This document shows positions 1 through 64,000 of a stretch of 64,000 nt of DNA, piece after piece. This DNA comes from Streptomyces sp. F001 (GTDB lineage: Bacteria; Actinomycetota; Actinomycetes; Streptomycetales; Streptomycetaceae). The notes under the pieces were generated by a model, which worked only from the letters and a program-made list of their open reading frames with translations, was not told the DNA's origin and did not search any database. A program made the translations under genes and the position numbers. The stretch spans positions 124,001-188,000 of the forward strand of contig NZ_QZWF01000001.1 in assembly GCF_004187715.1 (NCBI RefSeq), read 5' to 3'. Positions within the stretch are counted from its first letter, which is position 1, and each line of letters begins with the position of its first letter.

Positions 1-184
1 CCAGCGGTACGTACACGAAGTCGGGCGAACCGGCCGGAAGAGTGCCCCGTACCGTCCGCGTCTCCTGGTCGCCGTCCGCGGCCTCGGCGCCGCTCGCGAA
101 GGTCACGCCACCCAACGTAAGGGCGGTCGCCGCTCCCGTCACGACCAGCGCACGTCTGCCGATGCCACCGTGGTCCTCAGACAT
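1..184 (-). CDS. Secreted protein, N-terminal fragment (CehA/McbA-type metallohydrolase?)
   Basis: The start of a minus-strand gene that runs off the left edge; only about 61 residues are visible from an ATG at 184. The N-terminus has a twin-arginine-like signal: the pair in GRRALV near residue 10, a hydrophobic stretch to about residue 33 and a likely cleavage after SGAEAA. The mature part begins with an acidic stretch and then RTVRGTLPAGSPDFVYVPL. From memory this resembles the start of Streptomyces CehA/McbA-type PHP-domain metallohydrolases, which are exported. No catalytic residues are inside the window, so the function is only a suggestion. It is divergent from the oxidoreductase at 328, with about 140 bp between the two starts. 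Confidence 0.45.
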   Translation of the reverse strand, partial: MSEDHGGIGRRALVVTGAATALTLGGVTFASGAEAADGDQETRTVRGTLPAGSPDFVYVPL

Positions 185-278
185 GCCCCCAGTTTCGGGG
201 ACGCGCGTGAACTTCCGGGCACGGTAAGGGAATCGAGGGCTTACGGCGTCGCACGCGCAGCGCACTGCAGAAGACCTG

Positions 279-290
279 CCGACCGGTCGG
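279..290. promoter_or_regulatory. TetR-type operator-like palindrome
   Basis: CCGACCGGTCGG is a perfect 12-base palindrome 37 bp upstream of the F420-type oxidoreductase start, in the divergent intergenic region. The core ACCGACCGGTCGGT type is common at TetR-family operators in actinomycetes. No TetR gene lies next to it, so the binding protein is unknown. Confidence 0.35.
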
Positions 291-327
291 TATGGACAGG
301 TGAGGTGTCCCCGGGTAGAGATGGGTC

Positions 328-1176
328 ATGCGCATCGCCGTCACCATCTTCCTCACCGACGAGACCATCACTCCGACCCGGCTCGCCCGTGAGCTGGAGC
401 AGCGGGGCTTCGCCGGGCTGTACCTGCCCGAGCACACCCACATCCCCGTCGAGCGGACCACGCCGTACCCGGCGGGCGGCGAGCTGCCGCCCGAGTACGG
501 CCGCACCCTCGATCCCTTCGTCGCGCTCGGCCAGGCAGCCGCCGTCACCGAACACCTCGGCCTCGGCACCGGCATCACGCTGGCTGCCCAGCACGACCCG
601 ATCGGCCTGGCCAAGCAGATCGCCACCCTGGACCACCTCTCCGACGGCCGCTTCACCCTCGGTCTCGGCTTCGGCTGGAACGTCGAGGAGGCCGCCGACC
701 ACGGTGTGGAATGGCGGACGCGGCGTGAGCTGGTCCGGGACCGGATGGCGTTGATGCGCGCGCTGTGGTCGGAGGAACCGACCGCGTACGAGGGCGAGTT
801 CGGCAGCGTACGGGCCAGCTTCGCCTACCCCAAACCGGTGCAGAAGCCGCGCGGGCCGGTCACCGGGCCGCGCACCCTCATCGGCGGTGCCGCCGGGCCG
901 AAGCTGTTCGCGCACATCTGCGAGTACGCCGACGGGTGGCTGCCCATCGGCGGACGCGGCCTGTCCGAGTCGCTGCCCCTGCTGCGCGCCGCCTGGGCCG
1001 ACGCGGGCCGCGCCCCGGAGGCGTTGCAGGTCGTGCCGTACGCCGTCCACCCCACCCCGGGCAAGCTCGCGCACTACACGGAGCTGGGCATCGAGGAGGT
1101 CGTCGTACAGCTGCCGCCGGCCGGGGAGGCGGAGGTGCTGCGGGCATTGGACGGGTACGGCGGCTTCCTGGACTGA
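328..1176 (+). CDS. LLM-class F420-dependent oxidoreductase
   Basis: A luciferase-like monooxygenase family protein of 282 residues, full length and without frameshifts. Typical features are the early GLYLPEHTH segment, the LGTGITL strand near residue 73, the HDPIGLAKQIATLD helix, and LGLGFGWN near residue 110 followed by the region that contacts the cofactor in the family. Members use reduced F420 or flavin to reduce or oxidise small organic substrates; the substrate here is unknown. The neighbour downstream is fbiC, which makes the F420 deazaflavin core, and this supports F420 rather than FMN as cofactor. Start: ATG at 328, preceded by GGTAGAGATGGGTC. Expected to be cytoplasmic. Confidence 0.85.
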   Translation: MRIAVTIFLTDETITPTRLARELEQRGFAGLYLPEHTHIPVERTTPYPAGGELPPEYGRTLDPFVALGQAAAVTEHLGLGTGITLAAQHDPIGLAKQIATLDHLSDGRFTLGLGFGWNVEEAADHGVEWRTRRELVRDRMALMRALWSEEPTAYEGEFGSVRASFAYPKPVQKPRGPVTGPRTLIGGAAGPKLFAHICEYADGWLPIGGRGLSESLPLLRAAWADAGRAPEALQVVPYAVHPTPGKLAHYTELGIEEVVVQLPPAGEAEVLRALDGYGGFLD

Positions 1177-1214
1177 CCATCCGGACCTGATCACCTCGAC
1201 CGTATGCTCGAAGG

Positions 1215-3800
1215 ATGACGACTTCCGCGACCTCCGGAACCGGACCCACCGAGAACTCCCTGCGTCGCGCCCTGAAACGCGCCCGTGACGGCGTCGCCCT
1301 CGACGTCACCGAGGCGGCCGTACTGCTCCAGGCCCGCGGCGAGGCCCTCGAGGACCTCGCCGCTTCCGCCGCCCGGGTGCGGGACGCGGGCCTTCAGGCG
1401 GCCGGCCGGCCCGGCGTCATCACGTACTCGAAGAGCGTCTTCATCCCCCTCACCCGGCTGTGCCGGGACAAGTGCCACTACTGCACCTTCGTCACCGTGC
1501 CCGGCAAGCTGCGCCGGGCGGGACACGGGATGTTCATGTCCCCCGACGAGGTCCTCGACATCGCCCGGCGCGGCGCCGCACTGGGCTGCAAAGAGGCGCT
1601 GATCACCCTCGGAGACAAGCCCGAGGACCGCTGGCCTCAGGCGCGCGAATGGCTCGACGCGCACGGCTACGACGACACCATCGCCTACGTCCGCGCCGTC
1701 TCCATCCGCATCCTGGAGGAGACGGGCCTGCTGCCCCACCTCAACCCCGGGGTCATGACCTGGACCGACTTCCAGCGCCTGAAGCCGGTGGCCCCGTCCA
1801 TGGGCATGATGCTGGAGACGACCGCTGAAAGGCTCTGGTCCGAGCCCGGCGGCCCGCACTACGGCTCCCCGGACAAGGAACCCGCCGTACGCCTGCGCGT
1901 CCTTCAGGACGCCGGGCGTTCCTCCGTCCCCTTCACGTCCGGGCTCCTCATCGGGATCGGCGAGACGTACGAGGAACGCGCCGAGTCCCTCTTCGCACTG
2001 CGCCGCGTCTCCCGGTCGTACCACGGCATCCAGGAACTGATCATCCAGAACTTCCGCGCCAAGCCGGACACCGCGATGCGCGGCATGCCGGACGCGGAAC
2101 TGGACGAGCTGGTCGCCACGGTGGCGGTCGCCCGGCACCTCATGGGGCCGAGCGCCTGCCTCCAGGCCCCGCCCAACCTGGTCGACAGCGAGTACGAGCG
2201 GCTGATCGGCGCCGGCATCGACGACTGGGGAGGCGTCTCCCCGCTCACCATCGACCACGTCAACCCCGAACGCCCCTGGCCGCAGATCGAGGAACTCGCC
2301 GAGAAGTCCCGCGCGGCCGGCTTCGAGCTGCGGGAACGGCTGTGCGTGTACCCGGAGTTCGTCACGCGCGGCGAGCCCTGGCTGGACCCACGACTGCTGC
2401 CGCATGTCCGCGCGCTGGTGGACCCGGAGACCGGCCTCGCCCGCCCGGACGCGGTGGTGGAGGGCCACCCGTGGCAGGAGCCGGAGGAGGTCTTCGAGGC
2501 GTCCGGCCGTACGGACCTGCACCGCACCATCGACACCGACGGCCGTACGTCGGACCGCCGCGACGACTTCGACGAGGTGTACGGCGACTGGGGCGCCCTG
2601 CGTGAGGCGGCCGCCCCCGGCATGGCACCGGAGCGCATCGACACGGACGTACGGCAGGCCCTCGCGACCGCGGCGGACGATCCGACGAAGCTCACCGACG
2701 ACGAGGCCCTCGCGCTGTTCCATGCGGACGGCCCGGCGCTCGACGCACTCACCCGGATCGCGGACGACGTGCGCAGGTCGGCGGTCGGCGACGACGTCAC
2801 GTACATCGTCACCCGGAACATCAACTTCACCAACGTCTGCTACACGGGCTGCCGCTTCTGCGCCTTCGCCCAGCGCCGCACGGACGCCGACGCGTACACG
2901 CTGTCGCTGGACCAGGTCGCCGACCGGGCGCAACAGGCGTGGGACGTGGGCGCGGTCGAGGTCTGCATGCAGGGCGGCATCCACCCGGACCTGCCCGGGA
3001 CGGCGTACTTCGACATCGCGAAGGCGGTGAAGGACCGGGTCCCCGGCATGCACGTGCACGCCTTCTCCCCGATGGAGGTCGTCAACGGCGCGACCCGCAC
3101 GGGTATGTCCATCCGCGAGTGGCTGACGGCGGCGAAGGAGGCCGGCCTCGACTCCGTCCCCGGCACGGCGGCGGAGATCCTGGACGACGAGGTCCGCTGG
3201 ATCCTGACCAAGGGCAAGCTGCCCACAGCGACGTGGATCGAGGTGATCACGACGGCGCACGAGCTGGGCATCCGGTCGTCGTCGACGATGATGTACGGCC
3301 ATGTCGACCAGCCCCGCCACTGGCTCGGCCACCTGCGCACCCTGTCCGGCATCCAACAACGCACGGGCGGCTTCACGGAGTTCGTGACGCTGCCGTTCAT
3401 CCACACCAACGCGCCGGTGTACCTGGCGGGCATCGCGCGCCCCGGCCCCTCCATGCGGGACAACCGCGCGGTGACGGCGATGGCGCGGTTGCTGTTGCAC
3501 CCCCACATTCCCAACATCCAGACCAGCTGGGTGAAGCTGGGCACGGAGGGCGCGGCGGAGATGCTCCGCTCCGGCGCGAACGACCTCGGCGGCACACTCA
3601 TGGAGGAGACGATCTCCCGCATGGCGGGCTCCTCCTACGGCTCGTACAAGTCGGTGCGCGACCTGGTGGCCGTCGCCGAGGCGGCCGGCCGCCCGGCGAA
3701 GCCGCGGACGACGCTGTACGGCGAGGTGCCGGAGGAGCGGCAGCGGGCGGCGGCGGCCTCGGACGGGCACCTGCCGGAGTTGCTGCCGGTGCTGGACTGA
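1215..3800 (+). CDS. fbiC: FbiC, 7,8-didemethyl-8-hydroxy-5-deazariboflavin (Fo) synthase
   Basis: A bifunctional radical SAM enzyme of 861 residues that makes Fo, the chromophore of coenzyme F420, from a ribityl-aminouracil and tyrosine. Two radical SAM halves are visible. The N-terminal CofG-like half carries the cluster motif CRDKCHYC near residue 82, and the C-terminal CofH-like half carries CYTGCRFC near residue 541. The fused form and the length match actinobacterial FbiC; in many archaea the halves are separate CofG and CofH. The reading frame is clean. Start: ATG at 1215 about 40 bp after the oxidoreductase stop, so the two may be cotranscribed. A hairpin follows the stop. Confidence 0.96.
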
Positions 3801-3835
3801 GGGATGGGGGCTCGGCCCCTCGCAGTACGATGATC

Positions 3836-3858
3836 CGACCCCCGGCATCGGGGGTCGG
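3836..3858. terminator. Hairpin after fbiC
   Basis: CCGACCCC at 3836-3843 pairs with GGGGTCGG at 3851-3858, an 8-bp stem with a 7-base loop, between the fbiC stop and the next start. There is no T tract, which is usual for strong hairpin terminators in high-GC actinomycetes. It could also act in the leader of the next gene. Confidence 0.45.
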
Positions 3859-3873
3859 AGACTGAGGAGATGC

Positions 3874-4449
3874 GTGCCCGTGCCTGCCCGACGGCTTCCC
3901 TCGTGGGCCTGGGTGAGCGGCCTGACCGTGGGGGCGGTCGCGGGGGTCGCCGTCCTGGCCGTCCAGGCCGAACAGGGACCCCGGCCCACGGCCGCGGCCG
4001 CCCGGCCCGGCCCTTCGGCGTCCGCGAGCGCGCAGCCCTCGGCCGCGCCGACCCAGTCCCGGCCCGCCGCGGTACCGGACGGCTCCGGCACCGGGCGGCG
4101 CATCGTCTACTCCCTCGGCGAGCGGCGCATATGGCTGGTCGACGCGAGTGACAGCGCCCGCCGTACGTTCACCGTGTGGCCCGGCACGGTCGACCCGGAC
4201 CCCGGTACGTACACGGTCGGGACGCGGACGGACGCCACCACGGGCTCCGACGGTGTGGAGATCGAGCACGTCGTGTACTTCGCGGCCAAGTCCGGCGTCA
4301 ACATCGCCTTCTCCGCCGCGGTCGACGGCTCCTCGCCCCCACCGGCCGCGTCCGGCGTCCAGACCGGCGGCATCCGCATGAAGACGTCCGACGGCTCGGC
4401 GCTGTGGACGTTCGGGACGGCGGGGACGACGGTGGCGGTGGTCGAGTAG
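3874..4449 (+). CDS. Membrane-anchored or secreted protein of unknown function
   Basis: A 191-residue protein with a short basic N-terminus, one hydrophobic segment (about residues 9-28) and then a Pro/Ala/Ser-rich linker to about residue 72. The C-terminal domain (about 73-191) has IVYSLGERRIWLVD and the WPGTVDPDPGTYTV pattern. Its strand-rich layout recalls the beginning of L,D-transpeptidase-like domains, but I see no catalytic Cys/His motif, so no enzymatic call is made. Likely anchored outside the membrane by the N-terminal helix. Start: GTG at 3874 close behind GAGGAG; GTG at 3880 is also possible. No frameshift. Confidence 0.6.
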   Translation: MPVPARRLPSWAWVSGLTVGAVAGVAVLAVQAEQGPRPTAAAARPGPSASASAQPSAAPTQSRPAAVPDGSGTGRRIVYSLGERRIWLVDASDSARRTFTVWPGTVDPDPGTYTVGTRTDATTGSDGVEIEHVVYFAAKSGVNIAFSAAVDGSSPPPAASGVQTGGIRMKTSDGSALWTFGTAGTTVAVVE

Positions 4450-4912
4450 CGGGCCGTTCCTGCTCTTCAGTACAGGATCGAGGGCAGACAGGAACCGGCC
4501 GGGCGGCAGCGACGAGGCGGCTGCGCAGGCCTGTGGCATCCGGCTCGGTGCCCGGAGGCAGGCGATGCCCGACCTGGGAACTTGTATCCGTGAAGGCCGG
4601 GAAACGGCGAGCCGTTGGTACTCGGCGAGCGCGCCCGGTGGAATGCGCGCATCGGGCAGCGCTCCGCCATGCCGCGTGACGGCTGCGACGTACGAGGTTG
4701 TAGTGCCTCGCCCGCGCCGACGTGGCGAGGGTTCTTGCGACATGAAGGGCCGGCCGTCGCGTGGCCGGGGCAAGGGACCGTAGGTTCACATCCTGTCGTC
4801 CCGTGACTGCTCAGGTCCGTTGATCACGCGGGGAGTGGCGGTAGCCAGAGCTTCCCGGTGAACACGTCGCGGAGCACGGCGAGGAAGTTTTGTCCGTGCT
4901 TGCGGGCAGTGG
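4450..4912. other. Gene-free stretch of about 460 bp
   Basis: No convincing coding region on either strand; the open frames here have no family likeness. It holds a possible hairpin (GTTCCTG at 4456-4462 with CAGGAAC at 4489-4495) that could end transcription of the preceding gene. It also holds a stretch near 4779-4802 that looks like the T-arm and 3' acceptor half of a tRNA, for which I could not build an intact tRNA. Confidence 0.5.
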
Positions 4913-5497
4913 TCACAGAGAATCTTCATATCCTGCTCGGGGCTTGGCGAAGAAGCACTGGCCGTCTTTACCATCTTCTCCGTCCTTGCCGTCCTCTCCG
5001 TCCTTTCCATCCTTGCCGTTCTTGCCGTCTTTACCGTCCTTTCCGTCCTTGCCATCCTTTACGTCATCGCCGCACCAGACGGCATCCCCGCCGTCTCCGC
5101 CGTCTCCGCCGTCTCCGCCCTTGGCGCTGCCGTCGCTGTCGCCGCCGTTCCCGCCGTTCCCGCCGTTCCCGCCGTCGGCGCTGCCGATGCTGTCGCCGCC
5201 GTTCCCGCCGTCTCCGCCGTCTCCGCCGTCTCCGCCGTCGGCGCTGCCGTCGCTGTCGCCGCCGTTCCCGCCGTTCCCGCCGTCTCCGCCGTCGGCGCTG
5301 CCGTCGCTGTCGCCGCCGTTCCCGCCGTCTCCGCCCTCTCCGCCGTCATCGGTGAAGGAGCCGGTGTGCACCACCGCCGCGGAACTTGGCGACATCGGCG
5401 TCGCGAACGCACTCACCGGCAGCGATACGGCGCCGGCAGCCAGAACAGTCGATGTGGCAGTCAACGCCAAACGCAGCGTCCAGCTGATTTTGCCCAT
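4913..5497 (-). CDS. Secreted glycine-rich GGX-repeat protein with collagen-like tail
   Basis: A 194-residue exported protein with an uninterrupted frame. Residues 1-33 form a signal peptide ending VSAFA. Residues 51-138 are GGX triplet repeats (X mostly D, N or E) punctuated about every 18-20 residues by DSDGSAD-like spacers. Residues 147-180 form eleven collagen-type triplets, mostly KDG and EDG, flanked by Cys142 (VWCGDD) and Cys181 (GQCFF). The start ATG at 5497 is set by the signal peptide and by AAAGGA a few bases upstream; longer upstream open frame is not coding. A relative lies at 6880 on the other strand, beyond a transposase remnant. Possible roles are cell-surface scaffold, adhesin or matrix protein; the function is not known. 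Confidence 0.75.
   Translation of the reverse strand: MGKISWTLRLALTATSTVLAAGAVSLPVSAFATPMSPSSAAVVHTGSFTDDGGEGGDGGNGGDSDGSADGGDGGNGGNGGDSDGSADGGDGGDGGDGGNGGDSIGSADGGNGGNGGNGGDSDGSAKGGDGGDGGDGGDAVWCGDDVKDGKDGKDGKDGKNGKDGKDGEDGKDGEDGKDGQCFFAKPRAGYEDSL
4958..5059 (-). repeat. Collagen-like triplet repeat
   Basis: Eleven G-X-Y-type triplets (KDG, KNG, EDG) encoded by near-identical 9-base units. They are highly charged, as in bacterial collagen-like proteins where Lys/Asp/Glu replace hydroxyproline stabilisation. Confidence 0.8.
5084..5347 (-). repeat. GGX repeat block of the first glycine-rich gene
   Basis: Tandem units of about 54-60 bases encode (GGX)3-4 followed by GGDSDGSAD or GGDSIGSAD. 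The DNA units are almost identical, so copy number may vary between strains and may be miscounted by assembly. Confidence 0.8.
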
Positions 5498-5639
5498 GGA
5501 ATTTTCCTTTCCCTCAGACTTCTTCTCGATGGGCCTCACGCCTTTCTGATGAGGCTGCGCATCCAGTAAGCCCGACCCGACGACTTTCCTCATGCCGCGA
5601 AAAAACGTGACTTGACATGACTGCTCACGACGGTTCGTG

Positions 5640-6690
5640 ACGTGCGGAGGTCCCCGAAGCCGCCGTTCTCGGACAGTCCGTTCCGCAAGCCCGCGCCGCG
5701 CTCGCAGCGCACAGCTACCGGCCGCAGGCCCGGCGCCCAGCCCGGGCTGCGGGAACAGTCTCGACGCGGACGCGGAGCCGGTGAGCTTCGCCCGGGGACA
5801 GGTCTTCGACCTGCCCGATCCGCGCCTGACGGTGACCGAGCACCGGATGCTGAAACTGTGCTGCGGCTGCGGGCACACCACTGGCGCGAGCGTGCCAAAG
5901 GGCGTGCGCGCTGACCCAGTACGGCCCCGGCGCCCACGCCCTGGCCGTCTACCTGCTCGTGCAGCAGCACCTGCCGAGCGCTCGCGGCGTGGACGCGGCC
6001 GCCGACCTGCCGGCGGGTTCTTCTCCGAGGGCTTCCGGGATGCCGCCCTACGCCGGGCCTGTACCTGCTACCAGCGCTACGGCACCGCCCGCGCGCTGTG
6101 CAACGCCCACCTGCTGCGCGACCTGGACGCGATCACCGGCCAGGACCCGGTCGGGCGGGCAGGTGTGGGCCAAGGCCGCCGCCGACGCACTCACCGAGGC
6201 GAACACCGCCTGCGAGAGCGCCCGCGCTGACGGTCGCGACACCGTGCCCAGGACCTGGTCCGCGAGCTGACCCGCCGCTACGACCACGCCGTGGCCTGCG
6301 GGAAAGCGGCCCACCCCCACCGGCCGGAACCAAGAAGACCTTCGCCCGCCAGGTTGCCGACCGCGTAGAGCGCCGCCGAGCCGACATCCTGCGCTTCCTG
6401 CACGACCTCGCCGTCCCCTTCACCAACAACCAGGGCGAGCAGGACATCCGCACGGTCAAGGTCCAGACGAAGACCAGCGGCGGCCGGCGCACCCTCGACG
6501 GTGCCAACCGCCGGCTCCTGGTGTGCTCCTACCTCTCCACCGCCCGCAAGCACGGACAGAACTCCCTCGCCGTGCTCCCGAACGGCCGGAGGCTGTCGGC
6601 GGCAGTCGCGTGCTTTTACCCGAGGCCTCCGGCTCCGTCAAGCCCCGAGTCCTCGGAACATGACCAGGCTTTGCCGGTCAGGCCTAATTG
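5640..6690 (+). pseudogene. IS66-family transposase remnant
   Basis: Pieces of an IS66-type transposase occur in order but in different frames. The N-terminal segment has PPFSDSPFRKPAP and a GRRPGAQPG motif. The zinc-binding segment has RGQVFDLPDPRLTVTEH, CCGCGHTTG and then QYGPGAHALAVYLL. The C-terminal segment has LAVPFTNNQGEQDIRTVKVQ, SGGRRTLDGA and YLSTARKHG, the IS66 C-terminal signature. The extreme N-terminus and part of the central catalytic region are missing and several frameshifts are present, so no active enzyme is encoded. I did not find clear terminal inverted repeats. It sits between the two glycine-rich genes and may have helped rearrange them. Confidence 0.8.
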
Positions 6691-6879
6691 AAGTGCGGGC
6701 CTCACCGGAAAGGAAACGAGGCAGCACGGTAAGGCGGAATTCCTCACCGAGGATACTCCCTCTCACTGAACCGCTGGTTATCCAGGTATGACGGTCCCGG
6801 TCGAAACCGGTCCGCCGACTGGCACCCTGAATTTCCGGGGAATGCCAGAAATCCCCTCTGTATCAGAAGGAGAAAATCC

Positions 6880-7473
6880 ATGACTCATGACGTTCACACT
6901 CACAACGAGGCCCAGCCCAAGCGACGGGGCGTCCGCCTCGCGATGCTTTGCGCCGCGACCGCTCTGGTCTCTGGGGCTGTCGCCCTTCCGGCGTCCGCCT
7001 CGACGCCGGTCATGAGCCAGCCCACGACCGCGATCTCCTTCGTCACCGACGGTGGAAAGGGCGGCGCCGGTGGTGCCGGTGGCAACAGCGACGAGGGCGC
7101 CGGTGGTAACGGCGGTGCCGGCGGTGCCGGCGGCAACAGCGTCGAAGGCGACGGCGGCGACGGTGGCCGTGGTGGCGACGGCGGCGACAGCGACGAGGGT
7201 CCCGCTGGTGGCGGCGGTTCCGGCGGTGCTGGCGGTTCCAGCGTCGAAGGCGACGGCGGCGACGGTGGCCGTGGCGGCAACGGCGGCGACAGCGACGAAG
7301 GCGGCGGCGGCGGTGGCGGTGGCGGCGGTGGCGGCGGCGACAGCGTCGAAGGCGACGGCGGCAAGGCGGCCGTGGCGGCAACGGCGGCGACAGCGACGAA
7401 GGCGACGCGGCGACGGCGCGGCGGCGGTGGCGCGGCGACAGCGAGGAAGGCGACCGCGGCGAACGGCGGGTAG
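6880..7473 (+). CDS. Secreted glycine-rich GGX-repeat protein, 3' end corrupted
   Basis: The N-terminus (MTHDVHTHNE...) is followed by a signal peptide with KRRGVRL and a hydrophobic run, cleaved near ALPASAS. Residues 57-162 are GGX repeats broken by NSDEG, NSVEGD and DSDEG spacers. The junction STPVMS-FVTDGGKGG matches ATPMS-FTDDGGEGG of the gene at 4913, so the two are paralogues. Start: ATG at 6880 behind AGAAGGAG. Near 7365 the frame slips; removing the slip continues the GGRGGNGGDSDEG pattern to about 7450. There the DNA becomes the reverse complement of a GT87 mannosyltransferase gene, so the natural C-terminus is missing. Confidence 0.7.
   Translation: MTHDVHTHNEAQPKRRGVRLAMLCAATALVSGAVALPASASTPVMSQPTTAISFVTDGGKGGAGGAGGNSDEGAGGNGGAGGAGGNSVEGDGGDGGRGGDGGDSDEGPAGGGGSGGAGGSSVEGDGGDGGRGGNGGDSDEGGGGGGGGGGGGGDSVEGDGGKAAVAATAATATKATRRRRGGGGAATARKATAANGG
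7048..7445 (+). repeat. GGX repeat block of the second glycine-rich gene
   Basis: Degenerate repeats encode GGDGGRGGNGGDSDEG-like units of about 16-18 residues, partly reduced to a pure glycine run near 7300-7345. The repetitive DNA is a likely site for indels and mis-joins. Confidence 0.75.
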
Positions 7474-7673
7474 GTGAAGCCGTACGTGGTCCCCGGCACC
7501 CGGTAGTCGTAGATGCGTCCGCCGTCGTGGATCCAGCTGTGGATGGTCCCGTGGTAGACGCGCAGGTCGAACCAGTCCCGCAGCAGCGGCACCGTCGCGG
7601 TGAAGACGGTCACGGCGGCGGCGAGGACGAGCACGAGCAGCGGTCGCCCGCGGTCGGTGCGGGGCGCCCTCAT
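7450..7673 (-). pseudogene. GT87 (DUF2029) mannosyltransferase, N-terminal fragment
   Basis: Seventy-odd residues from ATG 7673: a basic start, a first membrane helix (LLVLVLAAAVTVF), LRDWFDLRVYHG, then GGRIYDYRVPGTTYGFTYPPFAAV. The D-L-R-V-Y and TYGFTYPPFA motifs are typical of the lipid-linked GT87 mannosyltransferase family, which transfers mannose from polyprenyl-phosphomannose outside the membrane. A full member has about 400 residues and ten or more helices; here coding stops near 7450 where it meets the glycine-rich gene. The ATG overlaps the MptB-like stop as ATGA (7670-7673), so the pair was translationally coupled. Natural deletion or assembly mis-join are both possible. Confidence 0.7.
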
Positions 7674-9057
7674 GCCGTACGTCCAGGACCGGGACCTGCG
7701 CGGCCTGGTGGGCCTGCCACAGCACGACCACCGCGAGGACCCCGCCGGAGACGGCCAGCAGCAGCTGCCCGAGGTCCGCCGGGCCGCCGCTGGGCAGCAC
7801 GGCGAGCGCGAGGACGCAGGTGACGGCCGCCACCCGGTGCCGTACCCAGGTGGTGGGCGCCGCGGCGGCGATGAGGAACAGCCCCCACAGCGCGTACCAG
7901 GGCCGGATCGCCGGGCCGAAGGCCGCGACCGCCGCCAGGCTGAGCCCCAGCGCGTACACCGGGCGGGGCGCAGCCGCAGCCATATGACGAGCAGGGCGAT
8001 CGCGGTGATCGCCAGTCCGGCCGTGCCACACCGGGACGGCGAGCGGCGCCAGATCGCTGCCCAGCCGTTCCAGCAGGGCGCCGGTGGCACGGCCGAGCAG
8101 GCTGGTGAGCGCCCAGTTGTGCGGCGAGACGGGCGTGTTGAGAGCGGCGATCCAGCCGTACCGGTGCCGGCCACGGCCGTCGCGGTGACCGTCGTGGCCG
8201 CGGACGCGGCGGCGGTCGTCAGCACCGCCCGTACCGGGTGGCGCCCCGCGCGCATCTGCAGCACGACGATCGCGGCGAGTCCGAGCACGGCGGGCGCCTT
8301 CACCAGCGCGGCCAGTGTGATGAGTACGGCGCCCAGGACCGGCCTGCGGCCGAGCGCAGCGACCAGGCCGACGCCGAGCAGGCCGAGCATCATGGCGTCG
8401 TTGTGTGCGCCGGCCACGAGGTGCAGCAGCACCAGCGGGTTGAGGGCACCGAGCCACAGCGCGGCGGCCGGGTCGGCACCGCTGTGCCGGGCGAGGCGGG
8501 GCAGCGCGGCCGCCATCAGGGCCACGCCCAGCAGCGCCAGGAGCCGCATCCCCATGAGGCCGGCGGGCAGTTCGCCGCTGGTCAGGCCGGACAGCGCGGA
8601 GGCGGCGGCGAGGAACACCGGGCCGTAGGGTGCCGCGGTGTGCTGCCACACCGGGGACACCTCCTCGGCGAGCGGGCCGCCGAGACGGGACGGTCCGTGC
8701 GCGTACACGTCGATCTGGGCGTCCACCATGGCCCCTTGGGCGAGGTAGCTGTAGACGTCCCGGCTGAACAGCGGCGGGGCCAGCAGCAGCGGGGCCGCCC
8801 AGACGGCGAGGACCAGCAACAGCGCGCGCGGCGTGGGCGGTTCGGGACTGCGGATCAACCGGCCGAGCAGGGCCCAGGCCGCGATCAGCAGGACGACGCC
8901 GAAGTACACGCCGACCAGCCCGAGAGCGGCGCCGGCCGAGGGGCGACAACAGCTCGCGGACGGGAAGGGCTCCGGCCGTCTCACCGCCCAGTGCGAGAAA
9001 GGCGGTACCGGCCAGGCCGAGTACCTGACAGCGGCGGAGATCGACGGAGGAAGCCAT
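7670..9057 (-). CDS. MptB-like polyprenol-phosphomannose-dependent mannosyltransferase (frameshifted)
   Basis: A multi-helix membrane glycosyltransferase read over at least four frameshifts. It starts MASSVDLRRCQVLGLAGTAFLALGG. Next come GLVGVYFGVVLLIAAWALLG, APPLFSRDVYSYLAQGAM with the conserved acidic D near the first loop, YAHGPS, AAPYGPVFL and VAGAHNDAMMLGLL, which are hallmarks of MptB-type alpha-1,6-mannosyltransferases. Later segments include SPHNWALTSLLG and AFGPAIRPWYALWGLFLIAAA. Members extend mannose chains on the outer face of the membrane. The stop at 7670 overlaps the next gene's start. An earlier ATG at 9066 is possible. The indels look like short G/C-run undercalls. Confidence 0.75.
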
Positions 9058-9146
9058 GGCCAACACTCGGTCAGCGTGTCAACGCCGGGTGGCCGGAAAA
9101 CGACGTTCCCCTTCCGGTGGGAGACCTGCGCATGACCTCCGTGTGA

Positions 9147-10059
9147 TCAGAACACCGACAGTCCGGTGAGCGTCGTGAAACGGTCCAGGGCAGCGACCCC
9201 GGCGACCGAGTTGCCGCGCTCGTCCAGCCCGGGCTCCACACGCACAACGTGCAGCGTCCCGGCACGACGGCGACGATTCCTCCGCCGACGCCGCTCTTGC
9301 CGGGCAGGCCGACGCGTAGGCGAAGTCGCCGGCCGCGTCGTACGTTCCGCAGGTCAGCATCACGCGTTGACCTGTTTGGCCTGGCTGCGCGTGAACAGCC
9401 GCGAGCCGTCGGCGCGAACGCCGTGCCGGGCCAGGAAGGCGGTGGCGAGGGCGAGGTCGGCCAGGAGGCCCGGACGGAGCACTGCCTGAAGTACTGGTCG
9501 AGCAGCAGCGGCACCGGGTTGTCGATGTTGCCGTACGAGCCATGAAGTGGCCAGGGCGCGTTGCGGTCGCCGTGCGCGGCTTCGGAGGCGGCGACCTCGT
9601 GGTCGAAGTCCAGGCCGGGGTTGCCCTCTCGGTGCGCAGGAAGTCGAGAGTGCCCGCCGCGTCGCCGGTACGGTCTGGAGGCGGTCGGTGACGACCAGCG
9701 CACGGCGTTGATGAACGGGTTGCGCGGAATTCCGTTCTCGTACTCCAACTGGACCAGGGAGTTGAACGGGTTGCCGACGGCTCGCGGCCGACGTTCCCAG
9801 AGTTCGTCGCCCTCGCGGGCCAGGTCGAGGGCGAGGTGAAGACCTTGGTGACGGACTGCGTGGAGAACGGCTCACGCCAGTCCCCCACGCCGTACACCGT
9901 GCCGTCCAGCTCCGCGACGGCCATGCCGAAGCGGCGCGGGTCGCAGGCGGCGAGCGCCGGGATGTAGTCGGCGGGCCGGCCACGTCCGGGCGTGTGCTCG
10001 ATCTCCTCGGCGATGCGCTTCAGGACCGGTTCGAAGGTCAGCGACGACGTCATGATCAA
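9147..10059 (-). CDS. glsA: Glutaminase A (frameshifted)
   Basis: A serine-dependent beta-lactamase-fold glutaminase that converts Gln to Glu and ammonia. Readable segments in order are [30 protein letters not shown], the active-site serine-lysine block [91 protein letters not shown] and a C-terminal [13 protein letters not shown]. About 300 residues, as expected. Several single-base losses shift the frame. GGAGG lies 7 bases before the TTG at 10059 and too far from the ATG at 10053, so TTG is the better start. It is the last gene of the Asn/Asp/Gln cluster. Confidence 0.85.
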
Positions 10060-10099
10060 CAGTGTGCCTCCGCATCAGGTCCTGACGCGCATCCGCAGT

Positions 10100-11484
10100 T
10101 CAGACGACGGGCGAGCCGCTGCCCGCGACGACCTCCGCCGCAACAACGCGGCCAGCCGCTCGGCCGGCAACAGGCCCCTCTCCAGACGAGTTCGCGACCC
10201 CTCGCGCCGGTGGCCAGGGCCTCCTTGGCGATGTCGGTGGCGGCCGTGTACCCGATGGCGGGTTGAGCGCGGTCACCAGGCCGATGGAGTTCTCCACGCT
10301 TGCGCGCAGGGCCTCGTGTTGGCGGTGATGCCGTCCACGCAGCGCTCGCGAGGGCGTGGCAGGCGCTCTCGAGATGGGTGATGCTCTCCGACAGGGAGTG
10401 CAGGATGACCGGCTCGAAGGCGTTCAGCTGAAGCTGTCCGGCCTCGGCGGCCATGGTGATGGTGACGTCGTTGCCGATCACCTCGAAGGCGACCTGATTG
10501 ACGACCTCGGGGATCACCGGGTTGACCTTGCCGGGCATGATGCTGGAACCGGCCTGCACGGGCGGCAGGTTGATCTCACCGAGGCCCGCGCGCGGCCCGG
10601 AGGACAGCAGGCGCAGGTCGTTGCAGCTCTTCGACAGCTTGACGGCGATCCGCTTGAGCACGCCGGACATCTGCACGAACGCCCCGCAGTCCTGGGTCGC
10701 TCGACCAGGTTCGCGCGGTGACCAGGGCAGCCCGGTGATGTCGGCGAGATGGCGGCGAGCGGCTTCCGCGTACCCGGCGGGGGCGTTCAGCCCCGTCCCG
10801 ATCGCGGTGGCGCCCAGGTTGATCTCGTGGATCAGCTCGACGGCCTCGGCGAGCCGGCTGGTCCTCGTCGAGCATCACCGCGTACGCCGAGAACTCCTGT
10901 CCCAACGTCATCGGCACCCGTCCTGGAGCTGGGTCCCCATCTTCAGTACGTCGCGGAACTCGACGCCTTGCGGCGAAGGCGTCCTGCAGCACGGACATCG
11001 CCTTGAGCAGACCGCGCACCGCGAACACCGTCGCGATCTTGACGCGTCGGGTAGACGTCGTTGGTGGACTGGCCGAGGTTGACGTCCTCGTTGGGATGCA
11101 GGTACCGGTACCGGCCCCTGGCGTGCCCAGCAGCTCCAACGCCCGGTTGGCGACGACCTCGTTGGCGTTCATGTTGGTGGAGGTGCCGGCACCGCCCTGG
11201 ATGACGTCGACGACGAACTGGTCGTGCAGCTTTCCGGAGCGTATCTCCCGCAGGCGCGACGATGGCGTCCGCCTTGTCCGAAGGGAGCAGCCGAGTTCCT
11301 CGTTCGCGAGAGCGCGGCCTCCTTCACGGCGGCGAGGGCGTCGATCAGATGCGGGTAGGCGGAGATCGGCGTGCCCGTGATGGGGAAGTTCTCCGTGGCG
11401 CGCAGGGTGTGGATGCCCCAGTACGCCTCGGCGGGACGTCGCGGTCTCCGAGCAGATCGTGTTCGCTGCGGGTGGCGCGGTCAT
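10100..11484 (-). CDS. aspA: Aspartate ammonia-lyase (frameshifted)
   Basis: Aspartase of the fumarase/aspartase superfamily: L-aspartate to fumarate plus ammonia. Visible family blocks are [12 protein letters not shown] near the start, [92 protein letters not shown], and the signature [12 protein letters not shown] with the mobile-loop serine, followed by [15 protein letters not shown]. About 460 residues. Frameshifts are frequent, the first within the first ten codons. Start: ATG 11484 with AGAGGA five bases upstream. It lies 31 bp after the asparaginase stop, so Asn goes to Asp and then fumarate from one transcript. Confidence 0.88.
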
Positions 11485-11515
11485 GAAGTCCTCTGTGGTG
11501 TCGGAGGTGTGCGAG

Positions 11516-12509
11516 TCAGGCGTACGAGGCGGAGGGCAGCGGATCGAGCGCGCGCACCGGCCGGACGCTGCCGACCCTGTCCGCCGCCGAGCAGCGGCTC
11601 GCCCGCGAACTCGGCGAGCAGCGCCGGGTCGACGCCGGCCCGGCCAGCGCCGCGCGCGACCGATCCGGCCCGTCGCGTCGGCATCTTCACGGCGACGGTC
11701 CGGCCGTCCGGAGTGCGGCGACCTGCACGCCTTCGAAGCCGTCCTTGCGAGCAGTCCGGGCACGGCCCGCATCAGCGCGCCACGTCCCGCCGGACCGCGA
11801 GGCCATTTCGGCGTGCTCGCGCATCGCATCGGCGACCCGCGCCTCGGGGTGCCGGGAGCGGCGGTGGTGATACGGGGCGGCCCGCGCAAGGCCGTGCAGG
11901 GAGACGGAGAACAGGGGTGCGCCGCAGCCGTCGACGGCACCCTGGCGACCCTGGCCGGTGGTCCTCGACGATCTCGGCGATGGCCTGCTGGAGGGAATGG
12001 GCGGGGTCGAGTAGTCGTCGAGGGACCAGCCGTTGAGCTTGGCCGTGTAGAGCATGGCGGCGTGCTTGCCGGAGCAGTTCTGGGCGACCGGGAGGGCATA
12101 CGGCCCTCACGCACCCAGGCGTCCCGGACGACCGGGTCGAACGGCAGGTCGGGGACGTTGCGCAGATCGTCCTCGTCGAGTCCGGCGGTGTCGAGATGCG
12201 CCGGGTGCCGCGAGATGCGCTCCTCCCCGGAGTGGCTGCGGCGCGAGCGAGAGCAGCTCGCCGTCGAGCGGAAGTCCGGCCCGCACCATGGCGAGCGGCC
12301 TGGACGGCTTGAGTGCCGACCGGGGTAGAAGGGGCCTCGATGTCGCCGAGCTGGAGCTGGACCTCGCCGTCCGCACGAGGACGACGACGGAGCCGTAGTG
12401 GATGCCTTCGACCATCCCGCCGCGTATGAGATGGGCGACGGGGGCGTGGAGGGGCTCACGGACTGGGGTGCGTCCCGACGGAACTGCTGTACATCACTGC
12501 CTGGTTCAT
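11516..12509 (-). CDS. L-asparaginase II family protein (frameshifted)
   Basis: Hydrolyses asparagine to aspartate. Segments match the actinobacterial asparaginase II family (not the tetrameric L-asparaginase I/II fold of E. coli): GGMVEGIHYGSVVVL, FYPRSALKP, MVRAGLPLDGELLSLA, DEDDLRNVPDLPFDPVVRDAWVREG, KHAAMLYTAKLNGWSLDDY, VDGCGAPLFSVSLHGLARA, ARVADAMREHAEMASG, KDGFEGVQVAAL, and an end at VRALDPLPSASYA. Many single-base indels. The start is uncertain: MNQA from ATG 12509 fits related proteins but needs a frame shift to reach the first conserved block. First structural gene after the regulator. Confidence 0.8.
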
Positions 12510-12689
12510 CGGTGAGGTGTCGTCGGCCGGGGCGCGGTTCACGCGTCGGCCCTGGTGGAGGTGGTGCGTATCCGGCCGCGCATGCCGTCCCCCGCGACCA
12601 GCGTCGCGACGATCAGCGGCAGGCACAGCACGTCTCCGGCGTCGACATGGACGGAACGTTTCTGCACAGCGTCGTGCAGGACTGCTCGC

Positions 12690-13348
12690 TCACGCCTCGG
12701 GTCCGCCTTCCGTGGGGTGTCCGTGCGCGCTGAGCGCACGATGTCGGTGAGGGTGGTCTCGACCCGGTCGTGGTGGGACATGGCCTCGACGCGTCGCGCT
12801 CGGAACCGTCGATCAGCGCCTCGACGATCGCCCGGTGCTCACGGTTGGACTGCTCCCGGCGTCCGCCCAGCTCGTTCAGGAACGCCGACTGGCGGGCCAG
12901 CGCGTCCCGGATCTCCTCGATGACCCGGCGGAACACCGGATTCTCGCGGCCTCGGCCACGGCCAGGTGAAGAGGTGTCCATCGCGACCCACGCGGTGGTG
13001 TCCGTCTCCGCTCCATGCGGTCCAGCAGGTGGCGAGGTGGTCGAGTTCTCCGGTGCGGCGCAGCGCCGCGTACCCGCGACCGGATCTCGACGTGTCGGCG
13101 CACCTCCAAGAGTCGCCGGCCGAGTAGTCGCCGAACGTGGGCTCCTCGACGCTGCTCGCGACGACGAAGGTGCCCTTGCCGGTCTTGGCCACGGTCAGCC
13201 CCATCGTCTGCAGGGCGCGCAGGGCCTCCCGCAGCACGGGCGGGAGACCTCGAGCGTGCGGCAGAGCTCCGCCTCGGAGGGGAGCTTGTCGCCGATCGCG
13301 TACTCGCCGCGCTCGATGGCGCCGCGGAGGTGTGAGCACCGCTTCCAT
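12690..13348 (-). CDS. GntR-family (FadR/FCD-type) transcriptional regulator (frameshifted)
   Basis: About 220 residues. The winged helix includes LRGAIERGEYAIGDKLPSEA and VLREALRALQTMGLTVA, then GKGTFVVA. The C-terminal ligand-binding FCD helices include LLEVRRHVEI, ALRRTGEHLDHL, VAMDTLFHLAVAEAA, FRRVIEEIRDALARQ, QSNREHRAIVEALIDG and AMSHHLDRVE, with His residues suited to metal or carboxylate binding. It ends TEGGPEA. Start: ATG 13348. It precedes the asparaginase-aspartase-glutaminase genes in the same direction, and a dyad lies just upstream, so autoregulation and control of amide amino acid catabolism are likely. Three or more indels. Confidence 0.85.
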
Positions 13349-13374
13349 CGCGCTGACGCGCCGCGGCCCACTCC

Positions 13375-13397
13375 ACCTGTCTGGCTGTCTGACAGGT
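13375..13397. promoter_or_regulatory. Probable operator of the FadR-type regulator
   Basis: ACCTGTC at 13375-13381 and GACAGGT at 13391-13397 form a perfect 7-base inverted repeat. Nested in it is CTGTCTGACAG (13385-13395), an 11-base palindrome of the TGTC-N-GACA type often bound by FadR/FCD regulators. It lies 27 bp upstream of the regulator ATG. Confidence 0.5.
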
Positions 13398-13552
13398 CAC
13401 AGGGGTGATACTCCGGGTGGCCGGCGGTGGTGTCAAGCGGGCCGAGCGCGCCGCAAACCGGTGGACCCCCGTTCCGGCAGTGGGGCTACCCGCACCCCGC
13501 TCGGGGGAAGACGTCATTCTGCTGCCGGGAAATGGCTCACATACTGAAGCGC

Positions 13553-14573
13553 ATGGCCAATCCAATGGTGCTCCCAGGGAACTCGTCCACGCGAAGAACA
13601 AGGCGCACAGCAAAGGGAAGCGACTTTTCCGAACTGTCGCGCCGCATAACCGAAGCCGGCTTCTGCGCCGCCGTTGTATTACACCGTGCGTTTCGGGGCG
13701 GTGACCTCGCTCTTGCGGAGGCATCGGGGCGTTTCTCGCGCTGGGGACAGCTGGAGCCAGCTGATCGTCGCCGCTTTCCTGGCCGTGATCTTCGGCCAGC
13801 TCGCGCTGGCGGCCCATGACCTCGCCCACCGGCAGTCTTCTCCGTCGGCGTCCCAGCGAGGCCGGCGGTCTGCTGGTCGCCGATCTGCTGCGGGCATGAG
13901 CTACGGCTGGTGGATGAACAAACACACCCGGCACATGCGAATCCGAATCACGAGGGAAAGGACCCCGACGTCTCTCCCGACATTCTGGTGTGGTCACAGC
14001 GGCAGGCACGCAAGCAAAGGGCTGCCCCGTTTCATCGAAAGCACCAGGCCATGCTCTTCTTTCCGCTGCTCACCCTGGAAGGGCTGAATCTGAGTTTCGC
14101 CAGCTTCAAGGCGCTGGGGAACGCGTCGTGAAACGGCCGGTGCTGGAGACGCTGCTCGTCGTCCATTTCTCGTGTACTTCGGTGCCCTGTCACCGTGCTC
14201 TCCCCTGCCAAGGCGCTCGCCTTCGTCGCCGTCCACCAGGGCCTTTCGGATCTGTCTCGGCTCGGTGTTCGCCCCAACCACAAGGGGATGCCGATGATCA
14301 GGAGGGGATGCGGCTGGACTTCCTGCGTCGCCAGGTCTCACCTCGCGCAACGTCAGGGCGGTGCGCTCATCGTCTTCATGGGCGGGCTCAACTACCAGAT
14401 CGAGCACCACCTCTTCCCCAGCATGCCGACGCCGGCGCTCCGCAGGGCCCAGGTCATCACCGAGCGGTACTGCCCGAGCTGGGCATCCCGTACCACCAGA
14501 CGGGCTGCTCGCCTCGCACCGAGAGGCGCTGCGCCACCTCAGGAGCGTCGAGAGCCGCTGCGCGCGGGGGTGA
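13553..14573 (+). CDS. Membrane fatty acid desaturase (frameshifted)
   Basis: A di-iron acyl desaturase of about 340 residues that introduces a double bond into membrane acyl chains. Segments: [51 protein letters not shown] (first His box HDLAH), [14 protein letters not shown] (second box), [78 protein letters not shown] (third box QIEHH) and LGIPYHQTG. All three His boxes can be reconstructed. Six or so indels interrupt it. The start is uncertain among ATG 13532, 13553 and 13562. Convergent with the fluoride channel operon. Confidence 0.85.
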
Positions 14574-14629
14574 CTGACTCGCCGGCGCCGTGCGGTGCGG
14601 AGGGCGCGGTCTTCGCCCCCGCACCCCCG

Positions 14630-14990
14630 TTACGACCACACGCCTCGGCGATCGCCACCCCCACGAACGCCGCGCCGAGACCCGCGCACGCTGCCACTAC
14701 GTTGACGGCGGCGTAGAGCCCAGGCCCCCGTCTCGGCCAGCCGCAGTGTCTCGTACGAAGGTCGAGTACGTGGTCAGGCCCACACAGGCCGGTGCCGAGG
14801 AGCAGCTGAAGGGGAGCCCGCGCCCGCCGCGGCGCGCCGGCCAGCAGGCCGAGGACTGCAGAGCCCACGACGTTGACCGCGAAGGTGCCCCACGGGAAGA
14901 CGGAGTCGTGCCGGGACTGCACCGCCCGTCGGCGAGATAACGGAGCGGGGCGCCGATCATGGCGCCCGCGACGACCAGCAGCCAGTTCAC
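14630..14990 (-). CDS. crcB: CrcB-type fluoride channel, second copy (frameshifted)
   Basis: A small four-helix Fluc/CrcB fluoride channel subunit. Segments: [19 protein letters not shown], the hallmark [27 protein letters not shown] followed by TTYSTF (the conserved pore TTFS-like stretch), and [24 protein letters not shown]. Fluc channels are dual-topology dimers; two adjacent copies may form a heterodimer. Start: GTG 14990, preceded by GGGGGAG and overlapping the DUF190 stop as GTGA. As sequenced, the frame reads on to 14539; one lost base would place the stop at the TAA at 14630. Confidence 0.85.
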
Positions 14991-15353
14991 GACGACGTCT
15001 CCCCCTCGGTCCCGATGCGCCACGGCCGACGTACCTGATGACCTCGCAGCCCTCGAGGATCACGAGTCCCTCGGTGACCAGTTCGTCGAGCTGCGGCAGG
15101 AAGGCCCGGACGCGCTCCTCGGTGTCGACGATCACGACAGCCACCGGCAGGTTCTCGCTCAGGGACAGCAGCCGGGAGGTGTGGATCACGGACGAGGCGC
15201 CGAAGCCCTCGATGCCCTTGAAGACGCTGGCGCCCGCCAGCCCCGCCGCGCGGCCCGGTGCACGATCTCGGAGCAGAGGGGTCTGTGGTGCCAGGTGTCG
15301 TTCTCGCCGACGAAGACGGTCACGCGCGTAGCGCTGCCGGTCAGCCGGGTCAT
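14987..15353 (-). CDS. DUF190 protein of the fluoride operon
   Basis: About 120 residues, related to PII-like DUF190 proteins that often accompany crcB. Segments: [14 protein letters not shown] near residue 10, SEIVHRA, then [31 protein letters not shown] and [18 protein letters not shown]. One or two frameshifts. Start: ATG 15353 with GGAGG five bases upstream and an ATGA overlap with the crcB1 stop. The end GTEGETSS overlaps the crcB2 start. Coupling on both sides suggests a role in assembling or controlling the channel. The ligand is unknown. Confidence 0.85.
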
Positions 15354-15811
15354 CGCTGCCTCCGTGTCAGGAAACGACGGGTCGCGGTCGCGCCGAGCCA
15401 CACCGCGGCGAGCGCCGCCGACACGGTCGCGGCCAGATACGCCAGGGCGGTGCGCGGGTGGCCGGCGTCGACCAGCTGCTGAATGTCGACGGCGTACGTC
15501 GAGAAGGTCGTGAAGCCGCCGAGCACGCCGGTGCCGAAGAAGGGGCGGACCAGGCGGTGGGCGACCCAGACGTCGGTGATGATCACCATGAACACGCCGA
15601 TCACGGCGCAGCCGGTGACATTGACCCAGAAGGTCGACCAGGGGAACCCGCCCGTCTGCGCGGGCCACCACACCGAGGCCGCATACCGGGCCGTCGCGCC
15701 GATCGCGCCGCCGACGACGACCACCGCGACGACGGGCACCTGGGCACGCCAGGCGCGCCGTCGTGGGGGACGCGTGTCCAGGGGGAGGCTCTCGGTCTCC
15801 GGGGCTGTCAT
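15350..15811 (-). CDS. crcB: CrcB-type fluoride channel, first copy
   Basis: 153 residues, clean frame. A cytoplasmic N-terminal tail of about 25 residues precedes four membrane helices: [41 protein letters not shown] (with the conserved N), [19 protein letters not shown] (the pore TTFST motif) and [19 protein letters not shown]. It expels fluoride passively. Start: ATG 15811 within a CTGTCATGACAG palindrome, behind GTAGGAG. First gene of the crcB-DUF190-crcB operon. Confidence 0.92.
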
Positions 15812-15823
15812 GACAGTACGTCT

Positions 15824-15869
15824 CCTACTCGCCGGGCCCTGACTGCGGGCGCCTGTCGTCGCAAGTAGG
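15824..15869 (-). promoter_or_regulatory. Leader hairpin that can hide the crcB ribosome binding site
   Basis: On the minus strand CCTACTTGC (15869-15861) pairs with GCGAGTAGG (15832-15824) over nine positions, including one G-U. The second arm contains most of the GTAGGAG Shine-Dalgarno sequence of crcB1, so the folded form would block translation. The loop is 28 bases. I do not recognise the conserved core of the known fluoride riboswitch. Confidence 0.45.
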
Positions 15870-15973
15870 GACCGTTGGCGGCACCGACGCCGCGGTTCGG
15901 GTACGGCGGGCCCCACCGCCGCGCCGCGCGGGAACGCGGCCCCCGCCAGACTAGCTCCGGGGCCGCGCACCCG

Positions 15974-16196
15974 TCACTTCGAGGCGGTGCCTCGCACACC
16001 GCGACGCCGCGCTCCCGGACACTGCCCAGGATCAGCAGGTCGCCCCCTGCACAGACGCTGGTGATCACGCGGAAGCCGGTGCGGCGGTGGGTGAGGTGGT
16101 GGACGACGTCACCGTCGTCGACCGCCAGGACACCGGCCGCGGCCGGAGGGCGGACGGGGGCGTGACCCTCGGGCGGGTACCCGCCGTGGCCGCTTT
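15974..16196 (-). pseudogene. SMP-30/strictosidine synthase-like C-terminal fragment
   Basis: A stretch of about 70 codons reads GGVLAVDDGDVVHHL, then RTGFRVITSVCAGGDLLILGSVRE and GVAVCE. This resembles the last blade of SMP-30/strictosidine-synthase-like beta-propellers (pattern: V-L-A-V-D, T-S-V, L-x-L-G-S). There is no start codon or earlier propeller blades, because the ArsR-type gene ends only a few bases upstream. I read it as a remnant, with one frameshift near the end. Identification is weak. Confidence 0.3.
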
Positions 16197-16198
16197 CC

Positions 16199-16484
16199 CT
16201 ACCAGCCCTTCTCGAACATCCGGGCCACCTCGGCGATCCGGACCTCGTCGCGGCGGTAGTAGGTGCGGCGCCGGACACGCTTGGCGCGCAGCATGCCGAG
16301 GTCCGCGAGGAGGGTGAGGTGGGTGTGGGCCACCGCGCGGCGGACGCCGAGCTTCGCGGCGACGGCGTCGGCGGAGACCCCGTCCGCCACGAGGTCGGTG
16401 TGCCGCCGGCGGGGAAAGTGGGCGACCGGATCCTTCAGCCACTCCAGGATGCGCAGGCGGGTGTCGTTGCGGAGTCCTCAGCAT
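16199..16484 (-). CDS. ArsR-type winged-helix regulator (frameshifted)
   Basis: About 95 residues. Segments: LRILEWLKDPVAHFP at the start, VSADAVAAKLGVRRAVAHTHLTLLADLGMLRAKRV (helix-turn-helix) and YYRRDEVRIAEVARMFEKGW at the C-terminus, typical of an ArsR-like family in Streptomyces. No cysteine metal-binding motif is visible, so it is probably not a metal sensor. Start: ATG 16484 with frameshifts in the first codons and near the linker. Whether it controls the downstream crcB operon in the same direction is open. Confidence 0.7.
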
Positions 16485-16614
16485 TACGTCCCCCTCGGTC
16501 CGGGCCCTCTATGTGCGGCTTGCCCACTGTGGCGCCGGTCAAGCCGCCGTGCTCGGCACACCGCCGGACTTGACCGGGATCGAACGGACCTTCGCCTCAA
16601 TGTCACGGAACAGC

Positions 16615-16658
16615 GAGGACCCGGCCGCGGAGGTACGCACTCGCACGGCCGGGTCCTC
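16615..16658. terminator. Strong inverted repeat downstream of the galactanase
   Basis: GAGGACCCGGCCG (16615-16627) and CGGCCGGGTCCTC (16646-16658) form a perfect 13-bp stem with an 18-base loop, about 85 bp past the galactanase stop. Likely a terminator usable on both strands. Confidence 0.65.
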
Positions 16659-16741
16659 GGGTCCCGTGATCCGCCTGGGAGCAACACGATGGGGCCTCAC
16701 CTCAGCCCCGCCGACCCCCGGCGAATCCCCGCCGAATCCCC

Positions 16742-18298
16742 TCAGCGGTGGCTGAACCACGCCATCGCCGGCAGCGCCCTGTTCGTAGCCGAACAGGGCC
16801 TGGTTCTCCCAGCCGTTGCCGGAGGAGGCGTCGGTCGGGTCCCAGCCGTTGCCGTTGACGGCGGTCCAGGTCGCCTCCCAGTAGAAGACGCCGAGGCCGC
16901 GGCCGTTCGGGACGGCCTCCACGATGCTCGCGATGTCCTTCATCCACTGCGTCTGCCCGGCCGTCGAGGCCGCGTAACCGGACACGAGCTCACCGGAGAG
17001 GTCGATGATGTTCTCGTGCGCGTCCTCGCTGTCCAGACGGAAGGGGTAGGCCGTCTCGGCGACGAAGACCGGCTTGCCGTAGCGGGACGCCGCGTCGTCC
17101 AGCGTGTCTGGAGTCGTGGAGCGTGCCGTGCCAGTAGCCGTAACGACAGACCGATGGCGTCGAACTTCACGCCGCCCGCCACGGCGCTGTCGAACCACCA
17201 GCGGGTGCCGGACAGGTCACCGCCCTTGGCGAGATGAAGCGCGACGGTGGTGGACGAGTTGACCGCCTTGACCGCGTCGTATCCACTGTTGATCAACCCG
17301 GCGAGCTGCGTCCAGTTGTCGGTGGATCCCTCGTTCCACAGCATGCCACCGTTGATCTCATTGCCGACCTGGACCATGTCGGCGGTGGTGCCCTGTGCCT
17401 TCAATGCGTTCAACACGTCGTACGTGTGGTTGTACACGTCCGTCTTGAGCTGACTGTACGAGTGGCCGCCCACGCCGCCGGCTTGCTCTGGGCGCCCGGG
17501 TCGGCCCATGTGTCCGAGTAGTGGAAGTCCACCAGCAGCTTCATGCCCTGCGCCTTGACGCGCTTGGCCATCGCGAGCACGCGCGTCTTGTTGTTGTAGC
17601 CGTCGGCCGGGTTGACCCAGACCTTCAGGCGCGCGTAGTTCATGCCGGACGACTTGAGGATGGCGAGGGCGTCGCCGGTGGTGCCGGAGCTGTTCTTGTA
17701 GACCCCACCCTTGGCCTCACTCTTGGCGAGGGACGAGATGTCGGCACCCTTGATCGACGTACCGGACGTGCCCGACGTGAAAGGTCAGGTCGTCAACATT
17801 GATCCAGTTACCCGCGTTCGCGTCCTGTTGATGCTGATGGTGCACTGGTTGTTCGTCACATTGACCGGCACGACGATCCGGATCCACCCACTGGCGGACA
17901 CCGGCAGATCCGTGCGCTGCTCCGCGCTGCCACAGTTCTTCAGGGCTATGTACGCGGATTTCTGGCCACCGCCGGAACGGACCCACGCGGTCAGCTTGTA
18001 GGTGCCGTTGGCGAGCCCGGAGAGGTACTGGTACGTCTCCACCTTGTAGGCGGTGGACGCCCAGTGGCTCAGCCGGTAACTGCCGCTGCGGCCACCGGCT
18101 TCGACGTACGAGGCGCCGGTCGAGCCGTACTCGGACCAGCCGCTCGGCGTGGCCGCGCCGGTGCCGTCGGCCTCGAACCCGCCGTTGGTGAGCGTGCTCG
18201 CCGCAGCCGCGGTCGGGGCGGGCAGGGGCGGTGAGGGCGAGCCCGGCCGCAAGCGGCAACAGCAGGGCTCTGAGGGTGCCTCTGGGATGGAACTTCAT
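16742..18298 (-). CDS. ganA: Secreted endo-beta-1,4-galactanase, GH53, with N-terminal CBM (frameshifted)
   Basis: About 520 residues. Cuts beta-1,4-galactan in pectin side chains. Signal peptide: MKFHPRGTLRALLLPLAAGLALT. Next is a carbohydrate-binding module (about residues 40-175): LTNGGFEADGTG, GWSEYGSTG, YQYLSGLANGTYKLTAWVRSG and WINVDDLTF; CBM61-like modules are found on GH53 enzymes. The catalytic barrel has MNYARLKVWVNP, MKLLVDFHYSDTWADP, MVQVGNEINGGMLW (acid/base Glu in GNEI), FDAIGLSYYG, VFVAETAYPF (nucleophile Glu) and GVFYWEATW. It ends MAWFSHR. Several indels. It follows the beta-galactosidase in the same direction and probably feeds galactooligosaccharides to it through the divergent importer. 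Confidence 0.88.
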
Positions 18299-18359
18299 CG
18301 TCCGTCGTCCCTTCCGACGTGATGGGGATGGGGGATGCCCCTCTCGTGGGGATGAGGGG

Positions 18360-18401
18360 CCCCTCCGCCCGCGGCTCTCGTGGCACACACGGGCGGAGGG
18401 G
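18360..18401. terminator. Hairpin between beta-galactosidase and galactanase
   Basis: CCCCTCCGCCCG (18360-18371) and CGGGCGGAGGGG (18390-18401) form a perfect 12-bp stem with an 18-base loop. It starts 8 bp past the beta-galactosidase stop and before the galactanase ATG. It may terminate or attenuate transcription, or protect the upstream mRNA. Confidence 0.6.
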
Positions 18402-18408
18402 AGTCGGC

Positions 18409-20421
18409 TCAGCCGTCGAGTCGTACGACCCGTACGGCTCCGCCGGAACCGCCAGGCGGCCGGCGGCGCGTTCGCCGGTCAGCAGCTCGGTTCCGGACGT
18501 GTCCAGCGGCACCTTGGCGTCGGCGGCGGTGTGGTTGACGGCGAACAGGAAGGTGCCCGACTCGCCGGTGCGGCGCACGACTTCGACATCGTGGGGCAGG
18601 TCGGTGCGCGGGGCGATGCGCGCGTCCTCGGCGGCCCGGCCCAGCACCGCGTCGAGGCCGTCGGTGCGAGGCGGGTGGAGACGTACCAGGCGGTGCCCTC
18701 GCCGAGGCGGTGCCGGGTGACGGCGGGGCGGTCGGCGGTGAGGCCGTCGACGTAGGTCCACACCGTCTCGGCGCCGCGCGGCACCACGAACTCCGTCCAC
18801 ACGTCGGCGGCTCGCGCGAGGTCGGCCGTCCGGGCCGGCGATCCGGACCTTCTCGCCCTTCAGGAGCGGCGAGAACTCCTCCACCGTCAGGCCGAGGATC
18901 TCCCGCAACGGGCCCGGATAGCGCGCCTCGTGGACGGCGTCGTGCTCGTCGACGATGCCGGAGAAGTACGACACGACGAGGGTGCCGCCGTGCTCGACGT
19001 ACTCCTTGAGGTTGAGCCCGGCCGCCTCCGTCATCAGATACAGCGCGGGCACGACGACAAGGGGATACGCCGACAAGTCGGCTTCGGATGGGCGAAGCGA
19101 CCGTGAGGTGGCGGTCGTAGAGCACCTCGTAGAAGGTGTCGGCGCGTTCGCGGGCGTCGTGGTCCTCGCTGGGGCGCCAGTCGAGGTTCTGCGCCCACCA
19201 GGAGTGCCAGTCCCACAGGACGGCCACGTCGGCCTGGGTGCGGGTGCCGCGGATCGGGCCCAACGTGTCGAGGACGCGCCGAGTTCGACGACCTCGCGCC
19301 ACACGCGCGTGTCGGTGCCGCCGTGCGGCAGCATCGCCGAGTGGAACTTCTCCGCGCCGCGCCGGGACTGCCGCCACTGGAAGGAACATGGCGCCCTCGG
19401 AGCCGCGCGCCACATGCGCGAGGGAGTTGCGGGCCATCTGGCCGGGCGCCTTGGCGGGGTTGCGGGCCTGCCAGTTGACCCGAGGTGGAGTGCTCGAGGA
19501 GCAGCCAGGGGGCGCCGCCGGCGACGGAGCGGGTGAGGTCTGCGGCCATCGCGAGGTTGACGTGGGTGCGGCGGCCGTCGGTGATCAGGTAGTGGTCGTT
19601 GGTGACGAGGTCGACCTCGCGGCCCCAGGCCCAGTAGTCGAGGGAGTCGCACTGGCTGAGCGCGGTCATGAAGTTGGTCGTGACCGGCACGCCCGGTGAG
19701 AGGCGGTGCAGGATGTCCCGCTCCATGCGGAAGTTCTCGCGGATGGTGACGTCGGCGAACCGCTTGTAGTCCAGTGCCTGCCCGGGGTTGCCGACGGTGG
19801 GGGTGAGGCGCGGCGGGTTGATCTGCTCGAAGTCGGTGTACCGCTGGCCCCAGAAGGCCGTGCCCCAGGCCTCGTTGACCGCGCCGACCGTCTCGTACGT
19901 GGCCTCCAGCCAGCGGCGGAAGTGCGCGGCGCAGGAGTCGCAGTAGCAGCGGAGACGGGGACGCCGTACTCGTTGTGCACGTGCCACATCGCGAGGCGGG
20001 GTGGTTGCCGTAGCGGTCGGCGAGCCGGGGTGGTGATGTTCGCGCGGCCGCCGGTAGTCGGCGTTGCTGTGACAGATGGCGCCGCGCGAGCCGAGATCGT
20101 AGCGGGTGCCGTCGGCCGTCACCGGCAGCGCCTCGGGTGGGCCCGGTAGAACCACACCGGCGGCACCACGGTGGGCGTGCGAGGTCGACGCGGATGCCGT
20201 TCTCGTGCAGCAGGTCGAGCAGGCGGTCGAGCCAGCCGAAGTCGTACATCCCGGGTTCGGGCTCCAGGAGCGCCCAGAGAAGATCCCGACACTCACCATG
20301 GAGACGCCGGCCTCCCGCATCAGCCGGACGTCCTCCTGCCAGACGGTTTCCGGCCACTGCTCGGGGTTGTAGTCCCCACCGAAGGCGAGCCTGGTGAGGC
20401 CCTGGGGGTGGTCTCCGGCAT
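18409..20421 (-). CDS. ganB: Beta-galactosidase, GH42 (frameshifted)
   Basis: About 670 residues, cytoplasmic, hydrolyses imported galactooligosaccharides. Segments in order: RLAFGGDYNPEQWPE, VSMVSVGIFSWALLEPEPG, GIRVDLATPT, HVHNEYG (acid/base Glu in HNEY), CYCDSC with AAHFRRWLE (zinc-binding cysteines of the family), INPPRLTPTVGNPGQALDYKRF, VTTNFMT, WLLLEHSTS (nucleophile Glu in LEHS), MFFQWRQSRRGAEKFHSAM, LVVVPALYLMTE, GGTLVVSYFSGIVDE, and a C-terminal beta domain ending VRVVRLDG. Start: ATG 20421 with GGAGAG upstream. About eight indels. Flanked upstream by an operator and divergent importer genes. Confidence 0.9.
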
Positions 20422-20446
20422 GGATCTCTCCGTTTAATCGATCATT

Positions 20447-20460
20447 TGGGAACGTGCACA
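20447..20460. promoter_or_regulatory. LacI-type operator, beta-galactosidase side
   Basis: TGGGAACGTGCACA matches the symmetrical TGTGAACGTTCACA pattern at 12 of 14 positions. It lies 26 bp upstream of the beta-galactosidase start. Confidence 0.55.
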
Positions 20461-20507
20461 CACAGCTGGGGCGGTGCGAGCCCAACATAACCGCACAGCA
20501 ACAACCA

Positions 20508-20536
20508 TTGACAAGTGTCTGGGATGTTTCTCTACT
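20508..20536 (+). promoter_or_regulatory. Housekeeping-type promoter of the importer operon
   Basis: TTGACA at 20508-20513, a 17-bp spacer and TCTACT at 20531-20536 resemble a sigma-70/HrdB promoter. The -10 region abuts the operator at 20536, so a bound LacI repressor would block it. Confidence 0.5.
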
Positions 20537-20549
20537 GTGAACGCTCACA
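20536..20549. promoter_or_regulatory. LacI-type operator, importer side
   Basis: TGTGAACGCTCACA matches TGTGAACGTTCACA at 13 of 14 positions, with perfect TGTGA/TCACA arms and a central CG. Probable site for the LacI-family regulator at 23789. Confidence 0.65.
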
Positions 20550-20649
20550 GAAGCATGACAGGGCCTCGCGACGGGCGAGGACCCAGGTCAGCAGGCATCT
20601 GCAGGGCAGTCTCCGCAGCGGGCGGGGACCCTGGTCAGGGGAGAGTTCC

Positions 20650-21970
20650 ATGCCGAACACGAAGCGCCGGCGCTCTTTGAAATCGCAGCAACCACTGTCG
20701 CCGTCACGCTCGGCGCCACCGCACTCGCCGCCTGCGGTTCCGAGGACGACGGCGACGCCCAGTCGGGCCCGGTCTCGCTGACGTACTGGACCTGGACGCC
20801 CGGCATGGACAAGGTCGTCGACCTGTGGAACAAGGGGCCGGGCAAGAAGGAGCAGATCACGGTCACGGTGAAGAAGCAGGCGTCCGGCGACACGCTGGTC
20901 ACCAAGATCCTCACCGCGCACAAGGCCGGCAAGGCGCCCGACCTGGTCCAGGCCGAGTACCAGGCGCTGCCGACGCTGGTCAGCAATGACGCACTCGCCG
21001 ACATATCGGGCGAGGTGGGGACGCGAAGGGCAAGTTCGCCGAGGGCGTCTGGCAGCAGACGACGCTGGGCACGACGCGGTCTACGCGGTGCCGCAGGACA
21101 TCGGACCGATGATGTTCTACTACCGCGAGGACCTCTTCAAGAAGTACGACCTGACGGTCCCGATGACCTGGGACGAGTTCGCCGAGACCGCGCGGAAGCT
21201 GAAGAAGGCCTCCCCGGACACCGACCTCACCACCTTCTCCGCCAACGACTCCGGCCTCTTCGCGGGCCTCGCGCAGCAGGCCGGCGCCAAGTGGTGGACC
21301 ACCGAGGGCGACAAGTGGAAGGTCGGCATCGACGACGCGGCGACGCAGAAGGTCGCCAAGTTCTGGGGTGACCTCGTCGAGGAGGGCGCCATCGACAACC
21401 AGCCGATGTACACCCCGGCCTGGAACAAGGCGCTCAACACCGGCAAGCAGATCGCCTGGGTCAGCGCCGTGTGGGCGCCGGGCACGCTGAGCACCGCCGC
21501 GCCCGACACCAAGGGCAAGTGGGCCATGGCTCCGCTCCCCAGTGGTCCGGCAGCGAGAACGTCACCGGCAGCTGGGGCGGCTCCTCCACCGCGGTCACCA
21601 CGGACTCCGGGAACAAGGAGGCCGCCGCGAAGTTCGCCGCCTGGCTGAACACCGACGGCGAGGCCCTGAACGCACTGGCCAAGGAGAGCGGCATCTACCC
21701 GGCCTCCACCTCCGCGCAGCTCAGCGGCGCCTTCACCACGCCGCCGGACTACTTCTCGAACCAGGCGGACTTCTACACCCAGGCCGCGGAGATCGCGAAC
21801 ACCACCGCGCCGTCCGCGTGGGCCCGAACGTCAACGTCGCCTACACGTCCTTCAAGGACGCCTTCGGCGCCGCCGCCAAGAACAAGTCGGACTTCACCGC
21901 CGCCCTGAAGACGATGCAGGACGACACGGTCGCCGACATGAAGAAGCAGGGCTTCGAGGTCGCCGAGTGA
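20650..21970 (+). CDS. Sugar ABC transporter substrate-binding lipoprotein (frameshifted)
   Basis: About 440 residues. Lipoprotein signal: MPNTKRRR, a hydrophobic stretch, then LAAC as lipobox (restored over a frameshift near 20675). The mature part has VSLTYWTWTPGMDKVVDLWN, APDLVQAEYQALPTLVSNDALADI, YAVPQDIGPMMFYYREDLFKKYDL, MTWDEFAETARKLKK, SWGGSSTAVTT and NKEAAAKFAAWLNT, all typical of the CUT1 family. It captures sugar outside the membrane and delivers it to the two permeases that follow. Given the GH53/GH42 neighbours, galactooligosaccharides are the likely ligand. No ATPase is encoded here; Streptomyces CUT1 importers usually share MsiK. Start: ATG 20650 behind GGGGAG. Confidence 0.88.
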
Positions 21971-22895
21971 CCAGCACGGCACGCCGGAAGTCGTACGGGG
22001 TCAAGGGGCCCCGTACGGCTTCCTGATTCCCGCATCGATCCTCTTCGTCCTGTTCTTCGCGCTGCCCATCGGGTACGCGATCTGGCTCAGCTTCCGCAAG
22101 GTGCAGGTCTCGGGCCTCGGCCTGGGCGCCGGTGCCCGCAAAGAGGTCTGGGCCGGGCTGGAGAACTACACCGACGCCTTCACCGACAGCGAACTGCTGG
22201 ATGGTGCGCTGCGCGTCCTCGGCTACGGCTGCATCGTCGTCCCGGTGATGCTCGGCCTCGCCCTGCTGTTCGCCCTGATGCTCGACTCGAGAAGGTCAGG
22301 CTCGCACCCTTCTCCGGCTCGCGATCTTCCTGCCGTACGCCATTCCCGGCGTCGTGGCGGCGCTGCTGTGGGGATTCCTGTACCTGCCGGACGTCAGTCC
22401 CTTCTACTTCGTGCTCGACAAGCGGGCCTGCCGCAGCCGACCTGCTGGACGGCGGTCCGCTGTTCCTCGCTCTGTCGAACATCGCTGTGGGCGGCACCGG
22501 CTTCAACATGATCGTCATCTACACCTCGCTGCAGTCCATTCCGGCCGAGGTCTACGAGGCGGCGAAGCTGGACGGCGCCACGCCGCTGCAGATCGCACTG
22601 AAGATCAAGATTCCGATGGTGGCGCCCTCGCTGGTGCTGACCTTCTTCTTCTCGATCATCGCGACGCTCCAGGTGTTCAGCGAGCCGACCACCTCAAGCC
22701 GCTCACCAACTCCGTGTCCACGACCTGGAGTCCGCTGATGAAGGTGTACCAGGACGCCTTTGGCAAGGGCGACATCCACGCCCGGCAGCGCAGGCCACGA
22801 TCATCGCGCTCGCCACCCTGCTGTTGTCCTTCGGCTTCCTGCGGGCCGCGAACCGTCGGAACAAGCGGGACGTCAGTCAAGGAGTCGCACGATGA
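21967..22895 (+). CDS. Sugar ABC transporter permease, MalF-type (frameshifted)
   Basis: About 308 residues with six predicted helices: PYGFLIPASILFVLFFALPIGYA, then FRKVQVSGLGLG and ENYTDAFTDSELLDG. Next come YGCIVVPVMLGLALLFALML, LAIFLPYAIPGVVAALLWGFLYLP, FNMIVIYTSLQSIP, and the cytoplasmic coupling loop EAAKLDGATPLQIALKIKIP. The last helices are VLTFFFSIIATLQVF and IIALATLLLSFGFL. GTG start at 21967 overlaps the binding-protein stop as GTGA; the stop overlaps the next ATG as ATGA. Six or so indels, mostly in G/C runs. Confidence 0.88.
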
Positions 22896-23792
22896 GTTCT
22901 CTTGCCGTCCGCAAGGCCGCCCCGGCGGCCGGCACGACCCCGGGCACCGCCCAGGGTCCGCCGCTGCGCCGCCGGATCGCGCTGGTCCGACGATCACGCT
23001 GCTCCTCGGCGCGCTCTACTGTCTGCTGCCGGTCGCCTGGGTGGTGATCGCGTCCACCAAGTCCGGCAGCGAGCTGTTCTCCACGTTCACCTTCCTGCGG
23101 GCACCGGCTTCGCCGAGAACCTGTCGGACCTCAGCGCCTACCGCGACGGCGTGTACTGGCAGTGGATGGGCAACTCGGCCCTCTACGCCGTTCTCGGCGC
23201 CCTGCTGTCGACGGTGGTGTCGTCGTTCAGCGGCTACGCGCTGGCGACCTACCGCTTCCGCGGCCGCGAGGCGATCTTCAACGTGCTGCTCGCGGGCGTG
23301 CTGATGCCTCCGGTGATCCTCGCCATCCCGCAGTACCTGCTGCTGGCGAGGTGGACCTCACGGACTCGTACCTGTCCGTGCTGCTGCCGCAGATCCTCTC
23401 CCCCTACGGCGTCTACCTCGCGCGGATCTACGCCGCCGCCGCGGTCCCCTCCGACGTGGTGGAGCCGGGCGGATGGACGGGGCGAGCGAGTGGCGGATCT
23501 TCACCCGGATCGCGCTGCCGATGATGATCCCGGGGCTGGTCACGGTGTTCCTGTTCCAGTTCGTGGCCATCTGGAACAACTTCCTGCTGCCGTACATCAT
23601 GCTCAGCGACGACGAGAAGTTCCCGATCACCCTGGGCCTGCACACGCTCCTGGAGCAGGGTGCCAACACCCCGGCGCTGTACACACTGGTGATCACGGGG
23701 CGTTCCTCGCGGTGTTCCCGCTGGTCGCGCTGTTCCTGGTCGTCCAGCGCTTCTGGAGCCTGGATCTGCTCTCCGGGGCCGTAAAGTCATGA
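22892..23792 (+). CDS. Sugar ABC transporter permease, MalG-type (frameshifted)
   Basis: About 300 residues. N-terminal tail MSSLAVRKAAPAAG, then helices TITLLLGALYCLLPVAWVVIA, MGNSALYAVLGALLSTVVSSFSGYALATY, IFNVLLAGVLMPPVILAIPQYLLLA and ILSPYGVYLARIYA. The EAA-type coupling loop reads EAGRMDGASEWRIFTRIALP after restoring a base, and the final helices include VTVFLFQFVAIWNNFLLPYIML and AFLAVFPLVALFLVVQRFW. It pairs with the upstream permease. The stop overlaps the LacI-family start as ATGA, so regulator and transporter are translationally coupled. Five indels. Confidence 0.88.
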
Positions 23793-24796
23793 CCATGAGC
23801 AACACGGGGGCCGGCGCAGACGCCGACGATTCACGACGTGGCGCGCGAGGCGGGTGTCTCGCGCGGCACGGTCTCGCGCGTGCTCAACGGCGGCCATTAC
23901 GTCAGCCCGGCGCGCAGGAGGCGGTCAACGCCGCCATCCGCAGGACCGGTTACGTCGTGAACCGGCACGCCGCTCGCTGATCACCGGGCGTTCGGACTCG
24001 ATCGGCTTCCTGCTGACGGAGCCGCAGGAGCGGTTCTTCGAGGACCCGAACTTCAACGCCTGCTGCGCGGCTGCACCCAGCCCTCGCCCAGCACGACATC
24101 CCGCTGCTGCTGATGCTGGCCGGCACTGAGACGAACGGCGGCGCATCACGCGGTACATCACCGCGGGGCACGTCGACGGGGTGCTCCTCGTCTCCAGCCA
24201 CTCCGGGATCCGGTGGCCCAGGAGCTGCGCGAGGCGGGGTGCCGCTGGTCGCCTGCGGCAAGCCGATCGGGCTGGGCTCGAAGGTGAGTTACGTCGCCGC
24301 CGACGACCGGGACGGCGCGGGACATGGTCCGGCATCTGCTGTCCCTCGGCCGACGGCGGATCGGCGTGGTCACCGGTCCGCTGGACACGCCGGGCCGTGT
24401 CGAGCGGCTCGCCGGGTACAAGGAGGTGCTGACCGACGGCGTCGAGATCGACGACGGCTCATCGTGTCCGGCGACTACAGCCGGGCCAGCGTGAGGCGGG
24501 CGCCGAGCGTTGCTCGCGCAGGCCCCGGACATGGACGCGGTGTTCGTCGCGTCCGACCTGATGGCACAGGGCGTGCTGACGGCACTCAGCGGGCGGGCGC
24601 CGGGTGCCGCAGACGTGGCGGTCGGCGGCTTCGACGACTCCCCCGCCGCCGTCACGGCGAGCCCGGAGCTGACGACCATTCGACAGCCGGGGACCGGATC
24701 AGCGCCGAGATGGTGCGGGTCCTGCTCGCGCAGATCGGGGCAGGATCCGGCTGCCGTGATCCTGCCACGGAGCTGGTGAAGCGGGAGTCCACGTAG
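23789..24796 (+). CDS. LacI-family repressor of the galactan locus (frameshifted)
   Basis: About 340 residues. The DNA-binding domain reads TIHDVAREAGVSRGTVSRVLNGGHYVS, with the hinge helix after ARSLITGRSDSIGFLL. The sugar-binding core has HVDGVLLVSSHSG, VPLVACGKPIGLG, VSYVAADDRDGA, LGRRRIGVVTGPLDTP, ERLAGYKEVL, MDAVFVASDLMAQGVL, VAVGGFDDSPAA and ELTTIRQP. Last gene of the importer operon. The two TGTGAACG-type dyads in the divergent promoter region are its likely operators, with released galactose or galactobiose as likely inducer. At least eight indels, one of the most damaged genes here. Confidence 0.85.
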
Positions 24797-24813
24797 CCGT
24801 TGCACGCACACTA

Positions 24814-24827
24814 GTTGCACACTCAAC
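24814..24827. promoter_or_regulatory. Possible MarR operator
   Basis: GTTGCACACTCAAC has GTTG/CAAC arms around six bases and lies 31 bp upstream of the MarR gene. A second TTGCAC lies just before it. Autoregulation is usual for the family. Confidence 0.35.
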
Positions 24828-24857
24828 GAATGGCCGATTCGGTGTTACCGTGCGGAT

Positions 24858-25243
24858 ATGGCAGCGAACACGGCCCAGTCCGGCCTGGAGCAACGGTGGC
24901 GGGACATCCTGTCGGCGCATGCGCGGACGATGTGCGAGATCGACCGCGTGCTGCATCCGCACGGCCTGGGGGCGAGTGACTTCGAAGTGCTGGACATCCT
25001 CGCCACCGAGTCGCCGGAGGAGGGCGACCAGTGCCGGGTGCAGAACCTCGTGGGGCGGGTGCATCTGAGCCAGAGCGCCCTGTCCCGCCTCATCGGCCGG
25101 CTGGAGAAGGACGGCCTGGTCGAGCGCTCCGTCTGCGCGGGGACCGGCGCGGCGTCTGGGTGACCCTGACCCGCAAGGGCCGCGAGCTGCACGCCGAGGT
25201 CCTGCCCCTGCAACGGGCGCCCTGGCCCACGCTGCAGGGCTGA
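24858..25243 (+). CDS. MarR-family transcriptional regulator (one frameshift)
   Basis: About 128 residues. Start MAANTAQSGLEQRWRDIL, followed by a dimerisation helix HARTMCEIDRVLHPHGLGASDFEVLDILA. The winged helix-turn-helix is VGRVHLSQSALSRLIGRLEKDGLVERSVC with the wing DRRGVWVTLTRKGREL. It ends HAEVLPLQRA... shortly after, a little shorter than common relatives. Frame slip near 25145 at CGCGGG. No adjacent partner gene identifies the inducer; Cys near residue 33 and at the end of the recognition region could be redox-sensitive, but that is inference. Confidence 0.8.
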
Positions 25244-25275
25244 CATGGGCGTTCACCCGGGGTGAACGCCCGCGG

Positions 25276-25680
25276 TCACCTCTGTGGCCGGGCCAGCAGG
25301 GTGCGCACGCCGTCCGAGGTGAGCGTCAGGCCGTGCGACGAACTGCCGTCGATGGTGAGAGACAGGTCGTCGGAGGGCCACTGCGAGGCGAGCGCGCCGA
25401 GCGGTACGAGGCGGTAGCGGGAGACGAACGGGAGCAGCTCGGCCATCTCCAGCTCCGAGGTGAAGACAGGCACCACCGGGCGCCGTCCGGTTCCTCCAGC
25501 ACGGCAGCGCCACGGCGGTGGGATCGGCGGCCTCCTCCTCGAGGGCGTCGTCGGGCACGGGGACGAGCACCTCACTGCTCGCGAGCGTGTCCAGCGCCGC
25601 CGTGTCCTCGGTGTTCTCGCGAGCACGTCGAGTGCCCGCTGGGCCGGGGTGGCGTTGTTGTCGTTCGCGGGTGTCTCCAT
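25276..25680 (-). CDS. SseB-like protein (frameshifted)
   Basis: About 134 residues: METPANDNNATPAQRALDVLA, TEDTAALDTLASSEVLVPVPDD, PVVPVFTSELEMAELLPF and a C-terminal LVPLGALASQWPSDDLSLTIDG. The V-P-V-F-T-S-x-x-E core is the mark of the SseB N-terminal domain family, whose role in actinomycetes is not established. Start: ATG 25680 behind AGGGGA. Two indels. Cytoplasmic, no signal. Divergent from the LysE exporter. Confidence 0.7.
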   Translation of the reverse strand: METPANDNNATPAQRALDVLARTPRTRRRWTRSRAVRCSSPCPTTPSRRRPPIPPPWRCRAGGTGRRPVVPVFTSELEMAELLPFVSRYRLVPLGALASQWPSDDLSLTIDGSSSHGLTLTSDGVRTLLARPQR

Positions 25681-25842
25681 GACAGATCCCCTGGTAGCGG
25701 TGGTCGTACGGCCCGCCCGGCACGAAGTCGCCCCGGCGCGGCATCCCACGCGTACCCGACCCGACGGAACCCAACCCTCCGCCCGCCGGGCGGTGCTCCG
25801 GCGCCGGAAAAGGAGGTGAGGCCGGGCCCGCCCGCTGGTTGT

Positions 25843-26488
25843 ATGAGCGTCATGCTGCCCACCGACCGCCTGCTGGCCTTCGCGGCCATGTCCTTCGTGC
25901 TGATCGTGATCCCCGGGCCGAGTGTGCTGTTCGTGATCGGCCGGGCGCTCGCGCAGGGCCGGCGCGCCGCGCTGACCACCGTCGTGGGGAACACGCTGGG
26001 CGCGTATGTGCTGGTCGTCGCCGTGGCGCTGGGGGTGGGGGCGGTGGTCGAGCGTTCCGTCCTGGTGTTCACCGTGCTGAAGCTGGCGGGCGCCGCGTAT
26101 CTGGCCCACCTCGGGGTCAGGGCGTGGCGGCAGCGTGGTGCGCTGCAGGCCGCGTTCACCGCCGACGAGGGTCACCGGGGTGGTCTGCGCACGCTGTGGG
26201 AGGGGTTCGCGGTCGGGGTGGCCAACCCAAGACCATCGTGTTCTTCGCCGCCGTGCTGCCCCAGTTCGTGGACGCGCTCAGGGGCACGTCGTGGTGCAGA
26301 TGCTGCTGCTCGGTCTGGTCTTCAACATCATCGCGGTGGTCTTCGACAGTCTGTGGGGGCTGACCGCGGCCACCGCCCGGAACTGGTTCGCCCGCTCCCC
26401 GCGACGGCTCTCCCTGGTCGGCGGCGTCGGCGGCCTCACCATGATCGGCCTGGGTGTCACGGTCGCCGTGACGGGCCGCAAGGACTGA
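25843..26488 (+). CDS. LysE/RhtB-family exporter (two frameshifts)
   Basis: About 215 residues, five or six helices. LLAFAAMSFVLIVIPGPSVLFVIGRALAQGRRAAL has the family motif around the conserved PGP, followed by VVGNTLGAYVLVVAVALGVGAVV, LKLAGAAYLAHLGVRAWR, GFAVGVANPKTIVFFAAVLPQFVD, MLLLGLVFNIIAVVFDSLWGL and GGVGGLTMIGLGVTVAV. Exports amino acids or derivatives; the substrate is unknown. Start: ATG 25843, with an internal ATG at 25852 as alternative. Indels near 26227 and 26285, both in short homopolymers. Confidence 0.88.
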
Positions 26489-26773
26489 ACCGCCGGGCGG
26501 TGGCGGTCGCCCGCGACTGACCGCCCTCGGGGTTCCGACCTGCGGCTCGGCGGAGGCGGAGGCGGCGCTGTCCGGTGTATCTGCGGCAGCCGGACATGGG
26601 TTCATCATGGCTTGTGTGGTCACCTACAGGCTGATCGCCGGTTGTTTGTCGCGCTTCGGCCCTGGCGGCGCTCGCCGAGCGCGCGTTCGCTCGCGACGGT
26701 GGCCGCCGCGGCGCCTGCCTCCTGCTGCAGCGCCGGTTCCCCGCTCCTCGGTGAGAAGAAGGAGTGCCGTGTC

Positions 26774-27208
26774 ATGGATACAAAGCTTGAGGTCGTGGTG
26801 ATTCCGGTCGCCGACGTGGACCGGGCCAAGGCCTTCTACAAGGCGCTGGGATGGCGGGAGGACGCCGATTTCCCCGCCGGGGACGACTTCCGCGTGGTGC
26901 AGATGACCCCGCCCGGCTCTCCCTGCTCGGTGATCTTCGGCACCGGAGTCAGCGACGCCGCGCCCGGCTCGGCGCAGGGGCTGCACCTGGTCGTGTCGGA
27001 CGTCGAGGCGGCCCGGGCGGAACTCGTCGAGCGGGAGCGGAGGTCGGCGAGGTCTTCCACGACGCCGGAGGCGTGTTCCACCGCGCCGTACCGACAACCG
27101 GGTCCCCGGGCCCGACCCGAACAGCTACGCCTCCTTCGCCTCCTTCAGCGACCCGACGGCAACGGCTGGATCCTGCAGGAGATCACCGAACGCCTTCCCG
27201 GCCGCTGA
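26774..27208 (+). CDS. VOC/glyoxalase-family protein (frameshifted)
   Basis: About 145 residues, one paired beta-alpha-beta-beta-beta module: LEVVVIPVADVDRAKAFYKALGW, FRVVQMTPPGSPCSVIFGTG, GLHLVVSDVEAARAELVERGAEVG, then SYASFASFSDPDGNGWILQEI, a typical C-terminal strand with the metal-ligand Glu of many members. Possible roles are resistance, isomerase or dioxygenase activity; the substrate is not clear. Start: ATG 26774 behind AAGGAG (spacing 11). Two indels around 27035-27110. Confidence 0.8.
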   Translation: MDTKLEVVVIPVADVDRAKAFYKALGWREDADFPAGDDFRVVQMTPPGSPCSVIFGTGVSDAAPGSAQGLHLVVSDVEAARAELVERERRSARSSTTPEACSTAPYRQPGPRARPEQLRLLRLLQRPDGNGWILQEITERLPGR

Positions 27209-27224
27209 GGCTGCTGCTCCGCGG

Positions 27225-27470
27225 CTACTGGCCGAGGCGGTCCAGATCGGCGGGGGTCATGCCGAGCGGGCCGAGGACCACGACGCCGAGTTCCTCGGTC
27301 AGTGCCATGAACCACTCCGCGTCCAGCTCGGTCTCCGGCGTGGCCAGGTGAAGCGGGTGTCGGCCCGGACGACGAGCTCGGCGAATCCGGCCGGCGAGGA
27401 GTCAGACTTCTTGCGGGTGCCGACGTACCGGTCGCATAGGGCCGGTGAACAGGCGGAATCGCCCCGGGCC
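27225..27470 (-). CDS. Short hypothetical protein (frameshifted)
   Basis: A readable minus-strand segment with CDRYVGTRKKSDSSPAGFAELVVRADTRFH, then TPETELDAEWFMALTEELGVVVLGPLGMTP and ADLDRLGQ at the stop (27225). Composition and the clean end look like real coding sequence rather than a shadow. I do not recognise the family and the start is not fixed; it may be coupled to the membrane protein that ends at 27480. Confidence 0.4.
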
Positions 27471-27479
27471 GGCGCTCGG

Positions 27480-28374
27480 TCAGCGGCTGCGGGTGCGGCT
27501 GACCGAGTCGGAGTCGGAGGTGTGGCTGGTCCGGTCCGTGCCGGCGGACGGACCGCCCGCCCTGAGCGCGGCCACGGCGGACGCGGGGTCGTCGGCGTAG
27601 AAACGGAAGGTGCGAGCCTCGGCGGGCTTGCCCAGGGCGTACGTACCGCACCGGCTCGGTGAGCTCGACGGTGACCGTCGTCTGGCCGTCCACCGCCATG
27701 TCGGCGACGCCGTTCTCATCCACGACGGCCAGCTTGCCGTTCGGGAACTTCCGGTCCAGGCGGACGGAGGCTATGCGGTCGGCCGGGATGCGGATGTCCA
27801 GCAGGGCGCCGTAGCGCAGGCGCAGCGAGCCGTCGGCCCCGATCACATGCGGGCGAACCACGCAGGAGGCGTGCAGGGCGATGACGAAGTAGCAGCCCCA
27901 GATGTCGAGGACGAGAGTGACGGCGTGCACCACGGGCCAGGGGATCAGGAAGGCGAGGGCCACGGTCTCGACGATGCAGACGAAGAAGAAGCCGTACATG
28001 ACCGCCGTCTGACCCGAGGCGTACGGGATGGGCAGGTCCCCTCGCGTACGCCGTGCGGTCCGCGGCGGGTCACCCAGCGCAGGAAGCTGGTGGAGAGGAA
28101 GACCTCGTGGTGGTCAGCTTGCGCACGGGCGCCGGAACGGTGTCGGCGATCGCGGCGCGGAAGGCAGGGCCGCTCCAGACCGTCCGACGGTGCCGGCGGT
28201 AGTCGAGGGAGAGCAGGGCGGTCGCCGCGGCCATCAGCGCGAGTACGTCAGCTCCACCACCAGCCGGACGGCTGGGGCTGTGCGCACCCCGCCGACCACG
28301 CACAGGACGAGCACGAGTTCCCCGGGGACGAGCGTGGCGAAGGACCAGCGCACCGCCTTTCTCAGCGCCTTCAC
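27480..28374 (-). CDS. Membrane protein of unknown function (frameshifted)
   Basis: About 300 residues with four hydrophobic segments: VRWSFATLVPGELVLVLCVVGGV, LVVELTYSLMAAATALLSL, GFFFVCIVETVALAFLIPW, VVHAVTLVLDIWGCYFVIALHASCVV. A C-terminal soluble domain (LRLRYGALLDIRIPADRIASVRLDRKFPNGKLAVVD, then TVTVELTEPVRYVRALGKP) resembles PH-like/YdbT domains. Start: GTG 28374 overlaps the MerR stop as GTGA, so the two are translationally coupled and the MerR protein may control it. Role unknown. Confidence 0.65.
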
Positions 28375-29161
28375 CTGGCACGCTCCCGCAGCAGCTCGAT
28401 GGCGCGGCGCACGGCCGCGGCCTGGGCGGGGCGAAGTCCGCGAAGAAGGCGTCGCGAAGCGCCGTCCTCACCCACGGCGCCGTCGTCCGGGATGGCCATC
28501 GACTGCGCCGCCTCGTCCGGGATGCTGTCGACGATGGCCCGGGCGGTCGCTCCACCCGCGGTCGTCCTCGGCTGCCTCGGCCAGCTCGTCCAGCTGTGCG
28601 TAGACCTCGTAAGCGCGCCGCATGGCCTCCGGCCCGGCGCTGAGGCTGCGCACCATGGCGTCGAGCCAACCGCCGTCGCCGCCTGGTGAGCCGGTCTCCA
28701 GAAGGCGAGCAGCTCCCGCTCCCTGGCCGCCATCGCCGGCTCCGGCCCGGGCAACCGCGCCGAGGCGCGGGCCATGTCGGTGAAGAGGGCTGCGAGTTCG
28801 GGCGAGATGGGGGCCTCGGCGGGCAGCCGCCCGGTCTGCTCGGCCTGCTCGAGCAGCTGGCGCAGGCGGGCGCGCGCTGCCGGATGGACTCCTCCTGGCG
28901 GGCCAGGTCGGCGTCCAGCTCGGTGAGGATCTCGACGAGATCCTTGCCCGCGTCGTCCACCAGCACGTCCTTCACCTCGTCCAGGCTCAGGCCGAGCTCG
29001 GTCAGACGGCGGATGCGGGCCAGCTCGACGGCGTCGCGCAGTGAGTACTCGCGGTACCCGTTGGGCTGCCGCGGCGGCTCGGGCAGCAACCCGATGCGGT
29101 GGTAGTGCCGCACGGCGCGGGTGGTGATGCCGGCGATGCCGGCGAGCTCTCCGATTCGCAT
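28371..29161 (-). CDS. MerR-family transcriptional regulator (frameshifted)
   Basis: About 263 residues. N-terminal MRIGELAGIAGITTRAVRHYHRIGLLPEPPRQPNGYR, the MerR HTH and wing, is followed by ALRDAVELARIRRLTELGLSLDEVKDVL and the dimerisation coiled coil ILTELDADLARQEESIRQR. The C-terminal part (about 110-263) is an alpha-helical TipAS-like effector region. No Cys pair for metals near the end of the coiled coil, so a small-molecule sensor is more likely. Start: ATG 29161, almost at the predicted transcription start, suggesting a leaderless mRNA. Several indels in the C-terminal half. Confidence 0.85.
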
Positions 29162-29166
29162 GGCCC

Positions 29167-29197
29167 AGTAGAAACGTTGTCGCCGCGACAAGGTCAA
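29167..29197 (-). promoter_or_regulatory. MerR-type promoter with 19-bp spacer and dyad
   Basis: On the minus strand TTGACC (29197-29192) and TCTACT (29172-29167) are separated by 19 bp. The spacer holds the perfect dyad TTGTCGC-G-GCGACAA (29177-29191). Over-long spacers with a centred dyad are the hallmark of promoters activated by MerR proteins through DNA twisting. The ATG is only six bases past the -10. Confidence 0.7.
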
Positions 29198-29383
29198 GCG
29201 GCACGGTTCACGGCTGGCGGCCTCTGCCGAACGCCGACCGTGTGTCCGCGCGCAGCCCGTACAGCACACCGTGCAGGCCGATGTCGTGCGCCTCGGGGGA
29301 GGAACGGCCCGGGGCAGAGGCAGACCCGGCTTCGCCTCGACCACCCGGGCCGTCCCGGTCGTGATGTCCTGCGCGCTCGTCGG

Positions 29384-31258
29384 TCACTCGGTGAGGGCGA
29401 GGAACTCCCGCACGGGCAGCGCCCGGTCGACGATCCGTGTGTCGCCGATCCAGCCGTAGAAGCCCTGCCCGAAGCGCGCGTCGAACTGTGTGGCGCCGAG
29501 GACGAAGGGCTTGCCGAGGGTGGCGATGCCGGCCGACGGCTGCGTGGGGTTGCGTGCGATCTTCGAGCCGTCCACGTACATCACCGTGCGGCGGCCGTCG
29601 TTGACGACGGCGATGTGCATCCAGCGGCCGACGGGGACGGCGTGGGACCACGACGTCGGGTCGGCGTCCTGCAGGTGCGGGTAGACGACGAACTGCAGGA
29701 ACCTCTCCGGCGACAGGTTGAGACTGCAGGTGGGTTCCAGCGGCGACCAGCCGGTGGTCTTGCCCGCGTCGCCGTTGCGGCCCTCCCAGCTGAGGATGCC
29801 CATCCAGCTGTGGTCGCCCTCGAACGGCTCCGGCAGCCGGACGAAGGTCTCGATGGTGTAGCCGCGGGTGAACTTCTCGCTGTTCAACGGCGCCTGCGCG
29901 GCGGTCCGCAGGACGGCGCCGCGGTCGGGGCTCTTGCCGCCGTCGAAGCGGAGGCTGGCGTGCGCGGGCTGTCCGGGGTGGTGGTCCCGGGACCAGGTCA
30001 GCGCCTCGGGCCCGCTGGAGTGCAGTCGGCTCACCGTCAGGTCGTTGCCGTTGCCGGTGAGGTCACGTACGACCACGCCGTCGGCGACGGGGGCTCCGGA
30101 GGTGCCGGCCGCGGGGGTTCCGGACGCGTCGAACCGCCAGTAGGCGACCGTGCCGCGGGGCATCACCGCGGAGGCCGGGCGCGGCTCGGGCCGCACGACG
30201 GGAGCGAAGCCCTTGAACCGCTCGTCGAAGTCGATGTCGAGGCTGAACCGGTCGACGGGGCCGGTGAGTTCGATGGTCTCGGCCGCCAGCGGCGACCGCT
30301 GCTGCGGGTCCCGGGCGAGGAACCACGGCGAAAAGGTCTCGACGTCGATGACGCCGCGGACGAGGTCGAAGCCGTAGGTGCGGATCATCCCGGCGCCGCC
30401 GTAGTAGCGGTCCTGGTAGTTGGTGATGTGGACGTGGACATCGTTGTCGGCGTCGTTGGTCAGGACCGTGCGCCCCGGGGGCCAGTAGTGGCCGCCGAGC
30501 GCGAGGAAGATCTGGTCGTTGCCGCGGATGAGACCGTTCCACAGGCGGGTGCCGTGGCCCGACAGCTGGGCCTTGCCGTCGTCGTCCGACCAGGCGATGT
30601 CGTGTGTGGTGAGGACCGCGGGCAGTGCGGGATGGGCGTCGAGGACGCCCTGAGCCCACTGCAGTCCCTTGTCCGAGACCCGCCAGTCCAGGGCGAGGAC
30701 GATCCACTCCTGGCCCCCCGCCTCAGGACGTGGAAGCTGTTGTAGCCGTCGGGCGAGGCACCCCGGAAGGTCGGCATGGCGGCGTAGCGGCGTGGTCCGA
30801 AGGCGGCGAGGTAGGCGGAGTCGCCGCGCTGGTCGTCCGTCGATGACCGGATGTCGTGGTTGCCGGCCAGCACGCTGTAGGGCACCTTGCCGTGGAGGGT
30901 GCGGAAGGTGTCGGCGGCGAGTTCGATCTCGTCCTCGGTGCCGTGTTCGGTGACGTCGCCGAGGTGCGTCATGAAGGCGATGTTGGACGCGGACCGCTCG
31001 GCCACGAGGTAGCGGAAGGTCTCCCGCAGCGGGGTGGGGTCGGCGCTGTCGGCGTCGAAGAGGTACTGCGTGTCCGGCAGGACGGCCAGTGCGAAGCGCG
31101 GGCTCTCGGTGTCGAACCGGCCGCCGCCTGCGCGGTCCTCGGCGGCCGCGGCCGTCGTGACATCCAGCCCGCGACCGCCGCGCCGGCTGCCGGACGGCGA
31201 CCGCGGCGCGCAGCAACGCGCGTCTGTGCAGGGGAGTTTGCTGTCTGTCTGCGCTCAT
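29384..31258 (-). CDS. Tat-exported metallophosphoesterase with LamG-like domain (N-terminal frameshifts)
   Basis: About 625 residues. The signal has the twin-arginine stretch PLHRRALLRAAVA. The calcineurin-like domain (about 50-290) has the metal-binding blocks HLGDVTEHG, LAGNHDIR, TTHDIAW and LALGGHYW, and a substrate side loop with DRYYGGAGMIRTYG. The C-terminal half (about 360-620) is a concanavalin/LamG fold: VAYWRFDASGTP, VVRDLTGNGNDL, YTIETFVRLP, WMGILSWEGR, RWMHIAVVNDGR, TVMYVDGSKIAR and the end GWIGDTRIVDRAL. Hydrolyses phosphoesters outside the cell; the LamG part may bind glycans or envelope polymers. Indels fall in the first 200 residues. Confidence 0.85.
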   Translation of the reverse strand: MSADRQQTPLHRRALLRAAVAVRQPARRSRAGCHDGRGRRGPRRRRPVRHREPALRTGRPAGHAVPLRRRQRRPHPAAGDLPLPRGRAVRVQHRLHDAPRRRHRTRHRGRDRTRRRHLPHPPRQGALQRAGRQPRHPVIDGRPARRLRLPRRLRTTPLRRHADLPGCLARRLQQLPRPEAGGQEWIVLALDWRVSDKGLQWAQGVLDAHPALPAVLTTHDIAWSDDDGKAQLSGHGTRLWNGLIRGNDQIFLALGGHYWPPGRTVLTNDADNDVHVHITNYQDRYYGGAGMIRTYGFDLVRGVIDVETFSPWFLARDPQQRSPLAAETIELTGPVDRFSLDIDFDERFKGFAPVVRPEPRPASAVMPRGTVAYWRFDASGTPAAGTSGAPVADGVVVRDLTGNGNDLTVSRLHSSGPEALTWSRDHHPGQPAHASLRFDGGKSPDRGAVLRTAAQAPLNSEKFTRGYTIETFVRLPEPFEGDHSWMGILSWEGRNGDAGKTTGWSPLEPTCSLNLSPERFLQFVVYPHLQDADPTSWSHAVPVGRWMHIAVVNDGRRTVMYVDGSKIARNPTQPSAGIATLGKPFVLGATQFDARFGQGFYGWIGDTRIVDRALPVREFLALTE

Positions 31259-31377
31259 CGATGCTCCACGGGAGAAAGCTGGGTCGGGTCAGCCCGTACG
31301 CTGCTCACCCGCCCTGGCCACCCGGTGGCGTGGAGCTGAACACCGGCTGCATGGACGCCGCCGGTGCGTCCCTCTCA

Positions 31378-32701
31378 CTACAACCCGACGCTCAGCACGT
31401 CCGCGGCCCGCACCGCCCGCCCCGACGCGAGGGACTCGTTCGCGGCCAGGCCCGTCACGAGGGACCGGGCGCCGGCCGTGGCGTCGGCCGCACGGCCGAG
31501 GGGGTCGGCGCCGGCGTCGCCGAAGAGGTCGTCGAGCATGCGGACGTCGCCGCCGCCGTGGCCGCCCTCGCCCGTGGCGACCTTGATCTCGCGCGGGCGT
31601 TCCCAGAAGCGGCGCAGCAGCAGTTCGGTGCGGCCCGCGTCCTCGTCGGTCTCGGCGCCGTGCAGAGCGGTCCGGGTGCCGGGGCGTGACCAGGTCGTCT
31701 CCTCGACGAGGAGTTCCAGTCGTCCCTCGCTGCCGTTGAAGGCGATGCGGTAGCCCTCCAGGGCGCGTACGCCGTCAGGTGGTACGTCAGCGTCGCGCCG
31801 GAGTCGTAGCGCACCAGTACCGCCATGTCGTCCTCGATGGTCACGCCCGGCGCGAAGACGTTCTGGTCGCGGTGGTAGCCGTCCTCCGACTCTGCGTCCA
31901 GGTAGAGCGACTTGAGGATCGGCTCGTCGGCCAGGCGCAGGGCGTACGGGTCGTCGTCGGCCGCCGGGGAGCCGTGTGCGCGGATGTAGTCGCGGGCCAG
32001 GCCCGGCGTCGGCCGGCCTCGTCGCCGTAGAAGAAGAGGCCGCCCTGTGCGAAGACGGTGTGCGGCGTGGCGTCCAGCCACCAGTTGACCAGATCGAAGT
32101 GGTGAGTCGACTTGTGGACGAGGAGTCCGCCGGAGTCGGCCTTGTCGCGGTGCCAGCGGCGGAAGTAGTCCGCGCCGTGCCGCAGGTCGAGGAGCCATTC
32201 GAAGTGCACCGAGCCGACCTCGCCGATCTCGCCGCCCGCGAGGAGCTCCCGTACGGCCGAGTGCACCGGGTTGTAGCGGTAGTTGAACGCCACCCGCACC
32301 GAGCGTCCGGTCCGCCGCCGTGCGTCAAGGATGCGCCGGGCGCGCTCGGCGTCCGTCGTCATCGGTTTCTCGGTGACCACGTCGCAGCCCGCCTCGAGGG
32401 CGCGCACGATGTAGTCGTCGTGGGTCCGGTCCACGGTGCACACCACCACGAGGTCGACCCGCTCACGGCGCAGCATCTCGTCGAAGTCCTCGGCCCCGTA
32501 CGTGGGTACGGGCACGCGGTCCGGGTGCACGGACGCGATCCAGTCGTTGTGGACGTCCATGCGGTGCGCGTTGACATCGCAGAAGCCCACAAGATCCACT
32601 CGGTCCGCGTAGGGGCCGGCCAGTGCCTGCGTGTAGAGCCGGGCGCGGGCGCCCAGACCCACCACGGCACAACGACGTCGGGGCGCGGTGTCGAAGGTCA
32701 T
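31378..32701 (-). CDS. Gfo/Idh/MocA-family oxidoreductase (frameshifted)
   Basis: About 440 residues. The Rossmann domain reads RRRCAVVGLGARARLYTQAL, then VDLVGFCDVNAHRM, VDLVVVCTVDRTHDDYIVRALEAG and CDVVTEKPMTTDAERA (conserved EKP). The substrate domain has VRVAFNYRYNPVHSAVRELL, GEVGSVHFEWLLD, GGLLVHKSTHHFDLVNWWLD (catalytic His) and AVLVRYDSGATLTYHLTAY. NAD(P)-dependent dehydrogenase for a sugar or cyclitol. Divergent from an ABC sugar importer with a LacI-type dyad between them. Start: ATG 32701. Indels near 32010 and 31775. Confidence 0.88.
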
Positions 32702-32778
32702 GCGGAGCCTTTCGTTCCGATGAGGCGGTGCAGGGGTCTTGTCGTGACATCCGGACGTCTCTAGGGTCGCAGAACGGT

Positions 32779-32790
32779 GCAAGCGCTTTC
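32779..32790. promoter_or_regulatory. LacI-type operator in divergent promoter
   Basis: GCAAGCGCTTTC contains the 8-base palindrome AAGCGCTT (32781-32788). The GAAAGCGCTTTC class is typical of LacI-family operators. It lies 27 bp upstream of the binding-protein ATG. No LacI gene is in this cluster, so the regulator is elsewhere. Confidence 0.5.
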
Positions 32791-32816
32791 TAGTGTCTGG
32801 AGAGGGGTGACTCCGC

Positions 32817-34118
32817 ATGCCCGGAATGCCCGTAGTGCCAGGAAGCAGAACGACGAGGTCCTGGCTCACGGCAGCCGTGCTCGTGCTGTGCGCGCGCTGA
32901 CCGGCTGCTCCGGTTCCGCCGAGACGAGCGGCTCGTCCGGCAAGGTCGTGCTCCGCTACACCTGGGTGGGGCAATCCGGACAGGGCGGCCAGGACGGAGC
33001 AGGCGATCGAGCTCTTCGAGAAGGAGCACCCGGACATCGAGGTGCAGACCTCGTTCTCCGGATACGACAGCTACAAGCAGAAGCTCGCCACCCAGGCCGC
33101 CGGCGGCGACGCCCCCGATGTGATGCAGCTCGACTACCGCATGATCGAGCAGTACGCGTCCGGCGGTGTCCTCTACGACCTCGGCCGGCAGAAGTCCGTG
33201 CTGCGGACGGACGAGATCGATGCCGGCCTGCTCGCCACCGGTGCCGTCGACGGCAAGCAGTACGCCGTACCGCAGGGGCGTGGCACCGAGGCCGTCGTGT
33301 ACGACGCAAAGACGTGGCGGGCCACCGGCGTTCCCCTGCCGAGCGGGGACTGGACCTGGAGCGAGTGGGCCGACACCATGCGCACCCTCGCGCAGAAGAC
33401 CGGCCGACCGGCGGCCACCGACCCGGGCCAGAGCGAGGACGCCTTCGAGGTGTGGCTGCGCGGCCAGGGCAAGTCCCTGTACACCGAGGACGGCAAACTC
33501 GGCTTCACCGCCGACGACCTCACCCGCTGGTGGACGTTCACCGATGAGCTCCGCCGCGAAGGCACCGTCTCGCCCGCCGAGCAGACCCAGCTCGACGGCA
33601 CCGTCGAGAACACCCCGCTCGGCCGTGGCAAGGCCATCGCCGACATCAACTGGGACGCGCCGGCCAGCGGTTTCGTCCCGCTCGTCGGCGAGGGCGTCAC
33701 GCTCGCACCGATGCCGTCCGGCGAGGACGGCACACCCGGACAGTACTTCAAGCCGTCGATGTTCATGGGCGTCTCCGCCGACTCCGGGCATCCCGAAGAG
33801 GGCGCGCTGCTGATCGACTTCATGCTCAACGACCCCGGCGCCGCGAAGATCCTCGGCGCGACCCGCAGCATCCCGGTGAACGAGACCCTCCGCGAGGAGA
33901 CCGCCGGGTCCCTCACGGACTTCGACCGGACCATCCACGACTTCCAGACCACCCTCGAAGGCGAGCTCAACGATCCGCCCCAGGCGCCCCCGTCGGGTGA
34001 CAGCGCGTTGCAGACCACCTTCCAGCGGGACTACGACCAGGTCTCGTACGAGCGGATGTCACCCCGTGAAGCGGCCGAGAACTACATCACCGAGGCGAAG
34101 GCGGAGCTGAGGTCATGA
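32817..34118 (+). CDS. Sugar ABC transporter substrate-binding lipoprotein (N-terminal frameshifts)
   Basis: About 434 residues. Signal: TRSWLTAAVLVLCALTGC, lipobox LTGC (restored at 32900). The mature part has VVLRYTWWGNPDRAARTEQAIELFEKEHPDIEVQT, SYKQKLATQAAGGDAPDVMQLDYRMIEQYA, YAVPQGRGTEAVVYDAKTW, WTWSEWADTM and MFMGVSADSGHPEEGALLIDFML. CUT1-type family with the substrate-loop pattern of oligosaccharide or uronide binders. Start: ATG 32817 behind AGAGGGG. From about 33000 on the frame is clean. The stop overlaps the permease start as ATGA. Ligand unknown. Confidence 0.88.
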
Positions 34119-35060
34119 CCACCACGCAGATACCAACCGCGGTACGCCCGAAGGGCGTTGCCCCGGCACACAAACCCCGCGCCGCCGACGCGAGGGCGCC
34201 GCCTGGGTGTTCCTCTCCCCCTGGGTGCTCGGTGCCTGCGTCCTGACGTTGCTGCCGATGGCCGTCTCGCTCTACCTCTCCTTCACCGACTACGACCTGT
34301 TCAACCCGCCGAGCTGGGTGGGGCTGCGCAACTACACGCAGATGTTCACCGAGGACCCGCGCTACTGGCGCTCGGTGGTCGCGACCCTGACGTACGTCGC
34401 CATCGCCGTGCCCCTGCAACTGGGGCTCGCACTCGTCGTGGCGCTCGCCCTGAAGGGCATGAAGCGGGCAAGGGCTTCTACCGCTCGGCGTTCTACGCGC
34501 CCTCGCTGCTCGGCGCCTCGATGTCCATCGCCCTGGTGTGGCGGGCGATCTTCAACGACGGCGGCACGGTCGACAACCTCTTCGGTACCGGCGGCTGGGT
34601 GAACAAGCCCGGCTGGGCGCTGCTCGCGGTGGCCCTGCTGACGGTGTGGCAGTTCGGGGCGCCGATGGTGATCTTCCTGGCCGGACTCCAGCAGATCCCC
34701 GGAGAGTTGTACGAGGCCGCGGAGGTCGACGGGGCCGGGCGGTGGCGGCAGTTCCTGTCCATCACCGTGCCGATGCTGTCCCCGGTGATCTTCTTCAACC
34801 TGGTGCTCCAGACGATCCAGGCCTTCCAGGTCTTCACCCCGGCCTTCGCGGTCAGCGCGGGCAAGGGCGGGCCGGCCGACTCGACGCTCTTCTACACGCT
34901 CTACCTCTACGACCGTGGCTTCGTCGCCTCCCACATGGGCTACGCCTCCGCCATGGCCTGGGTGCTGCTGATCGTCATCGGCGCGGTGACCGCCCTGCTG
35001 TTCCGCACCTCGCGCTCCTGGGTCTTCTACGCCTCCGACACCGATGGAGGAGCCCGATGA
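34115..35060 (+). CDS. Sugar ABC transporter permease, MalF-type (two frameshifts)
   Basis: About 315 residues: WVFLSPWVLGACVLTLLPMAVSLYLSF, DLFNPPSWVGLRNYTQMF, VVATLTYVAIAVPLQLGLALVVALAL, FYRSAFYAPSLLGASMSIALVW, LTVWQFGAPMVIFLAGLQQIP, the coupling loop EAAEVDGAGRWRQFLSITVP, then ILVIGAVTALLF-like last helix. The N-terminal 30 residues are cytoplasmic and basic. Indels at about 34195 and 34470, each restored by one base in a G or C run. Both ends overlap neighbours as ATGA. Confidence 0.9.
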
Positions 35061-35917
35061 CTACGGCAACTCCCGCTGTCCGCAAGCCCGTTGCCTGGCG
35101 ACGGGTCGCCCTGCACGCCGGCTGTCTGGCCGCGTGCTGGTGATGCTGTACCGCTGGCCTGGCTGGTGGCGACCTCGCTCAAGCCCGCCGACGAGGTGAT
35201 CGCCAGCCTTCAGCTGCTGCCCAGCCGCCTGGAGTGGTCGAACTACTCCACCGCCCTGGACGGTGTGAACGACGTCTCCGTGGGCCGGCTGCTCACCAAC
35301 TCCCTGCTGATCGCGGGCGGCGCGGTCGTCGGCAACGTCCTGTCGTGCTCGCTGGCCGCGTACGCCTTCGCGCGACTGCGGTTCCGCTTCCGGGGCCCGC
35401 TGTTCGCCTTCATGATCGCCACGATCATGTTGCCGCACCACGCGGTGCTGATCCCGCAGTACATCATCTTCAACCAACTCGGCATGGTGAACACCTACTG
35501 GCCGCTGATCCTGCCCAAGTTCCTCGCCACCGAGGCGTTCTTCGTCTTCCTCATCGTGCAGTTCATGCGCGGGCTGCCACGTGAGCTGGAGGAGGCGGCG
35601 CGCATCGACGGCTGCGGCCGTTCCGCAGTTTCCTCCTGGTCATCCTGCCGCTCACCCGCCCCGCGTTGATCACCACCGCGATCTTCACGTTCATCTGGAC
35701 GTGGAACGACTTCTTCACCCAGCTGATCTATCTCTTCTCGCCCGAGAAGTTCACGCTGACGCTGGCCCTGCGGGCGTTCGTGGACGCCTCCAGCCAGTCG
35801 TCGTTCGGTCCGATGTTCGCGATGTCGGTGATCGCCCTGCTGCCGATCGTGCTGTTCTTCCTCGCCTTCCAGCGGTTCCTCGTGGAGGGCATGGCCAGTT
35901 CGGGGGTCAAGGGATGA
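35057..35917 (+). CDS. Sugar ABC transporter permease, MalG-type (frameshifted)
   Basis: About 287 residues: VALHAGCLAAVLVMLYPLAWLVATSLKP, LLTNSLLIAGGAVVGNVLSCSLAAYAFARL, FAFMIATIMLPHHAVLIPQYIIFNQLG, FLATEAFFVFLIVQFMRGLP, the EAA-loop EAARIDGCGPFRSFLLVILP, then FTFIWTWNDFFTQLIYLF and MFAMSVIALLPIVLFFLAFQRF. Restoring one base in TACCG (35150) and in GGCCG (35620) gives the whole protein, a good example of run shortening. It overlaps the next start as ATGA. Confidence 0.9.
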
Positions 35918-36504
35918 GCGCCCGTACGCGTACGACCCGTGAGCCGGGCGAGCTCTTCGCCCCGCGCGACCCTCTTCGCGGACATGCTCAGCGTCGGCCT
36001 CGCCACGGCCGTGGCCTGTCTGCCGCTGGTGACCGTGCCGGCTGCGTTCTCCACGGTGTGCGCCGTCCTGCGCGCGTACGCGAGGACCGGCCCGCAACGG
36101 CGGGGCGGTATCTCACCCTGCTGCGCAGCGGCTGCGCACAGGTGACCTGGCGGCCGGTGCGGTGCTCCTCGCGGGCGTGCTGCTGCTGGCCGCGGACCTG
36201 GCCCTCGCGGGCGCGGGCTGCCGGAGCACGGCTGTTCGCCGTGGCGGCGGGCGCGATCGGCGCGTGCGCGGCGGTCGTCGGACTGCGTGCGTGCGCCCGC
36301 CCCGAGTCACTCACCGACTGGCCCGCGGCCGTGCGTACGGCGGCCCGGGACGCCGTACGGGATCCGGGCGGCAGCGGCCTGGTCCTGCTCGCCCTCGTGG
36401 CGGCCGCGCTGTGCGGCTGGATGCTGCTGCCGCTGGCCTTTCTCGCACCGGGGCCGCTGGCCCTGGCTCTGACGTCCGTCGACGTACGACTGGAGAGCAT
36501 GTGA
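35914..36504 (+). CDS. DUF624/YesL-like membrane protein (frameshifted)
   Basis: About 195 residues. Start MSARTRTTREPGELFA; helices LSVGLATAVACLPLVTVPAAF, AVLLAGVLLLAADLAL, LFAVAAGAIGACAAVVGLRA, GSGLVLLALVAAALCGWMLL and LPLAFLAPGPLALAL. Early SVGLATAVACLPLVTVPAA resembles the N-terminal helix of DUF624 proteins, which accompany importers of plant polysaccharide fragments in Bacillus (YesL). Probable membrane accessory of the importer; mechanism unknown. Overlaps both neighbours (ATGA, GTGA). Two or three indels in the first half. Confidence 0.65.
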   Translation: MSARTRTTREPGELFAPRDPLRGHAQRRPRHGRGLSAAGDRAGCVLHGVRRPARVREDRPATAGRYLTLLRSGCAQVTWRPVRCSSRACCCWPRTWPSRARAAGARLFAVAAGAIGACAAVVGLRACARPESLTDWPAAVRTAARDAVRDPGGSGLVLLALVAAALCGWMLLPLAFLAPGPLALALTSVDVRLESM

Positions 36505-38288
36505 TCGCCCGCAGAACGTTCCTCGCCACGACCGCCACGGCCGCGCGGCCACCGGATCAGCGGCGCGCCCGCCGCGGCCGAACCGCACACGGACGCCGGC
36601 TTCCTCGCCCTGCTGACCGAGGCCGCCGACCAGCGCGTCACCGGGCTGCTCACGACGTACGGCGAAACCATCACCGACCTGCGCGACCGGGGCCGGGCGC
36701 GGGCCGCGGCCCGCGCGCTGCGCACGTTCACCTCGGTCTATGTGCACAAGGAGTCGGCGTACCACCACTCCCCCGACCTGCTCGGCCCGCTCCGCGAACT
36801 CGCCGGCACTCTCGCCGAGGAGCAGCACGACGACGGCCTGTACGACCAGGGCGCCGTGCACTCGCCACCGGACACCGCCTTCTCGGTCGTCGACCTGAAT
36901 CTGGCGTACGCCCTGCTGGACCGCGACGGGCACCGGCCGACCGAAGCCGTGCGCAGCGTCGTCGAGCAGGTGCTGGACAAGGCGGGCCCGGGTCTTGCGA
37001 CCGGTGGTGTGCACACCGCCAACCACCGCTGGCTGGTGCGCCGCACTGGCCCGGATCCACCGCCGCCGGCCCGACCCGGCGTACGCCCGCCGCATCGACG
37101 CATGGCTGGCCGAGGCATCGACCTGCTGCCCGGCGGCGAGTACAGCGAACGCAGCCCCACCTACTCGGCCGTCGTCACCAACCCCGCCCTGCTCACCCTG
37201 GCCCGCCACTACGGCCGTACGGATCTGTACGCCCCCGTACGCGCCAATCTCAAGGCCACCCTCTACGTCATCGAGCCCAACGGCGAGGTGGAGTCGGTGC
37301 ATTCGCGGCGCCAGGACCAGACGGCCCTGCGCTACCTGCCTGAATTCTGGCTCCAGTACCGGGAGTTGGCGATCCATGACGGCGACGCCCGCTTCGCCGC
37401 CGTGGCCGCCCTGCTGCAGGAGCGCGGCACGGACCAGACCTTCGGGAGACACCGCTGGGCGACCGGCTCGCGGAGGTCCTGGACCGCCCGGAGCTGGCTC
37501 GCCCGCTGCCGTCACAGGCACCGCTTCCCGAGAACTTTGTGCACCACGACCCCGACTGCCGCCTGGTTCGCGTACGCCGGGGCACCCGCACCGCGACCGT
37601 CTTCGCCGGCACCGACTTTCCCGAGGTGCGGGCCATTTCCTCGGGCCTGTCCACCAATCCCACGTTCTTCAAGATGCGCAAGGGCGCGGCGATCCTGGAC
37701 TCGCTGCGCCTGTCGCCGCAGTTCTTCTCCCTCGGTCACTTCCGTGCCGAAGGGCTCGAGCCGGTCGACGGCGGCTGGCGGCTGCACGCCGAGGTACGGG
37801 CCGCGTTCCACCAGCCCCTGCCGCCGCAGCACCGCCGGCCCGACGGCGACTATCCGCTCAGCAACGACGGACGCTTCTGGTCCGCGATGGACTTCCCGCA
37901 CCGCCCCAAGGAGTGGCGGACCTGCGCACCGAGGTACTGGTGCGTCAAGTACGCGGCGGCGGCTGGGAACTGGACTTCGACGTCTCCCGGTCCGGTACCC
38001 CTCGCACTGGAGCTGTGCTTCCGCCGCGGCGGCACCTTGACCGGTGACGGGCTCGAACCCGTTGCGGGCCAGACCGACACCTACCAGCTCGTCAGCGGCG
38101 AGGCCGCGTACACCGTCGGCGACGACCGGATCGAGTTCGGCCCCGGCAACGGCAAGGGCGGCAAGCAGCCGCCGGTGGTCGAGCCGGGCGAACGCTACTC
38201 GTGGATGAACGGCTCCCTCACACCGGACGGCATCCGCGTGCTGATCACCGGCAGGTCACCGCTGGCGTACCGGCTCACGCTGAGGTGA
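36501..38288 (+). CDS. Tat-exported protein, possible polysaccharide-active enzyme (frameshifted)
   Basis: About 595 residues. Start GTG 36501, signal IARRTFLATTATAA with twin arginines. The N-terminal half is helical: FTSVYVHKESAYHHSPDLLGPLRELAG, DTAFSVVDLNLAYALLDRDGH, GGVHTANHRWLVCAALA, GIDLLPGGEYSERSPTYSAVV and VESVHSRRQDQTALRYLP. The C-terminal half is strand-rich: LVRVRRGTRTATVFAGTDFPEVRAI, FFKMRKGAAILDSLRLSPQFFS, FRAEGLEPVDGG. An all-helical toroid followed by a beta-sandwich, with conserved-looking His/Tyr (HTANHRW, YSERSPTYS), is the layout of PL8/PL12/PL21-type lyases. No family match is asserted. Last gene of the second sugar locus. Confidence 0.6.
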
Positions 38289-38363
38289 TCGTCACTCGTC
38301 GACTTCTCATCGGGCGTCTGCGCAATTGAGCCGACGGGCCACTGCAGGGCGAATTCAGTGGCG

Positions 38364-39344
38364 TCAGTGCCGGGGCGGGTTCCTGCGCGGGGTGATCGTG
38401 GCGTTCGGCAGGGTGGGGGCGGGCAGGCGGTCGCCGTCGTACCCCTTGACGGTGCCGAAGCGTTCGGAGGCTTTCTGCCAGTCGTCCCGGGCCGGACGAT
38501 GTCGTCATGGCTGCGGCCGATGAAGTTCCACCACATGACGATCTCCTCCTCGAAGGGGGGCCCTCCGAGCAGGACCGTGCGGGCCCTGACGTCCGACTCG
38601 TTCGTCAGCGTCAGGGCGCCGATGCCGGGGTGGGCGTAGCCCATGTCCGCCGGACGCAGCAGGGTGTCGGCCATGCGGACGTCGCCGTGGTCGACGAGGA
38701 GGCCGTGCTCGTAACCGGGGTCCACGGCGAGCGTGACCGATGCGCGGGGTTCGAGGGCGATTTCGGCGCCGAGCAGCGGCGTGAAGGTCCGCACCAGGGA
38801 GACGGAGCCCGCGAGCGAGCCGAGGAAGACCCTGATCTCGGCTCCGTCGATGTGCACGGGCTCGGGGACGTGGTGCTGGAAGTCCTTTTCGGTATGCCGG
38901 TGTTCATCGCAGGGCCACCCACAGTTGCACGCCGTGCAGGATCGTGGTCCGCGGCGTCGAAACCTCGGAGTGGGCGATGCCGTGTCCTCCGGTCATGAGG
39001 TTGAGTTCACCTGGCCGTACGAAAGCATGGCTGCCGAGCGTGTCGCGGTGCTCGATCTCCCCGCTGAACAGCCAGCTGACCGTCTGCAGTCCGGTGTGCG
39101 GATGCGGGGCGACGTCCATGCCACCGGTGGCAGAGACGTCGTCGGGGCCGTAGTGATCGGCGAAGCACCACGCTCCGATCAGCGTCCGGGCGCGCTGCGG
39201 CAGTGTGCGCCGTACGGTCATCGCCCGCGGCCCGCCCAGCGGCACCTCGCGCGGAGAGATCACCTCGACGCGCGGCTTCTCCGCCCCTCTTTCGGCGTCC
39301 GTTCCGCACAGCATCTCCACGGGGTCCGTTTCCATGTTGCTCAT
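38364..39344 (-). CDS. Pirin-family protein (frameshifted)
   Basis: About 325 residues. Cupin N-domain: RVEVISPREVPLGGPRAMTVRRTLPQR, IGAWCFADHYGPDD, MDVAPHPHTGLQTVSWLFSGEIEHRDTLGS, ELNLMTGGHGIAHSE, ILHGVQLWVALR. The HPHTG and HGIAHSE motifs supply the metal ligands. The C-domain has VRVFLGSLAG-like and ADMGYAHPGIGALTLTN, then EEEIVMWWNFIGRSHDDIVRAR. It ends PNATITPRRNPPRH. Some pirins act as quercetinases or redox-linked regulators; role here unknown. Start: ATG 39344. Indels near 38900 and 38490. Confidence 0.88.
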
Positions 39345-39373
39345 CGGATGCCGCCTCTCGCCCACCCCAAGGG

Positions 39374-39393
39374 GTTGTTTAAAATGGAACAAC
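39374..39393. promoter_or_regulatory. Inverted repeat between pirin and AhpD-like genes
   Basis: GTTGTT and AACAAC flank an 8-base AT-rich spacer (TAAAATGG), which is unusual in this G+C-rich DNA. It lies 30 bp upstream of the pirin start in the divergent region. Candidate site for a redox-responsive regulator. Confidence 0.4.
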
Positions 39394-39473
39394 TTGTCCC
39401 GAGTATACGGAGCCCACGACCGCGTACACCACGCACCACGTGGACGGGGCGCCATCACCGAAGGAGTCCCGGG

Positions 39474-39961
39474 TTGAGCAGCAGCACGACGGAACCGGCG
39501 GTTCAGCGGATCTTCATCGACAAGCAGAGCCCAAAGGCCTACGACGCCCTTGTCCAGACGTCCGAGGCGGTCCGTGCCGTCGCTGCCGACGCCGGACTCG
39601 ACCGCACCCTCGTAGAGCTGATCAACCTGCGCGTCTCGCAGATCAACAGCTGCGCCTTCTGCCTCCACACGCACACTCGGGCCGCCCTGCGCTCAGGCGA
39701 CACCCCCAGCGGCTGGGGGTCCTGGCTGCCTGGCGGGACACCGAACTGTTCACGCCCGCGGAACGAGCCGCACTCGCTCTGGCGGAGACCGTCACCAGCC
39801 CCGCCGACGCCACGACACAGGAATCCGCCTACGCTTCGGCGCGCGAGACACTCACCGAGGACCAGATCTCCGCGGTGATCTGGGTGGCGATCACCATCAA
39901 CGCGTTCAACCGGGTCTCGATCATGAGCAAGCACCCGGTACGGAGCAACTCCCGACCGTGA
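39474..39961 (+). CDS. Carboxymuconolactone decarboxylase/AhpD-like protein (one frameshift)
   Basis: About 162 residues, all-helical. VQRIFIDKQSPKAYDALVQTSEAVR, TLVELINLRVSQINSCAFCLHTH with the CxxC...H redox motif of AhpD-like proteins, then LGVLAAWRDTELFTPAERAALALAETVT, QISAVIWVAITINAFNRVSI. Likely a thiol-based alkylhydroperoxidase partner. Start: TTG 39474 chosen because AAGGAG lies seven bases upstream and no ATG/GTG fits. Slip near 39715. Divergent from pirin; the two may share redox control. Confidence 0.85.
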
Positions 39962-40069
39962 TCGGCCCACCTTCAGGCCGTGCGAGGCGCCGCCCCGGAT
40001 CGCCCCGAGGGCGCCACGCCGTCATCCTGGAACGGTGGGGAAGTCTCCTCGCTGCCGGAAGGAGCCCCG

Positions 40070-40982
40070 ATGAAGGCCGTGCGAACCCACGACCGTGATG
40101 CCGCCGTCGACGGCCTGGTGGTGGAAGAGGCACCGTACCCGTACGCGGGCGAGGGCGACGTGATCGTAAAGGTGCACGCGGCCTGCTTCACTCCGGATGA
40201 GCTGACCTGGCCGGCCACCTGGGTCGACCGGGCGGCCGGGACCGAGCGCCCGTCATTCCGGGACACGAGGTGTCGGGTGAGGTCGCCGAGGTCGCGGTGG
40301 CACGACCGGGCTGTCGGCCGGTCAGCGTGTCGTCGGGCTGACCGACTGGAACCGGGACGGCACTCTCGCCGAGTACGTGGCGGTGGAAGCGCGCAACCTG
40401 GCGCCACTGCCCTCGGGAATCGACCACGTCCAGGCGGCGGCTCTGCCGATGCCGGGCCTCACCGCCTGGCAGGGCCTGTTCGTACACGGAAGGCTGGAGG
40501 CCGGGCAGAGCGTGCTGGTGCACGGAGCGGGAGGGGGCGTGGGAATGGCTGCGACACAGCTTGCCGCGAAGCCGGGGCGCGCGTGATCGGGACGGGGCGC
40601 GAGGGCAGCCGGGAGCAGGTACTGGAGCTCGGCGCCGAGGTTTTCCTCGACCTTCAACAGCCGGCGTGGGAGGAGACCGTGGGCCACGTCGACCTCGTCT
40701 TCGACGCCATCGGCGGGCAGGTCCTCGCCCGCTCGGCCGCCGTGGTCAGGCCCGGCGGCACCCTGGTGACCATCGCCCATCCCCGAAGGTGCGGCCCGAG
40801 GACGGCCGGGCCATGTACTTCATCGTCGAACCCGACCGCAGTCACCTCCTCGAGATCATCGGCCGGCACCGGAGGGCCGGCTGCGCCCGCTGGTGGGTGC
40901 CGTCCTTCCTCTGGACCGGGCGCCGGAGGCGTTCCGCACGAAGAAGGGAACAGTCGGCAAGACGGTCATCCAAGTTGCGTGA
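40070..40982 (+). CDS. Zinc-independent NADP-dependent MDR-family oxidoreductase (frameshifted)
   Basis: About 305 residues, quinone oxidoreductase type. MKAVRTHDRDAAVDGLVVEEAPYPYAGEGDVIVKVHAACFTPDELTWP, VIPGHEVSGEVAEVA, LAEYVAVEARNLAPLPSG, AAALPMPGLTAWQGLF, the nucleotide-binding VLVHGAGGGVGMAATQLA, VFLDLQQPAWE and HVDLVFDAIGGQVL. The end reads KKGTVGKTVIQVA once the last slip is restored. Lacks the structural zinc cysteines. Start: ATG 40070. Convergent with the RraA-like gene, whose stop is two bases away. Five indels. Confidence 0.85.
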
Positions 40983-40983
40983 G

Positions 40984-41629
40984 CTAGTCGGAGGGTTTTC
41001 GCGACGGATGCTCTCGACGAACGTTGCCTCGTCCTGTGCGATGCGGTTGGCCTCCTCGAACACGCTGAGGACCTGTGCAGCGGGGATGACGGGCAGCGCC
41101 GGACGCGTCCGCGAACACGTAATCACCCGGGCGGACGGTCACGCCGGACACGACGACCGGCCGGTTCGCCTCGAACGGCGTCACCACGTCACCGCCCCAT
41201 TTACTCGTCTCCCCAAGCAGTAGGCGGCGAAGTCGTACGTCGCGATGTCGACGAAGTCCCGGAGACGGCCGTCGGCCAGGACCCCGGCAAGACCATGTAC
41301 CGCCACCAGCGAGAGCTTTGTTCCGCCTCCGAGCGATATGCCGGTATGCCCGTTGCCGGCCAGGACCAGCACCCGCCCCTGTGCGCCCTGTGCGATGGCG
41401 TCATGGAACAGCCGGAGGAAATTGAACTGCTCAGGTGGGAGTGCTTCCCGCATGCAGGGAGAAACGAGATCGTCACCGCGGGGCCCAGGAGGACACGGCC
41501 CGGGGTCGGGCTCACCAGGTCGTCGATGTGACACCGGTGACGGTGCATCCGTCCCATGGCATCGACGACATCGGGGGTACGTACTCGCGCGGCGAGATCC
41601 TGCAGGCGGTCGTTCTCGCGGGCAGTCAT
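40984..41629 (-). CDS. RraA-like family protein (frameshifted)
   Basis: About 218 residues. MTARENDRLQDLAARVRTPDVVDAMGRMHRHRCHI, GRVLLGPAVTISFLPA, LRLFHDAIAQGAQGRVLVLAGNGHTGISLGGGTKLSLVAVHGLAGVLADGRLRD, FEANRPVVVSGVTVRPGDYVFADASGA and FEEANRIAQDEATFVESIRRE. The G-x-x-G loop and D-G-x-x-R-D motif are those of RraA/4-hydroxy-4-methyl-2-oxoglutarate aldolase-like proteins, which bind a divalent metal and pyruvate-like acids. The start overlaps the DUF6510 stop as ATGA. The exact end is uncertain; TAG at 40984 needs one base in an A run. Confidence 0.8.
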
Positions 41630-41896
41630 GCCGGTGCGGGATCTTGAGGTAGTCCAGTCCGCCGGCGTCGAGCCACATCTCGGTGGGAGAGCGAACCAGG
41701 CGAAGCAGAACCCTGTCGCAGCCGGGACAGCGCAGCACCATCCCGGGACCATCGAGGTAAGCGTGCGTCTGGGCAAGCACCATCTGTTCACCGCAGCCGC
41801 GGCATCGTCCGGAAACCACGGTCATATCGGTTCCGAACAGGGCTTCGAGATCCCGGCGGCGGCGTTGCCGTCAAGGAAGTCCGGCGTCACGGTCAT
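41626..41896 (-). CDS. DUF6510-like zinc-ribbon protein (two frameshifts)
   Basis: About 91 residues. MTVTPDFLDGNAAAG, EALFGTDMTVVSGRCRGCGEQ, LAQTHAYLDGPGMVLRCPGCDRVLLRLVRSP, TEMWLDAGGLDYLKI. Two CxxC pairs form a zinc ribbon; the W-L-D end is family-typical. It lies 14 bp after the ferredoxin-reductase-like gene and overlaps the RraA-like start (ATGA), so all are one unit. Role unknown; possibly a small maturation or electron-transfer partner. Confidence 0.75.
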
Positions 41897-41910
41897 GGAG
41901 ATTCAGCTCC

Positions 41911-42663
41911 TCATCCGCTGGATCCAAAACGCTCGGTGCGGATACGGCCGGGCTGGTGGCCGAGGGCCACCAGCAGGCCGGCGGCCGTTTCGACGAAGCC
42001 GGTGGAACCGCAGACGTAGCAAGTGGGTTCAAAGTCCGGTGGCCACCCGGCGTTCGACAACTCCGAAGCGGTGAACCGCCCGGGGGGCCGCGGCCACTCG
42101 GCCGGGGTGGAGCGGGTATAGAGGTACGTCTTGTCGAGGCCCGGATCGTCCCCTCTCAAGTCGGATACGAAGAGCTGGTACTCAGGGCTGCGCACGACGT
42201 ACACCAACCGGAAGGGCGTACGGCTGCCGACCGCGCGGCGCATGCGGATCATCGCCATCAGCGGCACCAGGCCCGAGCCGCCGCCCACCAGCAGAATCGG
42301 CTCCTTCTGCTCGGGCCGCCACACGAACCAGCCGCCGACCGGTCCGCGCAGTTCCACCACGTCGTCCACTGCCAGTTCGTCCGTCAGATACGGGGAGACC
42401 TCGCCGTCATCGACACGCTGCACGGTCAGCTCGACGCTCTCGCCGTCGGGTGCCGACGCCAGTGAGTAACTGCGCTGTGTGCTGTAGCCGTCCTCCGCCG
42501 TGAGTCGCACATCGACATGCTGCCCCGCCAGATGACCCGGCCAGCCGGGCACCTCGAAGACGAGGGTGCGCGCAGCGTCGGACTCGATACGCCGATCGGT
42601 CAGGCGGGCTGTCGTCCAGCGCAGCCGGTCCCCTAGTCGCCCTGATACCGCTGCTCGCGCCAT
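41911..42663 (-). CDS. Ferredoxin reductase-like FAD/NAD(P)-binding oxidoreductase
   Basis: 250 residues, clean frame. The FAD domain has LVFEVPGWPGHLAGQHVDVRL and the flavin motif QRSYSLASAP. The nucleotide domain has PILLVGGGSGLVPLMAMIRMR, FRLVYVVRSPEYQLF and the C-terminal CYVCGSTGFVETAAGLLVALGH. No 2Fe-2S domain follows, so electrons must go to a partner. Its ATG overlaps the end of the sulfite-oxidase-like gene by 31 bp, which makes that enzyme the obvious partner. Confidence 0.92.
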   Translation of the reverse strand: MARAAVSGRLGDRLRWTTARLTDRRIESDAARTLVFEVPGWPGHLAGQHVDVRLTAEDGYSTQRSYSLASAPDGESVELTVQRVDDGEVSPYLTDELAVDDVVELRGPVGGWFVWRPEQKEPILLVGGGSGLVPLMAMIRMRRAVGSRTPFRLVYVVRSPEYQLFVSDLRGDDPGLDKTYLYTRSTPAEWPRPPGRFTASELSNAGWPPDFEPTCYVCGSTGFVETAAGLLVALGHQPGRIRTERFGSSG

Positions 42664-43232
42664 GGGTCCCCATAATCGTGGTAGCCGATGTTCTCCCAGA
42701 ATCCCCGTTCGTCCTCATCGAGCAGTTGGATGCGCTGCACCCACTTGGCGGACTTCCAGAAGTACAGGTGCGGAACCAGCAGTCGGGCGGGGCCGCCGTG
42801 CTCCGGCGCGAGTTCCTCGCCGTCGTAGCGGTAGGCGATCCATGCCTTCCCGTCGAGGAGGTCCTCCAGGGGCACGTTGGTGGTGTAATCGCCGTAGGAG
42901 TGAACCAGTGCGTAGTCGGCACTGGTCTCCACGTCCTCCAGAAGGACGTCCAAGGAAACTCCCTGCCACTCCGTGTCGAACTTCGACCACTTGGTGACAC
43001 AGTGCAGGTCAACGGTCGGAGTCTGGCTGGGCAACGCAGTGAATTCCGCCCAGTTCCAGCTGTGCCGTGTGCCCGTCTCTGTGCGGATGGTGAACTCCCA
43101 TTCGTCAGGGTTCACCCTGGGGGTGGGTCCTGCGGACAGAACGGGGAAGTCGGTGGTCTCGTACTGCCCAGGAGGAAGTCTGTGCCGGGTTTCCCGCGCT
43201 CGGCCGTGGAATCCGCGCGAAACGATGGGCAT
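42633..43232 (-). CDS. Molybdopterin-dependent sulfite-oxidase-like oxidoreductase
   Basis: 199 residues, clean frame. MPIVSRGFHGRARE, LPPGQYETTDFPVLSAGPTP, WEFTIRTETGTRHSWNWAEFTALP, TPTVDLHCVTKWSKFDTEWQGVSLDVLL with the conserved molybdenum-ligating Cys, ADYALVHSYGDYTTNVPLEDLLDG, HGGPARLLVPHLYFWKSAKWVQRIQLL. Only the molybdenum domain is present, as in YedY/MsrP-type enzymes; no Tat signal is seen, so it is probably cytoplasmic. Start: ATG 43232, the best match to the family N-terminus. Head of the reductase/DUF6510/RraA-like cassette. Confidence 0.9.
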   Translation of the reverse strand: MPIVSRGFHGRARETRHRLPPGQYETTDFPVLSAGPTPRVNPDEWEFTIRTETGTRHSWNWAEFTALPSQTPTVDLHCVTKWSKFDTEWQGVSLDVLLEDVETSADYALVHSYGDYTTNVPLEDLLDGKAWIAYRYDGEELAPEHGGPARLLVPHLYFWKSAKWVQRIQLLDEDERGFWENIGYHDYGDPWREQRYQGD

Positions 43233-43385
43233 GTCGTGCCCCCATTCTCCGAAGCAGGCGGTTTCCATTCTCCAGGACATCGCACAGCACAGCATCTCGG
43301 CAGAAAAAGGCTCCGGAGTGGTATGGCTTCAGAACCACGTCATGGATCACATCACTGAAGACATCACTGAAGAGCGGAGGAACCC

Positions 43386-43800
43386 GTGAAGCTGGTACGC
43401 GACGCCATGACCACCGACGTCGTCACGGTCGAGCCCTACACCTCGCTGACCGCGGTGGCAGCCTGCATGCGGGAGGCCGACGTCGGCTGCGTTCTGGTCA
43501 TCAGCGACGACGCCCTCCATGGGCTGGTCACCGACCGCGACATCGCGGTCCGCGTCATCGCCGAAGGTCTGATTGCCGGCAGCATCACAGCGCTGGAGGC
43601 CGCCTCCGGGGACCTCGTCACCGTCACCCCCGACACGTCACTGTGTGAGCAAGCACGTCATGCGTGACCACGCACTGCGCCGGCTGCCCGTCGTGGACGA
43701 GGGTCGCATCGTGGGTCTGCTCTCGCTGGGCGACATCGCCTCCACCCCGCACGCCCAGGAGGTTCTCATCGCACTCAACAATGCACCAGCCAACCACTGA
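43386..43800 (+). CDS. Two-CBS-domain protein (one frameshift)
   Basis: About 138 residues, start GTG 43386. First CBS: VRDAMTTDVVTVEPYTSLTAVAACMREADVGCVLVIS, LVTDRDIAVRVIAEG. Second CBS: LVTVTPDTSLCEQARHVMRDHALRRLPVVDEGRIVGLLSLGDIA. Bateman modules bind adenine nucleotides and act as energy or ionic sensors. A slip near 43660 is fixed by one base. Located between redox genes and upstream of msrA; stress-linked CBS proteins are common in Streptomyces. Confidence 0.9.
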
Positions 43801-43969
43801 CATCCGGCACTGCCTGTCCGGCGCTTGAGCTGCGTGCACCAGCCCGGTGCGCTTCCGGCTCAACGCGAAAGGAGGACAATATCCGGGTACCGCAAAACCC
43901 AGAAGCCGTCTCCTGCCGATTACCGCAGTCCGTTCGGAAACGACGACAACACAAACGCGGAGGACCGAG

Positions 43970-44479
43970 ATGACAGGACAGACACAGAGGGCCGTTCTGG
44001 CAGGCGGGTGTTTCTGGGGCATGCAGGACCTGATTCGACGCCTGCCCGGAGTGACGTCGACCCGCGTCGGCTACACCGGCGGTGACGTGCCCAACGCCAC
44101 GTACCGCAACCACGCACACACGCCGAGGCGATCGAGATCACATTCGATCCCGACCGGACCGACTTCCGCACGCTCCTGGAGTTCTTCTTCCAGATACACG
44201 ATCCGACGACGAAGAACCGCCAGGTAACGACATCGGTCTCAGCTACCGCTCGGCCATCTACTACGTGGACGAGAGCAGCGGAAAGTGGCGGAGGACACCG
44301 TCGCCGATGTCGACGCTTCTGGCCTGTGGCCCGGCACGGTTGTGACAGAAATCGAACCTGTCGGACCCTTCTGGGAGGCCGAGCCCGAGCACCAGGACTA
44401 CTTGGAGCGCTATCCCGACGGGTACACCTGCCACTTTGTCCGCCCAGGCTGGCGGCTTCCCACTCGCGCGAGGGATTGA
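43970..44479 (+). CDS. msrA: Peptide-methionine (S)-S-oxide reductase (frameshifted)
   Basis: About 172 residues. [20 protein letters not shown] contains the GCFWG catalytic Cys motif; [73 protein letters not shown]. Repairs oxidised methionine using thioredoxin. No resolving Cys pair is obvious near the C-terminus apart from the Cys in YTCHF. Indels near 44117, 44222 and 44284. ATG 43970. Confidence 0.93.
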
Positions 44480-44593
44480 CGCGGCGAACCGCACAGGCGC
44501 CTGGACTTCTACAACTGTCAGGCAGGGCCCCACACGCTCGGCTTGAGGTGACATGCGCCCGAGGGCTGCCCACCGACGGCCGCCGGAGTCACG

Positions 44594-45797
44594 ATGTCGT
44601 ACGACAATCTGGTCATCGTTCTCGCGGTGTCCGCCGGTGTCCCGTTCCTCCTCGCGGTGATGCCCCGCGTCCCTCTTCCGGGCCCGGTCCTCGAGATCGT
44701 GGCCGGGATCGTCCTTGGCCCGGCGGTGCTGAACGTGGTGCAACCGGACGCCATCGTTCAGGCCTTGTCGATCATCGGCCTGAGCTTCCTGCTGTTCCTT
44801 GCCGGGCTCGAGATCGACTTCCAGCAGCTACGCGGGCCGTGGCACGGCTCATCGGTATGGGTCTGGCGGCACACTTGCGCTGGCCGCGACCGTCGGCTGG
44901 GGCTGCACATCGCCGGGCTGGTCGAGAGCCCGCTGCTGATCGGAACCGCGCTGGTGGCCACGTCTCTGGGTCTTCTGGTCCCGATCCTGAAGGACGCCGA
45001 CGCGGTCGATCGGCCGGTCGGCCAACTGACCATCGGTGGCGGCTCGGCAGGAGAGATCAGCGCCGTGGTGTTGCTGTCGCTGTTCTTCTCCGAGCATGCG
45101 TCGGGCCCGGCCTCCAGGCTGCTTCTCCTGCTCGGCCTCGCTTGTCTGGTGCGCTCGTCATGGTGGCCTCGATGCGTGCAGGACGCTCCATGTGGCTGTC
45201 CGGGGCCGTGGTGAAGCTGGCGGACACAAGCGCCCAAGTCCGGGTCCGCTTGACAATGGCTCTGATTGTCGGCCTGTCCGCGGTCGCCCTGCACCTGGGA
45301 TTCGAGGCCATTCTGGGTGCCTTCATCGCGGGGGCCGTACTACGGCTGGTCGACCCCGACGCCGAACGGAACACCCGCAGTTCCACGTCAAACTGGAGGG
45401 CCTCGGCTATGGATTCCTCGTCCCGGTGTTCTTCGTGACGAGCGGTATCCAGTTCGACGTAGGAGCCCTGTTCGCGGACGCTGAGACGGTGCTGCGGGTA
45501 CCGATGTTCCTTGCCGCGCTGCTCCTCGTTCGGGGACTGCCCGCATTGGCCTACCGCAGCGCCGGGCTCTCGCGCGCGGAGATCATGGCCAGCGGACTCC
45601 TGCAGGCCACCTCCCTCCCCGTCATCGTGGCCGCGACAACGATCGGCTTGAAGCTGGACGCGATCCGGCCGGCCAACGCCGCCGCGCTGGTGGCGGCAGG
45701 CCTGCTGTCGGTGGTCGTGTTTCCTCTGACGGCCCTGCCCTTGCTGAACCGTTCACGAGCATCCGCAAGCTCGGAGCCCGGAAAGGACCCGGATTGA
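44594..45797 (+). CDS. Kef-type cation:proton antiporter (frameshifted)
   Basis: About 400 residues, CPA2 family. Helices: [210 protein letters not shown]. No C-terminal TrkA-N/RCK domain, so it is not nucleotide-gated in the KefC way. Three indels. An EF-hand protein follows. Confidence 0.88.
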
Positions 45798-45954
45798 TCC
45801 CAAGAACGGCTCCCGCTGTCACTTGGGGCGCAGGCGTACCGCAACGGCGGCAGGGATGCCGGGAGGCTGGGAACGTGGTCCGGAGCGGAGACGTTTTCGT
45901 CTGGGAGCGGGCGGGTCGGCCCGCCCCGCCGACGAGGGGAACGAGGACGTCAAG

Positions 45955-46209
45955 ATGAGCGACAAGGCCCGGAAGCTGTTCGAGGCACTCGACCTCGACC
46001 AGAACGGGACCCTGACCCGCGAAGAGGTGATCACCGCCCTGCGCACGAAGGGCCCGTCTCTTGCCGCGTCGGGGGATCTGCCGTTTTGGGGCGTGGGCGA
46101 CGCCGATGCCTCCTCCGCGCTGTTCGACGCCGCTGACCAGAACGGGGACGCGGTACTGACCCTGGAGGAGTTCGCGGCATTGGTCGACCGCCGTTTCGGC
46201 TGGCACTGA
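45955..46209 (+). CDS. Small EF-hand calcium-binding protein
   Basis: 84 residues, clean. Two EF-hand loops: DLDQNGTLTREE near residue 12 and DQNGDAVLTLEE near residue 62, each with acidic ligands at positions 1, 3, 5 and the final Glu. Middle region SGDLPFWGVGDADASSALFDAAD. No signal peptide, so cytoplasmic, calmodulin-like. Prokaryotic EF-hand proteins of this size (CabC-like) occur in Streptomyces and influence aerial hyphae. Follows the antiporter by 157 bp. Confidence 0.9.
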   Translation: MSDKARKLFEALDLDQNGTLTREEVITALRTKGPSLAASGDLPFWGVGDADASSALFDAADQNGDAVLTLEEFAALVDRRFGWH

Positions 46210-46353
46210 CACCGGACCGGCCTCCGCTGCAGGCGGCGGGCCGGCGCGACACGCGATACGGGGCGCGAGTGGGGCCGGCCGCGTGCATGAACCGTACGTC
46301 GCACCGGGCCCCCTCTTGTCTCCGACGGCATGGCACCCGTACGCTCACCATCC

Positions 46354-46371
46354 ATACCGACTGGATGGTAT
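46354..46371. promoter_or_regulatory. TetR-type dyad upstream of the MDR reductase
   Basis: ATACC and GGTAT flank GACTGGAT, making an imperfect 18-base dyad 22 bp upstream of the start. The core resembles TACCGACCGGTCGGTA at 13 of 16 positions, like the perfect palindrome at 279-290. Confidence 0.35.
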
Positions 46372-46392
46372 GTCCCGAAGGAGCCGCCGGAG

Positions 46393-47397
46393 ATGAGCCG
46401 CATCAACCGCCAGGTGCGCCTGGCCGCACGCCCCGTGGAAGAGCCGCGGCCGACCGACTGGGAGCACGTCGAGGAGCCGACCGGGCAGCCGGGCGACGGG
46501 GAATTCCTGGTGCAGGTGCTCTGTCTGTCGATCGACCCGGCGATGCGCGGCTGGATGAACGCGGGCAGGTCCTACATCCGCCGGTGGAGATCGGCGAGGT
46601 GATGCGCGCCGGCGCAGTGGGAAGGGTGATCGCCTCCCGGCACTCCGGGTTCGCGGTCGGCGACCATGTGTCGGCTCGTTCGGCGTGCAGGAGTACTGCG
46701 TGTCGGACGGACTCGGCGTGACCAAGGTCGACCCGGCGATGGCCCCTTGCCGACGTATCTCGGTGCTCTCGGCATGTCGGGACTGACGGCCTACTTCGGC
46801 CTGATCGACATCGGGCGTCCCGAGCCCGGCCAGACCGTCGTCGTCTCCGGAGCGGCGGGGGCGGTCGGCAGCGTCGTCGGGCAGATCGCCAAGATCCTGG
46901 GCTGCCGGGTCATCGGCATCGCCGGCGGCGAGGCCAAGTGCCGGCTGGTGGTCGACGAGTTCGGGTTCGACGCCGCGATCGACTACCAGAACGAGGACGT
47001 GCGCAAGGCGCTGCGCGAGCATGCCCCCGCCGGCGTCGACGTGTACTTCGACAACGTCGGCGGTGACGTTCTGGACGCCGTGCTGCTGCGGCTGGCGCGC
47101 GGTGCCCGTGTCGTCGTCTGCGGCGCGATCTCCCAGTACAACAGCACCAAGCCGCAAGGCCCTGCCAACTACCTGTCTCTGCTGGTGAACCGCGCCTCCA
47201 TGACGGGCATGGTGGTGTTCGACTACGCCGACCGGTACGCCGAGGGCGTCGCACAGCTGGCCACGTGGCGGGCGGAGGGCCGGCTGAAGTCCCTTGAGGA
47301 CGTGGTGTCCGGTGGAGTGGCGGCGTTCCCCGAAACCCTGATGCGGCTGTTCCGTGGTGAGAACCACGGCAAGCTGGTCCTGAAGATCGCGGACTGA
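46393..47397 (+). CDS. CurA-like NADP-dependent alkenal/one oxidoreductase (frameshifted)
   Basis: About 337 residues, leukotriene B4 dehydrogenase type. INRQVRLAARPVEEPRPTDWE, VLCLSIDPAMRGWMNAG, GEVMRAGAVGRVIASRHSGFAVGDHV, LGALGMSGLTAYFGLIDIGRP, VVVSGAAGAVGSVVGQIAKILGCRVIGIAGG, FDAAIDYQNEDV, VDVYFDNVGGDVLDAVLLRL, ARVVVCGAISQYN. It reduces alpha,beta-unsaturated carbonyls with NADPH. Start: ATG 46393. Indels at about 46580, 46675 and 46745, after which it is clean. Confidence 0.9.
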
Positions 47398-47419
47398 CGG
47401 GCGGAGGGGGAGGAATCCG

Positions 47420-48469
47420 GTGAAGGCACTGAGCTACCACGGCCGTCATGACATCCGCTACGGGATGTCCCCGACCCGGCCGTCACCAGCCCCACCGACG
47501 CGGTCGTCCAGGTCACCACGGCCGGCATCTGCGGCAGTGACCTGCACATCTACGGTGGCAACCCGTTCAGCCCGGAACTGGGCTACACGCCGGGACACGA
47601 GTGCGTCGGTGTGGTGGTCGACACCGGCGGCCAGGTCACCCGCTTCAAGCCCGGCGACCGGGTTCTGGTGCCCGCCTCGGCCGGCTGCACCCTGTGCCGG
47701 TCGTGCGCGGCCGGGTTCACCGCCCGGTGCGAGCGCGCCAAGTCCAGCACGGAGCTCTGCTACGGAGTCAGCCCGCAGCTTCCGGGCAGCCAGGCCCAGG
47801 CGCTGGCGGTGCCGTACGCCGATGTCAATCTGGTGCACCTGCCCGAGGGCATCTCCGACGAGGCCGCCGTCGTCCTGACGGACAACGCGCCCACGGCCTG
47901 GTACGGCTGCCGCCGTGCCCGTATCCAGCCCGGTGAGACCGTCCTGGTCATCGGCCTCGGCCCGGTCGGCCTCATGGCCGCCCAGTCCGCTCTTCGCGAT
48001 GGGCGCCGCGCGGGTGCTGGCACGGACCTGGTCGCGGAGCGCTGCGCCTTCGCCGCCACCCTGGGGGTCGAGCCGGTCGAGGGCGAGGACGCACGGACGG
48101 CCGTACGGGACATTGACCGGCGGACGCGGGCCGGACGCCGTGGTGGAGGCCGTGGGCTCGGACGCCACCATCGATCTCGCCCTCAAGGCCGTCCGGCAGG
48201 CCGGCCGGGTCAGCGTCATCGGGGTCAGCCACAGCAAGGCGTTCCTATCCACATGGGATTGGCACAGGTCAAGGAACTGGAGTTCGCCATCGGGCTCTGC
48301 TCGATCCACTACGAACTCCCTCCCTGATCGCCCTCACCCGGCCGGCCGGATCAAGCCCGAGGTCGTGGTCTCCCACCGCTTCGCCCTCTCCGAAGGCCCG
48401 GCAGCGTACGAACTGTTCGCAGGCCGCTCCGACGGCGTCCGCAAGATCCTTCTCGACCCCACCCGCTGA
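47420..48469 (+). CDS. Zinc-dependent alcohol dehydrogenase-like protein (frameshifted)
   Basis: About 350 residues, medium-chain dehydrogenase. Catalytic zinc: ICGSDLHIYGG and GYTPGHECVGVV. Structural zinc: SAGCTLCRSCAAGFTARC with four Cys. The Rossmann fold has ETVLVIGLGPVGLMAAQSAL, ARVLGTDLVAERCAFAATLGV and DAVVEAVGSDATIDLALKAV. It ends PEVVVSHRFALSEGPAAYELFAGRSD. Such proteins oxidise alcohols or formaldehyde-type adducts. Start: GTG 47420 behind GGGGAGG. Five indels. Close behind the CurA-like gene (23 bp), likely one transcript. Confidence 0.9.
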
Positions 48470-48543
48470 TTTTTTGCGCAGGGCCGCTTCGTCCGGGCGG
48501 TCCGCACCCTGCCGAGCTCGCCCGGTGTGCTCGCGGAGCGTGC

Positions 48544-49052
48544 CTACGGCTGCGCGGTGCCGTCGATCAGCTGCGAGACGCGGGTTGCGCCGGCGCGCAC
48601 GGCATCCCGAGCTGCCGATGCCGCTGCTCGAACAACTCCACAGGTATGGACGTGGCCAGGGCCCCCGCGACCTTCCCCCGTGAGCCGGGGCAGTCCCTGC
48701 TGCCGCAGGTGGTCACGACGCCGCTCGGCCGGCAACGACGACAACATGACCTTGCCGAAAGCCGTGGCGTGGGGAGCCTGGTGGAGCACACCGAGCACCC
48801 CGGGTCACCTCGAGTTGCCGGCACAGGCGCCGGTGCAGGCCGGTGAGTTTGTACCCCAGCCCGTACCCGCGGGACTGGTGGAGCCTGACCAGACAGCCCT
48901 CGTGGACCAGGGTGTGCAGCAGGCGGTACGTCGTCAGGAGGGTGAGGCCCGCGCGCCGGGCGACGGCCTTGGCGGTGATGCCGTCACCGCCCGCCGCGAC
49001 CGCCTCGAGCACCCGCAGAGCACGGCGGACCGATCCCCCCCGTACCGGGCAC
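48544..49052 (-). pseudogene. IclR-family regulator with internal loss
   Basis: The N-terminal wHTH is present: SVRRALRVLEAVAAGGDGITAKAVARRAGLT, TYRLLHTLVHEGYLVRL, YGLGYKLTGLHRRLCRQLEV. It then jumps to VLGVLHQAPHATAFGKVMLSSLP and LRQQGLPRLT. In relatives about 45 residues of the effector domain lie between these blocks, and after PRLT the usual effector core is replaced by unrelated sequence. So, beyond simple indels (a run of seven C instead of six near the start), the gene seems to have lost parts. GTG 49052 is the likely start. Convergent with the dehydrogenase. Confidence 0.65.
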
Positions 49053-49285
49053 TTTCCAGGTGCGGGCGGCCTGCCGGTCACCGGCCGGCGCCGTAGGATC
49101 TGGTCGCCAAGGTCCTGGCCGGCGGGCACGAGTCGGCCACCGCCTGTTCGACGGCCGGCGTCGCTCGTGCCATTGCCGCCCCGCTCGACCGCACCGCCGG
49201 GCCTACCGGACCGGCCGCACGTGCCGACCGCCGTCACCTGCTGCAGGCCCGCAGCCGATCGACATACGTCCATGGAGAGAGTCTG

Positions 49286-49618
49286 ATGATCTTCATCACC
49301 GCCAAGTTCCGAGTCCGTCCCGAGCATGCCGACCAGTGGCCGGAGATCACCGCCGACTTCACCGAAGCCACACGCCGGGAGCCCGGCTGCCTCTGGTTCG
49401 ACTGGTCGCGAAGCGTGACGGACCCCACGGAGTACGTCCTGGTCGAGGCCTTCCGCGATGACGAAGCAGGCGCTGCTCACGTGCAGTCGGCGCACTTCAA
49501 GGCCGCACAGCAGACGCTGCCGCCGCATCTGGTCGAGACCCCTCGCATCGTGAACGCGAACGTTCCGCAGGACGACTGGTCGCTGCTGGGCGAGATGGCC
49601 GTTCCCGAGCAGGAGTAG
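49286..49618 (+). CDS. Antibiotic biosynthesis monooxygenase (ABM)-family protein
   Basis: 110 residues, clean. IFITAKFRVRPEHADQWPEITADFTEATRREPGCLWFDWSRS, EYVLVEAFRDDEAGAAHVQSAHFKAAQ. Ferredoxin-like dimeric alpha/beta barrel of the YgiN/ABM type: cofactor-free quinol oxidation or degradation. The conserved pattern E-P-G-C-L-x-F and a terminal H-x-x-S-x-H-F are visible. Substrate unknown. Start: ATG 49286 behind GGAGAG. Divergent from the broken IclR gene, its likely former regulator. Confidence 0.88.
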   Translation: MIFITAKFRVRPEHADQWPEITADFTEATRREPGCLWFDWSRSVTDPTEYVLVEAFRDDEAGAAHVQSAHFKAAQQTLPPHLVETPRIVNANVPQDDWSLLGEMAVPEQE

Positions 49619-49926
49619 CACGAGTGGGGCGCACTCCCCGGAGTGACTGGGGTGCGGACTGCGGCGGCACCGTTACGCGCTACGACGCGTCTGCGGCTGT
49701 CTCTCCGCCGGCGCCGCCACAGCCGCTTCCCCGTGCCCTGCCGTGTGGGCGGCTCACGGCACTGCGTACCAACGCATGCCCCGCGGAGCCGGTACGACGA
49801 AGCGCGCGGCGCCCGCACGGCCGATACTGAGGATGAGCCGCTGCAAGCCCAGGCACGCGGGGACGGGTGGGAGCGCCCGGCGCACCGCACTACGAGTCCC
49901 TCGAACGGTGCGAGGTTGATGGGGCG
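49619..49926. other. Intergenic stretch of about 310 bp
   Basis: No credible coding region. A short palindrome-like GCACTCC-GGAGTG occurs just after the monooxygenase stop and may help end transcription. The rest should hold the promoter of the phosphatase gene; I see no clear -35/-10 pair. Confidence 0.4.
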
Positions 49927-52382
49927 ATGGACGACACATCCCTGACGACGCTCAGCGAGAGCCCGGAGGACCCCTTCTCGATCTACCAGTCGGCGTCCGC
50001 CGTCCTGGACGACCACGGGCGGGTCGTCGCCTGGAGCGAGCAGGCCACGAGCCTCCTCGGGCATCGGGCCGACGAGGTGCTGGGCCGGCCGCTGCGCGAG
50101 GTCCTGGTCGCCGATGGAGACGAGGCCCTGATCGCCGAGGCGGTCGCCGCGTGCCTGCGGGAGCGCGGCTGGTTCGGGCTGCTGCCGGTCCGGCATAGCG
50201 CAGGCCACCGCGTGTACGTGGGGTTCCGCGCCCGGAGGGTGCAGCGCCTGGACTCCACCGTCGAGTGGCTGCTCGTGGGCTCGCGCGCCGAGGACGTCGT
50301 CCAGTGGGAGGTCGACCGGGCCGTGCTGGACGGCTTCTTCCGCCGGTCCCGGTCGGTGTCGCGGTTCTCGGCCCGGACCTGCGCCTGCTGCGGGTGAACC
50401 GGGCGATCGCCCGGTTCGGCGGGCTGCCGGCCGAGGCCTACCCCGGACTTCGCACCTCCGACTTCCTGCTCGGTCCGGACGCGCAGCTGGTCGAGGAACG
50501 GCTCCGGTCGGTCCTGGAGACGGGCCAGCCCGTGATCTTCGCCGAGCAGCCCTGCCGGCTGCAGCGGGACCCTCAGAAGGAACTGATCGTCTCCGTTTCC
50601 GCCTTCCGGATGCAGGACCCGTCCGGCCGGGTGCTCGGCGTCACCGAGATCATCGAGGATGTCACCGACCGCCACCGGGCCCGTCGGCGCCTCGCGCTGC
50701 TCAACGAGGCCGGCACCAGAATCGGGAGCACCCTGGATGTGGCCAGGACGGCGCGTGAGCTGGCCGAGGCGGCGGTTCCCGCGCTGGCCGACGCGCTCTC
50801 GGTGGATCTGCTGGAACCCGTGACCCATGGGGAGGAACCCGCCCCGACGCCGTGGGCCCGCTGCGCAGGACGGCGGTCCGCAGCGTCCGGCCCGAGGCGC
50901 TGCAGGTGCTGTACCCGCTGGGCCATCTGTTCTCCTTCCCCGAACAGACCGCGCAGGGACGCTGCCTGGCCGAGCGGCGTTCGGTCCTTCAGCCCGCCGT
51001 GGAGGTCGACCGCGAATGGTTCCTGGTCGACCCTGAGCGGGCCGACAGGATGATCGCGCTGGGTGTCCACTCGCTGATGGTGGTGCCGCTGGCCGCGCGC
51101 GGTGTCGTCCTCGGCCTGGTCTGTTTCTGGCGGTGGCAGCGGCCCGAGCCGTTCGAGGAGGACCTCACCCTGGCGGAGGAGTTCGCCGCCCGGGCCGCTC
51201 TGCATCGACAACGCCCGCCGCTACACCCAGGAGCACCAGGCGGCCGTGGCCCTCCAGCGCAGCCTGCTGCCGAGCGAGGTACCCGAGCACCCGGCGGTCG
51301 ACACCGCCCACCGCTACCTGCCCGCGCAGGCCTCCACCGGTGTCGGCGGCGACTGGTTCGATGTCATCCCGCTGTCGGGACTACGCGTCGCGCTGGTCGT
51401 CGGCGACGTCGTCGGCCACGGCATGCACGCGTCGGCGACCATGGGACGGCTGCGCGCCGCCGTGCACACCCTGGCCCATCTCGACCTGGCTCCGGACGAG
51501 GTCCTCGCCCGGCTCGACGACCTGGTGGATCATCTGGCCACCGAACAGCGGCAGGCCGACGCAGGCGCCCCCCAGATCGTCGGCGCCACCTGCCTGTACG
51601 CGATCTACGATCCGGTCTCCCGGCACTGCGCCATGGCCCGCGCGGGGCACCCGCCGCCGACCGTGCTGGGCCGGACGGTCGGGTGCGCCTGATCGACCTG
51701 CCCGCCGGGCTGCCGCTGGGTGTGGGCGGGCTGCCGTTCGAGACCGCCGACCTCGAACTGGACGAGGGCAGTCTGCTCGCCCTGTGCAGCGATGGGCTGC
51801 TCCTGGCCGACCACCGGGACATCGACCAGGGCTTGGCACTGCTGCGCACCGTACTGGCCGGTCCGGCCCGCTCGTTGGAGCACACGTGCAAGGCGGTGGA
51901 GGACGCGATGCTGCCCGAGCGGCCCCCGATGACGTCACGCTGCTGCTGGGCCGCACGCGGGTGCTGGCGGCGGAGAAGGTGGCCACGTGGGAGCTGTCGG
52001 CCGACCCCACTGCCGCCGGCCGGGCCCGGGCGCTGGTGACGGACCAGCTGACCGAGTGGGGGCTGGAGGAGCTCGCCTTCGTCACCGAACTGATCGTGAG
52101 CGAACTGGTCACCAACGCGTACCGGTACGCCGGCGGCCCGGTGCTGCTGCGACTGATCCGGCACACCCATCTCATCTGCGAGGTCTCGGACACCAGCAGC
52201 ACCTCCCCCCACCTGCGCCAGGCCCGAAGCACCGACGAGGGCGGACGTGGCCTGTTCCTGGTGGCCCAGCTGTCCGAACGGTGGGGCACCCGCTACGGCC
52301 GCAACGGAAAGACCATCTGGCCGAGCAACCACTGTCCACTGCCGCTCCGAACGCGCGTAACGGTGAAACCAGGCCTTCCTGA
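49927..52382 (+). CDS. PAS-PAS-GAF-SpoIIE phosphatase-HATPase signalling protein (frameshifted)
   Basis: About 815 residues. PAS1 (about 15-125): FSIYQSASAVLDDHGRVVAWSEQA, LLGHRADEVLGRPLREVL. PAS2 (about 135-265): PVGVAVLGPDLRLLRVNRAIARFGG, VTEIIEDVTDRHRARRRL. GAF (about 275-420). PP2C/SpoIIE (about 440-650): LQRSLLPSEVPEHPAVDTAHRYLPA, VGGDWFDVIPL (metal Asp), VVGDVVGHGMHASATMGRLR, HPPPTVLG, LALCSDGLL. C-terminal HATPase (about 690-790): ELIVSELVTNAYRYA and DEGGRGLFLVAQLSERWG. Such proteins both phosphorylate and dephosphorylate anti-sigma-factor antagonists in partner-switching. At least five indels. Start: ATG 49927. Confidence 0.9.
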
Positions 52383-52442
52383 CCTGCGCCGCCACGCTCC
52401 GCGAAGAGCACTGAGCGGCGTCGAGGATCCGCTGCCGGCTCG

Positions 52443-52543
52443 CTTGTCGCGCACGGCGCCGCCGAGAGCGGCCGGAGCCTCTGGCTGGTGGAGGCACTGT
52501 CCGAACGCTGCGGGGTCCACCGCATCCCGGACGGCGCGAAGGA
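52443..52543 (+). pseudogene. HATPase-domain fragment
   Basis: About 33 codons read SGRSLWLVEALSERCG followed by VHRIPDGAK, which matches the end of an anti-sigma HATPase domain (compare LFLVAQLSERWG of the gene just upstream). There is no start or preceding domain. Probably a degraded second copy left by duplication or by loss of a neighbouring gene. Confidence 0.35.
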
Positions 52544-52544
52544 A

Positions 52545-52589
52545 CGGGGGCGGTCCGCAGGTGTCGGGCACCGACTCGGACCGCCCCCG
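52545..52589. terminator. Bidirectional terminator between convergent genes
   Basis: CGGGGGCGGTCCG (52545-52557) and CGGACCGCCCCCG (52577-52589) form a perfect 13-bp stem with a 19-base loop. It lies between the phosphatase gene (+) and the livK-like stop (-, 52595), six bases from the latter. Confidence 0.75.
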
Positions 52590-52594
52590 TCGGC

Positions 52595-53855
52595 TCAGTT
52601 CGCCGGGGAACCGAATTCCTTGCGGGTGTCCACCGGCTTGCCGAACAGCTGCCACCGCTCGTCCTTGAACCGCATCAGCTGCATCGTCTCGATGGGGAAG
52701 GCGTCATCGGGCCCGGTGGAGAGGGTGACACCGGGCAGCAGCATGTCCACCTTGACGTCCTTGAGGTTGCGCACCGCGTCCGCAGCCCCTCCCTGGTCGG
52801 GCACTCCATCGCGTCCAGGGCCTTGTGCAGGCTGGAGGCGGCGGCCCAGCCGTAGGCGTTGAACTGGTTGGCCGGGTCCGAGCCGGGCGCGTACTTGCTC
52901 AACGCGTCCTTGTACGTCTTCATCTCCGCGTCGTCGGCCCACTGCGGGTCGGCGGGTCCTTGAAGTAGGTCGCCGAGACCACACCTTGGACGTTCTTGAA
53001 TCCGACGGGCTTGAGCACCGTGGCGGACGAGGACACGTTGTTCACGATGTGCAGCGGGTTCCACTTGGTGTTCTTGGCATCGGCGGCGAGGGCCTGGCTG
53101 CCGAACTTGGGCGTGGTGATGTTGAGCAGCACATCGGCCTTGGAGCGGGCGAGGCTTGTCATCTGCGCCGACACGGAGGGGTCGGTGACCTCGTAGCTCT
53201 CCTCGGCAACCACCTTGATGCCGCCGGCGACGGCTCCTTGAACCCGCGAGCAGATCCTTGCGAAGTCGTCGTTCTGGTAGAGGACGGCGACCTTCGCCTT
53301 CGCTTTCTCCTTGAGGTATTTGGCGTACACCGTGCCTCGGACACGTAGTTGGGCTGCCAGCCCGTGGTCCACGGGTGCTTGTCGTCCGTACCAGACGGAG
53401 GCACCGTGGCGACGAGGGCTGCGGCACCTTCCGCTTGTTGAGGTAGTCCACACGGCGGCTGTGGACGGGGTGCCCAGAGTCTGGAAGACGGCGAAGACCT
53501 TCTCCTGCTCTACCAGTCTGCGGGCCTCCTCGACCGCCTTGGGGGCTGGTAGCCGTCGTCGCGCACGGTGAACTCCACGTGCGGCCGTCGATGCCGCCTT
53601 GTCGTTGACGTGCTTGAAGTAGGCGCTCACGCCCTTGCTGATCGTGCCGTACGCGGAGGCCGGTCCGACAGCGGGTAGATTCCGCGAGCTTGATGGTCTT
53701 GTCGGTGATGCCCGTGTCTGTTGGCCCTGGCACCGCGCCGTCGGCAGCGGCGTCCTTGTCGTCCTGCCCGCGCTGGGTGCTGCAGGCGCGGCGAGGAGCA
53801 GGGCGGTGGATGCGGCCGCGGCCGTGGCCGCCCGCAGAGCGGTCGTCTTGCGCAT
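52595..53855 (-). CDS. livK: Branched-chain amino acid-type ABC substrate-binding protein (frameshifted)
   Basis: About 420 residues. Signal: MRKTTALRAATAAAASTALLLAA, with a probable lipobox Cys lost in the damaged stretch (GCSTQRGQDD in another frame). The periplasmic-binding fold has ISKGVSAYFKHVNDKGG-like text, AVEEARRLVEQEKVFAVFQTLGTPS, KYLKEKAKAKVAVLYQNDDF, VTDPSVSAQMTSLARSKADVLL, FKNVQGVVSATYFKDPADPQWADDAEMKTY and NQFNAYGWAAASSLHKALDAM. The ligand may be an amino acid, amide or aromatic acid. Last of five liv genes. An ATG at 53864 overlaps the livM stop, but AAGGA favours 53855. Many indels. Confidence 0.85.
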
Positions 53856-53860
53856 GTGAT

Positions 53861-54965
53861 TCATTCCTTTTCCGTGCGGGCGGTGCGCCCACGGGTTCGG
53901 CATCGACAGGTGCGGGATCCGCGGTGCGGGGGCGCGGACGGGGTTCTGATTCGGGTGTGCGGTCGGCGGCGGGTGGTGGTGCGGGTGAGGCGGCGGGCAG
54001 CGGCGCCCCGGGCGCGGCCCGCCAGACCGGCCAGTCCCGTCGGAGCCACGAACATCACCGCGATGATCAGCAGGCCGAACACCACACCGGGCGCCGCGTC
54101 GCTGATGTCCTGGGCCACGCTCGGCACGTACATCACGAACGCCGCCCCGAGCAGCGGTCCGTACAGCGAGGCGAGGCCCCGACCACCAGGCCGGCCAGCA
54201 GCGTGATGGACAGGACGAAGCTGAACGAGTCGGGTGAGACGAAGCCGATCACCCAGTGTACAGACACCCGGCGACACCGGCGAAGCTCGCGCTCCACGCG
54301 AAGGCGAGGGTCTTGTGCAGGGACAGCCGTACGCCCATGACCTCCGCGGCGCTCTCGTTGTCCCGCAGGGCGAGCAGTGCCCGGCCGACGCGCGACCGCA
54401 GGAGGTTGCGGGCGAGCAGCAGGGCCACCACAGTGACGGCGAGGACGACGAGGTACATCCACTGGTCCTCGGCCAGCCCGCTCCACGCGGGCGGCTGCAG
54501 CTTGTCCACGGTCAGGCCCATGGAACCGCCCGTGACCGGTTCGAGCCGCTTGAGCAGCGGCGGCAGGAACACCGCGAACGAGAGGGTGACCAGGGCCAGG
54601 TACAGCCCGCGCAGGCGCAGGGCGGGCACTCCGAAACCGAGGCCCAGCAGGAAGCATCCGACGGCCGCGACGGGCAGGGTGGCCAGGTGGCCGGTGTCGT
54701 ACCGGTCGAGCATGACCGCGGCCGTGTAGGCCCCGGCCGCGAAGAACGCCCCGTGCCCGAGCGAGATCTGCCCGCCGAACCCGACCAGCAGGTTGAGTCC
54801 GGCCAGCGCCACGGCGTACAGCAGGACCATGGTCAGCTGGAAGACCTGGAAGGGGGCGAAGTAGAACGGTGCGCCGACGGCTACTGCCACGGCGAGCAGC
54901 GCGGTGAGCGCGGCCCGCAGGCGCCGGGCACGGTCGGTGCCGAGGTTTGCGACGATCGTGCTCAT
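53861..54965 (-). CDS. livM: Branched-chain amino acid-type ABC permease LivM (frameshifted)
   Basis: About 368 residues. LRAALTALLAVAVAVGAPFYF, FQLTMVLLYAVALAGLNLLVGFGGQISLGHGAFFAAGAYTAAVM (the LivM signature GQISLGHGAF), LRLRGLYLALVTLSFAVFLPPLL, LVVLAVTVVALLLARNLLRSRVGRALLALRDNESAAEVMGV (coupling loop), SITLLAGLVVGGLASLYGPLLGAAFV, APGVVFGLLIIAVMFVAPTG. The C-terminal tail of about 45 residues is Arg/Pro rich. Indels near 54260 and 54175. Start ATG 54965 overlaps the livH stop. Confidence 0.9.
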
Positions 54966-55840
54966 GTGCGCTCCACCGCCGCTCGTCCGAACAGGCCCTG
55001 GGGCCGCATCAGCAGCACCGCCAGGATGATCACCAGGGGTACGCCCACCTTGAGATCGGCTCCGATCACGTCCACGTACGCCCCGGCCAGCGTCTCGGCG
55101 ACGCCCACGAGCAGGCCGCCGACGACCGCCGACCGGGCTGTCGAAGCCTCCGAGGGTGGCCGCTGCGAAGGCGTAGATCAGTACCCGCCCATCATGTTGG
55201 GCTCCAGGAACAGCACCGGGCGACGAGCACGCCCGAGACCGCGCCGACCGTCCGGCAGCCCCAGCCGAGCATCAGCACCCGGCCCACCCGGATGCCCGAC
55301 AGCCGGGCGGAGACGGCGTTGCAGGCGGCCGCCCGCATCACCAGGCCGACGGAGGTGTGCTGGAACAGCAGGTACAGCAGGCCCATCACGAGGGCCACAG
55401 CGATGATCCCGAGCGTCGACCAGTCCACCCGCACCCCGGCCAGATCCATCCCGCCGTCGGGGAACGGCTGCGGGAAGTCCTTCACGGTGAACGACCAGAT
55501 CAGACCGGCCAAGGCATTCACGAAGATGAACAGGCGACCGTGACGATGACCGTCGTCAGCTCGGGCGCGTTCCGCACGGGACGGATGACGAGCCGTTCGA
55601 CCAGCATGCCGCCGGCGAACGACACCACCAGGGTGACCGGCAGCGCAAGCCAGAACGACATCCCGGACGCCACGAGCTGCCACGCCACATAGGTGGAGAT
55701 CATGGCGAGCTCGCCCTGGGCGAAGTTGACGATCCCGGTGAACCGGTGGATCAGCACCAGGGCAGAGCCAGGCTGGCATAGACGGCGCCGGAGCCGACGC
55801 CTTCCACCACTTGCTGGAGTACCTCGGTCACGGCGCTCAC
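54962..55840 (-). CDS. livH: Branched-chain amino acid-type ABC permease LivH (frameshifted)
   Basis: About 292 residues. LQQVVEGVGSGAVYASLALALVLIHRFTGIVNFAQGELAMISTYVA (the LivH signature), FWLALPVTLVVSFAGGMLVERLVIRPVR, LFIFVNALAGLIWSF, LVMGLLYLLFQHTSVGLVMRAAACNAVSARLSGIRVGR (coupling loop) and GADLKVGVPLVIILAVLLMRPQGLFGR. Start GTG 55840 overlaps the livF stop as GTGA; the stop overlaps livM as ATGA. Indels near 55770, 55535, 55230, 55190 and 55140. Confidence 0.9.
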
Positions 55841-56621
55841 CGCCCTTCCCCGGCGGACGGAGACACCGAGGTACACCTCGGCGACCTGTCCGTCCTCGCG
55901 GATCGGTCGGCCGGTCCGGACAGCACCAGGCGGCCGGCCTCCAGTACGTGGGCCCGGTGCGCGACATCCAGTGCGAGCTGGCGTTCTGCTCGACGACGAC
56001 CACGGTGGTGCGTTCCTCCTCGTTGACGGCACGGACGATCAAACAACTCGCGGTGACCAGCGGCGCGAGCCCAGCGACGGCTCGTTCCAGGAGCAGCAGC
56101 GAGGGCCGCAGATCAGCGCCCTGCCGATGGCGAGCATCTGCTGCTCGCCGCCGCTGCGGACTGCCGGGCCTGGCGGGACCGCTGACGCAGCTTGGGGAAG
56201 TAGCCTAGATCGTTTCCAGTCGGCCGCCACCGCCGCACGCTCGGCGCGGCCCCGCCGCCGTCGACCGGGCGCACGTGGGCGCCGATGCGCAGGGTTCTCC
56301 TCGAACGGTCAGTCGTTGAAGGTGCCCCGCCCTCGGGCACGTGCGCCACGCCGAGCCGGGCGGCCTGCTCGGGCGAACGCCCAGCAGCTCCGTACCGTTC
56401 AAGGTCCCGAGCCGCGTCCGCGACCATGCCGCACAGGGCCCGCAGGTTGGTCTTGCCCGGCCGTGGGTCCGAGATCGCGCACACTTCGCCGCCGTGCGAC
56501 GGTGAAGTCCAGCCTTGGAGCACGCGGCCTGGCCGTATCCGGCGTGCAGTCGGACCACCTTCAGGAAGTCCGCTCCGCGCACTCGCCCCGGCCTCGGTGG
56601 GACGGTGGTCGCCTCGCTCAT
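55837..56621 (-). CDS. livF: Branched-chain amino acid-type ABC ATPase LivF (heavily frameshifted)
   Basis: About 262 residues, with a frame change roughly every 60-100 bp. Segments: [65 protein letters not shown] (ABC signature and Q), a damaged Walker B (LLLLDEPSLGLAP after repair), [30 protein letters not shown]. One of the two ATPases driving LivHM. Start ATG 56621 overlaps the livG stop (ATGA). Confidence 0.8.
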
Positions 56622-57368
56622 GCCGCCACCCCCAGGTACGCCTCGATGACCGCCGGGTCGCGCTGGATCTCCTCCGGCGGGCCTTCGGCGATCTTGCGCC
56701 CGAAGTCGAGACACACGACCTTGTCGCACAGGCCCATCACGAACCCCATGTGGTGTTCGACCACCACGAGCGTCAGGTCGAAGTCCTCGCGCACCGCCCG
56801 GACCAGATCCGCGAATTGGTCGACCTCGCCGTGGCTGAGACCGTTGACGGGTTCGTCGAGCAACAGCAGCCGGGGGCGTACCGCGAGCGCCCGGGCGAGT
56901 TCCACGCGTTTGAGGGTGCCGAACGGCAGCCCGGAGGCGGGTGCTCGGCGACGTCCGCCAGGCCGAGCCGCCGTAGCAAGTCGTCCGCCTGGTCACGCAG
57001 TTCCCTCTCCTCCCGCGGACGCGGGGCAGCCGGAGCGCGCGGCGAAGTGACCGGTGCGCCCCGGCTGTGGCGCCGACCATGACGTTTTCCCGGACCGTGA
57101 GCCGCGGGAACAGTCCCAGGTTCTGGAAGGTGCGGGCGATACCGCGCCGGCCACGGAGTGCGCGGAGGGCGAGCAGGTCCTCGTCCTCGAAGCGCACCGT
57201 TCCCGCATCAGGGCTGCAGCGCCTGGTGAGGCAGTTGAACAAAGTGGTCTTGCCGGCTCCGTTCGGTCCGATGAGCCCCACGGCGGTGCCCGGCTCGACG
57301 GTGAAGGCGACACCGTCCAGTGCCGTGATCCCGCCGAAGCGCACGCTGATACCGTCGACCGCGAGCAT
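56618..57368 (-). CDS. livG: Branched-chain amino acid-type ABC ATPase LivG (frameshifted)
   Basis: About 252 residues. LAVDGISVRFGGITALDGVAF, Walker A GLIGPNGAGKTTLFNCLT, RTFQNLGLFPRLTVRENVMVGA, the variant signature LPFGTLKRVELARALA, Walker B RLLLLDEPVNGLS, VVVEHHMGFVMGLCDKVVCLDFGRKIAEG and [10 protein letters not shown]. Start ATG 57368. Three indels in the middle. First gene of the liv unit, divergent from the PucR-type regulator. Confidence 0.9.
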
Positions 57369-57438
57369 GAGTGACGCCCCTTCCGAGGTGCGGGGGGTGA
57401 GCGAGCGTCACAGTAGGTGGGGGCCTTACGGCGGCACA

Positions 57439-57456
57439 TTGGGTGCGAGCACCCAA
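57439..57456. promoter_or_regulatory. Perfect dyad between liv operon and PucR-type gene
   Basis: TTGGGTGCGAGCACCCAA has perfect 8-base arms around GA. It lies 71 bp from the livG start and 98 bp from the PucR-type start, in the divergent promoter region. Good candidate operator for the PucR-type regulator acting on both genes. Confidence 0.6.
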
Positions 57457-57553
57457 CTTCGCGGCCTCCGACTTGTGCGCCGCGCCCAGTTCCCCGGGAT
57501 CTCGCCGCCGGGCCTGTTGACGGGACACGATGCGGACAGCGACGATCGGCGCC

Positions 57554-58828
57554 ATGCCTCGCGGACCCGCCCTGGGCGCCCCCGCACTCTCCGAACGCTC
57601 AGCCGGGAGCGGCACCGCATCCTGCACGCCGTCCAGGACCGCTCGAGGAGGTCACGCAGACCGCCGTCGCGGTGATGCGCACGGAGATCCCGTCGTACGC
57701 CCTCCAGACGAGCGGTTTTTCGACGACGTACGTGACCAGGTGCTCACGCACTACCGGATGCAGCTCGCGGCGCTGGCCGGCGACCGCGACATCGCCCCCG
57801 AGGACCTGGTCTTCAGCGCGCGGCAGCCATGCGCAGGGCCCGCGCGGGTTCGCTCTGGAGGACTGGATCAGCGCCTTCCGCGTCGGCCGGCAGGTGCTGT
57901 GGGACGCGCTGCTGGACTGCGCGGGCCCGTCCCCCGAGGCGCAGCAGGCCGCGCTGTCACTCGTCACCCCGCTGATGCGGTACGTCGACTACGCCAGCAC
58001 CCATGCGCGCAGGCCTACGTCGAGTACAAGCAGCACGTGGTCGCGGACGCGGACCGGAGCGCGGGACCTGCTGGACCAACTCCTGGCCGGCGCGGCACCG
58101 ACGCGTGGCCCCCTGCTCGCCCGGCCCAGCGTACGGCATCGGCCGCACTCGCCGATGATGGGTCGTGGCCGTGTGCGTCGACGACACCCGCACCGGCGAC
58201 CTCACCTCCGCCGAGCACGGCTACGCGACCAGCGCGTCCCTCAGCGTCGCCGGGCCCTGGGCCGGCCGGACCCTGGTCGTCGTCCGCCATGGCCAGGTGG
58301 TGGCCGTGCCCGTGGTGCGCACCGGCATGGACCCGGAGGACATCTGTGCGCACTTCGGGGCCGTGCAGCGGCGGCTCGCGCGGGAGGGGACCATGCTCGC
58401 CATGGGCATCAGCACCGTCGCCAGGCGCCGGCGAACTGCCGCGCGCCTACGAGGAGGCCCGGGCCGCACTCGACCTCGTGCCGAGTGGGGCGGGGTGGCG
58501 GCACTGCCGCGCCTGTCCCCTTCGACTACCTTGCGCTGCGTGCCGACGACCTCGCCGCCAGTTGGTCGATCCCCGTGTGCGTGCGCTGCTGGAGGAGGAC
58601 CGAAGACGTGGCGATCCGCTGGCCGCCACCATACGGGCCTTCGCGGAGGCGGATCTCAACCTGCGGCTGGCCGCCGACCGGCTGCGGTGCACCACAACAC
58701 GGCGCACTACAGGCTGCGCCGGATCGAGGAACGTACCGGGCGCAATCCGCGCCGGATCGCCGACCTCCTGGAACTGCTGGTCGCCCTCGCCATCCGCGAC
58801 GGGGACAGGGAAGACGGAGAACCAGTGA
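57554..58828 (+). CDS. PucR/CdaR-family transcriptional regulator (frameshifted)
   Basis: About 428 residues. N-terminal sensor: LSRERHRILHAVQDR, EEVTQTAVAVMRTEIPSYA, FFDDVRDQVLTHYRMQLAALAGDRDI, GFALEDWISAFRVGRQVLWDALLD. GGDEF-like middle: AVCVDDTRTGDLT, GRTLVVVRHGQVVAVPVVRTG. C-terminal HTH_30: LRALLEEDRRRGDPLAATIRAFAEADLNLRLAADRL, HNTAHYRLRRIEERTGRNPRR, LLELLVALAI. Typically an activator of nitrogen-compound or amino acid transport genes, and here it faces the liv unit. The stop overlaps the TetR start (GTGA). Many indels. Confidence 0.85.
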   Translation: MPRGPALGAPALSERSAGSGTASCTPSRTARGGHADRRRGDAHGDPVVRPPDERFFDDVRDQVLTHYRMQLAALAGDRDIAPEDLVFSARQPCAGPARVRSGGLDQRLPRRPAGAVGRAAGLRGPVPRGAAGRAVTRHPADAVRRLRQHPCAQAYVEYKQHVVADADRSAGPAGPTPGRRGTDAWPPARPAQRTASAALADDGSWPCASTTPAPATSPPPSTATRPARPSASPGPGPAGPWSSSAMARWWPCPWCAPAWTRRTSVRTSGPCSGGSRGRGPCSPWASAPSPGAGELPRAYEEARAALDLVPSGAGWRHCRACPLRLPCAACRRPRRQLVDPRVRALLEEDRRRGDPLAATIRAFAEADLNLRLAADRLRCTTTRRTTGCAGSRNVPGAIRAGSPTSWNCWSPSPSATGTGKTENQ

Positions 58829-59481
58829 GCGGAATCGTGGAGACGACCGGGACGCAGACGCCGCGTCAGCACCCGGACGGACAGGCGAAGTCGCGCCTGC
58901 CGGAAGCGGACGCCGAGCGGACGGCTCCGTGCGGCACGCCCTGCTGAGCGCCGCCCTGGAGGTGTTCACGAGCGCGGTTACACCGAGCCGGTCTCAATGA
59001 GATCGCGACACGTTCCCACATCCCGCTGGGCAGCCTCTTCCAGCACTACGGCGGAAAGCGCGGCCTGTATCTCGCCCTCTGGGAGGAGTTCCGGGAGGAG
59101 CAGGAGCGCCGGACCGCGGCCACGCTGGCCGCCGAGCGTGACCGTGGCGTGGACGATCCCATCGCCCTCTTCGTCGCGGAGCCAGGGCCTACCTGGAGGG
59201 TGCCTGGAACAGTCGGCGCCTCGCCATGCTCCTCGTGGAGGACGACGGCCCGCCGGCTTCGACGCGCTGCGCCGCCAGTGGGACCGCGCCTGGGTACAGC
59301 GCAACGCCCGGCTCCTGGAGGTGGACGAGAAGCGACGTGTCGGCCGGGTTCGGGTGAGAGTGCTGACCACCGTCATCGGAGGGCTGCGCGCGAGCTGGGC
59401 GACTGCGCGGACGAGAGGAGGCCCGGGAGATCGGACGAGGTGTGCGGCATCCTCATCCACCTGTCGGCTCCGGCCGGCTGA
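58825..59481 (+). CDS. TetR-family transcriptional regulator (frameshifted)
   Basis: About 218 residues, start GTG 58825. A long N-terminal tail (about 35 residues) rich in Arg/Thr, then the HTH: RHALLSAALEVFTERGYTGASLNEIATRSHIPLGSLFQHYGGKRGLYLALWEEF, and effector helices RTAATLAAERDRGVDDPIALFVAG, SRRLAMLLVEDDGPPGFDALRRQWDRAWVQRNARLLEV, VLTTVIGGLRAELGDCAD. Ligand unknown. Coupled to the PucR-type gene, so possibly part of the same nitrogen response. Four indels. Confidence 0.82.
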
Positions 59482-59605
59482 ACGCCCGGCGCCGGCACGG
59501 CACCAAGGTGCCGCACAGACGTGCGGGTGCGCGGGTGGCGGGTTGAGACAACGCTGCGCGGAGTGCGTATCGCTTCACGACGGATGTCGCCGAGGAGGAC
59601 TGCCG

Positions 59606-60433
59606 ATGGGAATCCCCGACGCCGAACCGCGGCATGGCCGCACGTCCGGGGCGGTCCCGCGCAGGAAATCCGGGACTCCTTCCAGGCCGTTCTGGACGCC
59701 TTGGACGCCGCACGGACCGACCTGCGCACGCTGGACCAGCAGCACCGTCGCCTCGGCGACACGGCCGAGGACAGCGCTGTTGCCGGTCACCTGCGCCGGA
59801 TTCCGCAGGAAGTCGTGCAGGGCCGCTGTGGTCACGCGGCACGCGACCAGCTGCGGACCGCAGAACCGGCCCACCTGCGGACACTCCCCGCTCCGCCATC
59901 CCGCAACCGTGGGATGCGCCTCCGGCCCCGCTCGTCGCCCCGCCCTCCGACGCGCCCGTGTCCCCGCAAGTCGTCCGCGCGCCCGAGCGGCAAGGAAGCG
60001 GAGGACTCCGACGACGCCGAGGATCTGGTCGCTTCATCGACCGCCGGCGCATCCGTGTCGCCGGAGCCCTCGGACTGGGCACCGTGAGCGGATTGATCGT
60101 CGGCGCGGCCCTGCTCGACAACGAGCACACCGCACCGGCGGAACCCCCCGCATCCATGGAGCAACCGGACCGCCGCTTCCCGGCAGTTCCGCGCTCCCCA
60201 GATCCCGGGCACCGGCGTGCTGCGCGAGGCGGACAGCGGCCACGGGGTGTACGAGTTGCAGGTGCGTCTGCTGCAGATCCCGGGCATCTACGACGGCGGC
60301 GCCGTCGACGGCCACTACGACGCGGAAGTCGGCAGGCCGTAGCCCGATTCCAGGAGTGGTACGGCATCCGCGGGACGAGAGCGGCGTCTACGGGGACAAC
60401 ACCCGCCACGCCCTCATGCTGCGCACGAAGTAG
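59606..60433 (+). CDS. Single-pass membrane protein with peptidoglycan-binding domain (frameshifted)
   Basis: About 278 residues. A cytoplasmic N-terminal part with a coiled-coil-like helix SFQAVLDALDAARTDLRTLDQQHRRLGDTAE and a Pro-rich middle (WDAPPAPLVAPPSD), a positively charged patch before one membrane helix VAGALGLGTVSGLIVGAALL, then an outside linker. The C-terminal PG_binding_1-like domain reads LREADSGHGVYELQVRLLQIPGIYDG, DGHYDAEVRQAVARFQEWYGI and ESGVYGDNTRHALM. Likely anchors a cytoplasmic assembly to the wall. Start: ATG 59606 behind GAGGAGG. Four indels. Confidence 0.75.
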   Translation: MGIPDAEPRHGRTSGAVPRRKSGTPSRPFWTPWTPHGPTCARWTSSTVASATRPRTALLPVTCAGFRRKSCRAAVVTRHATSCGPQNRPTCGHSPLRHPATVGCASGPARRPALRRARVPASRPRARAARKRRTPTTPRIWSLHRPPAHPCRRSPRTGHRERIDRRRGPARQRAHRTGGTPRIHGATGPPLPGSSALPRSRAPACCARRTAATGCTSCRCVCCRSRASTTAAPSTATTTRKSAGRSPIPGVVRHPRDESGVYGDNTRHALMLRTK

Positions 60434-60493
60434 TGGCCGACAGCCATGCGGCGGACATCGGCTCATCCCCACGGCCTTCGTGCGGACATCAAG

Positions 60494-61432
60494 CTAGCGG
60501 CCGAGGCCCTCGACCGCCACGGTGGCGGCCTTGGCGAGCAGGGCGTCGCGGCGCTCGGCGTCCTTCTTGTCACGGGTGGACAGGACCGCCATGACGATGG
60601 GGTTGCCGCCGTCGTCGGGCCACACCACGGCGATGTTGTTGCGTCCCCCGTATCCGGCGGTGCCGCTCTTGTCGGCCACGTCCCAGTCGTCGGGACGCCC
60701 GCCCTGATGAGCGTCCGGCCGGTCATGTTCGTCGTCATCCACTGCCGCAGAAGCTCGCGTTCGTCCCGCTTCAGGGCGTCACCGAGCAGGAACGCCCGCA
60801 GGCTCCCCGCCATCGCTCGCGGGGTGCTCGTGTCGCGGATGTCACCCGGTGTGCCCTCGCTCATCTCCGTCTCGTACCGGTCCATCTCGGTGACGTCGTC
60901 GCCGAACTCCTCCAGCACCTTCTCCAGGCCGTCGGGCCCGCCGAGTTCGTCGAGGAGCAGGTTGACCGCCGTGTTGTCGCTGTACCAGAGGGTGGCGGCA
61001 CACAGCCCCCGCAGGCTCATGCCGGTCTCTACGAAGTTCTCGGACACGGGCGAGTTCTCGACCAGGTCGTCGCGCGAGTACCTCACCACCTTGTCGATGC
61101 CGTCCGTCCCGTACTTGCGGAGGACGGCACCCGCCGCCAGCGCCTTGAACGTGGAGGCGTACGCGAACCGGTCGTCCGCCCGGTGGCCGACCGACCGGCC
61201 CGTGCGGTGTCCAGGGCGTAGACACCGAGCCGCGCGTCGAACTCCCGCTCCAGTGCCCGGAACTCGGCAGTGGTGGGCTTCGTGCCCGCCGCCGGTGATG
61301 CGGACCGCGCCGCGCCGGCGGGTGAGCCGGCCCCGGACGCGGTGTGCTGACCGCACGCCGGAAGTGCGGCGAGCGCGAGCAGTCCGGCCGCCACCCAGGC
61401 GGCGCCCGGCGGATGCGAAGCGGATGCGTCAT
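60494..61432 (-). CDS. Class A beta-lactamase lipoprotein (frameshifted near N-terminus)
   Basis: About 310 residues. Lipoprotein signal ending LALAALPACG. Class A motifs: STFK in FAYASTFKALAAG (nucleophile Ser70), YSDN in LWYSDNTAVNLLLDE (SDN loop), RYETEMSEGTPGD with Glu166 present but the position-170 Asn replaced by Ser, and KSG in VADKSGTAGYGG (the KTG box). Hydrolyses beta-lactams outside the membrane. Divergent from a LysR gene and a serine-hydrolase gene, as in S. cacaoi blaL. Indels near 61400, 61205 and 60705. Confidence 0.92.
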
Positions 61433-61552
61433 GGAATGGACCTCCGAGCCGTCGAATGACATGGGGAACCTGCGAGCCCGGGGAAAGCCCTGGGCGTCGA
61501 CCACTCTCCGGCCAGTGAGGTGCCGAGGTCCAAGACGCGGACGTTCGACTCC

Positions 61553-61567
61553 ATGCTGTTTTGGCAT
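61553..61567. promoter_or_regulatory. LysR-type (T-N11-A) box
   Basis: ATGCTGTTTTGGCAT has 4-base inverted ends and the T-N11-A pattern. It lies ten bases before the LysR gene start, in the 145-bp region shared with the divergent beta-lactamase. Likely site for autoregulation and control of the beta-lactamase. Confidence 0.5.
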
Positions 61568-61577
61568 AGTTGGGCTC

Positions 61578-62476
61578 ATGGATCTTGTCGCGGCATGCCG
61601 GGCGTTCGTCAGTGTGAGCGAGCACGGCAGCTTCACGGTGGGCGCGGCGGCGGCCCGGACGGCCCAGTCCGTGGTGAGCCGCCGCGTCGCCGCGCTGGAA
61701 CAACGCCTCGGCGAGCGGCTGCTCGACCGGTCCTCGCGGCGGTGACGCTGACGCCCTTCGGCCGGGACATGCTGCCGACGGCGAAGCAACTCGTGCGGCT
61801 CGCCGACCGGTTCGAGCACGAGGCGGAGGCCGCGCGACGTCGGCCGCTACGGCTCGCCGTACCCGCCCTCTGCCCGACCGGTGCCCTCGCCCGCCTCATC
61901 GCCCAGGCGCACGAGCAGCACGTCCTCCTCGACCCGTTTCCCGCCGGGCCGGCCGAGCGGCCGACCTCGTCACGTCCCGGCAGGTGCGCGCGGCGCTGCT
62001 CGCGGTGGCTCCCACCGAGGCGACCTGGATGGTGCCGCTGGGCCTGGCGGTCGCGCACGCCCCGGGCGGCGGGCCGATCTATCTGGACACCCTGCGCCCC
62101 GGCCGGCCGACCGCGACCAGCGGCCCCGGCGTGTGTGGCTCCAGCCGGAGGACGACGTGCCGCACGTCCGGGACCGTCTCGCCCGGCTGCGCGACGCCGT
62201 CGGGCTGCTCCCGGCCCAGCTGGCCGTCGCACCGGCCGTGGCCGCCGCGGCGGACGTGCTCAGTCAGGGCGACGCACTGCTGTGCTCGGCCGCGCAGGCC
62301 CGCGAACTCCGCTTCCACTGGCGGCCCGTCGGCGAGCTGGGCCCCGGCTTCGCGCGGGGTTCTCCCTGGCCGTGGCGGATGAGGCGGACGTCGACGCCGT
62401 CCGCGTACGCCGGGCGTGCGCGGACGGTATCAGCCGGTGCCTCGGCGCCACGGAGCGCTCGGAGGCAGCCGCATGA
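61578..62476 (+). CDS. LysR-family regulator, BlaA-like (frameshifted)
   Basis: About 300 residues. HTH: MDLVAACRAFVSVSEHGSFTVGAAAARTAQSVVSRRVAALEQRLGERLLDRSSRRVTLTPFG. The effector domain is short and unusual (RRPLRLAVPALCPTGALARLIAQAHEQ, RAALLAVAPTEATWMVPLGLAVAH, DRLARLRDAVGLLPAQLAVAPAVAAAADVLSQGDALLCSAAQARELRFHWRPV). Overlaps the next start (ATGA), as does BlaA with BlaB in S. cacaoi to my recollection. Predicted activator of the divergent beta-lactamase. Four indels. Confidence 0.88.
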
Positions 62477-63426
62477 CCACCAGTACCGAGAGACTGCTCG
62501 GGGATCTGCGCCGGGCCCTGCGCGACGGCGGGCTGTACGGCTCGTTCCTCGTCCGGGACCTGGAGACGGGTGACGAGATCGGTATCGACCCCGACATCGA
62601 GTTGCCCGTCGCGTCCCTGGTGAAGATCCCGCTCGCCCTGGTGACGCTGGAACGCATCCGGCGCGGGGAACTCGACGGCGCCACGGTGATCGAGGTGCCG
62701 CCGGGGCGCATCACCACTGCCGGTCCGACCGGCCTGAGCCGGTTCCGTCACGCCGCCCACATCGCAGTGGAGGACCTGCTCTACCTCACCCTCTGCATCA
62801 GCGACAACAGCGCCGCCGACGCTCTCTTCGAACTCACGCCGCCCGACCGGGTCGGGGCGGTGCTGCACGAGTTGAGGCTGCGCGGCATCGCAGTCCGGCA
62901 CACCATGCGCGAGCTGATGGAAACCCCGGTGGAGCGTTTCGACCCGGCGGACGTGCACCTCGCGCACGCCCTCGCGATCGACGCCGGCACCCCGGGGCGC
63001 GGCCACCGGGTGCCGCAGCTCGACATCTCGCGCGCCAACACCGGGACGGCACGGGCCTTCGTCGACCTCCTTCAGGCCCTCTGGCGGTCGCGGCCCGGAA
63101 CCGAGAGCGCCGAGCCCCCGACGATGCCCTCGGCGATCCACCCCGACGTCGCGGCACGGGTACGCGGCTTCATGGCCAACAACCTCGTGCGCAACCGCCT
63201 CGCCCCGGACTTCGACTCCGACGCCTCCACCTGGTCGTCCAAGACCGGCATGCTGCTCAACCTGCGCCACGAGGTGGGCGTCGTCGAACACGCCGACGGC
63301 CAGATCTACGCGATAGCCGTCCTGACCGAGTCGCGGGTGGCCGCCGGCCGACAGCCTGGCGCCGACGCCCTCATGGGCCAAGTCGCCCGGCGGCTGCGCG
63401 ACGAGCTCCGTTCGAGGTGGGGCTAG
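62473..63426 (+). CDS. SXXK serine hydrolase, BlaB-like
   Basis: 317 residues, clean. Beta-lactamase-fold protein without a signal peptide: VASLVKIPLALVTLE (SLVK active-site tetrad), YLTLCISDNSAADALFEL (SDN loop), MRELMETPVERFDP, and WSSKTGMLLNLRHEVGVVE (KTG box). All three penicilloyl-serine-transferase motifs are present but the protein lies in the cytoplasm, so it may be a sensor for beta-lactams or wall fragments rather than an exported enzyme, as proposed for BlaB. ATG 62473 overlaps the LysR stop. Confidence 0.85.
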   Translation: MTTSTERLLGDLRRALRDGGLYGSFLVRDLETGDEIGIDPDIELPVASLVKIPLALVTLERIRRGELDGATVIEVPPGRITTAGPTGLSRFRHAAHIAVEDLLYLTLCISDNSAADALFELTPPDRVGAVLHELRLRGIAVRHTMRELMETPVERFDPADVHLAHALAIDAGTPGRGHRVPQLDISRANTGTARAFVDLLQALWRSRPGTESAEPPTMPSAIHPDVAARVRGFMANNLVRNRLAPDFDSDASTWSSKTGMLLNLRHEVGVVEHADGQIYAIAVLTESRVAAGRQPGADALMGQVARRLRDELRSRWG

Positions 63427-64000
63427 GTGTTCTGTCCACGGAGGTCGGTGACGGTGACGCCGTTGCGGGTTCGGGCGGGCAGAACTCGGCCGAGACGACG
63501 TTCTTGCCGCCACCGACCCAGTCGCCGTTGAAGTTCAGAGCGATCATGTGCCGCCCGTCCTTGGTGCCGAAGGCCTGTGTCGAGGAGCCGTGGATACCGC
63601 CGGAGTGGCCCCAGACCTTGATCCCGCAGGTCGTCTCGTACTCGATGAGGCCCAGGCCGTAACGCTGGCGCGGCAGGTTGCCCTCGGTCGAGACCGTGGT
63701 CGTCATCTGCCGGAGCTGGGCGGGGCGCAGCAGCCTGCCGCCGAAGAGGGCGGTGTAGAAGCGGTTGAGGTCGGCGGAGTTGGTGACCATCTCGCCCGCC
63801 GCCCAGGCCCAGGACGGGTTGAGTTCGGTCACGTCGTAGGTCTTCCCCGGGTCCTCCGTGAAGGTGGAGTAGTGCCGGGTGGGGCGGGGACATGCGGGTC
63901 GGTGCCGGGGAAGTACGTGGCGCGCATCGCGAGCGGCCTGGTGATGCGCCGCTCGATCTCCTCGGCGTAGGGCCTGCCGGTCAGCTTCTCGATGATCAGC
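63423..64000 (-). CDS. Class C beta-lactamase-family serine hydrolase, C-terminal part
   Basis: The last about 190 residues of a secreted DD-peptidase-like protein; the rest lies beyond the right edge. LTGRPYAEEIERRITRPLAMR, YSTFTEDPGKTYDV, ELNPSWAWAAGEMVTNSADLNRFYTALFGGRLL, QMTTTVSTEGNLPRQRYGLGL and WGHSGGIHGSSTQAFGT with the HSGG motif in place of KTG. Typical of PF00144 serine hydrolases/D-alanyl-D-alanine carboxypeptidases. Indels near 63880 and 63480. Convergent with and overlapping the BlaB-like stop by four bases. Confidence 0.85.

What the first reader, a model, noticed from the sequence alone, without database searches (positions are those of the whole stretch)
4913..7473. Two inverted paralogues of a secreted GGX-repeat protein
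Both proteins have a signal peptide, a similar junction (TPMS / TPVMS, then FTDDGG / FVTDGG) and the same GGX-plus-acidic-spacer rhythm. Dense GGX repeats with acidic DSDG/DSDEG spacers suggest extended, possibly metal-binding surface fibres. I know of no described function for this arrangement in streptomycetes.
Basis: partly seen in the sequence, partly recalled or inferred. Interest (0 to 1): 0.7.

Follow-up and report, generated by a model that had tools for sequence, protein, structure and literature searches.

The report
Streptomyces secreted polyglycine-helix slab proteins
Two oppositely pointing neighbour genes in a Streptomyces genome encode related glycine-repeat proteins with likely export signals; an intact relative is predicted to fold into a flat bundle of polyglycine helices like springtail antifreeze proteins, so they would likely form part of an outer coat.

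Summary
Both genes are real, but the second is cut by the assembly. P0001 (4913-5497, minus) is an intact frame. P0002 (from 6880, plus) is reliable only to 7365; from 7451 the window is an indel-ridden second copy of another contig of the same genome, joined inside P0002's repeat.

In relatives, A opens a cluster of three glycine-repeat genes (A-B-C, 14 of 15 named loci), mostly near a Ser/Thr kinase and a SpoIIE-type phosphatase. Both window genes share an upstream inverted repeat with the family. Most likely these are secreted coat or matrix slabs; antifreeze activity is possible but untested; metal-binding fibres are not supported.

The parts
4913..5497 (-). P0001: exported-type GGX protein, 194 aa, ATG at 5497, preceded by GGGAAAGGAAAA (likely RBS)
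   Evidence: Translation; paralogue of P0002; no Pfam family.
5402..5497 (-). P0001 signal peptide (predicted by eye, cleavage after SAFA)
   Evidence: Sequence; aligns with the leaders of P0002 and three other genes of the same genome.
5087..5344 (-). P0001 GGX tract: five strands (four of 11 residues, one of 14) with acidic turns DSDGSAD, DSDGSAD, DSIGSAD, DSDGSAK
4955..5074 (-). P0001 tail: Cys142 to Cys181, enclosing 11 collagen-type G-X-Y triplets, mostly GKD; resembles the Cys-bracketed tract of gene B in relatives
   Evidence: gene B alignment. Pfam Collagen not listed at E <= 1; NCBIfam SclB weak, 15.7 bits against a cut-off of 325.
5533..5555 (-). Inverted repeat GCCTCATCAGAAAGGCGTGAGGC upstream of P0001
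   Evidence: shared with P0002 and with 24 fetched relative loci.
4824..4916 (-). IS66 transposase C-terminal relic that begins at the P0001 stop codon
   Evidence: 46 bp, 91%, inverted match to 6537-6581 inside the IS66 relic. The 30-aa piece alone gave no Pfam match.
5637..6691 (+). Broken IS66-family transposase relic between the two genes
   Evidence: DDE_Tnp_IS66 36.8 bits, cut-off 23.1; zf-IS66 19 bits, below its cut-off of 27.3.
6699..6722 (+). Inverted repeat GCCTCACCGGAAAGGAAACGAGGC upstream of P0002
6880..7365 (+). P0002: trustworthy part (162 codons) of an exported-type GGX protein; six strands with alternating SDEG / SVEG turns
   Evidence: homologues.
7366..7450 (+). Frame-shifted continuation of the P0002 repeat (GGRGGNGGDSDEGD is read in another frame)
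7451..64000 (.). Indel-ridden second copy of contig C2 (C2:154219 down to about C2:97,270), joined within the P0002 repeat; probable assembly artefact
   Evidence: 56,447 identical, 15 mismatched, 498 missing and 28 extra bases in the aligned stretches.

Best explanation
P0001 and P0002 are two paralogues of a glycine-repeat protein family that I found only in Streptomyces, and they are predicted to be exported by the Sec pathway, to fold into flat two-layer bundles of antiparallel polyglycine-II helices and to act likely as rigid coat or matrix proteins outside the cell.

Shown: the genes, their paralogy, the strand-and-turn rhythm, conservation of the family, the gene cluster and the shared upstream inverted repeat.

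Predicted: export (signal peptide read by eye) and the fold (AlphaFold2 of one intact relative; the window's own P0001 gave no usable model).

Inferred: every third residue (X) points outward while the glycines pack inside, so each bundle has one polar face and one smooth face of small residues. In this strain the turns carry acidic groups, and P0001 adds a Cys-bracketed GKD tract that may form a short triple helix or a disulfide-closed arm. In relatives the first gene (A) is followed by two more signal-peptide glycine-repeat genes (B, C), so the natural product is probably a mixed extracellular layer. The nearby kinase and PAS/GAF/SpoIIE/HATPase phosphatase suggest control by a phosphorylation relay (untested).
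For: Family and leader: 30 of 392 genus genomes at E <= 1e-4 with P0002; 34 of 392 at E <= 1e-8 with the profile (some of these match by the leader or the tail alone). Sixty glycine positions or more are invariant over 19 sequences.

Two-faced design: X residues polar in 0.49, 0.77, 0.75, 0.86 of cells for strands 1, 3, 5, 7 and 0, 0, 0.26 for strands 2, 4, 6; 1 of 35 arrangements reaches this. Paper PMC10235112 (passages) gives the same rule for springtail proteins, with 3-6-residue loops.

Coding: dN/dS of the GGX region 0.10-0.51 in 8 of 8 pairs.

Cluster: A-B-C in 14 of 15 named loci, kinase in 12, phosphatase in 13. B lies within 260 bp of A in 24 of the 27 genomes that match B (counted by hand).
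Against: P0001's own model is poor (pLDDT 47.6, pTM 0.30). Only one of L065's five models exceeds 70. Foldseek scores are weak (best E 0.076, probability 0.05, TM 0.11). No scrambled-sequence control was run, so AlphaFold may favour this fold for any GGX sequence. The alternation breaks at strand 8; over all nine strands 9 of 126 arrangements do as well. P0001 shows no alternation. Nothing shows expression, secretion or a coat role.
Confidence: 0.5

Rival explanations
1. The family consists of secreted ice-binding (antifreeze or ice-recrystallisation-inhibiting) proteins that reached the springtail solution independently: the smooth face of small residues binds ice and protects the mycelium on freezing.
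For: The only PDB matches of the model are springtail antifreeze proteins. X residues alternate small/polar between successive strands 1-7, the rule given for those proteins in PMC10235112 (passages). Both have signal peptides and short loops.
Against: The small face is Gly/Ser/Ala with an almost all-glycine strand 4 and few Thr or Val, whereas the springtail face is described as alanine-rich with Ser, Thr and Val. The alternation fails at strand 8 and in P0001. A shared fold shows no function. No link to cold was seen or tested.
Confidence: 0.13
2. The glycine tract is an unstructured, hydrated, acidic linker or brush, and the GGX rhythm only keeps the chain flexible and soluble.
For: P0001 model pLDDT 47.6. 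Glycine content 0.37-0.56 and pI 4.05-5.58 in the five mature proteins computed.
Against: Strands keep their length and register, glycines are invariant at the fixed positions (0.908-1.000 per strand), turns keep hydrophobic residues, and X residues alternate; a random brush would not need these. Passages of PMC10216338 and PMC13243192 report folded PGII models or simulations for the comparable PGRS domains.
Confidence: 0.2
3. One reading: acidic, calcium- or metal-binding surface fibres, with Asp-rich spacers as ligands in an RTX-like or dockerin-like way.
For: P0001 has 38 Asp+Glu against 12 Lys+Arg, three DxDx[DSN] motifs and two GGXGXDXUX motifs. Some relatives fit the RTX nonapeptide once per strand (L024, five motifs).
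Against: Motifs recur with the roughly 17-residue strand+turn unit, not every 9. No Ca-binding repeat family was listed by Pfam at E <= 1. Most relatives have hydrophobic turns in place of the acidic ones.
Confidence: 0.12
4. The window pair is a decaying leftover of IS66-driven rearrangement with no present role; the working copy is the A-B pair on contig C66.
For: IS66 relics begin at the P0001 stop and lie between the genes. A third copy on C5 is degenerate. C66 starts inside a GGX tail of the same SDEG type and carries gene B.
Against: P0001's frame is open with a likely RBS and the family's upstream repeat. P0002's break may be only an assembly fault, in which case P0002 and the C66 tail may be one gene.
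Confidence: 0.2
5. The ORFs are spurious by-products of GC-rich repeats.
For: Many overlapping ORFs exist in the region.
Against: Homologues with the same leader and register in at least 30 of 392 genomes, dN/dS below 1 in the GGX region of 8 of 8 pairs, conserved RBS and upstream repeat.
Confidence: 0.02

Closest known systems
Springtail (Collembola) polyproline/polyglycine-II antifreeze proteins, e.g. 7jjv (Granisotoma rainieri) and 3bog (snow flea)
   Different: No sequence match in the PDB sequence searches; Gly/Ser/Ala face instead of an Ala/Thr/Val-rich one; hydrophobic or acidic turns; bacterial gene cluster; no activity known.
Mycobacterial PE_PGRS proteins (PGRS domain as PGII sandwich)
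   Same: GGX repeats with hydrophobic turns, predicted PGII sandwich, actinobacteria, exported, variable number of strands (PMC10216338, passages). L064's A is 61 residues shorter, about four strands.
   Different: No PE domain (no Pfam family); an ordinary-looking signal peptide instead of a PE domain for export; nine strands rather than 7-54; a genus without mycomembrane (recalled).
Bacterial collagen-like proteins (e.g. Scl2/SclB)
   Same: P0001's tail has 11 G-X-Y triplets rich in GKD; weak SclB similarity (15.7 bits). Eleven of the 19 database hits of P0001 carry PF01391.
   Different: Pfam Collagen not listed at E <= 1, far below the SclB cut-off, no LPXTG anchor seen, and the tract is enclosed by two cysteines.
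RTX / haemolysin-type Ca-binding repeats
   Same: Gly-rich, some GGXGXDXUX motifs.
   Different: Spacing of about 17 instead of 9 residues; no Pfam match.

Membership tests
PPII/PGII bundle fold (springtail AFP type) | Two-layer bundle of antiparallel PGII helices, tested on an intact family member (L065) | tested here: met
PPII/PGII bundle fold (springtail AFP type) | Same fold in the window's own P0001 | tested here: inconclusive
   pLDDT 47.6, pTM 0.30; P0002 was not modelled on its own.
Springtail antifreeze proteins | X residue alternates small/polar between successive helices | tested here: inconclusive
   Met for strands 1-7 (1 of 35 arrangements), broken at strand 8 (9 of 126 for all nine), absent in P0001.
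Springtail antifreeze proteins | Flat face rich in Ala with Ser, Thr, Val | tested here: not met
   Small-face strands 2, 4, 6 are Ser/Gly/Ala, Gly, and Gly/Asn/Ser.
Springtail antifreeze proteins | Ice-binding activity | not testable with these tools
   Needs a purified protein.
Springtail antifreeze proteins | Sequence homology | tested here: not met
   Profile A4 against PDB sequences: 0 matches at E <= 1; phmmer of L065: one unrelated match at E 0.19.
PE_PGRS | N-terminal PE domain | tested here: not met
   No Pfam family at E <= 1 for P0001, P0002 and five of the six relatives or paralogues scanned; the sixth (L048) matched only an unrelated model below cut-off. The N-terminus is a signal peptide by eye.
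PE_PGRS | GGX-type PGRS repeat with hydrophobic turns | tested here: met
   In the relatives; in the window pair the turns are acidic.
Collagen-like proteins | Pfam Collagen (PF01391) or SclB model above cut-off | tested here: not met
   PF01391 not listed; SclB 15.7 of 325 bits.
RTX Ca-binding repeats | Tandem nonapeptides every 9 residues | tested here: not met
   1-5 isolated motifs per protein; no Pfam match.
Streptomyces family A (defined here) | Shared leader, GGX strands, upstream inverted repeat | tested here: met
   P0002 and P0001 are found by the A profile (E 3.6e-25 and 1.6e-14); both carry the repeat.
Streptomyces family A (defined here) | Gene B directly downstream | tested here: inconclusive
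   P0001 is followed by an IS66 relic; P0002 is cut by the contig join; B is on C66 after a GGX tail.

The most novel reading that the evidence does not exclude
Streptomyces evolved, independently of springtails and of the PE_PGRS proteins, a dedicated system for building an extracellular layer out of polyglycine-II bundles: three secreted glycine-repeat proteins in one cluster (A, a nine-helix two-faced slab; B, a Cys-clasped collagen-type arm with an exported helix-turn-helix; C, a Cys-laced GGX protein), switched by its own kinase/phosphatase pair, with the smooth face of A structuring water or ice. The window shows the system being remodelled: an acidic-turn version and an A-plus-collagen-arm fusion (P0001).
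Probability: 0.17. Interest if true: 0.85.

Novelty: new variant of a known kind. Interest (0 to 1): 0.6.

Why it matters
According to the passages read, the polyproline-II bundle antifreeze fold has been called unique to Collembola (PMC10235112), and its bacterial counterpart has been discussed for mycobacterial PE_PGRS proteins (PMC10216338 and PMC13243192). A Streptomyces family with an ordinary signal peptide, about 200 residues, a fixed nine-strand register and a conserved cluster would give a small, harmless, genetically tractable system in which to test what such bundles do outside a cell. It would also give coat biology a candidate beyond chaplins and rodlins (recalled). The report further shows that most of this window is an error-laden duplicate, which affects any other finding right of 7451.

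Tried and rejected
Homology: the P0001 protein search gave 19 hits, 11 of them with PF01391, driven by GKD repeats as far as the sequences that I read show. The P0002 leader alone gave 46 candidates and none at E <= 0.1. The A2 profile gave four partial proteins (109-121 aa), two of them named 'hypothetical protein, partial [Streptomyces sp.]'. Viral contigs: 69 pattern stretches, none a relative. The first genome-contig scan with glycine-rich patterns found none in 593 stretches; a leader alignment then found 15 loci.

Fold: the viral library gave five matches, all E above 6. Gene C's profile against PDB sequences hit a lipoyl acetyltransferase at E 0.00074 (7b9k), which I take for a low-complexity match but did not pursue.

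RNA: no Rfam family for window 4700-7600 at E <= 5 or, near the genes, for six relative loci; L057 matched mir-278 below its cut-off near 9176-9245, away from A. The upstream hairpin has five predicted pairs and only one pair with a two-sided change (in L048), so covariation is weak. In the own genome the loose pattern gives 14 hits against 12 for the reversed control, so it is not specific; by inspection only the two window copies have the AAAGG loop.

Terminator-like hairpin after A: 12 of 13 loci at -29 to -40 kcal/mol in 75 nt; L060 -13.6 (the 75 nt end inside its stem); C66 -25.1; downstream of P0001 -22.6 without the long stem.

PE_PGRS, RTX, collagen and springtail-AFP membership were each rejected or left open in the table. 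Gene C was not found in the own genome, but without a positive control this shows nothing.

Limits: genus-wide searches scored only 8-11 candidates per genome, so counts are lower bounds. No scrambled control for AlphaFold. No signal-peptide predictor. The 34 of 392 includes leader-only or tail-only matches (e.g. G243, G405, G070). The signal-peptide region of the pair L065/L067 had dN/dS 1.11 (1.5 synonymous differences). L065 and L066 are two contigs of one strain, so 15 loci are 14 genomes.

Papers: passages only of PMC10216338, PMC13328622, PMC13243192, PMC10235112; all others seen as listings. That I found no description of this family rests, of which 22 and 75 showed only 25 of 715 and 15 of 169 papers.
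Full report
What is in the window. P0001 (4913-5497, minus, 194 aa) and P0002 (from 6880, plus) are both there with signal peptides (read by eye) and GGX tracts. P0001 finds P0002 in its own genome at E 1.8e-10, 57% identity. Neither has a Pfam family; the only NCBIfam row is a weak SclB similarity of P0001 (15.7 bits, cut-off 325). The tract of P0001 is five strands with acidic turns followed by Cys142, 11 G-X-Y triplets and Cys181. An IS66 transposase relic begins at its stop codon and a larger IS66 relic lies between the genes.

The right half of P0002 is an assembly problem. The repeat goes out of frame after 7365; the expected GGRGGNGGDSDEGD is read in another frame. From 7451 to the end of the window the sequence is a second copy of the same genome's contig C2, in reverse. 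In the aligned stretches 56,447 bases are identical, 15 mismatch, 498 are missing from the window copy (457 of them G or C) and 28 are extra. The copy continues in C1 to 284,610, which corresponds to C2:48, the end of that contig (C2:80,001-84,999 was not compared, and 53,918-53,977 did not align). The C2 copy of a GT87 glycosyltransferase is an open 471-codon frame where the window copy is broken. Few substitutions and many one-base losses look like unpolished long-read sequence. A real but unpolished duplication is not excluded. Contig C66 starts inside a GGX tail with the same SDEG turns and then carries gene B, so it is a plausible continuation of P0002; this is inference.

The family. P0002 matched 30 of 392 genus genomes at E <= 1e-4. 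A profile of 19 intact relatives matched 34 of 392 at E <= 1e-8 (some by leader or tail only) and 20 of 293 genomes of the order, all in one of nine genera. The 15 loci from the named collection are all titled Streptomyces, among them S. cirratus, S. avidinii, S. toxytricini, S. diastatochromogenes and S. olivochromogenes. The intact members run: leader RP-RRGFR..LPAS..AAP, nine strands GGXGGXGGXGG (longer members have more), hydrophobic turns, and a C-terminus SIF (14), SLF (4) or GIF (1) of 19. The window pair differs by acidic turns. In P0002 the turns alternate SDEG, SVEG over six turns, which is what one expects if successive turns lie at opposite ends of antiparallel strands (sequence; interpretation inferred). 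The GGX region has dN/dS 0.10-0.51 in 8 chosen pairs.

The neighbourhood in relatives. In 14 of 15 named loci A is followed by B and C (the fifteenth, L063, ends after A); a Ser/Thr kinase is held in 12 of 15 (ten directly after C, two upstream) and a PAS/GAF/SpoIIE/HATPase phosphatase in 13 of 15. L065 and L066 are two contigs of one strain. In the genus sample 27 of 392 genomes match B, and in 24 of these an A match lies within 260 bp (counted by hand; exceptions G012, G325 and the own genome, where the A tail before B was seen only by reading). B has a signal peptide, a Cys-bracketed GGX/GEPGKPG tract and a transposase-type helix-turn-helix that passes a Pfam cut-off in 2 of 4 proteins scanned. 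C has GGX strands with Cys turns and no Pfam family. In the own genome the pieces are scattered: B on C66, a kinase homologue on C2, a degenerate A beside the LuxR and phosphatase homologues on C5.

Regulatory features. The inverted repeat GCCTCACCGGAAAGGAAACGAGGC, or a close form, lies upstream of A in 24 fetched loci (some are the same genome fetched twice) and of both window genes; a longer block upstream is conserved too. Covariation is weak (one of five pairs with a two-sided change), Rfam has no match, and in the own genome the loose pattern is no commoner than its control (14 against 12). A strong hairpin follows the A stop codon in 12 of 13 loci.

Reading. The best-supported account is an exported polyglycine-II bundle family, likely a coat or matrix component, with the window pair as a locally remodelled, acidic-turn branch. 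Antifreeze function, disorder and metal binding are kept as rivals with the evidence stated. The novelty is a new bacterial family and gene cluster built on a known fold.

Noticed in passing
window 7451-64000: Second, indel-ridden copy of the same genome's contig C2 (498 bases missing, 28 extra, 15 mismatches in 56,988 aligned columns); apparent frameshifts or pseudogenes here are suspect.
   Followed up: yes
L059:6706-7176, L071:251-724, L041:703-1362: Gene B: protein with a signal peptide that combines a Cys-bracketed GGX/GEPGKPG collagen-type tract with a transposase-type helix-turn-helix (HTH_28 or DUF1153 above cut-off in 2 of 4 scanned); an exported DNA-binding-like domain is odd.
   Followed up: partly
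L059:7342-7902 and other loci: Gene C: GGX strands with repeated CAGxCNGSANGG turns, no Pfam family; possibly a disulfide-laced bundle.
   Followed up: partly
L005:1171-1665 (own genome C7:353836), L055:2691-2996: Paralogues with a similar leader but His/Asp/Trp-rich repeats (WKDRHDHDW; KHHHHY) in place of GGX: same signal, different repeat.
   Followed up: no
L048:1498-2271: Leader-sharing protein with NAQGGDASGVGTNTGG repeats; its upstream hairpin has the only two-sided base-pair change.
   Followed up: no
L064:6001-6408: The A protein of S. diastatochromogenes is 61 residues shorter, about four strands, with both ends kept.
   Followed up: no
L071 (own genome C66:1-96), L038, P0022-P0025: Contigs or protein records that end inside the GGX tract, suggesting that these genes often break assemblies.
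   Followed up: no
L067, L065, L064 upstream of A: A 13-nt insertion in the loop of the upstream inverted repeat (CCGGAACGGAAATCCGG type) that itself contains a small palindrome while the outer stem is kept.
   Followed up: no
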